Source of the DNA: Gigantopelta aegis
Lineage: Eukaryota; Mollusca; Gastropoda; Neomphalida; Peltospiridae
Assembly (NCBI RefSeq): GCF_016097555.1
Contig: NC_054702.1
Span: 67,272,001-67,336,000, forward strand
Direction of reading: 5' to 3'
DNA length: 64,000 nucleotides
Below the pieces are notes generated by a model. The model was not told the DNA's origin and made no database searches. It saw only the letters and a program-made list of their open reading frames with translations. The position numbers were made by a program, and so were the translations under genes. Each line of letters opens with the position of its first letter. Within the stretch, counting starts at the first letter, position 1. Shown here piece after piece: positions 1 to 64,000 of this stretch.

Positions 1-295
1 TACAAAAAAATAAAATAAAATAAAATATACCAATCTGATAAATTCTGTATTTATCACACAAATTCCATGACCTTTTCCAGGCATTTTCCATTACTTTCTG
101 GAGAATTTTTCTGTGATCAACAACATAATCGAACAATATTACAATGTATTTAACTGATTTGTTGATTTGTTTTGAGGTAATTTTAATTTGGAAAAAATAA
201 ATTTTCCATGACCCAACTAACTCGAATGCCTATTTTATTAATTTCATTTTAACTTCATTTCCGTACTTATATCCAATTAAGATTCAAGCACACTG

Positions 296-509
296 ACCTG
301 GAAACACACCTCAGTTATCTGGGCTGTCTGTCCAGGACAGTAGGTTAGTTGTTAATGGTTAGTGAGAGAGAAGAGGGTGTAGTGGTCTTACACCTACCCA
401 TCGAGTCATTAAAACTCACTCTGGGTGAGAGCTGGTAGCGGGCTGCGAACCCTGTACCTACCAGCCTTATGTCTGATGGCTTAACCACGACACCACCAAG
501 GCCGGTCGA
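296..509 (-). mobile_element. tRNA-derived SINE, head portion
   Basis: Reading the minus strand, gaccggccttggtggtgtcg is followed by a box A-like gtggttaagccatcag and a box B-like gggttcgcagcc. It matches the heads of the copies at 20345, 41527 and 45676. The 3' body is missing or too diverged to see. Confidence 0.75.
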
Positions 510-574
510 TTGCCTAACTTACATCATGATTTGTTACCATATTGATGCCATATAAATTCACTTACTAAGGGGAA

Positions 575-752
575 TTAAAAATCACTCTCCTCAAACTGTC
601 TCACGGGAGTGATAGCTCCCTTTAAAGGGTGAGGACTGTTTAAGTGGTATCTGGTTTGGAGAAGGTTATGTTCTATACTGATATTTAAAGGGTGAGGACT
701 GTTTAAGTGGTATCTGGTTTGGAGAAGGTTATGTTCTATACTGATATTTAAA
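575..752. repeat. 63-bp direct duplication
   Basis: A 63-bp segment starting tttaaagggtgaggactg at 621 is repeated exactly from 684 to about 746. Being a multiple of three, it lengthens a chance open frame on the minus strand; no gene is indicated. Confidence 0.85.
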
Positions 753-829
753 AAAAAGACTGTGAAAACTCTCCAGTTTTTAGACATTTTTGGTTTCATT
801 TCCAAAACGAAATGAATCTGCTCAATAAG

Positions 830-2970
830 TTAATTTCTTCTTACTGCCTTCTGGTGTATTTTCAAAAACCTTTTCTGTGGTGCGACAAATTTTCTTGATA
901 ATGTCCCCTGTGCTCCATTATATCCAACTGTGATAGACTTCTGCAAAAAATATAATTATAAAGAGCATTTAAACTTTAGTGACAATGTTTGGTAACAAAT
1001 ATCAATCAACAAATACTTACTATACAAAGCTGCCATAAAATATCATATTGTATTCCAGTTAATATTACTACGACTACGAGCTTCAGTAGTATTTTTGTGC
1101 TCAAGGCAGGTTGTGCTTCCACCACAATAAAACAAAAAAAATTCCTGGGATAATTAAATATATTAAACAAGTTAAAACCCTTAGAACTTAAACACTTTTC
1201 ATTATAAAATTACAGTTTTCAGTGGCTTTTGCATGCATTACAGTCAGTTTGTAAAACTTGGGTCTCATACATTTTCATTAGTATCTGTAATAGTGTATCC
1301 AACAATTTTCAATATAAAATGACAGGGCTAGCTCTGGGTCAGCAGAAAATTTCGCCAAATTATCTGTTAAACTTAAAAACTTGCAAAACCCAGTTATTTT
1401 GTGTCAAAATATCAATTATTGCATAAAATTATTTTGCCAAATTATCTGTTAAACTTAAAAACTTGCAAAACCCAGTTATTTTGTGTCAAAATATCAATTA
1501 TTGCATAAAATTATTTTGCCAAATTATCTGTTAAACTTAAAAACTTGCAAAACCCAGTTATTTTAGTACCAGAGCTAGCCCTGAATCACGCTGACTAAGC
1601 TTAGTAAAAACTGTTAATAATACCAGCGTATAAATTTTGGAATTACAAGAAAATAAACTTGAAGAACGTAAATTTGAATATTTATCAGTGGAAATAAGCA
1701 ATTTGTGTACTTTTCAAGATAATATTTTTTAATTCAAGCACTGTTAAGGGTTTTGACAAATTCAAGGACTTTACAAATCTGTGTGAACCGTGTTATACTG
1801 CCTCAATTATTTAAATCAGTTTGTTCCATCCCAATATCAATGCTCTTCATTCACTTTGTGGAGTGAAAAGCAATTTTGGCTTCTCATATTGAGAATCAGT
1901 TTTAAAAATTAGATGTCAAATTAGATTCCTTATTAACCTTATTATAATATGTTTTTCAACAAAAATGCAGCAAAACTGATAAAAACTTCTAATTAATATT
2001 ATTATTCCTGAAAATTAAGCATTTTGGATACATATGACATTGAATCTGAAATCTTTGTATAAAAAATAATATGAAGTGCAGAATCTGGCTGTGAAATTGA
2101 ATACCAAAAAACACATTGAGCATTTTAAATAGTAGGTGCTGTTTGCCCCATGTCAAGTCTGAGCCTTGGTTATATTTTTGAGAGAAGATGCTGTCATGGT
2201 AATCCTATATTGTTACATTTTAATTTTCTATTCCTGCCTAATCCAGCAAAATATTTTGTTATTTCATGGATTATTAATTAACATTCAAAGCTATAGCTCT
2301 ATTACAGAGGTTCATTTTTTATTTGTCTTTATAATCAATAAGTACATATGTATACATGTACCTTAGTAACACTTGCGATAGAAAACCCGTTAGAACCAAG
2401 CATGTACGGAAGTCCTTCTCTCGATATTCCCTCAGTATTTATATGCCCATGGACACCAGGAGAATCTGAATGAAAAACCAATAAACTAAACTATTACATG
2501 GTTTGATTAAGTAATGTTAAAACATGTAAATAGCACACAAAATTATTACATGTAATGGTATTTGACTACAATAATGAAAAAAAAGAAAAGAAAGGACAGT
2601 TGACTATCATAGGCCTAAATGTTTATGCAGGGATAAATTCTGTTGTTGTTGTTTGTTTAATCACACTGTTGTACGATGTTGAACCATCAGCTACACTGTA
2701 CATGTATGAAGATGTAAGTAAAACACTTTAAGCTCAGAATGTTCTCATAATTGATGATGGCTAGGCAATGTACATGTATTTCTATGGACCTAGTTGAAAC
2801 AAAATGGCACACCAAAAACCTAGATGTAAACTGAATGATCAATTTTAAATGGGTTAATCAATATTAAAAAGCAAAATCAAGGATGCAGCTTTAATTCAAA
2901 TTAAAAATTAAAAAACACTGTATTCTTACTTGAACCTTTGTAAGTCACCCATGCTTCACCTCTGTTTTCC
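830..2970 (-). CDS. Unrecognised small protein, three 3'-terminal exons (partial)
   Basis: Three minus-strand exons fit together in phase: 2970-2930 (41 nt), 2465-2362 (104 nt) and 940-830 (111 nt, ending in TAA at 832-830). Each has a pyrimidine-rich AG acceptor and the first two have good donors (gtaaga, gtacat). The only open frame of the 41-nt exon is the one that joins the others. The spliced product is 85 residues: ENRGEAWVTYKGS, then a Gly/Ser-rich middle (contains HGHINTEGISREGLPYMLGS), then a basic tail ending FLKIHQKAVRRN. I see no signal peptide, membrane segment or domain I can name. The gene must continue upstream (above 2970) with an exon ending in phase 2; I could not find it, and a 2.6 kb inverted-repeat element lies in the way. 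It would be divergent from WDTC1. Consistent splice sites and phases are the main support; function unknown. Confidence 0.6.
1322..1585. mobile_element. Short inverted-repeat element with internal 82-bp tandem repeat
   Basis: The ends are cagggctagctctgg (1323) and its complement ccagagctagccctg (1568-1582). The inside is 2.7 copies of an 82-bp unit (gccaaattatctgttaaact at 1354, 1436 and 1518). The CAGGG ends suggest a hAT-type MITE; I could not see a clear target duplication. Confidence 0.65.
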
Positions 2971-3862
2971 CTAAAAATAAAATGTAATAATATGAATAAA
3001 CAAAAAATATTTCTTTCTATCTTTTTTCTTCTTTTTTTGGAGGGGGGTCATGTTATTAACAACAAACTCAACATGCATCCTAATAATGAGTATAATCATA
3101 TTGATATGTCAGTAGTTCAAATTCTCTACATACTATGAAACTTGATTTCCGTGGTAACCGGAAGTCTGGGTAAACATTTTTGATGAAAGCTTTGGCTAAG
3201 TTAAAGTTTGCCTAAGTAATGGGGTCTGCAATTGGTTGTGCTTTAGTTTGAACAAAAAACCCCAGTGTGATCTGTCAAAAGTCCAAAATGGTTTGACATC
3301 ATACCTAGTACACTTTTATCTTTCGTCAACGTCACTACATGTACATCTGTATTTTTTTTTTTAAATAATATCACTTTCATCCAACATTACATGTAATGTA
3401 AATGCCTAAAAAAACATAAGACCTGAACATGCCTTAGTACATGTACATGCTTTCTATTATTCTAATTGTTTATACTGTTAGAAACATTTATCCGTTTATT
3501 TTCCGAGTGATAGTTCTGAATATTCATGTCACATTCACAATTTTATCTTTTTTCGTGTTTTTTGTTTGGTTTTGATTGTCATTTTGGTTAATAAGGGCAC
3601 AAAGAATCACCTTATATTAATACTTGCTAACTGGCTAGTAAATGAAAAAAACACAAAAAAAACCCAACTCGGGATTGTTACTCATCAGGCAAGACATAAT
3701 TCATCAAAATAAATGCTGATTGTAGTCAACCTATGCTTCTAATCTCTATATGGGTGGACTAATCCATCACACACATATCGGGTATGCGTCTGCACACAGT
3801 TTACCAGGATTTGATTTATTTGGAGGGAATCATATATCGGGATGGCATGGGAGCATCCCTAA

Positions 3863-3917
3863 TTCATCAAGATTAACCGTGAATGCTTGCACATGCATTC
3901 GAGGTTAATCTTGATGA
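3863..3917. repeat. 24-bp hairpin
   Basis: The arms ttcatcaagattaaccgtga and following bases, and their complement ending at 3917, differ at only two positions and enclose an 8-nt loop. It sits directly against the left end of the inverted-repeat element at 3922. Confidence 0.75.
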
Positions 3918-3921
3918 ACTA

Positions 3922-6542
3922 AGGTCGACGACAGTCACTTTTCGCACCCTTGTTTTGGCTTCGTACACAATAAATATAACATATCTTACCGTAATTTCAC
4001 TTGAAATCCATATTTCGAAAAAGGTACAATTTTCTAATCCCAAAATATTGAGAGTCCATGATACTGCAAACGCTTTAGGCATATCATAAAATATTGTTTG
4101 TTTCCGGTTACCCGACCGACCCTAATTTGAAACTGCCGACCCTAAAACGTTTTTTGTATATCCAATTTTTTTTTTTTAAATATAACAACGATTTCCACGA
4201 AAACAATCCAAAACTATCACAAGCACTAATTTGGTGTCAATTAGTGGATAACCCTACTGTGTTTTCCGATTTGCATACGTATATCGGTGGTTTTACTGTC
4301 GCAAATTTAGTTTTATTGGTGACCTGTTAGCCACGAAATGTTTTCTTCTAACAGTTGATTGATGGAGTTACTTCACTTCAAATTGAAGTTCGGTAACTTT
4401 CGTGAGATATCGGGCGAAGAGTCGGAAAATAGTTTTCACGAATATATGCGATCTTTTCCGATTTACTCTATATCTAGCGTAGCGAGGTGTTCCGATTAAT
4501 AATAATAATAATAATAATAATAACTATATTTAATTATTTACTCCAGCGACAAACTGGCCTTCTAGAAATTTAGTGACCTTCTGATAAACTAGGGGAGGGA
4601 ATGTTTACCGATACTGATGGAGTTTACTGCCAAATCAAATGATTAAATATGTCAGTAAGATCTCGATGCGTTTCGTTATTTTTTGTAAGTGGTCACTGGG
4701 AACTTCTTAGATACACTAGGAAAGATAATATTCATAAAAAAAATTAAAAATGTTATTGTTGGACAGATAAATACAGAACCCTGCTTTTCAGTTTTCATTA
4801 AAAGAAATTGTTATAACTTATTTACTGGTTTCTATCCAATTAAGGTTCAACCAAGTTAAGTGTTAGTATGAGAGTAAACATTCTGCCTATTATTAAACAG
4901 CAAGGGATCTTTTGTATGTACTCTCCCACAGATAGGTTAACACTATGTTGCCCTCAAAATCAAAATGCCTTGCCTGTTATAAATTTATAAGTTGCCCATG
5001 TAAAAAGAAGCCTTTAAACACACCTATGTGGATAGTACTACAGATTTTCTTTTTTTAATTAAGTTATGAAATAGATATAGAAAATAAAATGGCCATAAGG
5101 TTTTTGTCCTTTTGAAAATTGTACAATGGAAAAAAAAAATCTTATATTTAAAACTGCACATAAAATATGCCCCCAAAACATCACTTTACTTCATTTCTAG
5201 GGAAAACACTGTGATGGTTTGCATAATGCATTTCTATACATGCAGACGTTATTTTGGATTCCGGTAGTCAACATCTTTATTTAATATCCATAAATAAAAT
5301 TATTTTCCAAAATAAAATGTTTATCCTACCTACCTACCCTATATTTTTCCAGCATGTAATAGGAAACAAGAATATGTTTTTTTTTTCGGCCTTAAAGGTA
5401 GGGTCAACTCAAACAAAAGCTGTATGTGTTGGAAAGATGCATACCCGGACTACGAACACATAGACACTTTAACAAATGAAAAACGCGTAATTTTAGAGTT
5501 AATAAAAAACATGATTATTCCTGCTAACTGGTGTCAGCCATTTTGTCTGGTGGGAGAAAAATGTACTCTATTAGGCCTATTGATATGCTGCGTTGGAGCA
5601 AAAATGACAACCCATGATACCCAGGTGATAATTTTCTTTTCTTTGGGACTACGTAATTGGTCAGTTCTGTGGTTTTAGATGGAAAAGTCTACTTAGTTTT
5701 ACAGAACTATTTACAGTAATAAACCATGTCCATTACCATTTTAGGGGTGACAGGTAATATTCCACAATACCAGTATGTATTTTTGTGTCTGGACAGCATC
5801 AATTAATTGGCTCGTCTGGTTACCAATCAAATACACACCTGCCAATCAGGAATCACAGGTAGAAGCAACTAACAGCATAGTCCAATTAACTAAGAAAACA
5901 CTCCGTGTATCATTTCAGTACATAGGTTCATACATGAACAAAACATTGTTAATTATTTTGACTTGTTGTGTAGCCACTTTGACACTGGTATTTTATTTTG
6001 TATTGAAAAATAATATATATATATAGTGCTGGATATACTTATTGCTGGCTTACTGGGATGTGTATTAATATAGAACATTGCAATGTATGACAATTTATCA
6101 TCCCGCAAAAACCAGGTAGATTGTGTTTCTCTAGTTCTAAGGCTCATTCCTGACGTTACGCGTTAAGTATTACGTAACCACCAGCTCGCCAGAGGGGGCG
6201 TACTCAATGAGATTGTACAAAATGGCTGCACCTGTTATATATAATAGCCATCACGTTTAACCGTTTTATTAATTAATTATACGATTATACTTGTTAATAT
6301 TAAGCAATAATGTGCATTATACATCATTGAATATGCATACCAGGCCAAATGCCTTAATTGTCCCTTCCTTTAATGGAATCCTAGATTAATTCTGAAAAAA
6401 TATTAATTTTAAGTTTTAAAACATGAAAGAAATAAAAAGTACCTTTTGTCAAATATAACATATCAAACAATTACTGTTGAATATGTTTTATTTATTGTGT
6501 ACGAAGCCAAACAAGGGTCCGAAAAGTGACTTTCGTCGACAT
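3922..6542. mobile_element. 2.6 kb terminal-inverted-repeat DNA element, no transposase seen
   Basis: The left end gtcgacgacagtcacttttc (3924) and the complement of the right end gtcgacgaaagtcacttttc (6540) start inverted repeats that continue through ttggcttcgtacacaataaa. They match well for about 60 bp and more weakly to about 130 bp. TA lies on both sides (3920-3921, 6543-6544), as for Tc1/mariner-type insertion. The interior has no open frame over 90 codons and no motif I recognise. It contains an (AAT)n tract at 4497-4523 and sequence starting gtagggtcaactcaaacaaa (near 5400) that may be a second, nested repeat. Confidence 0.65.
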
Positions 6543-7389
6543 TAGCTGCTGATTAGGAGCATCCCAAGCCTGCCCCCCACCCCACTCCACCCAATCCTGA
6601 CCATGCCAGTGGATACTAAGTAGGAAATGAACATTAAATAATTAATGAGCTCGACTCTAGATAGCACCTTAAATTCATATTTAGTTAAATGTAGTACAAC
6701 GAACCATAATACATGGTCCCAATCACTTTGTAAAATAATTCTGTCCATGGTGGCTTCCATCTTGCCAGAAGTGAGCATACACTAACAAAAATTAACAGTA
6801 ATTTTTAATTATAAAGTGTTTTTAAACATGAGTTATTTTCTTAACATTAAGTACTTAGAAATTATTTTAATACTATATTAATCTGTATCACTAAATATTA
6901 GGCTTTCACTTCTTTACTGTGTTTTACGACATATGTATTTCGGCAAGTGACTTCATCTGTGCTTCCTGTTTCGACGCTAAACACAGGAACTTATTTTGCT
7001 TTTTAGCTGCTTAAACCCGTGTTAAAACACTAGCTGGTATCATATTGTTGTTGATTATATGTCGAAATATAAAATAAGACACGAGATAATTAGTTTATAG
7101 TAGATTATACAGTTATATAAAATCATTTTGGATAGTGGGTCGGTCATCTGATGAACTGTCAAAGTCAGTTTGTGCTACAGCAACAGCTGAGTGTCGGTTA
7201 TATTGATACTGCGCATCGGAACTAAACCAGGACTAATTAGCAAAAGCTGATGTGACAGGAGAACCAACAGGAAAAAGATGAAAGATGATGACAGATTCAG
7301 ATGGTTAAAGCCTGTCTGATCAGATTGTTGCCACTGTAAATTATACATCAACTTTTGTTTTAGTTTTGTTTATACAAAACTGACAGATC

Positions 7390-10300
7390 ATGAATACATC
7401 TTGGACACTGAAGCGAAAACTGCAGAGAGAATTGGATGTAAGTTGTAAGACATCTAAAAACTGCAATAACCATATCCCCCATCAAAAACTGTCATTTCAC
7501 TAGCACTATGTTCCATTAGTTAATCATGGAACAAAACCTGCATAAGCATAATGTTTGATTATATCATAATATCATATTTTATTCACTAAATAAGTCTCAA
7601 TTAACCAATTACGAGAAAAGCATGTGGGAAAAATTAAGAAATTATTTAGTTTATTTGAGACTTATGCACTTTGTCATGTTAAGTGATCACTATATTGAAA
7701 ATAGACACCTAAAATAAGTAACTAATTACCATCACTCAATGTTAAGGACATCTGTATGGCATATACTTGTTTTTAATTAGTTTGTGCAAGAAAACAAGAA
7801 ATTGTTTTCTAAATGGCATATCTTTTAGGGTTTTGTGCCTTTGCATGCCATCTTGGATAATTTTTTATGGTGGTTACAAAATAACAGCCTTTGAAAGTTT
7901 GATCACAGTTTTTATCATAAACAAAGACTATATATCTTTTTTGTTTTTCAGGAAAGGGTGCACACCAGTTTCCAGAGAGTTTTGCATGTGACACCAGATT
8001 TAATCAATCGCCTTGGTTTGGAAAAAGAACTAGAGGTAAATATGATACATGTAAACAGTCTGGCCAATAACCAGGGGAGGATAGGGGGGTTGGACGATCC
8101 CCTCTCCCCCTCCCCGCAGAAAAGAGAGTTCCACTCCAAAGGGAAAAATAATGCGTAATATCCATATAAAAGGACAGGTCTCTTGTAAAGATGAAGACCT
8201 ATTAAGACAGGGGACAATATTTCGAAATCTGAGGTAACCGGAAGTCGGTTCACATGGTTTTTACCTAGGTAACCAATTGTTCGGTTACATGAATTATATT
8301 TGCATAACCTGTATATTACCTGATCAGTTACCTCAAAGTTATTATTATTCACCACTTGCCATCGGAATCGCAAAAAGTAATTTTTAGTTGCCCGAATCTA
8401 AAACCCACTGTCCTCGGGCATCGGGCCACCGTATTCTAGAACCTAGCAGCTTGTGGAAGTTAACACTTTTGTAAAATGATTAAATATCAGCCCAGTACTG
8501 AAACAAAATAGATACATTTGGAGGAAAAATGCCCATTCCCTGGTGCATGATTAGACTAATAATTTTCTTTTATAAATAACAAATAAAGGCTACCATTTGT
8601 CACTGATATGTAAAATTTAGTATATAGCAGATTAAAAAAACAAACACCAAAAACCCAAACAACAAATGTCCAGTTCCTCTGAACTATAAAACAGGATACT
8701 CACAGAGTCACTGGTGCATGATTAGATTAATAAAAATAAATCTTATAAAAAGAAAGACCACAATTTGACACTGATATTTTGCGGTGGCGGTGCTACTTTC
8801 ACTTTATCGCTGGTACTTCTATACTACAGTGACGTTCCAAATGTTTGTTATTTAAAGCTCATTATGCAATGTTAGTATTTTTCAGCTTTTGCAACATTTT
8901 TGGATTTTTGTTAACGTTAAAACCGTTTTCATCCTTTGTAAAATTATAGGTAATCCAATATTATGTCTACATATATTCCTGTAGAGATAAAATAGCAGCA
9001 GATAATTTAGGCACCTTAGCGGTCCGTGCACATTTCTTTAAAACTGTTGGTTTGTCTCTATTCTGAGCCTTCGGTCGCAAGTTACAACCGTTGCAATATA
9101 CCGTTGTCTACTGGTTTGCCACGCATCAAGTTCCTAAAATTAGTCTAAAACAGTGGTCGGAATACTAGTAGTATGTCTGCATGAATAAACTTCAGGTAAT
9201 CGTGAAGTCTGCAGGTTTTAATTTCTGAACGTCTACAGGTCACGACGTAACCGATTTGCAGTTCACGTAAATTTAATTTTGCGTAACCGTCACGCGAACA
9301 GAATGGCGGTTTGCGTGAAATATTGTGCCCTGTTAAGACTAACAATGTTCTGTTATGACATCTAGTACATGTTGAAATAACATTTATTAGGTAAATCCAT
9401 CACAAATCAGCAAATATTTAAGATCGCCCATGTACTTTGGTCTCCCAAATATTCCTGTTATCTAAATGAATAAATCCGAAATTTGGGCTCTGTATTCCTA
9501 GTACTTTTTGAGAAATGTAATTTTGCTAACCCTGGTAGGTGTTAAATTTGAAGTCCCATTATTTCAGGATATAATGTACATAGAAACATGAAAGTTTGTA
9601 TGAGTACTGAAAAGATTAAGCAGACTGGTAGTTTTCAGTAGTAGACAACACACTGAACAATTTTTAAAATGCCATTTGATCTTACGAGCAGCCATTCAAT
9701 ATTAATCTTTTTTTAATTGTTTCTCTGTCAAGTCCACCCCAATGCTTCGTGAGTGCTAAAATCATGCATAATTGAAAAATAAATTTCCTAAGAAAGATAA
9801 TGAACTTTGATACACATAAACTGCATACCATTAGCTAGTATAAAATGATACAGGTTTCGGTTTTTAACAATCTACCCACATTGTTTCATTGAAATAGCCC
9901 CCAAATTGTGTGTTTTTTCCGACTTCAGTAGGATGTTGTTCCATAATTAATCATCACATAGTTATAAGATTTAAGATTTATATATCAACTGGGATGGATT
10001 TAACAGACAAAACAAAAAAGTTAAATTTGTGTATAGTGTTTTTGTGAAATAAAATGGAATTTTCTTTTTATCGTTATGTACAATGGAATATTGAACTTTA
10101 GGTATCGGCAGTAATTTTTGATGACAAACATTTATTTCTAATGCATTGTTTACAAGTTCTTTAATAAAACATCTCACATTACTAAGTATTCATTAATTTA
10201 TGATTTATTAGGTGGAAAATGTCCCAGGCTGCAGCATAACCATGCAAATTTCAATAAGTAAAATATGAGAAGTAACCAATTTCAACGAAAATTACCCTAA

Positions 10301-13300
10301 ACATACATAGTAATATCATAAATTAATACAGTAAGTGCATATTCAACAAAATTAACAATTACTTGCCAAATTAAGGGAGCTAACTCTTCAAGATACGGCA
10401 ATACCTGTATAGCTCGATCATGGCCAATATAAAGAGAGTTGACTAAATAAATAAGATTGATTACTTTCAACTAAGCTATTAGTATTGAGGAAGTATGTCA
10501 TTTTTTCCCCAGTATGTTTTTTTATTTGCAACAGGTTTTCATTTTTTAATACCATTCAATAAATGTACACTGCTTGTAATGTAAACAATGATTATACATG
10601 ATCATATATGTATATACTCCATCTGTCATCTGATGAGTTATTTAGACAAAACATTATTACAGTTTTACTTTTTAAATATGCACAATACAAAGCTTTGTGA
10701 CATTTTGAAATAATATCTGCATGTGACATTTTATTGTTTCTTCTTAGGGTCACCAAGGATGTGTAAATTGTCTAGAATGGAATTCAACTGGCACGTAAGT
10801 AAACTAGTAAACTGGGGCCTATACATTTCATTGCAGATTAATTACAGAATGCCTTTTTCTTGTAGAAGCATGATTTAGCTTAGGATGCAAGAATTTTTCC
10901 AATAAATAATGGAAATGGCTGTATTGATTTCACCAAAATCAAGGACTCTTTAAAATAGTTTTTAGCTTAGTGGTATATTGTGATATGTCATAGGATTAGG
11001 CTTGCCACAGTCTAGATCCCCCTAAACAATTTCCTTCACATGCACCTGCTATAGACCAAATGGTACTGAAAGTTTTTTTGTTTGTTTTGTTTAATGACAC
11101 CACTAGAGCACATTGATTTGTTAATCATCGGCTATTGGATGTCAAACATTTGATAATTTTGACATAGTCTTAGAGAAAAAACCCACTACATTTTTCCATT
11201 AGTAGCAAGGGAACTTTTATATGCACCCTCCCGCAGACATGATAGCACATACTACAGCCTTTGATATACCAGTCATGGTGCACTGGCTGGAACGAGAAAA
11301 ATATCCTACAACGATGTCCACTACACAACTCGGAGAAAAGCCACTTCTGGCCGCATGGAACAGACCTACATCAAAAGCTCTGGGGATCCAGGGAGGACCT
11401 GCAAACAACTGCCCAATTCATCACTCAGATCGGAATATCTGTATGAGACAATTTTTACAAATTTGAACGAAGAAGAAGAAGAACGAGATATAACCCAATG
11501 GGCCCACTGACGAGGATCTATCCCAGACCAACCACACATCAAGTGAGCTCTTTACCACTGGGCTACGTCCCTACCTCTAACCCTATCCTGTTACATGTTG
11601 AATCAGGGCTAGAGAGTACTCTATGTAACACTTTCTATTGTCAATTTTTGACTTAAATGCACAGAGTTTCCTAAATCTGATGTCACAAACCTTTAATACA
11701 TGTATGATCCTTTTCGAGTTTGTACATTTATTGTAGGTTTATTAATGCTATGAGTGATCTTCAAAATCATAAAAGTCTGTGACATCATCTAAGAAACTAT
11801 ATGTATTTTAGACCCAGGATGTAACAACCCCTTTAGTCATCAGAAATTTCAATTTCTTTTCAACATTACCTGTCCTCAAGCCTGTGCTCAGATTAAGACA
11901 GAGCAAAAGAAAAATGCGTCCGGACTATACAGTGAAGGAAAAAAAGAAGGAAGTTATAGTCACATGACCGGAACTAGAGGGAGCATACAGTGGAAGATTT
12001 TAGGCCATCACATTGACTTTTGGGCTATTAGCTGTAGTGGTAGAGTGCACTTTGACAGATAATGTATCTAAAAAAGAGAAAACGCCTCATGTTTTCTCCA
12101 AATTGACAGTTCATAACACTAAATAGCAGCCTAGTTCTATTCTCAAATACATGGTTAGTCGACTAGTGTTACTACATTTACAGTGTATGTTATGTTGTTG
12201 TTGTTTTTTTGCACAAAACTAATTGCTGCTGATTAAAGGGACACACCCTAGTTACGGCTAGTTGTTAACCATTACGGCGTTGTTTTTCGCTATTAAACCC
12301 ATTTTTTCACAAATAAAATTGCACTTTACTTACCATTTATTATTTAGAATATACATTTCCATTCACCTGAAGTGTTTTTTTTTGGTAATCCTGGTGTTTG
12401 TAATACCACAAAATGCATTTTTCGTATTTCTGAAAAACGGACGCACGTTTGAGAAAAAAACGTTGAGCAGACAAGGTCTAATCTATTTTTAGACGGGATA
12501 TTTCCATTTCAATGTCACAGATGTTGGTATACCACGTGACCGTTATCATTTTGGTTCGGTTTGTTTTCTCGTGCACGGTTCGCGCAATCGACATCCGATT
12601 TGTTGTTGTTCATTTGTGAGATTTTTCTTCACAGTTCGTGAACATTTTCAGTAACAATAAAGTTCAGACAAGTAAGTATCTCAATACAAAACATTACAAA
12701 CCCTTAAAACCAATAATTTTGCTAAGTCCTACGATATCTGGCGAGGGGATACAACCAGGACAGAACAGTTGGAACATGTCCAGGAGAGGTGAAACGAACG
12801 CACCCCAAGTCTGTGAAATTTGTCGTGACGTAGGCATTGTTGTGCTTCAAGCGACATCTACCGGGGACATCAGAATACAAACTTTCAAAATTATTTCAAG
12901 CAATTGGGACATGGGGATTCCCATGGTATTTATCGATATAAAACCTGCTTTTTCACTCCATTTGATAAAAACGTGATCTAAGTGTGTTACAGGTTTGTAG
13001 ATTAACCAAATTATAATTTATTTTCGCTGGATGAAACTAGGGTGTGCGGATTTAAAACAGTGTGTTAGGATGATATTAAATAAAATTTATTTTTGATTAA
13101 ATTTTCTTTCTGTAAATTAGTTTGTTATAATTTATGTATTTTAGGCTTCTTGCAAGTGGATCAGACGATGTTCAAGTTTACATATGGGATCCATTTCTAT
13201 ACAAAACACGTGCCATAGTGCGGACTGGTCACCAAGGAAACATTTTCACGGTTAAGGTGAAAATAACTGCCTCTATTTTCCTTGTTTATTTTTTTTTCCC

Positions 13301-16300
13301 ATTGGTATGCCCTTTTGACGATTTAGTCCACTTGCTCTTTTTCTCTTGGTCCCCTCACAGTATATTCTCTGGATCTGCCCCAGACTATTACCTGATTAGA
13401 ATATTTTAAATTCCATCCTGAATTAATTTTGAAGTTTTTAAAACATTTAAATTTTTATACAAAGTTTTAAAAATATATTGTATTGTGCTTTTACCCACAG
13501 CTCTTTACACTTTTTATTTTAGGTTTATTTTTAATTTCATCCTATTTACATACATGTACTTACCTTTGTTTGACACCCAGTAGCTGATGTATATGTTTGT
13601 GATGAGGTGTTGTTAAACATTCATTCATTCATTCATTCATTCATTCATTCATTCATTCATAAGGTTTCATTATTTTTCACACAGCTGAGAAATTTATTTT
13701 GTATTAGGTTCTTCATAACTCAGCAGAAAATTATTTGGTTGTAATTTGTTTATTGGCATGCAGCTTTTTCATTTCCAAACAATAATTAATCATAATTTTG
13801 TTGGAAGCTGCCATTGTGCTGTGTTTAATATAATAACTTTTAAACACTGCTTAATTTCCATCTTGAATAGTGTAACACATGGACATTCTTTTTTTCTTCT
13901 TTTTTTCAGTTCTTACCAAGCTCCAACGATGGAGTTCTCGTTACCGGTGCGGCAGACTGTAAGATTCGTGTCCACGACATCGCGATGCAGGAGACGACAC
14001 ACGTGTTCAGCTGTCACGCAGGGCGAGTCAAGAGGGTGGCCACTGCACCTAACATCCCATTCATGTTTTGGAGTGCTGCAGAAGACGGAACTATTATGTT
14101 AGTCGGAATTATAAACTTTTCCTTCGTTATACCAGTCATGGGGTATTGCTTGGAACAGACGTTTTGTTTCTTTTGTTATATTATGCCCACAGATGGAATT
14201 TAGAGCGATCACCTGACATATAATGTGTCATGGAAGCAATCATCCTTTATGGACTTAAGGTTTTCCTCTGTCCCAGCCAATGCCCCATGACTGGTATATC
14301 AAAGGCTGTGGCATTCACTATCTTGTCTATGGAAAAGTACTGCATTTTGGGAGGAATAGTCTTTGTGGCGGTAGCAGGTTTCCTCTCTTACTCCTCAGCC
14401 AGTGTCAATATAACCATATATGCTCAGTGTTCTCGCTGGGTGAAAATTAAAGGAGGGCGGCCGCTCGGCACCCAACCCTTAACCCCCCCCCCCCCCCCCA
14501 AAACAACCCAATAAACAAAAAGCCAAAAAAAAAAGGGGGGGTGGAGTTTGGTTACCATATTGTTGTGTGTTGGTAGACTTGTGAAAAGACATACTCCTTA
14601 TTTTGGCTACAAAAAAGTGCAAAAAGGTTTATAAATACGAAATACATGCAGACTCGTCTTTTAATTGAACCAAAGATGATATCGGTCTGACATTCACGGA
14701 CAGTTCCGGTTCTGCTGAACCGATCAAAGTTTTATTATTATTATTTCTTAATAAAGATTTCAAGATATACGAAAAACAATAAAGATGTTTGTAAAGTGAT
14801 CCCCTAATGTCGGATACATTTTTTGTTATTTCCTTCATCATCGAATGATTCGATCGCTGTGATAAAATAGTAGTTTCGTTTTTGTAAAGGCAGTGTAGAT
14901 ATTATTTGGCACTCAAGATAAATGATTTTAATGATAAACACTTCCACTTCCGTTGTTTTTATAAGCGTTCATATCCCCCCAAAATGAAAAGTTTACAATA
15001 TTTTATAAAGAACTGATGAATAAACAGAATGACAGAAATGACAGAAAGTAAAAATCATCCGTTATAACCAATTATATCTGCAATGGAGGACAAAATATCA
15101 GACGATAGTTAGTGGAAACAAAAGACAGAATGACCGTTCTGATCACGTTTCAAATTTGGTGCCAAATAAGTGAGGGTTTTTTCAATCAGAGATTGCCGAA
15201 TCCATAAAAAATAAAAATATTTTCATTGCTCAAATAAAATATAACTTTTATTGTGTCTATTAAACATATAAATGGATACAGATATAGGACAAAATAGAGG
15301 CTGTTAAAAATACTGTTAAATTACGGTACGGTAACTGTCGTAAATGTTTCGTCAATTGCATTTTCGTACACAACGCGGCTCGTTTCCTTTGATGTCCAGT
15401 GTGCAGACTGATCGTTGTTTTTTTGTGTGGAAAAAAGTGTGCATTTGGAAATAGCGGAGATAGGTGCTGGAAAATAAAGGGGGCGCACAAAAATAAAGGA
15501 GGGCGGAGAACGTGAAAGGAGGGTGGCAAAATGGAATAACGGTGCGGGCCGCCCTGCTTAAATGGAGCAGCGAGAAGTGTTTTTAAAAAAAAAATTAATT
15601 CTTTTATTACCCAGAACATAGATACGGGTAGATGTACCTGAACTCTGGTACCCAAAATACATTAATTCAACGTAATTCTTAGTTGAATCGGTCATCTGTG
15701 ATTAAACAAATGTGTAGTATTCTATTCAATTACCAAGTTTTAATAGTTATGGTAAGAGTTGTAGGGATGTAAGAGCTACGCAGAAACATGGAAATGCATG
15801 ATGAAACAAAAACATGATGTTCAATACTGTTGACCACACAAGGTTCATTTGCATGTTTCAAGTTTATGATGTATGCCTTATATTATAAGTTAAAACCAGT
15901 TTAGATTTGTTAGCATTGAATAAAAATTTTGGCAGTTCCAGGGGTTGCAAACAACAATTTTCCTTCAGGGACACTTGAGCGGCCCCTGGACCCCGGCCGG
16001 AGTAAACTTTTTTGTTCCAGCCCCTCTCACATCCCTGGAGTTGGGTTGAATCATATAATTTAACATGAAGAAATTCAGTAATGTGCAATTAAAATTAATT
16101 ATATCTAAAGCCAACTTTAAACAATATATTATTTGATGACCGACACTTGACAATCAGTGTATGGGTGGGTTTTTTTCAAGCCATGCTTTTTTCCTCTTTA
16201 TTTACAAAGCAATAATTACAACAAATTCATAAACCTGTTGACTGACATGTTTTAAAATATTGAGTGGCATATTGCAATTTCTAGTTTTGTTCATGGTAAC

Positions 16301-19300
16301 CTAATGTGTGTTGTCTAAAACAGCATTCTCACACCGACTTGTCCACCCACTTTAGATGTTCTCCACAGTACAATTCGAATGCCCCTATAAGAATATTTTC
16401 CTTGTTACAGGCAGTACGACCTGAGAAGTCCAGAAAGCAGTCAGAGCAATCCACGGAATGTTCTAGTTAATCTGAACGCACACATGGGAGAGTATGCTGA
16501 AGCTAAATGTCTTGCCATCAACCAGTTGAGACCTGAACTCTTTGCTGTTGGTGCTAATGATCCGTACGTGAGAATGTATGATCGCAGAATGTTAACACCC
16601 AGAAGCATGAAGTTTCCTGGAGATGCCAGCAGCAGGTGCACATTTCTTAATATTTGATTTATATATTAAATGTTTTGAATTTTAACACTGGTAATTCTTC
16701 AAAAAAATTCTAAAAGTTATTTACTTACAATACTAAAAACTGTAAACAAGTTACATATAGGAAAAAGTAATTTTCACTTCAGTTGCATAATGTTTACTTT
16801 GTGCCTTAAATGTTTATTAGTTTTGTTGGGAGTGGGATGTTGAAGAATATTTTGTTTCTTCTCTGATTAATTCCACTTTTTTCATTGAAACATTAAAAAA
16901 AGAGGAAAAAAAGAACAACATTTAAACAGCCATTTGTTTTAAGATGCCACTTTAATATATAACTCAGTGACATTTTCTTAAATAAGCAGACATCTTTCTT
17001 ATTTGTTACCTTTTTTATACTCCCATGGGTATGTTTGACTACATTAAAAATATAATATTTGGAGCATCCATGTAATTTGAATACTATGTATCTGACACAT
17101 GTATGCATACATCTAGCAAAGATTTGAAGATTTCCAAATTTGGTGGAAAGATCTAGCCAAGACTTGTTGCTGCTATATTATTTTAGGTTGGCAGCATCAA
17201 TGTTAACTTATGTGATCATTGTGAAAAAGAGTTTTATCATATTAAACATTCATTAAAATTGTTCCATTATGTGATTCAAAGTTATTACCTAGTTAGCATC
17301 CTGCCATATAAAACCCTGTTCCCTACAACCTGCTGGTGAGCTGTAATCCAATCCGATCACAGAAAATGTCTCAGTAAGAGACTGAGACATGGAATCTGAT
17401 GCAAATACAGGCCATAAGATTTAAAATTTCTTGGGGAAACACTTTTTCGGTTCCGTGCTTTGTGATCATGGGAACACATTGGAAACTGTAGTCATACTCA
17501 ATATGATAATCATGGGAAAAGAAATTTCGGTTCTGTGATTTTAGCAGCATGGTACTGGAAATAATTGTTTACGTGAAATCTGAGGACCTGCAAATAACTG
17601 TACATCAGCTGTTTCAAATGATGGCACCAGTGTAATAATTTACACCAGCAAAATGTTATGAAAATTATGATGTTAACTTTCTGCATTCATGTTTGAATTT
17701 AATTTTAATAGCATTTAGCATATTCTAAGAAAGTATCAGTGTTTGGAAAATGGGTTGTCGATTAAATAATTTCAAGAGACTATGTAGCTTAAAATACACA
17801 AGCCAGTATAAACTCAACTAAACTGTAAGTAAATCTAACACACTAAAATAAATTTCAAAACATAACTAATTTTTTGGAAAAGAATCATTACTTATTTTCA
17901 TAATTTATAAAACATTTGGGAAAATTGTGATGTTTAATTTTGTGTTCTCTTGGTGTGTTCTGTAACTGGCCATTGTGAGAGAGACTTTTTGCTGATTCAG
18001 GTTTCCATGGGAACATCCACACCTTGAGACCATGGAAGGGGAGGATTACAGTCTGCCGCAGGGATGTCTTAGCTATTTTGTGGCAGGTACTAGTCCACCA
18101 GTTTGCTGTCTGTCTGCTGGTGTGCTCATCCCCATTTGCTGCTGAATAGATTAACGCGTGCCTTTACTTTAAATAATTAATTTTAATCCTTGCCACTTCT
18201 TTCCACCCATCAACCTCCCCCCCCCCCCCTAAAAAAAAATAAAAAAATAAAAAAAAAATAATAATTTAAAAATAAAACCATTGTCCTACCAAAAAACCCA
18301 ACCCGCAACTCATGCCATAACTGAATATTGAACATATTTCTTTTTTTTTAAACTTGTAAACTGAACATATATTATATTATTAAATGTGTAAAGTATACAA
18401 ATTTCTACAATGACTACTGAGTAGTAGCAGTGGCATGTCATTTTCATCTCATTTTGATTTACAAAAAAAAACACAGCTAAAAAAGAAGTCAGAGGTATAA
18501 AAATTACGCTCAAAAACGGAGTAACAGTACAAGCATTTTATTTCAATCTTATTTTTATTGTGTCATAAATGGAGCTTTTTGGCATTGTTGTGCCTTGGAC
18601 CGAGATGTTCAAACTAACTTGAGATAAAACACATTAAGTGTTAACAAACAGACAAATAACACTTATTCTGCTTCATCATATTGATAGGATATTAAATGAG
18701 CTTCCATTTAGTATCATGTTTATGTCCCAAGTGAAATAATTTTCAGTTGTCACGAGCTTTAGCAAGTGACAATGAAAATTATTTCACAAGGGACATAAAC
18801 ATGATACGAAATGGTAGCGAGTTTAATATCCTATTTGTTACCCATAATCGATCTTAATTTATATCACTCATCTAGTTTCGTTGATGTTCCTGTAAGGTTG
18901 TGCGCCAGTTGATGATGTCATTGTGTGACGTCAAAAGTGTTACGTCCCACTGGGCATTCTAGTGGCACGTATAACTTTGATATGTACCAAGATATTTTTA
19001 ACAATATGGGTAATAAAGTGAGTTATTTACTGAGAATTTAGTTTTGTTTGCTTTATTAATTTAGGTTTTTGTTTTTGTTTCGACGTTACATTTTTAATTT
19101 GCAGAAATAATTATTTTAACATTTTCTAGCTCATTTAGCTTTTGCTTTGCAATCTAAAGTAGCTAACTAATTTAGACATCTATTACAGTGCTTATATCCA
19201 AACATCATTTAGCAACTTTAGTATTTTTTCGTTTAATAATTTAGCTGCCATATACAAATTAAGCAGTACAAATATTTTGGTGTAGATTACATTTCAACAC

Positions 19301-21474
19301 TTAACCCAGGCCCAATCAATTTAGAATATGATTCATTAAAACTTCTTTTTTTTTCATTAAAGACATGAGTTATTTCAGCAGCAAACTAGTATCGGCAAAT
19401 CAGCAGACATTTTGCTATTTTGTAACTTAATGTATCACCTGCTTTGTTCTCCACTTTGCTTTGCCAGGACTGCATGGGAAAACCTCAATTTGATGAATAC
19501 ATTATTCTCACCCGATGAGTTTGGTTTACCATCTGACTGTGCAGACTTTTATGTAGCAGGTATGATAGTTAACCTTTGTTTAATATCATCTGTTGGCCTT
19601 TTAATAAACTGCGTTTAGTTAATTTCTGTGTTGTATGAGTTTAGTACTCAGGTTATGATAACTGATACTAAATAGATTCTAGATGTGTTTTATTGTCTGG
19701 TGGAATGAAGGTATGTACATGCTGACATTATTTTGTTATCATGTCATAGCTTTGTCTCTTGAATTCTGTCTTTTACAGCAGTGGTAATTTGAAGGTCATA
19801 AAAGATTTCAATAAAAACTTTAAAATACAGGCCTAGAATGTCCTGGAAAAAGCATTAAATTTTATTGTGTCCTGGAAATATGGCCACAATTTTGGTGGTT
19901 TATTTTTTTCACATCTTTACTTTTGTTGTCCTCATAACCTGTCTAAATTCAGACAACAATTTGTGATAAAAACATTCATTGATTGAACATTTCATTCGAA
20001 AAATTAAAACATGTCCTGGAAATATCCTTGAATTTTATGTTTTTTCAAGTGTAAGGACATGTAACACTAGAATGAATAAAGTGAAAATTCATATAAAAAT
20101 ATATTTTTAGGTTTTAAACCCATACCACCTCAAATGAAAAAAAATAAAGTGAAAATATTTCTTTACAAATTACCATCAAATTGCATGGGTTAAATTTTCT
20201 GTTTGGTACAGGTATGAAGGCAACTGATGGAACAGCCATTGTAAAGCAAGCACAGCCCTACCTTTAGTCACTGTTGACTATTTTAGTAACTTTGCAATGG
20301 AAGCTGCATACCTTGGCTGATCTAGCATTTTGGCTTCATCCCTGTATTAACAGGGCGTCGTGGCAGGCCATCGGTCTACAGGCTGGTAGGTACTGGGTTC
20401 GGATCCCAGTCGAGGCATGGGATTTTTAACCCTGAGTGAGTGCTCCGCAAGGCTCAATGGGTAGGTGTAAACCACTTGCACCGACCAGTGATCCATAACT
20501 GGTTCAACAAAGGCCATGGTTTGTGCTATCCTGCCTGTGGGAAGCACAAATAAAAGATCCCTTGCTGCCAATCGGAAGAGTAGCCCATGTAGTGGCGACA
20601 GCGGGTTTCCTCTCAAAATCTGTGTGGTCCTTAACCATATGTCTGACGCCATATAACCATAAATAAAATATGTTGAGTGCATCCTTAAATATAACACTTC
20701 TTTCTTTCTTTCATTCCTGTATTAAAAATAAAAATTGAATCTATATAATTTGATGGTCATTAAATTTGTTACGAATCTTTTTTATTTACTCTGATTGATT
20801 TTGTTTACTGCAACAAATTTTATTTGAGTTACTATGAGTTTAAAACTTAATAATATATTTTTGTATTAATTTTAACTTTATTCATTATGGAGTTATGTGC
20901 CAATTCATCAGTTCCCTTTTGATGCAAACAGACTGTATTACTAATTATCTGCCCATAATAGCAAGAACGATTTAAGTTTTTCCAAGATATTTGGCAGTCA
21001 GTGATTTATGATCAAGTTTGTTTTTATTTTACTACTTATTAGGATATCAATAACAAAATTACTTTTCACTAGCTGCTTTTGATTAAAAATAGAAATGTTA
21101 GGTGAAATTAAAATTATTAGGGGCTATTATCATGGTGGACTCACAGTGACAGAATATTATTATACTGAATCCTATGAAGGACACAATTTCTTTGGTTTAT
21201 CTTAAATATTGACATTATACAACAGGGGACAATATTTTGAAATCTGAGGTAACCGGTTACGTGAATTATATTTGCGTAACCTGTGGATTACCTGATCGGT
21301 TACCTCAAAGTTACGTTGAAATTATATTTTAAATACATAATTTTTAGCTCAAACATAAAGTTAAAACAAAATACAAAAGAAAACGTTTTATAAAACAGTT
21401 TCTTTAATGCTTGCAAATCGAAAGAAGTGACTTGTAGATGTTTCTTTTGTTTTCGTACGATCCTAGCGTTGTAG

Positions 21475-21510
<36 letters not shown>

Positions 21511-24500
21511 CCACTTGCCATCGGGATCGCAGAAAGTAATTTTTAGTGCCCGAATCTAAAAACCACTGTCCTCGGACATCGGGCCACCGTATTCTAGAAC
21601 CTCTGTGCAGCTTGCGGAATTAACACTATTGTAAAAGGACTAAATATCAGCCCAGTACTGAAACAAAATAGATACATTTGAAAGAAAAATGCCCATTCCC
21701 TGGTGTATGATTAGACTAATAATTTTCTTTTATAAATAACAAATAAAGGCTACCATTTGTCACTGATATGTAAAATTTAGTATACAGTAAAAAAAAACCC
21801 CACCAAAAACCCAAGCAACAAATGTCCAGTTCCTCTGAACTATAAAATAGGCTACTCATTGGTGCATGATTAGATTAATAAAAATAAATCTTATAATAAC
21901 ATAAAAAGAAAGACCACAATTTGACACTCAATATTTTGCGGTGGCAATGCTACTTTCACTTTATCGCTGGTACTTTTATACTACAATAACGTTCCAAAGT
22001 TTTGTTATTTAAAGCTCATTATGCGATGTTAGTATTTTTCAGCTTTTGTGACATTTTTTGCATTTTTGTTTATGTTAAAACCGTTTTCAACCTTTGTAAA
22101 ATTATAGGCAATCCAATATTATGTCTACATATATTCCTTTAGAGATAGAATAGCAGCAGACAATTTAGGCACCTTAGCGATCCGTGCACATTTCTTTAAA
22201 ACTTTTGGCTCGACTCTATACTGAGTCTTCAGTCACAAGTTACAACCGTTGCAATATACCGTTGGCTACTGGTTTGCTGCACAAACATTTGTCGGAATAC
22301 TAGTAGTATGTCTGCATGAATAAACCTACTGTAATAGTGAAGTCTGCAAGTTTTAATTTCTGAACGTCTACAGGTCACGACGTAACCGATTTGCGGTTCG
22401 CGTAAATTTAATTTTGCGTAACCGACACGTGAACAGAATGGCGGTTCGTGTGAAATATTGTGCCCTGTACAAGCAGCTTATACTAATCAACCAGGAACAT
22501 ATTTTGAAATACATGCAATAAGATTATTAGTTAAAATGCATATAATAAGATCATCAACAGGCACAAATAAGATCAGAATCTGGTTAGGAAGCATTTATTC
22601 TTTGAAAACATTTATTAAACAGACATTGAAAAACTGCCACATATTACTTATTAATGACATTCCTGGATGGTTCTGAAATATACTGAGAGAAAGAAATAAG
22701 GGAACACTTGGTATAGTAGTCCAAATTTCAATCAATATTACTATAATTGTAATGTCTGTACAAAGATGGGATTGAATGTCGGTGTTGAGATTGAGCTTGA
22801 GTAACATGGTTAACTTCCTGACACTGTATTTGTTAGTGTTGATGTGCTACCTTATTTCTTTCCATCAGTATATTAAGGTTAGTACATACATTTGTACTAC
22901 AGATGTCCTTTTTGTGTGTTTTAGGGCACTTGCCTCAGAAGCAGTCGGACTACAAGAAGAAATATCGGACCCTTGCTGCGACCTATCTGACGTTCAGTCC
23001 AGACGGCAATGAGTTGCTGGTTAATCTCGGTGGTGAACAGATCTATCTGTTCGACATAAACAGGAAGAGAAACGCCCTCAAGTTTGACACAAGTCAGTTT
23101 GCCAAGTCAAGTGTTCCAGTTAAAGGTGAGGTAGAGGTCTCTCATGATAATAGTTGTCATTACATATAGGAGTTATTAAGTGAGTTTGAATGCTTCATGA
23201 CATTTATCCTTCTTGTCCCTTTCCTTTTTTTCCTTTTTAATTCTCTTTTTTTTTTCTTCTTCTTCTTTTTTTTTAAACTTGGCAACTTCTGTCTTTCATT
23301 GTCCACCTCCAGATCTAATCCTTGTGACACTGCCTTTGTTTTATAGTTGATACTAACCACACCTCTACCATTTCCCATCATCTGTTTCAATAAGCTTAGT
23401 ATGACCACTTTAGAGAGTGTTCAATGATCACTTCTGGCATTGTAACCACTATTATACTCCCATGCTATATCTGTGTGGTTCTTAACCATATGTCTGATGC
23501 AATATAGCCGTAAATAAAATGTGTTGAGTGCGTCATTAAATAAAATATTTCCTTCCTTCCTCCCTTCCTTCCCATGCTACAGGCAATCATTTGTTTGTGA
23601 CTGCATTTTTCATGTACCTATGCATGTATATATATACTAATAAATTTTAGCAGGGAAGTGTCTAGACTGTGAAGAGCGAAGTTTATAGGGGTGGTCAAGA
23701 CATGATCTCCCGGAAAAATGTCTTGGAAAAAAAGAAGAAAAAAAGGGTGGGGTGGGGTGATTTCGACCCTGAAACCCACCCCTGTATACATTCCTCACAT
23801 ATGTATTTACATTACTGCTAAATGCACTTTTAGACTAAATTGCAAGTTATACTTAACTTATTTGTAGGTGAACTTACATTTGCAACCCATAAGGGTAGTT
23901 TGATGATAAAGTTTATTCACTGCTGCCATCATCAAACATGTTTATTAGATGGTGTGTTTTTGTAGTGAGATAAAAGTTGTCGTGCCTGAATTAATTATCC
24001 AGCATTTACTTGACTTGTTATGTACAACATCTATATGCTTGGTGTTTCAGAAACAGCCTGCCCTCCTACAAATGGTTTTAATATTCATCGAAATGGCACG
24101 ACAAATGGTGTCAGCAAACACTCTGTTCTTCCAAGTACATCGACTAGTACACCATCGGTGCTGGTTCGAGATGTGGAGGACGAGAAACAGAGACCAGGAA
24201 AAAGGTTTCTATTGTTACAAGCTTTTAGTTGTATGAAAACAGAAAGTTTAAAATTATGTTCATTATTATTAAAGATCTTAATAATTATTTTGTAATCTGA
24301 ATGGGGTTTGGGATGGGGGTTTTAGGATGGGTGAGGGGCAAATTGTCAGTTATGTATTTACAATCATAAATAAACAAATAAATATACTCTTAATGTTATT
24401 ATTGTTTTAAATATGAAAAAAGGTATAGTAAAGCCCTGTGACATATAGCTTAAAGTTACTGGGTTCATGTCCCATGTGAGGCAATAGGGAATATTTTGTT

Positions 24501-27500
24501 CCAGTACTAGATCCAGCCCAGACTGAGTGCACCACAAGGCAAAATGCGGAGGTGTAAGACCACATACACCAAGTTTCAGGCCTCTGAAAATTCAAGAACG
24601 ATCGTTCCGTTCATGTGATGCTCACACGAATCTAATTTTGCATAACCTATTTTTTGTTTACTTGTATATAACGGGTTACTCAAAACGGAAATGGGTTACT
24701 TGGATTTATTTCTGTGTAAGCTATAAATGGGTCACACAGATTTTCAATTCTCAGAGGGCCTGAGTGTTAACCACTTGACTGGTGTGATTATGTGTGAATC
24801 TCCTGAGTGTAAGACCCCCAAATAGAAGATTATTATCCAGCAAGCACAATAGATTCCATATACCCCAGGCTTGGGTGATGCCAAGACGGCTCGACTGCAT
24901 GGCTGTGTTCCAAACTGAAAGGGAAATACTGTAGCCTCACCATTCATCCTCATTATCGTATAAGTGTATAATAATTACATGTTTATGATGTCCTGAAAAA
25001 AATGTCTTTGTCTCTGTATTACATATTTGTGACATTTAAATTAAAAAAGAAAAAGTTTTAAATAATAAAACTAAACATGTTGGATTCAAGGAATAAAGCC
25101 CATCCACTGAGTGTATACAGTTGGCATGTTTAGATAACTTGTTTGAATATTATAAATAATATTTTATAAATGTCTATATACATGTATTTAATAAGGTTTG
25201 TATATGTGATGATGAATTAATTTACTTTTTTCAGTATGTTATGTATTAAAATCATTATTGTAGAACTTTTAAAGTTTTATATCCTTGCTTTCATTTCAGA
25301 CACAAACCAGATTCCAGAAATCTTGGTTATTTTGTGGAATCATTGAAGAAGAGAGCCAACAGTTGTTTTGAGAAGGAGCAATACACCAAAGCTATAATGT
25401 TGTACAATAAAGCTTTGGCAATGGCAACACATGCAGCTGTACTGTATGGCAATAGGGCAGCAGCATACATGAAGAGAAAGTGGTAAAATATTGAAAGATG
25501 CTTTTGTTTCTCCTTGCACTTCAACAGAGCTAAAAGGAAATTCATATTGGCCATATGTTTTTGAGGATTTTAGAATTTGGACTCACACAATAAAAACTGA
25601 ATGGGCATTTGATTAATGATAATATGTGTATTATTATGGTGAAATGCATTATTATTGTACTCAAACTTCAGGTTTGTATTTAAACTTTATTATAAATTTG
25701 AAAAGTTCAATAACACGATGTTGGAACCACATTTATATCTTGGGATGAAAAAGTTGGTTTGTGATATTTGTAAATAATTTTATGTATCAAACATGTGCTT
25801 TTAAAGATTTATATTAAATTATTTATGGACTTGTTAAAATTATCTCACAATTTCACACACTATTTGAAAATCCTCAAATGGAAAAAGTTATATATATATA
25901 TATTGTATTAAACAACTATTTCTGAGACAACTGAGAGAATTGCAATTCCCTGATGAAGGCTATGGGATGTTGCTTAAACATAGTGTCCAAATTTTGATGA
26001 AAATGATGAAGTATATTAACATTTCATTTTGAAAAATCCACCTGTACTCATTTTTCCATTTTACTTCAGGGATGGAGACTTGTATGCAGCATTACGAGAC
26101 TGCCACTGTGCCTTGCGACTTGATGGTAATCACCTGAAAGCTCACTTTCGCTTAGCCAGGTGTCTGTACGAGCTAGCCTGGCCACAGGAGGCTCTCAACT
26201 GTTTGCAGCACTTCAAGACAAAGTTTCCTGATTATGCCAAGAGCCACGCTTGCGAGGCACTAGACCGAGATATTAAAGCCGCTATATTTTCTTGTACAGA
26301 TGTGGGTATGTATTATTACAGATGAAGAACACCTTTGAGAATTATTGTACACTAGATGTAACCCATGCTTAATGCGTGAAAGTTTAGATGGAGTGTGGTG
26401 GCCGTACCCTGAGCTTTCCCCCCAAAGAAAATACAACCTACATGTAGAAAGCCATCCAGCCTTCATTAGGCGAGGCTACATGCATGGGCACTTTGTATAT
26501 AGCCACTGCTATGTTAAATGGCATAGATGGCAGTGTCCATTACCTTATGGAATTCATCTTTGCACACAATATTTAGCATGATATGTGTATGGTAGTCGAT
26601 TGGATCTGAATGCAAAAAGATCCTTGCAGAGTGCAGCATCAGGTAAGTAGAAGCGATTAGAATAAGAAACGTGTTAAAATTGTTATATTGTATTGTATTA
26701 TATTGTATTATAGATTACAGCAGAAACAAAAGGCCAACATAGTACATTTTAATTGAATAATAGGTGTCCTATTATTTTAGTTCAGACCTGTAATGTGGAT
26801 TTATAATGATTGTGATGTGTAACTGTTATTTGTTTTGATGGCTTCTAGGATTGATCCACTATGACAAGTTTCTGGTCATTCTTTGGTAATTTTAATATTT
26901 AATATTTTATTTTATTGCATGTAAAATATTGATATTGTAAAATGTTGGGAGGGGCCTTAAATATAGGCTGATGCCTGTTGGCCAATCTGCAAACCTCTAC
27001 CGTTTTTTAAACCATAATAAATATTGTTTAAATCATTTTAATATTGTTATTGCAGAAGTGGGAGCTTCCAAAAGTGATGAAACGTCAAACAAAAGACGAG
27101 CCCCAACTCTGTCTGAACAGGAGAAAGTTTGGCGAAATAAGGCATACGATTATGAATTCCGATTCTGCGGTCATTGTAACACAACCACCGATATCAAAGA
27201 AGCTAACTTTTTTGGAAGGTAACCGTAATGGTTTCACAGCTAGACATTTCAAAGAATAAAGATGGTTAATATACTCATACTGTATTCAATATCTTACTCA
27301 TGCGTTGTTATGATTTTATGAATATCATATCAACAATATGTCTTTCTTTTTTTTTCTTTTTTAACCATCATTCAGAGCTTTGAATCAACATCATGTCTAT
27401 TAAAGATAGTTTATTTTTGTAAGGGAAGTTGAGATTGACAATAAAGGATTTGAATATTTTACTAAATGTAATTATTAGTAAATAAATTACTAGTTAGTAT

Positions 27501-28988
27501 TTTTGACCCAGTAAACTACTTGAGTGACAAGTAAAATCTTGAGATGATGAGCTTTTGTGGAAATCATTTTTAAATACAGAATGGTTCAGTTAAAGAGTTA
27601 GAATCCACCATGAAAAATTCTTGACTGCAAAGATCACCATTTAATGTTTATTCCTATGACTATTAAACACCTTGTTACTGATAATTTATTTTATCATTTC
27701 AGCAATGGTCAGTACATTGTTGCTGGATCTGATGATGGGTCTTTCTTCATCTGGGAGAAGGAAACCACCAACATAGTCCGTGTTCTCAGGGGAGATGACT
27801 CCATTGTCAACTGTCTGCAGCCACACCCTAGCTACTGCCTTCTAGCAACGAGTGGCATTGATCCAGTGGTTCGATTATGGAGTCCGAAAGCAGAGGTTTG
27901 TATAAATAAAAGAAAAATCTAGTTTTACAATTGCAGATCTGGGCCAATATTTTTAAGCTATCTTAGCATTAAGATATCGTAAAAACCATTGTACGCTATG
28001 ATGTCACTATGGCATGTGTTGTAGAGACGTTATAGCCTATGATGGTTTTATGATATTGTAACACTAATCTGTAACGTGAGACCATGATTGTTAGGCAGGG
28101 TAAAATATGTTTTGGCTATTAAAGTTTGTTTACCATTAAATTAGACATTACTTGTCTAATTTTAATATGTTTCTTGTCACCCAATAGCTGATGTCTCTTT
28201 TTTGTGCTGATTAAATATTTGTTCATTCATTCCTGCTGTTTGTAGTATTTCTGAATGCAATTTACTAGTATGCAAAACAGAATAGAGAAAGTACCTTGGA
28301 ATTTAGGGTCAGTGACTTGTTGGGGTTTTTGTGTGGGTTTTTTTGTGTTTTTGTGGGGTTTTTTTATCTCACTGCCCTCTTTCCTTTCTCTCCTTTGAAT
28401 TCCATCTCATTTCTTCCCAGGGTCAGTGACTTTAATCCATGTGCATTGACCAGTCCTCTGGATTTCATGGAAAAAGTTATTTCTACAAAATCATGGCACT
28501 GAAAATACACTGACCATTATCACGTAACATTATCCATCATTACTATGATTACTAAAACAGTTTTTGATGTGTTTTCCACATAATTTGAATTCCACAGCCC
28601 TGTTAAAAAATTTCATATTCAATATAAAGATTTTATAAATCACTCCAAGTCTGAAAAAAATATGCTGTGTGTATTTATAATGATTAAAACATGAGAAAGA
28701 ATTATAATAGTAGTGCATCTGTGAGATTATTTTGTAAACAAAAAACAACATGTGTACGGCAGAAAAATAAAAGTATATTACACCTATGTCATATTGCAGG
28801 ATGGCAGTAAAAATGAGCGTGAGATTGACAACTCTGATGATGCTGCATCAGCCAATCAGAAGAGGATGAATGCCGACCCCTTGGAGGTCATGTTGATGAA
28901 CATGGGCTATCGAATTACGGGCTTTCTCGATGTGGACGAGGATGAAGGGGAGAGATCTGATAACCCAGTGAACTGTCGACAGACATAA
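7390..28988 (+). CDS. WDTC1: WD and tetratricopeptide repeats protein 1 (DCAF9 / adipose), complete, 14 exons
   Basis: Coding exons: 7390-7437, 7952-8035, 10748-10794, 13145-13256, 13910-14097, 16411-16635, then either 18001-18086 or 19468-19559, then 22925-23125, 24051-24204, 25300-25482, 26070-26305, 27056-27218, 27703-27895 and 28800-28988 (TAA). All junctions are GT-AG and all phases agree, giving 702 aa with the first alternative exon or 704 aa with the second (human about 677). The start MNTSWTLKRKLQRELD has an in-frame TGA nine bases upstream. Order of domains: five N-terminal WD40 repeats (GHQGCVNCLEW, TGHQGNIFTVK, HAGRVKRVATAP, and so on, with YDLR and YDRR motifs of the DDB1-binding WDxR type); a TPR block of about 100 residues (from FVESLKKRANSCFEKEQYTK); the highly conserved GHCNTTTDIKEANFFG segment; two more WD repeats (GSDDGSFFIWEKETTNIVRV, ATSGIDPVVRLW); and the tail RRMNADPLEVMLMNMGYRIT. 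Known family role: substrate receptor of CUL4-DDB1 ubiquitin ligase, linked to fat storage. Identity is near certain by recalled similarity to human WDTC1. Confidence 0.97.
8208..9332. mobile_element. 1.1 kb inverted-repeat element, copy 1 (WDTC1 intron 2)
   Basis: Starts caggggacaatatttc and ends gaaatattgtgccctg, which are near-perfect inverted termini, with TTAAGA repeated on both sides (8202-8207, 9333-9338). Near the left end are repeated ggtaacc/ggttac motifs. There is no open frame that looks like a transposase, so it is non-autonomous. It is highly similar over its length to the copy at 21223-22467. Confidence 0.8.
11076..11576 (-). mobile_element. SINE interrupted by a LINE tail
   Basis: Reverse-oriented SINE: its 3' end (complement of ttaatgacaccactagagca) is at the left, then agcaaggg-acttttatatgc, then ataccagtcatggtgcactg, and after the interruption aacccaatgggcccactgac and the decayed tRNA head (ccactgggctacgtccc). 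The SINE body is split at gaacgaga by the LINE fragment at 11298-11480. Confidence 0.8.
11298..11480 (+). mobile_element. 5'-truncated LINE 3' end nested in a SINE
   Basis: The frame ending at 11446 reads CPLHNSEKSHFWPHGTDLH, then QKLWGSREDLQTTAQFITQI and GISV, stop. This resembles the C-terminal end of I/Nimb/Jockey-type LINE proteins (a zinc-knuckle cysteine followed by a conserved WGS..DL..TA.FI..-G.S pattern). After about 20 more bases it ends in a (GAA)n tail, and gaacgaga is duplicated at 11290-11297 and 11481-11488. Tail plus target duplication show target-primed insertion. Only the last 180 bp of the LINE are present. Confidence 0.75.
12237..13051. mobile_element. TTAA-flanked 0.8 kb MITE (WDTC1 intron 3)
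   Basis: TTAA at 12233-12236 and 13052-13055 flank ends agggacacaccctagtt and, complemented, atccgcacaccctagtt. TTAA targets are typical of the piggyBac superfamily. The longest frame inside (112 codons from 12638) resembles nothing I know and is probably chance. Confidence 0.6.
13618..13661. repeat. (CATT)n microsatellite
   Basis: About eleven tandem copies of the 4-bp unit in WDTC1 intron 4; it may be the tail of a degraded SINE, since acacccagtagctgatgtat just before it resembles a SINE end. Confidence 0.9.
14270..14420 (+). mobile_element. SINE fragment
   Basis: Contains cccatgactggtatatcaaa, ggctgtggcattc and gcggtagcaggtttcctctc, the middle of the SINE body in the plus direction. Both ends are missing. 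Confidence 0.65.
14424..15580. mobile_element. 1.15 kb inverted-repeat element (WDTC1 intron 5)
   Basis: Left end agtgttctcgctgggtga with aaaggagggcggcc, and the complement of the right end acacttctcgctgctcc with agcagggcggcc, align over about 45 bp with gaps. A C-run (14483-14500) and gggcgg-rich motifs lie near both ends. No transposase frame is visible. Confidence 0.55.
18001..18086 (+). CDS. WDTC1: WDTC1 alternative exon 7a
   Basis: An 86-nt exon between attcag and gtacta. It enters in phase 2 and leaves in phase 1. It encodes FPWEHPHLETMEGEDYSLP, then QGCLSYFVA, so the protein reads ...SSR-FPWE...LSYFVAG-HLP. Human WDTC1 has LPDGAAQYYVAGHLP at this place, so the end of the exon is conserved. 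It lies in the linker between the fourth and fifth WD repeats. It shares its phases and the W-E...LP..C....VAG pattern with the exon at 19468-19559, and only one of the two can be used in a productive mRNA. Confidence 0.88.
18684..18834. repeat. Near-perfect 70-bp foldback in the intron between WDTC1 exons 7a and 7b
   Basis: The left arm (18684-18753, includes tatcatgtttatgtccc) and right arm (18766-18834, includes gggacataaacatgata) pair with only a handful of mismatches around a 12-nt loop gagctttagcaa. Just to its right, ttgttacccata (18836) and tatgggtaata (19004) suggest the foldback is part of, or next to, a further small inverted-repeat element. Confidence 0.85.
19468..19559 (+). CDS. 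WDTC1: WDTC1 alternative exon 7b
   Basis: A 92-nt exon between ttgccag and gtatga, with the same entry (2) and exit (1) phases as 7a. It encodes TAWENLNLMNTLFSPDEFG, then LPSDCADFYVA, so it gives the same W-E...LP..C....VAG framework with a middle two residues longer. If 7a and 7b are both spliced in, the second is read out of frame and reaches TGA within nine codons. If both are skipped, the following exon is read out of frame and also reaches TGA. This is the signature of mutually exclusive duplicated exons. Confidence 0.88.
20345..20715 (+). mobile_element. Full-length tRNA-derived SINE
   Basis: Head gcaggccatcggtctacagg, box B gggttcggatcccag, body gatcccttgctgccaatcgg, and 3' end ttaaatataacacttc with a (TTTC)n tail. 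About 370 bp, in WDTC1 intron 7. Same family as the copy at 45676-46068. Confidence 0.9.
21223..22467. mobile_element. 1.25 kb inverted-repeat element, copy 2 (WDTC1 intron 7)
   Basis: Same family and same orientation as 8208-9332, with termini caggggacaatattt and gaaatattgtgccctg flanked by TACAA on both sides. It carries an extra stretch including a (TTA)n run at 21476-21508 that accounts for most of the length difference. Confidence 0.8.
23467..23575 (+). mobile_element. SINE 3' end
   Basis: tctgtgtggttcttaaccat through gtcattaaataaaatatttc and a (CCTT)n tail; the 5' two thirds are absent (5' truncation). Confidence 0.8.
24428..24560 (+). mobile_element. Diverged SINE head
   Basis: Traces of the tRNA-like head (tactgggttcatgtccc as box B) and of gagtgcaccacaaggcaaaa, which matches the gagtgctccgcaaggctcaa segment of intact copies. 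Decayed. Confidence 0.5.
24574..24764. mobile_element. 190-bp inverted-repeat MITE
   Basis: Ends tcaggcctctgaaaatt and, complemented, tcaggccctctgagaatt. Lies in WDTC1 intron 9. Contains repeated gggttact motifs like those in the 8208/21223 elements, so it may be a small relative of that family. Confidence 0.6.
27937..28095. mobile_element. Small inverted-repeat MITE, copy 1
   Basis: agctatcttagcattaagat and cgtaaaaaccattgtacgct are mirrored by gcctatgatggttttatgat and attgtaacactaat on the right. Related to the copy at 29404-29550. Lies in the last WDTC1 intron. Confidence 0.55.
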
Positions 28989-29403
28989 TGTGTAGCTGTG
29001 TTCCAGTAATATCAAGTCTTTAAAAAAAGACTGTTGTTTTCCTATTGTTGTGTTAAAACAACTGTAAATGTGATGATGTACAGATAACGGCACATTTACA
29101 GTGGATGTTTTAACCAGTGTTGTGACTGAACCCATGTTGACTGTTTGTTTTTCATTTCCTAATAGATAAAACACCCTCAAAATACATCACAGTTGAACTT
29201 TGTTTTTAACTAACTGTCCTCTTTAAGTATTAGAAAGTGGCCTCTGAAGGTAGATGACTGCTTAATATAGTTCAATTTGTACTATTAAACGATTTGAAAA
29301 GATTACGGTGGTCTTTTAGGCAATAACTGCTCAACAAAGTTTCGACTGTGTTTGTAAATCTTTAGAGAGTTCCCCAGTTTACAAGCAATCAACCATCAGT
29401 AAA

Positions 29404-29550
29404 AGACCTGGCTACAGATTTCAAAAGCTATCTTAACCCAAAGATATCGTAAAACTGTCATAGACTATGATGTCACTATGACACATACCATAGCCTACAA
29501 TGGTTTTACAATATCATAGCACTAAGATGGCTTTGAAAATATGAGCCCTG
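29404..29550. mobile_element. Small inverted-repeat MITE, copy 2 (WDTC1 3' region)
   Basis: agctatcttaacccaaagat and cgtaaaactgtcatagacta are mirrored by agcctacaatggttttacaa and agcactaagatggct. Its position about 420 bases after the stop would place it in the 3' UTR. Confidence 0.6.
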
Positions 29551-30682
29551 GAGAATTAGATGTTTTTCATACTTTCATTTAGAATCTTGCAGATGAAAAT
29601 ATACAGGAGATTGGGTTGGATTTTGAAATGCTGAAAAAAATGACCTATATTTAGGTGTTGTGTAGAGATTTCAGCATTTTAAAGATCATTTCAGCTGTTA
29701 TTTTTAAATGGGTTTCGCATCTCTGCTTTTATTTGGATTAAAAATGACATCTACACCACAGACAACTTAAATGCTGAGAGTTAATGTAGCTAAAATAGAT
29801 TCCTTTTATCTGTGAAGTGATGTACATTAATTTTATACTAGTCACCTTTTTTGTGCATAGCTTTAATCTAAGTAAGGTTGTGTCTACAAACGTTACCTAA
29901 TGGTATGTGTTATGCTTGCTTCATTATTTTAATACATTATTGATTACTCGGTAAAATTAAAATCATTTCCTTCTTGAGGCTATCCTTGATAAAAACATTT
30001 TGATTTTCAGAAGGGTGGTCACTCATAATTTATTCAATATGTATATTATACTGAATCAACTGAGAGCACCCATGAATTGGGGGAATTTTTCATTCAAATC
30101 TTGTATTGGTAAAAATAAAAATATTATGACTGAAAAGTTAAATATTTTCAGGTTACAGAAAATGAACTCATTTGTAGCATGTATGTTACAAATTCAATGT
30201 GTAAATTGTGATGATAAAGCAAGATATATTTTAATAAAACATAGAGAACTGTTAAAATATTAGCAGGCTTGATTTATTACAGATATGTAGCTTTTATATG
30301 ATGGTAGCTTTTTACAAATATGTGACCATATGTATTCAGTCTGATGTTTAAATATTTATTATCTCAGATTTGCAAATGATTTGTTATTTTAACATAATGC
30401 TTTCTTAATTTGAATTTGTTGAACAGATTAGCAAAACAAAGTAGAAAGTATTCTTTAAAGGGTCACAATGTTATCTTGTAGATGGGTTTTTGAAACCTGA
30501 CAAACTTTAAAACAGTTCCATAAGACTTTTGTTAGTATCTAAAGGTCTGTTTACACATAACTTTTTCACAAGCATACAAAATGCACTCTATTTTGCTACC
30601 TCAGCCCTCCACACCCATGTTGCTTTTGCAAGCCTAGAGCTACATTTGTTGGTTTTGTTTTAAAAGCGTACACTGACATTAA

Positions 30683-31064
30683 AGGGACATTCCCGAGTTT
30701 GCACCATTGTAAGCTGTTTCCGACTAATAAAATATTTCTACGATTAAACATACATATTAAATATATTTTCTTGTTTAGAATATCAGTGTCTGTATATTCA
30801 ATGTGTTTCGAATCGTCTTAATATTTGTAAGAAGCCCAAACTGGATTTTGTCTTCAAATAATTTCGTACGTACAAAAAAAAATATTTTAGGAAATATAAT
30901 GCAATTCAACCTAGTACAAATATTAGAACAATCAGAAACATGTTTAATATACAGCCACTAATATATTATGCACAAAAATATATTTGATATGTAATTACAA
31001 TCGTTAAAAAGTCTCTGTTAGTCGATAACATCTTAAATACTGCAGCAAACTCAGGAATGTCCCT
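30683..31064. mobile_element. TTAA-flanked 380-bp MITE
   Basis: TTAA on both sides (30679-30682, 31065-31068). Termini agggacattcccgagtttgc and, complemented, agggacattcctgagtttgc differ by a single base. A diverged relative starts near 49112 (agggactgtccctgagtatg), with the shared inner motif cagtgtctgtatat-caatgtgtt. Confidence 0.85.
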
Positions 31065-32008
31065 TTAACAGGCATGCATACATATACACACAGCAGCGTA
31101 CAGTTTGTGAAAATGTTTATAATTGGAATGATGCCTAAAGGTGGAATTAATGGTCATTGAAATGGTATCTATGTATCTGTATCAAGGATAAGTAAATGCA
31201 AACATTTGTTTTATTATGTAATAATTGTATTATGTAGTAATAATGGAATTGTATACTAATATGTACAAAGAAATGGCAAAGCAAAATGTTGATAGGTCCA
31301 TAATTCATAACATTTCCATCATTTGACATGTATGTTTATATAATATTATATAAAACGTTTAGTTACAATATTAAATGAAATAAATAAATAGGTAAAGAAA
31401 TTCAATAGGTAAAGACTTGAATTTCAATATTCCAAACGCTTTAATTGAGGAGCCAAATGCATTAGCCATACCTGTGTTAAGTAGTGCCATGTGGTACAGT
31501 TAATTTTCTTCTGTATAATTTGCAGGTGCAGAGTTCGTTTTGAAAACAGTACCACTTTGCAATTTTGAGGGTACCTTTAAACAAATTGAGGGTACAGGTT
31601 TTTACCCATTTTACCACGGGGGGGAAAATCCATGGTATTAGATTATTATATTATGTGTCTATCAGTAGAGATGTTCGGGTGAGCATGTGTGATACAACTT
31701 AATATGAAATATGAAATATACAGTGTAAACATAATTTAAAATCAATCGGCATCTTTTGCATTTTCCTAGAATTTGACCATGTAAAGTTTACACACTATAT
31801 GGAGCTTTTATAAATCATTTGTTTCATCAACAAATATTTAACTCGGAAAGCCATTATTCTGACATATACATTTGAGACATAACACAGTGTGATCATGTTA
31901 TATTTCAAAGTCTTAACCATTTCAGATTATTGCATAAACAGAAATATTCTGCAGATACACCAATAATTAAAAGATATAACTTAGACTTGCCTAATATGTG
32001 TGCGTACA

Positions 32009-32009
32009 T

Positions 32010-32059
<50 letters not shown>

Positions 32060-32096
32060 CAACAACAACAACACAAATATCAACAACAACAACACA
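32009..32096. repeat. (CA)n followed by (AAC)n
   Basis: About 24 CA units (32010-32058) pass directly into AAC units with two interruptions (acaaatatc). Located before the candidate WDTC1 poly(A) site. Confidence 0.95.
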
Positions 32097-32354
32097 AATA
32101 TTTATATTTTCATTTTACTTTCACTTATGCTATTTATTTTTTGTTAAATTTAGAAACATTTAGCGCAGTGTAATGAGGTAGAACTAATAAAAAGCAACAC
32201 ACTTTATTACATTAATGTGTTCAGTGATTGTGATATTGTTAAATAATTGTGATGTGAGTACAGTAAAGTACCAGTTTTGACACTCCAGTTTTGTATAGTA
32301 ACAAGATGCAACACAGTTGAGTGTTTGTTGAAAAATAACTGCAACACGAGTTTC

Positions 32355-32360
32355 AATAAA
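32355..32360 (+). terminator. Candidate WDTC1 distal poly(A) signal
   Basis: AATAAA followed within 15 bases by a strong GT-rich element (tgttgatattggtgtgtttt). It would give WDTC1 a 3.4 kb 3' UTR containing a MITE and a (CA)n run. A more proximal end, for example near 30232, is equally possible. Confidence 0.3.
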
Positions 32361-32479
32361 CAAATGTGTTGATATTGGTGTGTTTTGTTCTTAATGCACC
32401 TGTCTTAGTCATTCACTGGCAGAATGCCTGCCCCAGATGTGGTGGGTCATGTAAGACTTTGGGTGCAGATACAGGACTT

Positions 32480-32710
32480 TTCGGGGGAGGGAATGCAACA
32501 TTTAAAAGTTCATGTATAGTCCTAGTATTCGTGGAGGAGGTGCAACATTTAAAAAGGTCACATATAGAAATTATGGAGAGGGTGTAACATTTAAAAAAGA
32601 CATCTACGTTATTCATGGAGGGGTGCAACATTTTAAAGAAGTCCTTTTACAGTATTCATGAAGGGTATGCCAACATTTAAAAAGAGCACTTCCAGTATTC
32701 AAAAGTACAT
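32480..32710. repeat. Degenerate tandem repeat, about 56 bp unit
   Basis: Four to five loose copies, each containing a form of gtattc-tggagg followed by tgcaacatttaaaaag. Copies differ by many substitutions and small length changes. Confidence 0.65.
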
Positions 32711-33411
32711 TAATATGCATTATTTATCAACAATTTTGCCCAGAAAGATCAAGCTATCATTTGTGCTTGTTTGCTCTGAAGGTTTATCTTGATGAACTAC
32801 ATTTCATTTGTCCCCCACTAAACACAAATAGATGTTTGGCTATTCGTCTACTAATTACTGGATTTGATGGCAGGGGTGGGTTGGCGTCTATACCCATCAC
32901 CATCCCCCCACCCCCGCTCAAGCAGATCCCCCCCAATATATTTTGTGGGCAAGCATGAATTAAATACAATTCTGTTATCAGTCTAAACCCCATGCAAAAA
33001 TTTCTGCCCACACATGTGGTGGGGTGAAATGTAGGGATGCACACCCCTGGACATATCCATTTTGACATATCAAAGACTCGGGTATGTAATGTCCTGGACA
33101 AACATGTTTTTGTGTCAGAATTAATTTATTATTAAACAGCTGCATATTATGTAAAATTTTGGTTGCTTGGTTAGATAGTAAAAGCTTGAAAGCATCCACC
33201 CAGTTTATTGGATTGACATAAAGTTACCCATTGTATTGTGGTCGTCTATATATACATTTATAAATTAACGCCTATTTCATTTTATTTGTTAGGTGTATTT
33301 TTATAGTTGGTAAAACCGGAAGTCAGTTTATTAGCGCCCCTTCGCACGTGGAATTGTCATTGTGCGGAAGCTCATCTGAAGGTTACGGTAAACTAACTAA
33401 CAACTGTCAAA

Positions 33412-36400
33412 ATGGATTTTTCACCACCACCAGGTGCCAAATTAGACGCCGCTAATAGAGAACAGCTGATGGAACAAGTTAAACAACAAATTGCGCTTGC
33501 CAATGCGCAAGAATTGTTACAGGTAGACTGCAGCATCGATCACGTTTCCGTCGATTGCGTTACGGCGTTTGCTTCTTGATCTTGATGGGCGATTCGTGTT
33601 GGGGGTGAGGGTGGAGGGGGATGGCATGACGTGCATACCCCTCCCCCAACACATGCGAGTGTTTTAAATATGTTAGGTAGCTTAGTTATAACTATTACGT
33701 TATACAATGTCATGAATATGTATTGCATCACATTTCGGTTAATAATTAAATAGGTGAGTTTGGACTATTATGGTAAAAACCAAAATACTTTCCTCAAAAT
33801 TAATAGGAAGTTAACTGGTGCCAGTCTAGGAAAGAGTACCGTATTTTCCCCACTATTGGGGTATTGAATTAACCATATGAACTGAGTATTGCATTAAACA
33901 TTACAAACGATGTAGTGCTAGGCCTGGATTCGAACTCCAGACCATCGGGACTGTAGCCGACCACTGTATCCACTCGACCATGCAGTGGATCAACAAGTGA
34001 AACTGCATTTTAATACTTATAAATCTCATAGGGTGTATTTTGACGGAATGAACCGAACGTGTACGGAATAAAACGAAGATTTAGTCCCATGATGCCTCAT
34101 TCTGTCTTCTGTTCTATATTTTCTTAGCACCCGTGTGGAAGAAATTTTATATAGAATAGTCAAAATGTCTACTTTTTTCCAAAACATAGCGATACACCAT
34201 TACGAAATATAAACTTCATGTTGTTTTACAGAACAAATTGTTTTAAAATATATTGTATATAACTATCGCTAACCCTAACCCTAACCTTAAACTAATTCCA
34301 ATGGTTTCTTTAAAGTAGAGGTGGGGCAACTTTTTGCCCCAGTCTATAAGCACAGACACTTTTTTTTAAATAAAATAAAACTGACATAAGCGATAATGTA
34401 TAGTCGCAGATACTGTGGACTTCAGTCTCCACAGGCTTGGCTGTTTGAAAGAGTTTGACCTGTACCCTTCTATTCTCGCAACCGAACATACGGGTACTTT
34501 GACCCCTGGCCACCATTGTTTATCATGTGACACGGTGAAGCTTCTCCTTAGTTACGTATGGTTTGATAGTGAAATGAGGCAACTTTGGTCGATCATTTAC
34601 AACAGTTAACGGTCACGATACCTAAAACATGTTGTGCAGTTGGCTGCATAAACCATAACATGATGTTAAAAAAAATATCGTTTTACAAATTTCCAAAAGA
34701 AGAGACTAGGCGCCGCTTGTGGGTAGGGTCATTAAAACAACAAACCTGATGGAATTCCATGGCTTCCCTCACAGAATGTGACTACGTTGACTTTAATGTT
34801 GTTGCTTGTTGACACCAACAGAGATTAATTTAGCAAACAAAATGGTTAAAGCATGTGCAGTGATAACAATCCCACATTATACTGTCAATAAAATACACAA
34901 TTCCATAGTCTTCCATGACCCCCCCCCCCCCCCCACACACACAAAACGATGCATCCAGTTCTTTAATAAAGAGTATATTCCTTTAGGCCAAAAAAAAAAT
35001 TGTTTGTTTCCGGTCACCCGACCGGCCCTGAACTTTTTTTTTTTCTGCTGGGGTGGGGTGGGGTGGGGGGAAGCGCACAGAGAAGTTGTGGTCGTGGATC
35101 GACAAAGCAGACGACAGAAGTACTCAAGTTGGATAACTCTTACACGTCAGTGTGTGTGTTAAATGGAGGTTGAGGGGTGTGGGGGGGGGGCAGCAGCGAT
35201 GGTTTTTATACACCCCCACCCCACTTTTTGGCACCTTCTTACGCCGTGCCCTGGACCCAATCACTGGTGTTGTTAGAAACTGGACCCAGACTAGACATGC
35301 CTGGACGTTGAATGGATATGAGCATAACTAATTTGTTTGAAATTGGAATCATTAACCAGTGTTCTACGTTGCGACTAAAATGTTCGCGTGGCGACTGACT
35401 GAATTTATTATCGTCGCCATCTGGCGACCGACTCCAAAAACATATTAAATTATTTGCCATGTGCATTCAGAGTCCTAGCAGCGAAAACAAATGAAATTTG
35501 TTGATATTATTGTGCAGTCGGAACATTTCACTATTTACGAAGTTGTCTGATTGATCACTGTGAATTCCGTATTAATTGTCGGTACAATTCAGAACTCATC
35601 ATTGATTTTAGTAATTTGGCGAAAACAATCCAGATACTTACAACACATTCATAAATGATACAAAATGAGTAGTGTCGCACTGTGGCGAGTAACATTTTAA
35701 GCTTGGCTAGTAAATTTTGTTTGTCCACTAGCCAAAGAAGAGTAAGTTATAAAACCGAGTGTAGAACACTGTTAATAGCACGTGCTCTTATTAGGTACCA
35801 CGGTAATTGGTGACACACGAGATCGCATGACAGTACGGTAACGTGTGTGGCGATTAAACGGCTTTTATTACAAACTGCTAAATACTGTAGGCCTATAGAG
35901 GAAAATATATCGTATTATCGTAACTCCAGTCATCTCATACATTGTAGGTTTATTTTCTAAAAAAAAAAACGTGCGATCTCAAAACAATCAAGGATTTCTC
36001 AATACCACATGCACAAACTACAAGTCATCGCGGTTTTTTCACATGCAAAGGTGAAGGTCATTTGAAGAAGACGTGGTACAATTTTCGTTGTTGGCTACTG
36101 CTTAGGCCTAGTACCCAGAATTTGTTAATATACACGGGTGTAGCCTGTAGGAAGACACATAAAATTAATATATAAACCATCGATGCTGCTACTAAGTATC
36201 CCCTTCTCCGCTTCCTACGCCAGTGATGTAGATAGGCCTATCAACTGCTGGGCATGGGTAATAATTAAATAAACGGAATATTCAAGAATAACCACAAACA
36301 TTAAACTGTTCACATTTATTTCAGTGTTTCAGTTAATTGGGAATAAATTAATTTGGGTGATTTTAACATGGGTCCGTTCAATAGGCTAATAAACATTAAA

Positions 36401-39400
36401 ACTACAAGTCCGTCCCACAGGGAACGCCTTAGCCCGAGTACTCTGACTGTAAGAGAGCTAGACGGACATTTGAACATAAACACGCTCTCATTATTTATGT
36501 CCAAATGTCCATCTAGCTCTCTTACAGTCAGAGTACTTGAGCTAGGAACGTCTTTTTTATTACTATGAAATTTACTACAAATTATTCATTTCTAAGTCGA
36601 TTGATTTGTAAATTGCACACAAAATTAGTATTGTTTTGTTATTTCCAATACAAGTTGGACAAATCTGTGAAGTTTTTGTGCAGTCATCTACTGACTGGAT
36701 AAATCTGTGAACTTTTTGTGCAAACATCTATTGACCAACTTGGACAAATTTGTGCAGTCATCCTCTGACAAAACTGGACAAAGCTGTGAAGTTTCTGTGC
36801 AGTCATCTACTGACTTTTATTGGTGAAAGGAATAGTTTGAACTTTTTTTGTTTTCCTGTCTTGAAAATGGCATGTGAAACTTAAAACTGACATTGACAGT
36901 GAAATTGTTTTTATTTCTCTCTGGCTGCAAAGAGTAAACTAAGATTTTTCAGACAGCTTGCCTTCATGTCTTTCGTCTTGAGACTGAGTTTTTCTCTGGC
37001 AAACACATTTAAGGTAGGGTAACCTTTGAACTAAAAAAAACAAAAAATCCTACCTGGGGGAAAATAAAATTGTCAATCGGTCCCACGTACGTGATGTCAT
37101 CACTATCACTGGGGGGGGGGGGGGGGGGGTGAAGAAGAAAGGAATACAAATAAAAATTGTGTTTTAAAACAAAATCATTAGTGGCATTTTTATATTTTAT
37201 CTTGAATCATAAACGCGAAACGATAAACATCAAAACGTGAAAGAAAAACAAAATGTTTGATCACAGCGAAAAAAACACTAATTATATATATTTTACATAA
37301 TGGAATAAATAATATAAAAAAGGAATAAAAGTTAGGCATTTTAACTCCCATATATGTATAAAAAGTACCAGTATTCAGTACTGTCCTGAAAATTAATAAA
37401 CAATAACACCGTTGGAGCGTTTGACAACTTGAGCTGGCACACATTTAGACAAAGCAATTAATAACATTGTCGCCGATTTGATGACATTTGACCTCTCCAG
37501 GCTCTAAAGATAGCTGGTTTAGCTATTCTAGTTCACTCCCACTTTGAAAAAAAAAAAGAGGTGTAAACTTTTTTTAAATTTTAAAGTCCTTTATAATTAT
37601 TTGATACACTACATTGAACAGTCAACAAGAAACACATTTATAGATTATTTCAGTATATTTTATGCTATTTCAAGCAGTTTGTATTTCACAAAAGCCTCTT
37701 GCCTCGGACTCTGACACTCGACCCGACAGAGCTCTGTACACAGGCGTTGACATGTGTTGATTGTGACCAGTTGCAAACTCCGGGTCCTTTGTTTTAATTG
37801 GAGTGTAATACCTTGGTAGCTTTCTCACCAAGAATGATGTTATTGTTAACGTTTGTTTTATCTCGTGACCAGCACAGCGGCTTTGACAAATGTCTAGCCT
37901 AGTGGCAGTAGATTGATTGTAGGTCCGACTGACGGCAGACTTTAAAATCACAGACGTCTGAAAGACCAGTCAGTTTGACCACTATTTATTTATTTATTAT
38001 CATTTTAAATCATGCACAAGATGCCAATGTCTGGGCAGGCCGATCCAATTGGCGGATAGGAATTTGTTCCTGTAATAGAAACGGACAGGTGTTTCGGACT
38101 GACAAGAATGACAAAAGTAGGACTGGCAAACGCATGTTTTTAAAAAATAATTTCGGTCTCTGAGATCGAGAATCGGTCCCAGACCGGGAAAAAAGGGCTT
38201 TTCCCCACCCCTGCTACCTACCCTACTTTGTTTGGCCATGTTACCTGAAACAAACTTCTTTTTTGTGTGGTCTTTATTTTTCATTTAATCTTAGTTGCTT
38301 GGATATTATCTATACTTGTATTTATTTTGCCATACTACATCTTATTATTTTATTTTTTAATTTTAAAATAAAGTTTATACTGCTAAATTACACACATATA
38401 ATAATTATAATATAGGCCTAAATTCTTGTTTAAACTTTATTATTATTATAAAAAAATTGCAAATGTGTCTGTAACAGGCCTGCAGTAAGAAAATATAGGT
38501 TGTTTCCCCCCCCCCCCCCCCCCTCCGTGTTTAGTATTTACTTTGGTGCAGAGGGTAAATAATGTGCGTGTGCCTTTGTTTCAGTATATATATATATATA
38601 ATATGTGTGTATATATCTGTGTATATATCTATCTATATATATATGTATACATATACATACACACACACACATATACATAAATCTAAAAATACATAAAAAT
38701 CTACTCTATTGTGATCAATATAATTTGGTGGTTGTGGTACATTTGTAAATTTTGCTTGTTCAAGTTAGAGGACTTACCTTTTTACATATATATGTCGTTT
38801 CATGGTATTCTACAGTTCAGTGTGTGTGTGTGTGTGTGATCTGCTTTAGCAATTACCTGCAATAAAATGAATGGTCAACTGCCATAGCTGATATTTGTTT
38901 TCCATTTTGAAAACACTGTTTGACATGGAGAATATAGCATTTAACCATCTCTTTCATATATTTTCCTTGAATATGCTACATAAGTGCATCTACATGAGGT
39001 AATTTAACCCGGGTTAAAAGCAACTTAGGTTAAATATGTGTAGTCTAGTAGAAGGCATACCAATATAGATCAGTTTATTAACAACCATATTTGCCTCCTT
39101 TCTCCAGCTGTATACTATTAAAAATTAGTTTTGTAGATATTACTTAAATTGAACTGCAATAACAATTCCAATACAGCACAAGACTGAACAAGAAAATATC
39201 TTCAATATCCATTGTGACTAGATATAAAACAACACCAATATTATACATATATATATATTAACCATTATTTACTCAGGTAAGTTTTTGTGTTTTATTACTA
39301 AATATACCAGGTTAAACCCTATTATTAAAACATCTGCATGTTTGTTCGACGAGGTAACACTTAAGTTTTATTAGGTTGTAGACCTCGACATAAAAATAAC

Positions 39401-42400
39401 TGAGGGAACTGATTATTTGCTCCCTAATGTAGTTTATTGGGGGGGGGGGGGGGCAATTTAAAATATTACCATATTGATACTACATGTATATAAATTCACA
39501 TGCCAAAGGGAACTATATATTATTCTCCTTGAACTAATCTCAGGTGTGATGGGTAAGTAGAGAGAGATATTGCTCCCCCTAGATGTCAAGGTCTGAGGAT
39601 AGCTATAGTTTTATTATTGTTTTTGTTTTTTTGCCTGCATTCAACTGGTAAGGAAGGGCAACATCATGTGGTAATTTTGCAGTCTGTAAAAACAAAAAGA
39701 ATTTCATTATTTCAAAAAACTGTATTTTGTTTTAAGAATAAAAGAATGTATTCAGTTGAACATTATAACTGTTGCCATTACATCTATATAATAAGATATG
39801 ACAATAATACTGTTGCAATTTTGAAGTTGTAAAGTAACAACTTTGCCATTGTTTAATTATTACATATTATTTGGAAATAAAATAATTATTAAATCATAAA
39901 AATAATTAACTTAATCATGCATACAAATTTTATTATAAATACAAATTATATATTTTGTAGCCCGCATCATAATTATTATATTAATAATTATCTTATCATT
40001 TCAAAATTGTAAAAATTTATAATTAACATTACCTGAAAATTGCATCAACAAAAATTATATTCTGCCCAACCTGCCCTGTCCCCTCGACATTCAAAGTACA
40101 CGGAAACACATCAATACTAAATATAGATTATACTAATTCAGATTCCTGTTGTTCGTTTCTCTTATATGGCAACCCAAGCTGTTATAATACACATAAGACG
40201 TATTGCAACTATGTGTTAGCTACAGAAAATAAATGACAATATGTAAGGCATGTAAAAAGTTAATATGATAACTTTATTTTATGTAAACCAGTAATCACTA
40301 AGGCTTTGCTTCACCCCCAAAGACCCGGATGATCGGTAACTAGGCCGTGTGACGTCACGCCGGTTCCGAGACTATCAAAGGCTCTAAAGACTAACCCTAA
40401 CCATTGAAAGGAGGGTACGGGTCGAACTCTTAAAAATATTTTTGGGGCACTTGTTTTTATGTGCTTGCCTTAATAAATGAATGGCAAAAGATATAAAAGG
40501 CATATATTTTATTAATTAATAATACCTTTTTGGGTGTTTTATAGGGGCGATTTTTGAATTAATTACTGAAAAAGGCTTGTTTAATCTCAGGGCAGCATGG
40601 AGGCATGGTGCTGCACCATGCTAAAACAAGCTAGGGAAAACACTAGATTTAAACTAAAAACTTCATTGTTCATTAAGGACAATAAACTGTAAATGCCATA
40701 GTTTTAATAAGTGTACATATATATTTCACAGTAGGCCTAAATGCTCATGATTTACAAAAACCCACCCGAAAACGACGTTTAAATAAAAATAAATGATTTT
40801 GCTTTTTTCTCTCTCTTATTTTTTTTTTTTTTTTTTAACTACAACTGAAAAAACCTACGGTCAAGGCCTGAATTAAGAGTGGGGCTCCCAAGTGCATGAT
40901 CGCATCAAGATAAACATTTCCAGCACGATATTTATTATTGTGATGTTTATCAGAGGTCCAGTAGATGTCAAAATGTTAAAAAAACAGACCGTATGTGTTT
41001 ACCTTAATTGGTGAACTATACAAGTTCCATTTACCCCTGGCTCGAGTGATATAGCTCAACTGACAACAAGCATGTCAAGCAGTCCCATACCAAAAGATAA
41101 ATACTGTGCAGTTTTGTACACTATTATATGTTTGTGGCATCTTTGAAAAAAAAATAAAAAAATCTTGATAATGACAAATTTCTTATATTATTATAAACAA
41201 TATCTTGAAAACATGGATACAGGGTGTGCACTTGGGAATTTGTTTGACTTGCCGTTTGGGCTAGTCATGTCAACACTTTGACTTGCCTGTGAAATTTTTG
41301 ACTGGCCCAAATTTTATAGAAAAGTATACATTGTGTAGTACTTGGGATACAATATCAGTTTTAGTGGACACACACATTCGGTTTTAAAGTGTTTATAAAG
41401 TGGTAGTTGTTATGCAAATACCTAGCTTTTTATCACTATTTTCTACCATGCAAATGAGTAATAAATTGGCCCACATTTTTTTGTCCTACTCCATATAAAA
41501 AAAGATAAAAATCTTGTCTTGTCTTCCGATTAGCAGCAAGGGATCTTTTATTTGCACTTCCCATAGGCAGGATAGCACAAACCGTGGCCTTTGTTGAACT
41601 AGTTATGGATCACTGGTTGGTGCAAGTGGTTTACACCTACCCATTGAGCCTTGCGGAGCACTCACTCGGGGTTTGGAGCCGGTATCTGGATTAAAAATCC
41701 CATGCCTCGACTGGGATCCGAACCCAGTACCTACCAGCCTGTAGACCGATGGCCTAACCACTACGCCACAGAGGCCGGTCCAGATATCAGTGATGCACAT
41801 GCAAATACAGCACTGTTGTACGCAATTTATGCAGTGCTCTAAAAACAACAGTGCAGCTATTTTTAACAACCACAAAGAGCTTTTGTTTCAGTTGTGCTCA
41901 ATTATCAATACTTAACTTTTTGGTTGTTTTACAAACATTTCATTTTGGAACTTCCAAAATAATTACGGATGGGACGGTTCGTTTTAGTTTTTTTCCGGTT
42001 CAGTTTTTGGTCCGTGTTGATTTATTCATGGTTTGATTTATTCACAATATGTTTTATAAGTAGTACAAGTACGCCAATTATCATACATACATTTTTATCA
42101 ACTATTTTACGATCAAGACATTTTATTTTTAATGGGTCATTTGTAAAATAATTCTAAATATAAAATTATATCTTGACTTGAAAACAGAAATTGCATTTTT
42201 ACCATGCCATGTTAGCATGTTGGGTCTGGGATACTTGGGCAATGTGTCCCCCTGGGATTTGAGTTCAGAAAGTTGGCAAAATAATTTTGGGGCAAGAAAT
42301 TGCTAGGGATAGTCTCTCCAGTATTTGTTTTTTTTAAATTCAATTGTCTTTAGATGCATAATATATGGGTGTCATGTACACATTATACAAGTCTAAAAGA

Positions 42401-43803
42401 AAGATATATGTCAAGACATATTTCTATAATGTTTATTATTACATTGATAATTGGGAAACGGTGCACTGAACTGTGGGCCTAAAACTGTGGTTTTCGGTAA
42501 CATCCCTAGAAATATTATGATGTATCATTTGCAAGAAATGTTGATCGCCAGGCAGGCAACACAAGATACAGTTTTGACTTGCCCAACTTTGTTTTGACAT
42601 GCCTCTGGCAACCGTAAAGTGCACGCTTTGTGTATGTATGCTAGTACGATTGTTTAGTTTGCACATTAAATTTACGTTATAATTTTTACATCAACAAAAC
42701 AGGATATGCAATTTTAAGCAAAATGGGTTATGTGTATCTGAATTTATTTTTGTTAAGACACAATATCAGTTTCAAATTGTGGTCTTTGTTATTAATATAA
42801 ATATATGTATTTTTTAGTCTAACCAGTGAGTGCTATTTGTTATTCTTCAGAGAAACCAAGAAATGGACATTTTACCTCCAAATGCATTTATTTTATTTCA
42901 GTACTTAGGTGGTATTTAGTCCTTTGATGATAGTATTGTTCACTTTACCCCGTAACAAAACGGAATCCTGTCAAAACCAGCCAAGTTTCAAGGTCCCGAA
43001 TTTTCTAAATTAATAACACTGGATCCTGTCTAAAGCGGATAAATATTAGGATCCCTGGCATGATCCAGTTTAGACTGGTTTCATTGTATTAAAGTTTTAC
43101 TCCCAGAATGCTTGTTAATTCTGTATCACATTTAACTTATTAATTACGTGTATATATTGTTAGTTAATTTTGTCCTCGTTTTGCAGAAAATGTCGGAAAA
43201 GTGTTTCAAGAAGTGCATTCATAAACCGGGAACATCTTTGGACAGTTCTGAACAGGTATCTAGATGAACTTAAATATTTGGTATATAGCCAACACACATG
43301 TAAGCAATGTATAATTACATTTGGGTTTTACTAATCATATGATTACTAATAGCTCTATTATCTGAGTATTACTTTTTCACTTTGTAGAAGAAATACTTCG
43401 GAAGCATTTTTAGTCTGATAGGAAAGTGGGCAGGTGGTTGTAGGGTTACATTGCTTTTCCAATTGAATTATAAATGTAGTGTTTTCTCTGAGACTATGAG
43501 TCAAAAATTACCAAATGTTTGACATCTAATAACTGAATAAATCAATGTGCTTTAGTGCCGACTGTGGTTTCATTAAACAAAACAAATTTTAACTTTCCTA
43601 TTGTATTTTATTGACTTCATAAATTATTAAAATTTGAAATACAATAAAATAAAGCCTGTTTTTCAAACCTGACCATTGAAAAAAATCTCTTCTTTTTTCA
43701 GAAATGTATAGCCATGTGCATGGATAGATACATGGATTCATGGAATTTAGTGTCACGGACATATAGTAGCAGACTTCAGCAAGAAAGAAACCGTGCACAT
43801 TGA
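33412..43803 (+). CDS. TIMM13: Mitochondrial import inner membrane translocase subunit Tim13, complete
   Basis: Three exons, all phase 0: 33412-33522, 43187-43255 and 43702-43803 (TGA), giving 93 aa (human TIMM13 is 95). The start [18 protein letters not shown] is preceded by an in-frame TAA at 33394. The first exon holds the helix [18 protein letters not shown]; the second has CFKKC; the third has CIAMC followed by [19 protein letters not shown]. Together these make the twin CX3C motif, whose four cysteines form two disulphides that hold the helical hairpin. Known role: a hexamer with TIMM8 chaperones hydrophobic precursors across the intermembrane space to the TIM22 and SAM complexes. There is no presequence, as expected for a MIA40 substrate. 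The 9.7 kb first intron is very long for so small a gene and is packed with repeats. Confidence 0.97.
33835..33990 (-). mobile_element. tRNA-like sequence, probably a SINE head or tRNA pseudogene
   Basis: On the minus strand, tggtcgagtgg (box A) and gttcgaatcc (box B) are correctly spaced, and the T arm ctgga-gttcgaa-tccag pairs perfectly. An anticodon-like stem tcgg/ccga is present but its loop is 8 nt, and the acceptor ends do not pair, so it is not a functional tRNA gene. Confidence 0.5.
34270..34288. repeat. Short interstitial telomere-type repeat
   Basis: Three units of taaccc (ctaaccctaaccctaacc). Too short to imply a chromosome end or fusion. Confidence 0.7.
35354..35773. mobile_element. 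420-bp inverted-repeat MITE in TIMM13 intron 1
   Basis: Ends cagtgttctacgttgcgac and, complemented, cagtgttctacactcgg share an 11-bp terminal repeat. The inside has repeated tggcgac and ggctagtaaa motifs. No coding content. Confidence 0.6.
36412..36552. repeat. Near-perfect foldback with about 60-bp arms (TIMM13 intron 1)
   Basis: The arms contain agtactctgactgtaagaga and its exact complement; the inner part differs only at single bases (agacggacatttgaaca against agatggacatttggaca). The loop is about 14 nt (cacgctctcattat). Confidence 0.9.
37111..37129. repeat. 19-base G run
   Basis: Uninterrupted G on the plus strand in TIMM13 intron 1; a C run of 18 lies at 38506-38523. Such runs are common in this window and prone to read-length error. 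Confidence 0.9.
38586..38660. repeat. Mixed (TA)n/(TG)n tract
   Basis: Alternating purine-pyrimidine stretch tatatatatatata, then tgtgtgtatatatctgtg and acacacacac, in TIMM13 intron 1. Confidence 0.85.
41527..41780 (-). mobile_element. SINE, reverse orientation, head and half body
   Basis: From agcagcaagggatctttta through ggttatgg-type body to gatccgaacccagtacctac (box B complement) and accactacgccacagaggcc at its 5' end. The 3' third is missing. It sits inside sequence rich in 'tgacttgcc' motifs (41250-42600) that may be an older repeat. Confidence 0.85.
43486..43592 (+). mobile_element. SINE 3' end
   Basis: tttctctgagactatgagtc through aatcaatgtgctttagtg and cattaaacaaaacaaatttt; a different 3' end type from the (TTTC)n SINEs. 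In TIMM13 intron 2. Confidence 0.7.
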
Positions 43804-45014
43804 TTATATACTATCACGAAGACTAGTGTGTCAGTTAAGGTTTTGTGTACATTTGTAGTGGGTAATGATATTGAAATCAAATGCACTGGCAAGTGTTTGG
43901 CGACTTCATGTGATAGAGAGCTCAGACCACAAGGAGTTTTCATCCCAGAAAGCAGGATGACTGGATTGTTTGTGTAGCACATTTACACCGATTGTGGGAG
44001 CTTTTTGAGTTAAATATGCCTCATGTGCAAATCATGATATTCATGTATCGGTTGTTTCTGCATCATGTGGAAACATTTTCAGTGATTATTAAATAACAGA
44101 CAATCGTAATTAGTTTTTAATATCAGTATCTTGGAACAAATATGATTACATGTATAGGTTTTATATATGAATCGAGTGATTTTGCCTCATTTGTTACTAA
44201 TCATGTACATCCATGGAAACCCTGTGTTAAATCTGTTAAACTTTAAAAGTGGTTTAATGCATGATAATGTAATTTGCATTAAAGCAAATTTGCAGTGTTG
44301 TTACATGTACAAAATGTATATTGTCATACACACAAGACTCACCAGTATTTAACTCACTTCATTCATTTTTCAGTTTGATATACATGTACTTAGTTGCTAC
44401 ATGCCATAGATTGTTATAACCTGCAACAACCTACGCTAGATCCACAGGGGAGTTAAAACTTGTGCTGATTTATATAATGTTGTTTCTAGTGTAAATTGGG
44501 GATAACTTGTCTTGTAGTGTTATTAACATTTATTCATTCCTGGAGACACTAAAAATTTCAATTTTATGTCCCGGTAGTTTATTTTTTGTCCGTTATAAAT
44601 TTTAGCCCACAAATATCTTTTAAAATCTCTATAAATTAAAGATTCCTAAAATAAATTTACATAAAATTAAGTAATATTTGGTGGTATTACTGGATTTTTC
44701 TATGTGTGTGTGGGGTCAACTATTACAGTAATTATAAACTGGATGAGCTTAACTGATACCCTCACTTATATGTACAGTTTTATTAACAGCTGAACCAAAG
44801 TCTACCTGTACCGACACCCTTACTGTATATTGGAACAAAGTCAGTAAATCAGAACTTGTTTGCATTACTGTAGAATAGTTACACATTTACTTTTGTAAAA
44901 TTTAAAACTGGTAAACCAGTTTAATGAAGACAGTATGACATTGTTTCAAAAATCTGTATTGCCAAGTGATTTCCTGTTTTTGAGCATTTATTATTTAGAA
45001 ACTTAACCTTTTAC

Positions 45015-45020
45015 AATAAA
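45015..45020 (+). terminator. Likely TIMM13 poly(A) signal
   Basis: An AATAAA hexamer about 1.2 kb after the TIMM13 stop is followed by a T/G-rich stretch (tgtgtctgatttgttatt), the usual arrangement for cleavage and polyadenylation. Other AT-rich sites in this 3' region could also be used. Confidence 0.4.
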
Positions 45021-45302
45021 GATGTTATACATGTGTCTGATTTGTTATTCATAGGGAAACCAGTATTCAGATTGTTTTAAAACAGTCTATAGAATTTACC
45101 CATTAACTGGCTTTGGTATTTTGTATAATTTATGATTCACTCTAGAACCGTAATTAAAATATGTCGAGTGTATCTTTAAATAAAACATACATTCCTTCCT
45201 TCCATTTGTACAGGTAACAAATTATATTATGCTATTTATTCATAGCCTTGTGTTCCTAAGTCGTACTGCTTTTTTATATATATAAAAAAAAAAGGGCACT
45301 CC

Positions 45303-45490
45303 ATCCAGTTAACCTCAACTGGTATATCAAAGGGCGTGGTATGTCCTGTCCTGTCTTTGGGATGATGCATGTAAAATATCTCTTTACTACTAATGGAAAA
45401 ATGCAGCAAGTGTATTAAAGACTTAGTGTATGTCCGATGATCAATAAATCAATGTGCACTAGCGATGTAAAACAACTAACTTTATTTTTT
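45303..45490 (+). mobile_element. Diverged SINE
   Basis: cctcaactggtatatcaaag, ggcgtggtatgtcctgtcct, and the 3' end aatcaatgtgcactagcgat with aaaacaactaac. Head absent. Confidence 0.65.
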
Positions 45491-45675
45491 TAAATTGGAC
45501 TTTCTAAACTGGATTATGCGGGGCAGGCAAAATGTTCTGGTATACAAAAAAAATTGCACCAAGTCTACCGGTACATATTATTTATGACCATCTATCGGAG
45601 CAGAGATAAATATTACAGTATAAACTATGATAATAAATTATTTTATATTCTTAGTTTTTTTGTTTGTTTTTTACC

Positions 45676-46068
45676 GACCTCGGTGGCGTTGTGGTTAGGC
45701 CATCGGTCTACAGGCTGGTAGGTAATGGGTTCGGATCCCAGTCAAGGCATGGGATTTTTAATCCAGATACCGACTCCAAACCCTGAGAGTACTCCGCAAG
45801 GCTCAATGGGTAGGTGTAAACCACTTGCACCGACCAGTGATCCATAACTGGTTCAACAAAGACCATGGTTTGTGCTATCCTGCCTGTGGGAAGAGCAAAT
45901 AAAAGATCCCTTGCTGCTAATCGGAAAGAGTAGCCCATGTAGTGGCGACAGCAGGTTTCCTCTCAAAATCTGTGTGGTCCTTAACCATATGTCTGACGCC
46001 ATATAACCGTAAATAAAATGCGTTGAGTGCGTCATTAAATAAAACATTTCTTTCTTTCTTTCTTAGTT
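45676..46068 (+). mobile_element. Full-length tRNA-derived SINE
   Basis: Complete head (gacctcggtggcgttgtggt, tacaggctggtaggtaatgg, gttcggatcc), full body, and 3' end gtcattaaataaaacatttc with a (TTTC)n tail. The best full-length reference copy in the window, about 390 bp. Confidence 0.93.
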
Positions 46069-46739
46069 TTTTTTAACACTACCCAGATTCATACACCATA
46101 CTAAAATTTTTAGTAAAATTAAGCTTAGTTTGTTTCTAAACTGGTATCTAACTGTATAATTTGTTGTCAAGTCCTAGTCATACAACTTCTAATGCTAGAC
46201 AGCCTCGAAGTTGCAACGTCTAAGAGTTGATCAGGGGTACCTCTGAATGTTTAAAGCTGTTAAATTATTTGTTTGGTGGGCTGTTGGGTAGTGAATATTA
46301 AATGATTGCTACAAAGGTGTTATAATGACAATAACATAAACTGCTGGATTGTAACCAGTTCCTTTCTTTTGAAGGAAGGAATTTTAACAATGCACATGGA
46401 ACACCTTTCTTTTGAAAGTTACTGGTAGATATAACATTGTAAATGTTGGCAATGATTTCATTCAATAAGCAAAATGCAACAAAGATCTTTCATGCATACT
46501 GATGTTAAAAACATATCGGGGCTACCTGTGGCATTCGCCAATTGCAAATTTTAAGAACAAATTTCATTTTAATTTGAACAAATTTGATGTATTAATTGAT
46601 ATTTTGTAACAAAATAACGGTATCGATAAAATTTGGAAGTTTAATAGATAATTTGGTGAAATATTTTGTGATCGAAAAATGAAGTGGTATTATTGATAAA
46701 CAAGTTTCTGATCACACTATACAGTATTTACGGTATATA

Positions 46740-47465
46740 GCATTGAGACGTGCACACAACACTGGTGAAAATGGCCTACATCAATGTAGCACTGAGACAT
46801 GCACACAACACTGATGAAAATGGCCTATATCAATGTAGCACTGAGACGTGCACACAACACTGGTGAAAATGGCCTACATCAATGTAGTATTGAGACGTGC
46901 ACACGAAACTGGTGGAAATGGCCTACATCAATGTAGCATTGAGACGTGCAACCACACTGGTGGAAATGGCCTACATCAATGTAGCATTGAGACACGCAAC
47001 CACACTGGTGAAAATGGCCTACATCAATGTAGCACTGAGACGTCCACACCATACTGGTGAAAATGGCCTACTTCAATGTAGCATTGAGACGTGCCCACAA
47101 CACTGGTGGAAATGGCCTACATCAATGTAGCATTGAGACACGCAACCACACTGGTGAAAATGGCCTATATCAATGTAGCACTGAGACGTCCACACCATAC
47201 TGGTGAAAATGGCCTACAACAATGTAGCATTGAGATGTGCACACAACACTGGTGAAAATGGCCTACATCAATGTAGCACTGAGACTTCCACACCATACTG
47301 GTGAAAATGGCCTACTTCAATGTAGCATTGAGACGTGCCCACAACACTGGTGAAAATGGCCTACATCAATGTAGCATTGAGACGTGCACACAACACTGGT
47401 GAAAATGGCCTACATCAATATACTAGTAGCATTGAGACGTCCACACCATACTGGTGAAAATGGCC
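46740..47465. repeat. 49-bp minisatellite, about 15 units
   Basis: Unit cattgagacgtgcacacaac, actggtgaaaatggcctaca, tcaatgtag. Copies vary at a few recurring sites (cattgag/cactgag, gtgcacac/gtccacac, aaaatgg/gaaatgg). The period is strict until the last copy. Confidence 0.95.
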
Positions 47466-48673
47466 TCTGTCCGGTCAATATTAGTCTAGTCTCTACCCTT
47501 TGACCAGTCCTGCTTGGGACACCCTACCAGGAGCTGATGCTCCAGCTGGCATAGCTCTCCCAAGTCATTGAGAGCTACCTCACCACGTCAAGGAATGGAC
47601 CATGAGATAGGAGCCACATCAAACCCATTGAATTGTGGATATACTCCTGAAAGGCCAGATCCATTTGTTTAATGACACCAGCACATTTCTAAACTATAAA
47701 TATTGGTGTCTAACATGGTTATTTTCAAACTTTTGTCTACAGTCGGAGAGAAAATCTAATGTAGGCCTACATATGTGCATTTTGGGACATTTTAAAACTA
47801 TCTATTTTAATGGTCATCAAGACATTTTATTAACAGAATGTAAAGAAAACAAAGAGACTGTATTCTACATCCCTTATGATTAGCAGTGGGTAGGTTTATC
47901 ATACACACGCAAAAAATAAACTATGGCAGTTAATGTTATAAATCTTTTAATTTTTTTAATAATATTTCACATTGTCAATTCTTTTTAATACATGTAGGTA
48001 CAAAACTGTTACCCATGTTTAACAGATGTGTTTAACTGAAAGCTTTACAGATATTTCTGACATACTATGTGTATTCGAAAAACTGCATTCAAGAATGCAA
48101 ATTTATTCTTATTACACCACCATGTAATGTAGGATTTGAGAATGGGAATGTGTTCATGAACACATTCTTGCTTCTTCAAACCTTAGAAATACTTTTCATG
48201 CACCAACACTGAATATCAAATACACAGAATCAATTAAAGCTTGTGAATCTGACTATCACCCCATGTTTAATTATAGACATTTTCACATATGTACATGTAT
48301 TGTATTACATGGTGTGCACAAAAAACACCAACAATATCGACAGTAATTGTTATCCTAAATTGAAATAATAATATATAAATGCACCAACATTCTGATTTCC
48401 AAGCATGTAGAAATCAATATTGAATTTGAATAATAAATAAAATGGCAAACATTCTATATTTAATAGATTGCACATATGAATAGTGTCTGTATGATAACAT
48501 CACAAGTTCTAAACCAGCATAATATGTAATAAATTTACATAACAAATTATGCACATATTGTAATAAATCATGCAGTTACCGTTTGTGAAGATTAATATAG
48601 AAAATTATCAATACCTAAAGTATAGATACAATAACAGATTGTTTAGAGTGGTGGTTTTTGGTGAGTGCAACTG

Positions 48674-48975
48674 TTTCCAGTTTGTTTTGTTTAACAATAC
48701 CACTAGAGCACATTGATTGATTAATTATCAGCTATTGGATGTTACAAATTTGGTTATTTTGACATTTATTTAGTCTTAGAGAGGAAACCCACTACATTTT
48801 TCCATTAGTAGCAAGGGATCTTTTATATGCACCACCCCAGAGACAGGATAGCACATACTACAGCCTTTGATATACCAGTCATGGTGCACTGGCTGGAATG
48901 AGAAATAGCCCAATGGGCCCACCAACGGAGATCAATCCTAGACTGACCGCAAATCAAGTGACCGCTTTACAAATG
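48674..48975 (-). mobile_element. SINE, reverse orientation
   Basis: From ttgttttgtttaacaatacc through agcaagggatcttttatatg and ccagtcatggtgcactggct to the decayed head (gaccgcaaatcaagtgaccg). Confidence 0.85.
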
Positions 48976-51009
48976 TATGATACATTTATCAACCACCTAC
49001 AAAAAATTATTGCAAACAAATGCAACATTTAATATTGTTATCTTTTAGTTGGTGAAGTATTTCTTGGTAGAAATGGATATTCTTCGATTCTGACGAGAAT
49101 TTTGTTTTAAAAGGGACTGTCCCTGAGTATGCAACCATTATAAAACTTTTTTAAATAATAGATTCTTTTTAAAGACTAATATTACATATTAAATAAATTA
49201 TCTTGATTAAAATACCAGTGTCTGTATATCCAATGTGTTTGTGGTCATGTGCTAATGTTCGCAGAAGCTATTTTTCATTTCACTTTATACAAAATAGTTT
49301 TTCATATGTATGAGTTTATTGTGAGGTAAAATTAATTTTGGGCGACTACAAACATGACAACAGCAGACACCTTGTTTCTACACACACTGATATTAAAAAA
49401 AAGGAAAATATATTTAATATTATATGTAATTTTAGTCACCAAAATGGCTCTGTTAGTAGGAAACGTCTTCAAATGGAAGCAGACTTGGGCCTAAATTATT
49501 TTAAAATTAAAAAATTAATCATTGTCAACTAGTGTCTTTCATCAACTTTTGTGACATTTGTATCAGCTACTTGTTACAGGAAAATGTTTTGACTTAATAA
49601 CAAATTAATTACTTTATTTTGGCAAAGACTTGACATCTTTGAATAAGTAATCCCTTCTATATTGTGTCTAATCGTAGAAATTCTCCATATCTTTGTATTC
49701 ATATTGATTCTGAGAAATACCACCACCTTTGACAATAAATATACAGTAACATAAGCATTTCAATACAATGTCATTGTCAAGACACTATCTCCCAATATTT
49801 CTATCAATAAATATTTTGCTTTTAACAACAGCTTTCCTCCACCTATAACTGAAATTTGGTAAAAATTAAAATAAATTTAAAAACATAATAACCAGTCCAC
49901 CAATAGGAAGTAGAAGACATTCCTGAAGATTGCAAAATATTAATAATTCAGTTCCTCAAAAAAAAAAAAAGTATATAAAGAACAGCTCAAACAGACATTA
50001 AAATGTGGAAATAAACAGTTGGTCCACAAAATAAAAAAAATGAACAGCCATTGATAATTGCCACTAATCAACTAAAAATAAAAACCCTGAAACCAAAATA
50101 AACTTGGGATACATAATTTGTATGATCATTTACGGATGGGTCTTTTTCTAATTTATTCACAATTTTTAGAATCATTTATCAATTTAAACTGGATTTTTCA
50201 AAAAGTTTGTGATTTATCACAATCTACACTTCTGTGATAAAATATAACAAAATCATAACTTTGAACAACGTGGGAAGGCGGACATCTTAGGTGGAACAGG
50301 CCACTAATAACTGCAAGCTTTTGAGTTAACCATTTCTGTTTTTACCCAGGCAATTTTACATAACCCTGTTGACTCAGTATTGTGCGTTCATTTCTTATAA
50401 ATAAATACAATTGAAAACCATCTCATTGGTACAGCTATAGTAAATGATGTCAAAGAATGTCACAGCTGATGATACATTTTTATATTGGTACTTTGTATTA
50501 TTGTTATTGTTAACAAATCAAAAAAAGAAGAAGAAAGAATTCAAATTAAAATATGATGTTGTTCTGCTTTTATTAACAAGTATGTTGATAAGAATTGTCA
50601 GTTATTTCTTTTAAGATCATCGGGGTATGAACAAAAAACATGGATTTTTTTTTACATTTATGTGAACAGCTTCGTTGATTCACATAGTTTTTGTTTGTTG
50701 TTCATACTACAATGGACGAAACAACAAACAATATCCTTAAATGAATGGCAGCAAAAAATATTTATAGCAAAAATATCCTACATCAAAACATAGACTAAAT
50801 ATGCCAATGGTGCAATGTGATAGTTAAATTGTATTGTATTTCCTTTATCTGTGGAAATCAAGAGCATTGATATATGTAGCAAGTGTTTATCACAATTCAG
50901 CTTTTCCCGTATGAATTTTAAAATGCTTTTTTAAATTAACGTGAAAGACCCATAAAATTTGTCCTATAGACTAGCAACATATCATGAAGTCTTATGTGTG
51001 TGGACCCAT

Positions 51010-51650
51010 GTATTGTTAACAGTAGTCAAGAATCTAGAAGAGATTGTTAACAGTACTCGAGGATCTAGAAGCGATTGTTAACAGTAGTCGAGGATCTAGA
51101 AGAGATTGTTAACAGTACTCGAGGATCTAGAAGAGATTGTTAACAGTAGTCGAGGATCTAGAAGAGATTGTTAGTCAGGTAGTTCGTACTCGGATCTAGA
51201 AGAGATTGTTAACAGTATCTAGAAGCGATTGTTAACAGAGTCGAGGATCTAGAAGAGATTTAGTCGAGGATCTAGCAAGCGATTCAACAGTATTTGTCGA
51301 GGATCTAGGACATTGTAGTCGAGGTCGAGGATCTAGAAGAGATTGTTAACAGTAGTCGAGGAGAAATCTAGAAGAGATTGTTAACAGTAGTCGAGGATCG
51401 AAGCGATTGTTAACTAGTCGAATAGAAGCGATTGTTAACAGTATAGTCAGGATCTAGGACAGCGATTGTTTGATGTAACAGTAGTCGAGGATCTAGAAGC
51501 GATTGTTAACAGTAGTCGAAATCTAGAAACGATTGTTAACAGTAGTCGAAGGATCTAGAAGCGATTGTTAACAGTGCTGAACCATAGTCGAGGATCTAGA
51601 AGAGATTGTACAGTAAAAATTAGTCGAGGCTAGGAAGAGATTGTTAAAAC
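51010..51650. repeat. Irregular array of a roughly 30-bp unit
   Basis: Unit agtcgaggatctagaagaga plus ttgttaacagt, about 20 copies. Regular for the first five, then with deletions, insertions and partial units scattered through it. The disorder may be biological decay or consensus error in a hard-to-read repeat. Confidence 0.85.
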
Positions 51651-52219
51651 AAAACACAGGTTGAGTTTGGGCTGGTGTCCACTTGTTTAATCACACACAA
51701 TGCATGTACGTCAAAAGGACAATTTTATAAATCAAACTGTCATCAGTACCCATGAACTTCTTTACTCTTTTATCAAATGAATACATATAATTAACTACTG
51801 AAGTTAAATTCAAGTGTTCTTACTTATTAACATGGAATAAATACATCACTTTATATGCATTTTAAGTAATAATAAGTTCATTGTAAACTGCTAATCACGA
51901 AGTAATATAGTTGTAAATAAAAAGGTATTTGACAAAATGAAACTTGTTTCTTTTCATTACAGAATATTCATATGTTAAATCTTTTATCATTTCTGACAAA
52001 ATAGGTTTAAAAATATTACCAAAACAAATAATGACACCAAAGTTTATTTTACGTATATGTACACATTACTATATTATTATAATTATGTAATTGTCACCAT
52101 TAATATTACATCCCAAGAGCCTAGTAAGATGGCAAACCTGTATCCACTTCCTTTATTATTTAAGCACTGAAAATGTTATTCAATTAAAGACCATGTATTA
52201 GTCTACAGAACTGACTCAC

Positions 52220-55200
52220 CAAACACGTGGAATGGAATTTCTTCTTGCATGTTTTGCACATGAGTTTTGGAAGCTGGAAGTTTGTGCCGTGGAGGACGGA
52301 GTAGCAGATCATACAGTCGTCAACTCCCTCAAACCTCTTGTCAATGTTGTTCTTCCACAGCTTGACACCTTCCAGGATTGTCCCATTCTGAAACAAAACA
52401 CAGACATATTATACAGCTCATCAGTGTGGTAGTAATTGGTTATCCTTAGCATTTTGGAATCATTTGTCACTTGTCACTTATTCAACAACCAGTCCAACTG
52501 ACAGACTTAGGGTTAGTTAATCTTTGGAAACTGTTTATCATAGCTTCTGATTTAAAAAACACCCCCAACAAACCTTGATCTAGATTATATAACAACAGAA
52601 ATACATGGCCACCATAAAGGCTATTTGATATAAATTATAGGCAACAAAGTATCTATTATGTGCCCTTCTGGGGAAAAAAACCCCTACATCGCTGCATTTA
52701 ATACACCAGTAATGGAGCACTGGATGAAATGTGAAATAATCCAATGAGTTCAAAGGAAACTGATCTATCAACCCACAACACTGCCACTAAGATCGGACAC
52801 CCCCCAAACACTCCACATATTATTCTAATTAAACTGAGCCAGGCCCCGTGCTTATAAACCTTAAAGTCTAGACTTTAATAAAGTCCAGACTTCAACGTCA
52901 TAGCAATGCCATTCAAATAGCATTACGTTAAAGTCTGGACTTTATTAAAGTCTAGATTTTAAGTTTTATAAGCACAGGCCCAGATCCTGCCCACCCCCAT
53001 ATAATTCTAATTATTACACCAAACTAACTTTTACAGCTTTTTGAATACTGTAAATCATGAAATTAATGCGAGCAAGTAATTAATGCGAAAAATGCGGCGA
53101 ACACATCGACGCAATAATAACTTGACGCATTTTGTTTAGTCTCATTCCCAATACAAAAAAGTTCATTTTGCGATGTGAGTATTTTTCAAATTTTCTTAAA
53201 CTTCTGGATTACTGTATACATTTAAACTGTTTTGAACATTTGTAAAATTATCATCAACAAATTTTATTACTAAATATATTCCTTTAAAAATGAAACAGTA
53301 GAAAATTATATAACCGCAACCAACAATCCGTGCATATTTCTTCAAACCATTTGGCTCGACTCTATACATGGCATTTTAAGTTAGACTGGTCGCAAGTTGT
53401 CACTGTTGCAATATATCGCATTTGTTAACGTCTATTCCTGTGCTGCGCATCAAGTGTATAAAATCAGTCTAAAACATTTTGTTAGAATAATACGTCTGCG
53501 TTCGCGTGAAATATTGTGCCCTGCAAAAGCGACCCGTTTACCTTTTATTCCTACTGGTGGATTAATTAGAAGCAATCACCACACAAAAGTGTGAGGCATA
53601 CCCTTAACAATAAGGTGTAGTTATACTAATTACACTACTTTAAGTAATTAGGGCTTCCTGGTCGACCCACCATGCGATTAGCTTCAGATTATGTAGTAGC
53701 TGTCAAAACAACTACTGACTTCTTTTAACATGAACGATGAAGCCCAAACAATATAATAAGAACACAACTGTGGTTTTTATGTGATGTGGACTTTTGCCCG
53801 ACGCATTAATAAAAATACGCATTTTTGTTCACTCATGTACGGACGCAATAATATCATGACGCATTAATTTCATGATTTACAGTAAGTTAATATTATAGTA
53901 ATTTAGTTATAATTTCTTGTCAGATTATGATCTTATTTTGAACCTTCAGGCAAGAAACATGTAACAACATATATTTCAATATATAAAGCAGGAGCAGCAC
54001 AGTGTAAAAAAATTGTGGTATGGTTTGAGGTTGCCACTCTCCTTTCAAATCAACCTGTGACGGAAATTTTCACAGATACAACAAATATGGCTCGAGTCTA
54101 CCCCTTATTGATATGTTGTAGGGGAGGGCTAGAGGTGACTTGAGCTACAACAAATATAACCCACAAAATAAAAAAAAGTGGAATGGCCATGCTATACCTC
54201 TTTAAAAAGTGGTATGGCCATGGTCATACCGTCTGCATCATATCATTCCCGTGTACAAACCTGATGCTGCAGAAATATGTTGAGATGTAGAAGCCACTTG
54301 TCCCACTGTGCCTGTGACACGCCCACTCTCTTGTTACTGATAACAGATATGTTGCCTAGTGGGTAGTTTTCAGGCAGAGAGATCACAACTTCTATTGTCA
54401 CCTCAGCCATTACATATCTTGCAACAACTTCTCTTGTCGATGGCCGTCCTTTGATCTGGAATAAAGATTTTAAGAGGTGCAATTTTTAAACAGCAAGCAA
54501 ACAAACAGTATATGACACTTTTTAAAAACTATATATATTCAAGATGTGCCAATTTCACAATTTTTGCATTAAAAAACCCGTCTCTTGCTTCTGAGTAATC
54601 TAAAACATCTAGCTTTTTCAAAATTTGCTTCACAGTGCGCCCATTCTTTGATTGGGATTTCTCCCATCCCAACCAGTGCTCCACAACTGATCAAAGGCTG
54701 TGGTATGTGCTGTCCTGTCTGACGGAAAGTGCATGCGCTGCTAATGAAAACATATCAGGTTTTCTCTGAGACAATATGTTTGAATTATTAAATGCCAATA
54801 AACCATGTGCTCTAGTGGTGTTATTAAACAAAACAAACTTTTTAAACTTTATTATTTGTCATAAAAAATTCCCTCAATTGTCCTGGTTATTTCTAAGCAA
54901 ATGTAAATGGTACAAAATATATCTATAAATGTGGCATGCATGGTATATTTATGGCAATAAACCCAAATTTAAATCATTATCAGTAAAATCATAACAAGTT
55001 AGTGGAACAAATAATTCAACATAAACACTGCTAAGTATTTTAACTTTTCTGAAAGTTATTTACAATTATTAAAGTGGCTCTTTATATCTACAATTCCAGG
55101 TTTTACCACATCAGAAGAGACTTCAACATGCTACATAAGATAATGAAGAGACAAAACTCACTGTGATTCCATCAAGGTTGCTGTCTGTAACTTGCACAGA

Positions 55201-58200
55201 AGAAATTTCTGAAGAGCTCAGCAATGGACTTACATGGGTCTTTGTGAATCTGCAATTACAAACACAAACAAATGTTACTCATAAAACTCAGGCAATGTTA
55301 CAAAAATCTCTTCAATATTATGCTCTATGGATTTAGAAAGCCTCCCCTTAAAAACCAATTGTAACATATCAAGGATTAATTCAATAATCTTAGGGGCGGG
55401 ACTAGCCCAGTGGTAAAGTGCTCGCTTGATGCACAGTCGGTAAGGGATCGATCCCTGTCGGTGGGCCCATTGGGCTATTTATTGTTCCAGCCAGTGCACC
55501 ACTACTGGTATATCAAATATATCAAAGGCCGTGGTATGTGCTATCCTGCCTGTGTGATGGTGCATATAAAAGATCCCTTGCTGTTAATCAAAAAGAGTAG
55601 CCCATGATGTGGTTACAGTGGGTTTCCTCTCTCAATATCTGTGTGGTCCTTAACCATATGTCCGACGCCATATAACTGTAAATAAAATGTGTCCAGTGCG
55701 TCATTAAATAAAACATTTCCTTCCTTCCTTCCTTCAATAATCTTAGTTAATCGACTGAAACATTCAGATTGTAGTTGCCATTTTATAAATGTACACAGAA
55801 TCTCATACAAAAGGTCTACCACTGAGGAACATTTACCTCTGTTAATACAAGATTACAACTGAATAAATGTACCTACTTGTCAATATAAAGTGATGTTTTT
55901 CTGTCCTGGTCGATCCACCACTGTCGGACAAGGGCTGGTAAAGTTTCCAGACTCTGGCGGTAAACCATACACACCAAGCGCTGAATATCATTGCTCGAAG
56001 GCTGGTCTAAAAAAAAAAAGAAAGACTTACAGGTCAACATTTTAAATAAAAGTCTAAACGAGATATTTGTAATTCTCCACTAGTGAATGGTGGTTTTGAT
56101 AGCAACTCGACAAACTGTTTCTTGTTTTTCAATAATATAAACACATTTTAATTATAGCATATTTACAGAACGTGAGTGAAAATTCTTGGCAAGAAATGAT
56201 TCGCAATGTTATAATAGTGAAAACAATATTTTGACCCAGTACCATGAAGGACCAACTGGAGGTCATCTAGGGTGGACCAAAACCACAGCTAAAGTCAGAC
56301 GTTTTTTCTAAGAGACTGGTGTTCATCCTGAAACCAGTGTGCAAAAAGGAAAACCTGTGGAAGGAAGATACGAGCACCCATACTGTACACAAATTAGCTA
56401 TAAAACATTTGAGACAGAATTTACAATGGCAAAAATGACTATACGACACACATCTAAACTTCTGTGAATTTAGGGGGGAATCGAGATGATGCAGTAGGAA
56501 ATCTTCAAATGACGTCATGCTAAAAATGTCAGCCTAAATCTGCTGTATCACGTGATGTTGGGAGCTATAAAACAAGAAGCACCTTGTGTTAAGCCTCATT
56601 TGGCTGGAAACGTCTCGAAAGAAACAAACAACATGAGCAACATCCTAGGTCTTAAATTTCGTTGTCCGGATTGTGACTATATCACCAAATGAGCATGAGA
56701 CTTACAACAGAGGCATGCCGCTACTGTGCATACACATGATGATCACATATCGAGGTGCAGTCCCGACATCAGAAGGGAAGTGACACGCAGGGGACGAAGC
56801 TGTTCACCATATCAGAGGACCCATTCATCAAACAAATGCCAATCCCGGGAACTGATCACCAAGAAGTCAGGCCTGATCTCCTAGAGTCCGGAATCGATCA
56901 CCAAGAAGTCAGATCCAATCTCCTAGAGCCCGGAATCGATCACCAAGAAGTCAGACCCGATCTCATACAGTCTGGAATCGATCACCAGGAAGTCAGACCC
57001 AATATCCTGAGAGTCTGGAATCGATCACCAAGAAGTGAGATCCGATCTCCTAGAGTCCAGAACCGATCACCAAGAAGTCAGACCCGATCCCCTAGAGACC
57101 GGAACCGATCACCCAAGAGACGAACTCCCCCACGAGCAGGGATCAGATCACTGAGAAGCCAGTATAGGTCGCAGAGGGAACGGGATCCAAGTCATTGCAG
57201 ACAGCCCCACCCCAGTTTTCGACCTGCCAATTAAAACCTCTACAGGAACGTCAGAGAGTGATAGGTGCTCTGTGGACTTGTAACGGTTTCCCACAGAACA
57301 GAAATTGATTGAAGGGGGTTACTCCCCCACCTATATACAACTGGGAGACACAAAGACACAAGCTACTTTCACAACCATTGTCGACCAGGGCAACACATAA
57401 AAGCTCATACTGCTCGAAGTACCTGAAAATGTTACAAAGTGGACCGGCCCTTGATGTGAGAAAAGGCAACGCAGATGGGTGGAGAGCCTAGGGAGGTCAA
57501 GGTCACGGTAACAAAGATGTGGGTGGAGAAAGACTGTAACCTACCCGGTTACCACTGAACTCTGTGAACTGTTTTTAATTAATATTGAACTATCATTGAA
57601 AATAAAATAATAATAACAATAAATAACCAAATTTAATTTTTTTTTTTTTTTTTAAATAATAATAATGTTAACCATTCCTTGTTCTCTTTGTCTTTATTAT
57701 TATTATTGACTTTTATTAAACATTTTATATATTTGTTTTTAGATGGGTTAAGAATGTTTAACTTATAAGTAATGTTTTTAGGCAAACAAAAATTATCGTC
57801 TTGGGATGATACATCAAGAAGAGCGGGGGAAGTGAACCGGACCTATGTCCATAATTTTATCAAATACAATGCAGTATTATTGTAAATGTTTTATTTACAA
57901 CATAACACAGCAGAAATAGTTATTACGCTAATTTACAATAGGCTGCAAATAAATCAATTCTGTCAGGTTTCAGAATGAACTTAATATATATATATATAAT
58001 TGTAATATTCTGGAAGTGAAGAAATAATTATTAAGAAACAAAAAATTATTCTATAATAATAATTATGCTTCAGTGAATATTTGCAACCTATTTCTGGGTT
58101 TATTGTTGTGGGCTGGGTATGATGAAGATACCCAGAGAATGCCGTCATGTACACAGACAGGTAGGCAGTCAGTCATGTGGTACACTTCCACCCGTATATA

Positions 58201-61200
58201 ACAGGGTATATATAGAGGATACTCCTCTTGTGTCTTGTGATATCATAATTTATCAGCATGAGTGCTGATAAATTATGATATCACAAGACATGAGGGGGGT
58301 ATTCTTTTTATCATCCATTATTTTTCTTTTCATTTGCGACAATTGTAAACAGTATCAGTAATGTGGGTTGAATGTCACTATATTTGGCAGTGGTAGACTC
58401 GTTAACTAGCAGAACAACAGTGGCATGACATCACTAATGATAGGTTTAGCGCTGAAACATACACAGTGACATAACAAAAAGAAGCTATATCTCCTAGGAG
58501 AATATCGAAGGAGATATCGCAAATGATTGTGCCAGTGATATCTCGCCTTCAATGGATTATAAAAATACATATGATGAAATGTCACTCCATTACTCACCTG
58601 ACGCCACTAAGTCTTCAGTCGATTCAAAGTACACACTTTGTGGCTTGTCCGATATTAACCTGAACAGGTGATCAAGCAGACGAGGCACTAATTGTATTTT
58701 CTTGAAGTATACAGCATACTGTGCTCTTAGCTGGATACAGAAAAAAAAAGGAAAGAAAAAAAAGGGATATATTATAAGGAAAAGAGGTCACTGTAGCATA
58801 AAGCTTAATATGTTGACTCACCATTAAGCACAAACACACATGAAATGAACTATAACCAATTTACATTTAGCAATCCGAGTCGTATAATAATAATCAAAAT
58901 ATAAAATGGAAAAAAAAAGGATTATTTTTATCAGAACATTTAGCATTATAATAATTTAACACATCAATAATACAGAATTTGAGCTGATGCATGCAGAGTA
59001 TGAATTTAAGATACAGTGAAACTCCTCTAAACCGGACACCAGTTTACAGAGGTTCTCTTCTGCACATATATTTAAAAAAGGACCATGAAAAACGTCTGGT
59101 TTTGAGGGAATTCCGGTTTTGAGAGGTTTCACTGTATAAAGTCAATTGTGGTCTATAAGGGTATGCAGTTTGTTTGGCATTAAGCATAAATCTACTCTCA
59201 TTATTTGTATAAGCATAATATTACTATTTTTCAATGACATATCATAGTTAGACAGTTATAATTAACTTTGCTTTAACCTTGACATTGTAAATTGTGATCA
59301 TGGATCATATAAAAAAGAAAAAAAAAGATAAAGCTATATACAAAATTTCAGGTTAATATCTCAAGACCTTCTGAAAAAAAATCTGGAAAACATGTGGGTC
59401 AGACGGATGAACAGACAGACAGACAGAAAGGACAGAGATGAAACCTATAGTCCCTTCCGGTTGGACCGGTAGGGGACTAAAAATCAAAATAAACTTTGCT
59501 TTAGTGGATCATTGTAGAGTGTACCTCTGGTGATGAGCTTTTGAAGAATCGGAGCAGTAACCTCCACGCTAGAAGATATCCCAGCGTGTATTGAAACTCG
59601 TCCGTCTTCGGCTCCAACAAAACACAGTCCTGTACCCCAACGTCGGCCAACACAATGTCCAGCGCAGCGTCCCCATCTTCTATCACTTTCATGATGCAAG
59701 ACGGTGGGCATCTGTGGAGAAAAATGATTTTAAATCAATGGGAAAGGGTTTGAATATGAATTTAACTTCAAATCAGTGCTATGTTTTTAAAACTAACTTT
59801 AAAAGATCAATGTGTGTGTTAATTAGCAGACTTGGTTGAAGTACATTAATTTTAGATCTATTAATTTAAAGGGAATTTTTCCATTTCAACATCACAGACT
59901 CTTGATTTACTCTATTGTAACTATATCCAAATATGTTACACGATTTATTTTAATCTGACACTTTTGTCAAGTGAGATATACCTACAAAGAACTAAACTAA
60001 TCTTTTTGCCAGTAAACTATATTTGATCAACTTTTGGAAGGAAGGAAATGTTTTATTTAATGATGCACTCAACACATTTTATTTATGGTTATATGGTGTC
60101 AGGTTACGGACAACACAGATTTAGAGAGGAAACCCGCTGTCACCATTTCATAGGCTACTCTTTTCGATTAGCTGCAAGGGATCTTTTATATGCACCATCC
60201 CACAGACAGGATAGTACATACCACAGCCTTTGTTATACCAGTTGTGGTGCACTGGCAGGAACGAGAAATAGCCCAATGAGGGATTGATCCTAAATCGACT
60301 ATGCATCAAACGAGCCAACTATTGGAACCAGACAGTATTTTACCGTGACACTTCCTCTTTTGTTTCTGGTTCAAAGTCATCTTTGTACTCTTGTTCATAC
60401 TGAGGTAGCTCAGACATTATGCTGTAATAAACAGAGTACGAAAAAATTATACATCGTTAAGTGGGTTGAAATATTTATAATAAGAGAGTATTAAGAGAAT
60501 TATCTCCCAAGCACACAGATGATTCATTTTCTATCTTAAAAAAGATTATTGATAATATTAAACATTATATCTGCATGTGTTACTGTAAATTTATAAGCTT
60601 TTCAAATACTTTCATAACTAAAAGAATGGTCTAAATATTTATTTCAAATTGTCTTAAAATATATATGTAGAATTATCTCAAATAACAAAAACGAAAGGAA
60701 AAATTACCTATTAAGTATCCAAAATGATGTGACCTGCACAGATTTATCAGCAAACAATAACATTGGACCAAAATGGTTAATCAAGGTTTGAAGAGTATCT
60801 GGCAAGGGAGATGATTCTCCGGCAATGAAGTACGGGGACAGCTGGTGGCCAAGAATCTGTTGTTTTGGACAGTGAGATACGGCCAACCCCACAGAACACA
60901 GCCACACCGACTCCAGACCTGCTGCTGCTGAATGCTTGTATGCTCCTGTATGAGAAAATAACATTTTAAAGATATATAGAAATAACACTAGAATAATTCC
61001 TTTAAAACATGATCAAAATCTGCCAATTTAGAAAACTGCTATGATGAATGGTTAAGGTTAAATATTTTGTATGAGTGTTAAACAATCAGGGCTGAAGAAA
61101 GGCTGCCCACTCGCCAAATGCGAGTAAAAATTCTTACTGTAAATTTAAAAAATGCAACTACCAGCCCGACAGTCTATTTATCTTTTTGATCTTGTTTGAC

Positions 61201-62104
61201 ACGTGATGTTGATCACTTACCAAGTGTTATTAATAATGTTTTATCAATATATTTATATATTCCGTTTGAAGTGAAGACACTGCATTAACAATATAATATT
61301 GTTAATAATGTATAGCTCTATAGACTAGAAATTCTGGCAGGCTAGTAAATTTCAGTTGGTTCTTGTCTGGTGGGCTAGATAAACATGTTCTATTTCTGCA
61401 CCCCTGACAATACTTATGCTTATGAAAATTTCATTTGATTGTCCTATAAGTTACTGGCAGTGCTCGATTGGGCAGTCGGAAATCAGTGAGAACTATTATT
61501 AATGTTCCATCAATCAAACAAAATTGGAACAGAAGCCCTATGTTGGTTGATGACAATATCTCCACTGTTGTTTTTAGGGCACTGCAAAAACAGCATATAC
61601 TGGGTACACAGGCAAATACTAACATCCACACCACTTCTGCTCACACCTACTCCAGATCGGGAATTATCGGAATCCAGTTAGAACAGAATTCTGCTTTACT
61701 CATTGGGATTCCAACTATTCCAATTTTTAGAATTAAAAAGTGACCCATTTACAAAAAAATATTTTTGAAGAATGTAAACTAATTATAAATATGTATTGTA
61801 TACATATGATTAATTGTAGCAGTATTATACCATAACATTATGTTTTTATCTAAAATCAAAATAGAGAAAAAAAATGGAGGTACCAACCTGCTAGTTTAAC
61901 ATACAAGGGCAGCAGAGCACTGTACGCCCCTCCACTGAAAAACTCCTGCCATTCTGTAAGCAAGTCCTCTGGAAATGCCGATGGATTCTCGAGTACCTCA
62001 CTGTGCAGACAGCTTACAACGGTGGCCAGGAGATCACAGGCACTGACAGCAAACGACATCACTGGGAGAGACGATAGGAGGTGTTTCTTGCTTCCATTAA
62101 TACT
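52220..62104 (-). CDS. LTN1: E3 ubiquitin-protein ligase Listerin, nine C-terminal exons (partial)
   Basis: In transcript order: 62104-61888, 60945-60708, 60421-60344, 59711-59525, 58730-58598, 56006-55877, 55249-55162, 54455-54261 and 52387-52220 (1434 nt, 478 codons). All junctions are GT-AG and all phases agree. The encoded protein shows Listerin hallmarks in order: HEAT-like helices; [60 protein letters not shown]; the RWD-like [20 protein letters not shown] and [15 protein letters not shown]; then [20 protein letters not shown] and the RING start [16 protein letters not shown], followed by [14 protein letters not shown]. Known role: binds 60S subunits carrying stalled chains with NEMF and ubiquitinates the nascent chain. 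The N-terminal half lies past the right edge or beyond the satellite. The exon ending at 52220 has a clean gtgagt donor, so at least one more exon (expected YKWF...CPLC) should follow at lower coordinates; I did not find it. Confidence 0.95.
52655..52790 (-). mobile_element. Decayed SINE
   Basis: tacaccagtaatggagcact and gtgaaataatccaatgag match the middle of the SINE body in reverse orientation; heavily diverged. Confidence 0.5.
52841..52984. mobile_element. Foldback MITE in LTN1 intron
   Basis: gtgcttataaaccttaaagt then ctagactttaataaagtcca on the left are mirrored by tggactttattaaagtctag and ttataagcac on the right; arms about 55 bp, loop about 30. Ends read ggccccgtgct and, complemented, gggcctgtgct. 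Confidence 0.8.
53047..53881. mobile_element. TA-flanked inverted-repeat element with a nested fragment
   Basis: Perfect terminal repeats of at least 23 bp start ctgtaaatcatgaaattaat at 53047 and end with the complement at 53881, with TA outside each end. The middle (53161-53524, ending gtgaaatattgtgccctg) is a diverged piece of the 8208/21223 family, so one element sits inside or was captured by the other. Confidence 0.75.
54640..54845 (+). mobile_element. SINE
   Basis: caaccagtgctccacaactg, aaaggctgtggtatgtgctg, and 3' end accatgtgctctagtggtgt, ttattaaacaaaacaaactt. Head lost. In LTN1 intron. Confidence 0.75.
55391..55738 (+). mobile_element. Full-length SINE with second head type
   Basis: Head ggggcgggactagcccagtg (box A) and aagggatcgatccctgtcgg (box B), body gcatataaaagatcccttgc, 3' end gtcattaaataaaacatttc with a (CCTT)n tail. 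The head differs from the 20345/45676 copies but the body and tail are shared. Confidence 0.92.
56566..57606 (+). pseudogene. Decayed intronic transcription unit: C2H2 finger relic plus Arg-Ser-rich tandem repeat
   Basis: This lies in the LTN1 intron 55877/58598 on the opposite strand. It has the parts of a transcription unit: TATAAAA at 56566-56572, a start context at 56633 beginning [19 protein letters not shown] with a later QQRHAATVH (a C2H2 zinc-finger pattern), a block of about seven 42-bp repeats (56840-57130), and AATAAA at 57601-57606. Because 42 is a multiple of three, the repeat reads through in more than one frame: one gives [14 protein letters not shown] units, another gives [14 protein letters not shown] units like an RS domain. 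The finger and the repeat are not in one continuous open frame, so as it stands it looks broken. It has no introns. I cannot assign it to a known gene or element family; a retrocopy or a non-autonomous element are both possible. Confidence 0.45.
56840..57130 (+). repeat. 42-bp coding-type minisatellite
   Basis: About seven copies of a 42-bp unit with the core gatcaccaagaagtcagacc, varying by a few bases each. The last copies drift into a proline/arginine-rich end. Part of the intronic unit described at 56566-57606. Confidence 0.85.
58217..58305. repeat. Near-perfect 42-bp hairpin with 4-nt loop (LTN1 intron)
   Basis: Arms contain cttgtgatatcataatttat and its exact complement around a tgag loop; 27 bp next to the loop pair without a mismatch, and the outer part has a few mismatches. 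Confidence 0.9.
59016..59135. mobile_element. 120-bp TA-flanked MITE
   Basis: Ends cagtgaaactcctctaaacc and, complemented, cagtgaaacctctcaaaacc, with TA on each side; a Tc1/mariner-type miniature element in an LTN1 intron. Confidence 0.75.
60034..60318 (-). mobile_element. SINE, reverse orientation
   Basis: (GGAA)n tail complement, aatgttttatttaatgatgc, agctgcaagggatctttta, ggtgcactggcaggaacga, ending in a damaged head (gactatgcatcaaacgagcc). Just upstream (in LTN1 sense) of nothing coding: it ends 26 bases before the exon at 60344. Confidence 0.85.
61087..61409. mobile_element. 320-bp inverted-repeat MITE
   Basis: Ends tcagggctgaagaa and, complemented, tcaggggtgcagaa; acaat lies near both flanks. 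Internal ggctagtaaa-type motifs recall the 35354 element. Confidence 0.55.
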
Positions 62105-62399
62105 CTGAAAATAATATGTAAATTTATCACTAGCACCTTTTACAGAATACAAAGCATTTCTTCTCTCATGCATATTATATTGTTTTATTAAAATAATTAG
62201 CTATACGTTAATTATAGTAACTAAAACACTACAAAGAGTCCAAACGAGTATAAAAGATTAGAAAATGAATACACCTCAGCAGGCAACCAGTGCTCCTTGC
62301 CTGGTGAATAGTAACAAAGGTAGTGGTATGTTTTCAACTGATGAAAAATAGCATTTTAAATCATGCTTGCTGTTAATTAAACAAAAAGGTGTAGTCTAT
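62105..62399 (-). other. LTN1 upstream intron sequence
   Basis: Sequence upstream (in LTN1 sense) of the exon at 62104-61888. It is AT-rich, with no further LTN1 exon visible. A possible weak SINE trace (ccagtgctccttgcctggtg) lies near 62285. Confidence 0.5.
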
Positions 62400-62740
62400 T
62401 TGATAGATAGATAGATAGAAATGTTTTATTTAATGACGCACTCAACACATTTTATTTACGGTTATATGGCATCAGACATATGGTTAAGAACCACACAGAT
62501 ATTGAAAGAGGAAACCTGCTGTCTCCACTTCATGGGATACTCTTTTCGATTAGCAGCAAGGGATCTTTTATATGCACAATCCCACAGACAGGGTAGTACA
62601 TACCACAGCCTTTGATATACCAGTCGTGGTGCACTGGCTGGAACGAGAAATAGCTCAAAGGGCCCACTGACAGGCATTGATCCCACACTGACTGCGTATC
62701 GATTGAGCGCTGTACCACTGGGCTATGTCTCGCCCCTAGT
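62400..62740 (-). mobile_element. Full-length SINE, reverse orientation, at the start of the satellite
   Basis: (GATA)n stretch, aaatgttttatttaatgacg, body, then cccactgacaggcattgatc and ccactgggctatgtctcgcc, the complement of a head with box A tagcccagtgg. The head end runs directly into the 118-bp array. Confidence 0.92.
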
Positions 62741-64000
62741 CTATTTGATGACTTAAGCTTCTCCTGTTTGATCCGGGAGCATTACTGACAGGCATCGATC
62801 CCACACTGACTGCGTATCGATTGAGCACTGTACCACTGGGCTATGTCTCGCCCCTAGTCTATTTGATGACTTAAGCTTCTCCTGTTTGATCCGGGAGCAT
62901 TACTGCCAGGCATCGATCCCACACTGACTGCGTATCGATTGAGCGCTGTACCACTGGGCTATGTCTCGCCCCTAGTCTATTTGATGACTTAAGCTTCTCC
63001 TGTTTGATCCGGGAGCATTACTGACAGGCATCGATCCCACACTGACTGCGTATCGATTGAGCACTGTACCACTGGGCTATGTCTCGCCCCTAGTCTATTT
63101 GATGACTTAAGCTTCTCCTGTTTGATCCGGGAGCATTACTGCCAGGCATCGATCCCACACTGACTGCGTATCGATTGAGCGCTGTACCACTGGGCTATGT
63201 CTCGCCCCTAGTCTATTTGATGACTTAAGCTTCTCCTGTTTGATCCGGGAGCATTACTGACAGGCATCGATCCCACACTGACTGCGTATCGATTGAGCAC
63301 TGTACCACTGGGCTATGTCTCGCCCCTAGTCTATTTGATGACTTAAGCTTCTCCTGTTTGATCCGGGAGCATTACTGCCAGGCATCGATCCCACACTGAC
63401 TGCGTATCGATTGAGCGCTGTACCACTGGGCTATGTCTCGCCCCTAGTCTATTTGATGACTTAAGCTTCTCCTGTTTGATCCGGGAGCATTACTGACAGG
63501 CATCGATCCCACACTGACTGCGTATCGATTGAGCACTGTACCACTGGGCTATGTCTCGCCCCTAGTCTATTTGATGACTTAAGCTTCTCCTGTTTGATCC
63601 GGGAGCATTACTGCCAGGCATCGATCCCACACTGACTGCGTATCGATTGAGCGCTGTACCACTGGGCTATGTCTCGCCCCTAGTCTATTTGATGACTTAA
63701 GCTTCTCCTGTTTGATCCGGGAGCATTACTGCCAGGCATCGATCCCACACTGACTGCGTATCGATTGAGCGCTGTACCACTGGGCTATGTCTCGCCCCTA
63801 GTCTATTTGATGACTTAAGCTTCTCCTGTTTGATCTGGGAGCATTACTGCCAGGCATCGATCCCACACTGACTGCGTATCGATTGAGCGCTGTACCACTG
63901 GGCTATGTCTCGCCCCTAGTCTATTTGATGACTTAAGCTTCTCCTGTTTGATCTGGGAGCATTACTGCCAGGCATCGATCCCACACTGACTGCGTATCGA
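62668..64000. repeat. 118-bp satellite built from a SINE head, with dimeric higher-order pattern
   Basis: Units start at 62668, 62786, 62904, 63022, 63140, 63258, 63376, 63494, 63612, 63730, 63848 and 63966, exactly 118 bp apart, and the array runs off the window. Each unit is about 68 bp of the SINE tRNA-like head (complement of box A and box B) plus about 50 bp of non-SINE flank (agtctatttgatgacttaag, cttctcctgtttgatccggg). Two forms alternate from the second to the ninth unit: tgacagg with gagcactg, and tgccagg with gagcgctg. The last units are all of the second form, two with tctggg in place of tccggg. Confidence 0.97.

Follow-up and report, generated by a model that had tools for sequence, protein, structure and literature searches.

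Two neighboring exons that resemble one another, set in a single gene, raise the question of whether both are used and, if only one can be used at a time, what keeps them from being joined. We address this for exons A and B of a WDTC1-like gene in a 64,000-nt stretch of Gigantopelta aegis DNA, analyzed here at its full length (the window). Judged by its predicted protein, the gene looks like animal WDTC1, a component of a protein-disposal machine. Human WDTC1 and Drosophila adipose consist of WD repeats, TPRs and two further WD repeats, and the gene here has the same layout of WD40 repeats, TPRs and then two more WD40 repeats. Pfam searches of the joined pieces returned PF00400 at 47.1 and 37.4 bits (cut-off 27), with two stretches each, and TPR_1 at 29.0 (cut-off 27.8); the five N-terminal WD repeats that we count are our own reading, which differs from the Pfam count. 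NCBIfam gave a single TPR match, below its cut-off. The C-terminal part is identical to a provisional human WDTC1 sequence at 103 of 134 residues. The joined frame, from which the first coding exon is missing, encodes 686 amino acids with A and 688 with B, and none of 145 candidates for that exon matched a pattern built from a provisional vertebrate start. A WDTC1 chain was absent from the four PDB matches of one search and from the 60 of 500 matches listed for another. The prokaryote genomes and viral contigs scanned contained no WDTC1 relative and none with the exon pair. The sole locus from the prokaryote-genome scan was a 31-residue match (47%) in a Poribacteria MAG.

Table 1. Features of the WDTC1-like gene and of the intron between exons A and B, in window coordinates.
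Feature	Position	Strand	Remarks
WDTC1-like gene, exons found besides the pair and its flanking constant exons	7952..28988	+	joined frame open to the stop
Further exons upstream of the pair	7952-8035, 10748-10794, 13145-13256, 13910-14097	+	
Constant exon 5' of the pair	16411..16635	+	ends ...SMKFPGDASS + AG, exit phase 2; WD repeat 4 (our reading)
Alternative exon A, 86 nt	18001..18086	+	peptide (R)FPWEHPHLETMEGEDYSLPQGCLSYFVA(G); donor CAG/GTACTA
Inter-exon intron, 1381 nt	18087..19467	+	local hairpin repeat at 18684-18834
Stem, 5' arm	18111..18146	+	24 nt past exon A
Stem, 3' arm	19374..19409	+	58 nt before exon B
Exon B branch-point candidates A19425 (TAAC), A19430 (TTAAT), A19437 (TCAC)	19425..19437	+	consensus match only; within the 59-nt AG-free stretch
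Alternative exon B, 92 nt	19468..19559	+	peptide (R)TAWENLNLMNTLFSPDEFGLPSDCADFYVA(G); donor CAG/GTATGA
Constant exon 3' of the pair	22925..23125	+	begins GHLPQKQSDYKKKYR..., entry phase 1; WD repeat 5 (our reading)
Further exons downstream of the pair	24051-24204, 25300-25482, 26070-26305, 27056-27218, 27703-27895, 28800-28988 (stop)	+	

Both exons are bounded by GT-AG splice sites, are entered in phase 2 and left in phase 1, and have open frames. The preliminary description of this DNA had placed A at 18001-18086 and B at 19468-19559, with these phases and a length difference of two codons, and it was accurate to the nucleotide: AG precedes and GT follows each exon, and the two lengths, 86 and 92 nt, are each 2 modulo 3. 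The exon 5' of the pair stops at 16635, two bases into a codon, and the next constant exon runs from 22925. The peptides that span the junctions read RFPWEHPHLETMEGEDYSLPQGCLSYFVAG with A and RTAWENLNLMNTLFSPDEFGLPSDCADFYVAG with B. Both donors are good: by U1 pairing, that of A (-7.1) ranks sixth and that of B (-7.2) fourth among the 358 GT dinucleotides in 16636-22924. An incompatibility of splice classes involving U12 was ruled out, as GTACTA and GTATGA are ordinary donors when compared with the U12 consensus, and so was a distant branch point for exon B, as the AG-free stretch before B is just 59 nt.

The peptides of A and B align with a BLOSUM62 score of 50, which none of 20,000 residue shuffles reached, and they still score 35 (0/20,000) when the junction residues R, A and G are left out. 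The likeness holds for the first part and for the last part taken separately (29 and 2 of 20,000 shuffles, respectively), and 8 of 28 aligned codon pairs encode the same residue. Against exon B, 1000 dinucleotide-shuffled introns yielded no score above 32, compared to 50 for A (0/1000). No third copy was found among 779 phase-correct, open pseudo-exons of 74-104 nt on both strands of the window, where scores above 9 are confined to the two exons and a longer version of A that runs on to a later GT. As likeness at the DNA level is marginal (local score 79 vs 59 ± 10, reached by 15 of 300 shuffles), it is the match between codons that carries the case for likeness: permuting codons gives p = 5e-5 over all positions, and identities at codon positions 1, 2 and 3 are 13, 15 and 11 of 28 (p = 0.0085, 0.00045 and 0.054). 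Intron flanks aligned to date the duplication gave no clear signal (14/300 upstream, 275/300 downstream and 80/100 for 1365-nt stretches). The best explanation of the pair is that A and B are copies of one ancestral internal exon, tandem-duplicated long ago and both retained.

The marginal DNA likeness and the lack of a clear alignment of the flanks would also suit a pair in which one exon, left over from the duplication, is used little or not at all. Against this, both copies have kept their frame, splice sites, phases and common residues despite deep divergence, and both match the vertebrate segment about equally, A scoring 40 and B 38 (0/5000 shuffles each), although the vertebrate letters are provisional and the comparison is a lead only. 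We consider use of a single exon quite unlikely.

If A and B are both used, then their frames limit how. The WDTC1 frame is kept only by A alone or by B alone. As the preliminary description had claimed, taking both or neither is predicted to lead quickly to a stop: when A is joined to B, TGA is the eighth codon past the junction glycine, and when both are skipped, a stop follows 28 out-of-frame residues. The stops of the wrong forms fall 1042 and 1196 nt ahead of the last exon junction. Since A and B are frame-incompatible, double inclusion or skipping would end in an early stop and probably in nonsense-mediated decay, and each productive mRNA would carry one exon, A or B. As two look-alike exons that cannot both be used, A and B probably provide the gene with two protein forms. 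The pair consists of adjacent internal exons, homologous at the peptide level and marginally so in DNA, with matching phases, similar lengths, intact splice sites and frames, and wrong forms predicted to be unproductive. Tandem duplication with mutually exclusive use, also proposed in the preliminary description, is thus the best reading of the sequence; exclusion itself had been deduced there from the frame alone, and the frame makes wrong splicing unproductive without preventing it.

The exclusion might come only after the fact, with loose splicing yielding A, B, both or neither and decay clearing the out-of-frame products. This predicts the same either-or outcome as our preferred explanation and differs from it in giving no role to the stem described below. 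The frame incompatibility of A and B is exact, and one study reports reads joining both exons in 18 of 20 genes with frame-incompatible exclusive exons (PMC5740500). What it leaves unexplained is a stem that closes the A-B intron and is absent from the 12 other introns found, and we hold exclusion by decay alone to be somewhat less likely than not.

That stem is new here; the preliminary description made no mention of complementarity closing the A-B intron. Its arms pair at 30 of 36 positions (28 Watson-Crick and 2 G-U by our own count; 78% complementary), with runs of 11 and 12, and its two helices have energies of -17.5 and -16.3 kcal/mol. The gapless score of 52 compares to 23.1 ± 3.1 in shuffled sequence and was reached by 0 of 2000 shuffles. 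Its significance by duplex energy in 100-nt windows is lower: the value was reached in 3 of 4000 shuffles and at 74 of 6000 randomly chosen placements. Among the 25 best placements listed in the energy test are the stem's own site and others with a higher G+C content. In the gapless test, all 14 other pairs of intron-end regions tested lie within the null (lowest 25/200), and the 12 others among the 13 introns found have no such arm pair (scores 18.5-28.5). The minimum-energy fold of 18001-19559 pairs 27 of the 36 stem positions; in a longer fold, 17951-19609, the inner helix has a probability near 1, while the outer one drops to about 0.2. Rfam at gathering thresholds gave no match anywhere in the window.

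Such arms could instead be the terminal inverted repeats of a mobile element, a 1.3-kb insertion into a once short intron of about 82 nt, with no role in splicing. A scan of the window for strong stems lists 42 with a score of at least 45, and the A-B stem (52.0) comes 23rd, behind stems that we read as SINE copies in inverted orientation, runs of a single base and several inverted repeats of transposon-like character. In addition, TTTGCT lies beyond the outer end of each arm, at a distance of 3 nt for one and 1 nt for the other; however, no direct repeat lies exactly at the arm ends. With up to three mismatches allowed, the opening 17 nt of the 5' arm are single copy in the window, and its last part (15 nt, 18135-18149) is matched loosely at five sites, two of them being that part and the other arm, against an expectation of 2.55. 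Blastn of the inter-exon intron against the window (E <= 1e-3) returned the local hairpin repeat and a T-rich match of 25 nt, and nothing else. An ancestral intron of 82 nt would be unusual, because the other introns found in the gene measure 484-3365 nt. We hold an insertion of this kind to be somewhat less likely than not.

Alternatively, the arm past A could act as one side of a docking and selector system, competing for partners that lie ahead of A, of B and of the next constant exon. Helices between the upstream intron and the arm region reach, as single helices, -15.4 kcal/mol (17641-17650 with 18115-18124), compared to -17.5 and -16.3 for the two helices of the stem, there is an 8-nt match at 16985-16992, and pairing with the region before the exon at 22925 stands at 3/200 in one energy-based test. 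In the gapless test, however, the regions after A and before 22925 pair at the null level (85/200), and no upstream or downstream partner exceeds 26.5, compared to 52 for the stem. A duplicated selector (16980-17018), the direct repeat on which the match at 16985 is based, is not significant (27/400). We consider competition of this kind very unlikely.

Our preferred reading, which we hold with good though not full confidence, is that A and B are old, retained duplicates, one of them present in each productive mRNA, and that the stem would lower the joining of A to B. A published study puts the steric limit from donor to branch point at about 50 nt (PMC7969005). Measured across the folded stem, the A donor is 40, 45 or 52 nt from the three candidate branch points of B, compared to a linear intron of 1381 nt, and folding would thereby place it near that limit. 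The stem may also hold the A donor and the B site for a regulator. Steric exclusion made by the stem is offered here as a hypothesis, and a stem can instead aid splicing by drawing sites together, which would favor A-B joining. The fullest version seems to us improbable as a whole: folding would bring the A donor within the steric limit of the B branch point, making a long intron too short and blocking A-B joining, and the WDTC1 isoform of a tissue, with its degradation targets, would be set by a factor that either opens the stem or keeps it closed.

Exclusive exons that arose by tandem duplication include OGDH 4a/4b, FGFR2 IIIb/IIIc and the insect Dscam1 clusters. Like these, the WDTC1 pair consists of homologous neighbors with the same phases and near-equal lengths that are frame-incompatible if both or neither is used; unlike theirs, its exclusivity is a prediction from sequence. 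The candidate pair would add one gene to this known kind. For FGFR2 IIIb/IIIc, Muh and colleagues reportedly described in 2002 a double-stranded RNA element, with a site in the intron between both exons. WDTC1 likewise has significant complementary arms, which could form a long stem, within the intron between its alternative exons, but here the arms are close to both splice sites. Yue and colleagues reportedly described in 2013 a combination of steric hindrance with RNA structure at Dscam1 exon 17, and exclusion by structure plus steric hindrance could be a shared feature. Vertebrate WDTC1 is not known to have a paired exon, and in a provisional vertebrate sequence the corresponding stretch is shorter by 7 residues than with A or by 9 than with B. 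In OGDH 4a/4b, the same study on steric limits describes exclusion by branch points near the 5' splice site, in an intron of 118-131 nt in birds and mammals (PMC7969005). If the stem forms, the effective donor-branch distance in WDTC1 would likewise be near 50 nt, but in an intron of 1381 nt whose path is shortened only by folding. In the literature searched, WDTC1 did not come up as a gene of this kind, and it goes unmentioned in the main text of three papers (PMC9741552, PMC5740500, PMC9013439).

Where in the protein would such a choice be felt? The preliminary description had located the variable segment between the fourth and fifth WD repeats. A site between two WD repeats fits DCAF8 alignments; the assignment is softened by the flanking stretches, each of which is weak alone (9.3 bits). 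The two isoforms would differ over some 30 residues within the long link between repeats 4 and 5. Just before the variable stretch is a Y-D-x-R motif of the kind used by DDB1-CUL4 receptors, which we take to be likely DDB1-binding. WDTC1 is described in one paper as a CUL4-DDB1 ubiquitin ligase adaptor that inhibits fat-cell formation (PMC10483223). The stem offers a concrete case for testing steric exclusion made by RNA structure. If the proposed reading is true, a switch placed past the likely DDB1-binding motif would make two receptors from one gene and provide a route to tissue-specific degradation.

The WDTC1-like gene spans 7952-28988 on the + strand and ends there with a stop. It has 14 or more coding exons if the two alternatives, exons A and B, are both counted. 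Spliced together, its exons form a single open frame, which encodes 686 residues if exon A is used and 688 if exon B is used, and the predicted protein carries WD40 repeats, then TPRs, then two more WD40 repeats. Among the best 60 of 500 PDB matches, the top DDB1-CUL4 receptor was DCAF8 (E 1.2e-33). The name WDTC1 is a lead rather than a database match; it stems from the resemblance of the C-terminal part to the human protein (103 of 134 residues matching).

Other features of the window are collected with the exons in the table. The hairpin inside the inter-exon intron is perhaps a small transposon-like element. A tRNA-like call overlaps one SINE-like copy, which suggests that this repeat has a tRNA-derived head. 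Listerin is an E3 ligase of ribosome quality control.

Exons of the WDTC1-like gene and other features of the window
Feature	Position	Strand	Details
Exon A	18001-18086	+	GT-AG, entry phase 2, exit phase 1
Exon B	19468-19559	+	GT-AG, entry phase 2, exit phase 1
Constant exons flanking the A/B pair	upstream ends 16635, downstream starts 22925	+	
Strong hairpin in inter-exon intron	18684-18834		27-nt loop between 62-nt arms that are 89% complementary
Roughly 1-kb repeat, in two of the gene's introns	21222-22468, 8207-9333		same orientation; 88% identical across main 1008-base piece
Partial relative of that repeat	53158-53367		
SINE-like dispersed repeat	20354-20712		several copies in window
Example SINE-like copies	45685-46062, 41522-41767, 62406-62637, 60037-60255, 55523-55735		
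tRNA-like call	41703-41775		
Listerin-like piece	54246-54485	-	top PDB match Listerin, E 4.1e-17; Pfam UBC_like 81.7 bits
Presumed listerin end	52187-52408	-	zinc-finger-type and UBC_like matches only, all below cut-offs
Piece presumably like start of small TIM chaperone TIMM13	33412-33522	+	37 residues; zero Pfam matches
Satellite-like array	62666-64000		118-bp units, 11.3 copies, 98% match; continues past window end
21/42-nt tandem repeat	56848-57118	+	within 163-codon open frame 56743-57231, which carries R-S-P-R-like units

The coordinates and phases that the preliminary description gave for A and B were confirmed, and their donors rank 6th and 4th, respectively, in U1 pairing among the 358 GT sites of 16636-22924. 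The proposed kinship of the two peptides, through the pattern W-E...LP..C....V, also held: their alignment score of 50 was reached by none of 20000 shuffles, likewise when junction residues were left out, and the W-E and LP..C....V parts were each significant alone (29 and 2 per 20000). When 779 pseudo-exons (phase-correct, open, 74-104 nt, window-wide, both strands) were scanned, only A, B and a version of A that runs on to a downstream GT scored above 9. DNA-level similarity was marginal (15/300 shuffles), and the introns flanking A and B gave no clear alignment (upstream 14/300, downstream 275/300). We infer an old duplication, in which the residues still alike are those the protein requires; second codon positions show the most identity (15/28, against 13/28 at first and 11/28 at third). 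At its 5' end exon B carries TGCATG (19471-19476), presumably an Rbfox-type motif and the only one in the two exons; exon A has TCCATG there.

Either exon alone keeps the frame. Skipping or including both, as had been proposed, breaks it, and the resulting stops fall 1042 or 1196 nt upstream of the final exon junction. A stop that far upstream usually triggers nonsense-mediated decay. Either/or use is supported as far as sequence can show.

The inter-exon intron (1381 nt) contains complementary arms at 18111-18146 and 19374-19409, which by direct count form 28 Watson-Crick and 2 G-U pairs with 6 positions unpaired, and end in perfect runs of 11 (including one G-U) and 12. In a gapless test this stem scored 52, compared with 23.1 ± 3.1 for shuffles, 0 of 2000 of which reached it, and the remaining 14 pairs among six intron-end regions all fell within the null. 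Only 6 of 3000 random placements reached 52, all containing the same stem, and the maximum in the other 12 introns between found exons was 28.5. On the + strand of the window the arms are mutual best partners; the pre-B arm prefers the post-A arm by a large margin, and the post-A arm's lead is small (-43.5 vs -42.4 for 11201-11250). The minimum-energy fold of 18001-19559 has 27/36 stem pairs; when 17951-19609 is folded, the inner helix is nearly certain and the outer helix drops to about 0.2. An energy test with 100-nt windows was weaker, the observed value being reached by 3/4000 shuffles and 74/6000 placements. The arms could instead be a transposon-type inverted repeat: strong repeats of this type are not rare in the window, where the stem is row 23 of 42 in a strong-stem scan, and TTTGCT lies 3 nt outside one arm and 1 nt outside the other, but no target-site duplication was found exactly at the arms.

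There are 24 nt between exon A and the stem and 58 nt between the stem and exon B, and three consensus branch candidates follow the stem's 3' arm by 16, 21 and 28 nt. Across the closed stem, the A donor would be 40, 45 or 52 nt from these candidates. In OGDH, according to PMC7969005, exclusive use is enforced by branch points that lie 25-41 nt away from the donor of the first exon, under the roughly 50 nt proposed as a limit. There a short intron sets the distance; here, by analogy, the folded stem could do the same, shortening the path from A donor to B branch. The stem may equally aid A-B joining through proximity. We also searched for a docking/selector scheme like that of PMC6071210: one pairing is strong, and its competitors reach at most about half its gapless score (26.5 vs 52), but short helices are present upstream.

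The suggestion that A/B lies between WD repeats agrees with the DCAF8 alignment, in which the residues before it end one repeat (chain 379-407) and those after it fall in the next (432-461), although each stretch is weak singly (9.3 bits). Because the gap between these stretches is 24 residues in DCAF8 and 61 in the protein with exon B, the variable segment sits in a long insertion. It directly follows VRMYDRR, which fits the Y/W-D-x-R motif of DDB1-CUL4 receptors, and presumably falls at or near the start of the 'ADP domain'. According to PMC10483223, this domain of human WDTC1 binds the chaperonin TRiC, as mapped by truncation (1-241 weak, 1-343 full binding).

Collectively, A and B are real and probably work as an exclusive exon pair. 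Such pairs are a known kind; none is described for WDTC1 in the literature searched, by which it would be a new gene for one. Exon choice could possibly alter partner, folding help or DDB1 fit, and the inter-exon stem is the part that deserves a bench test.
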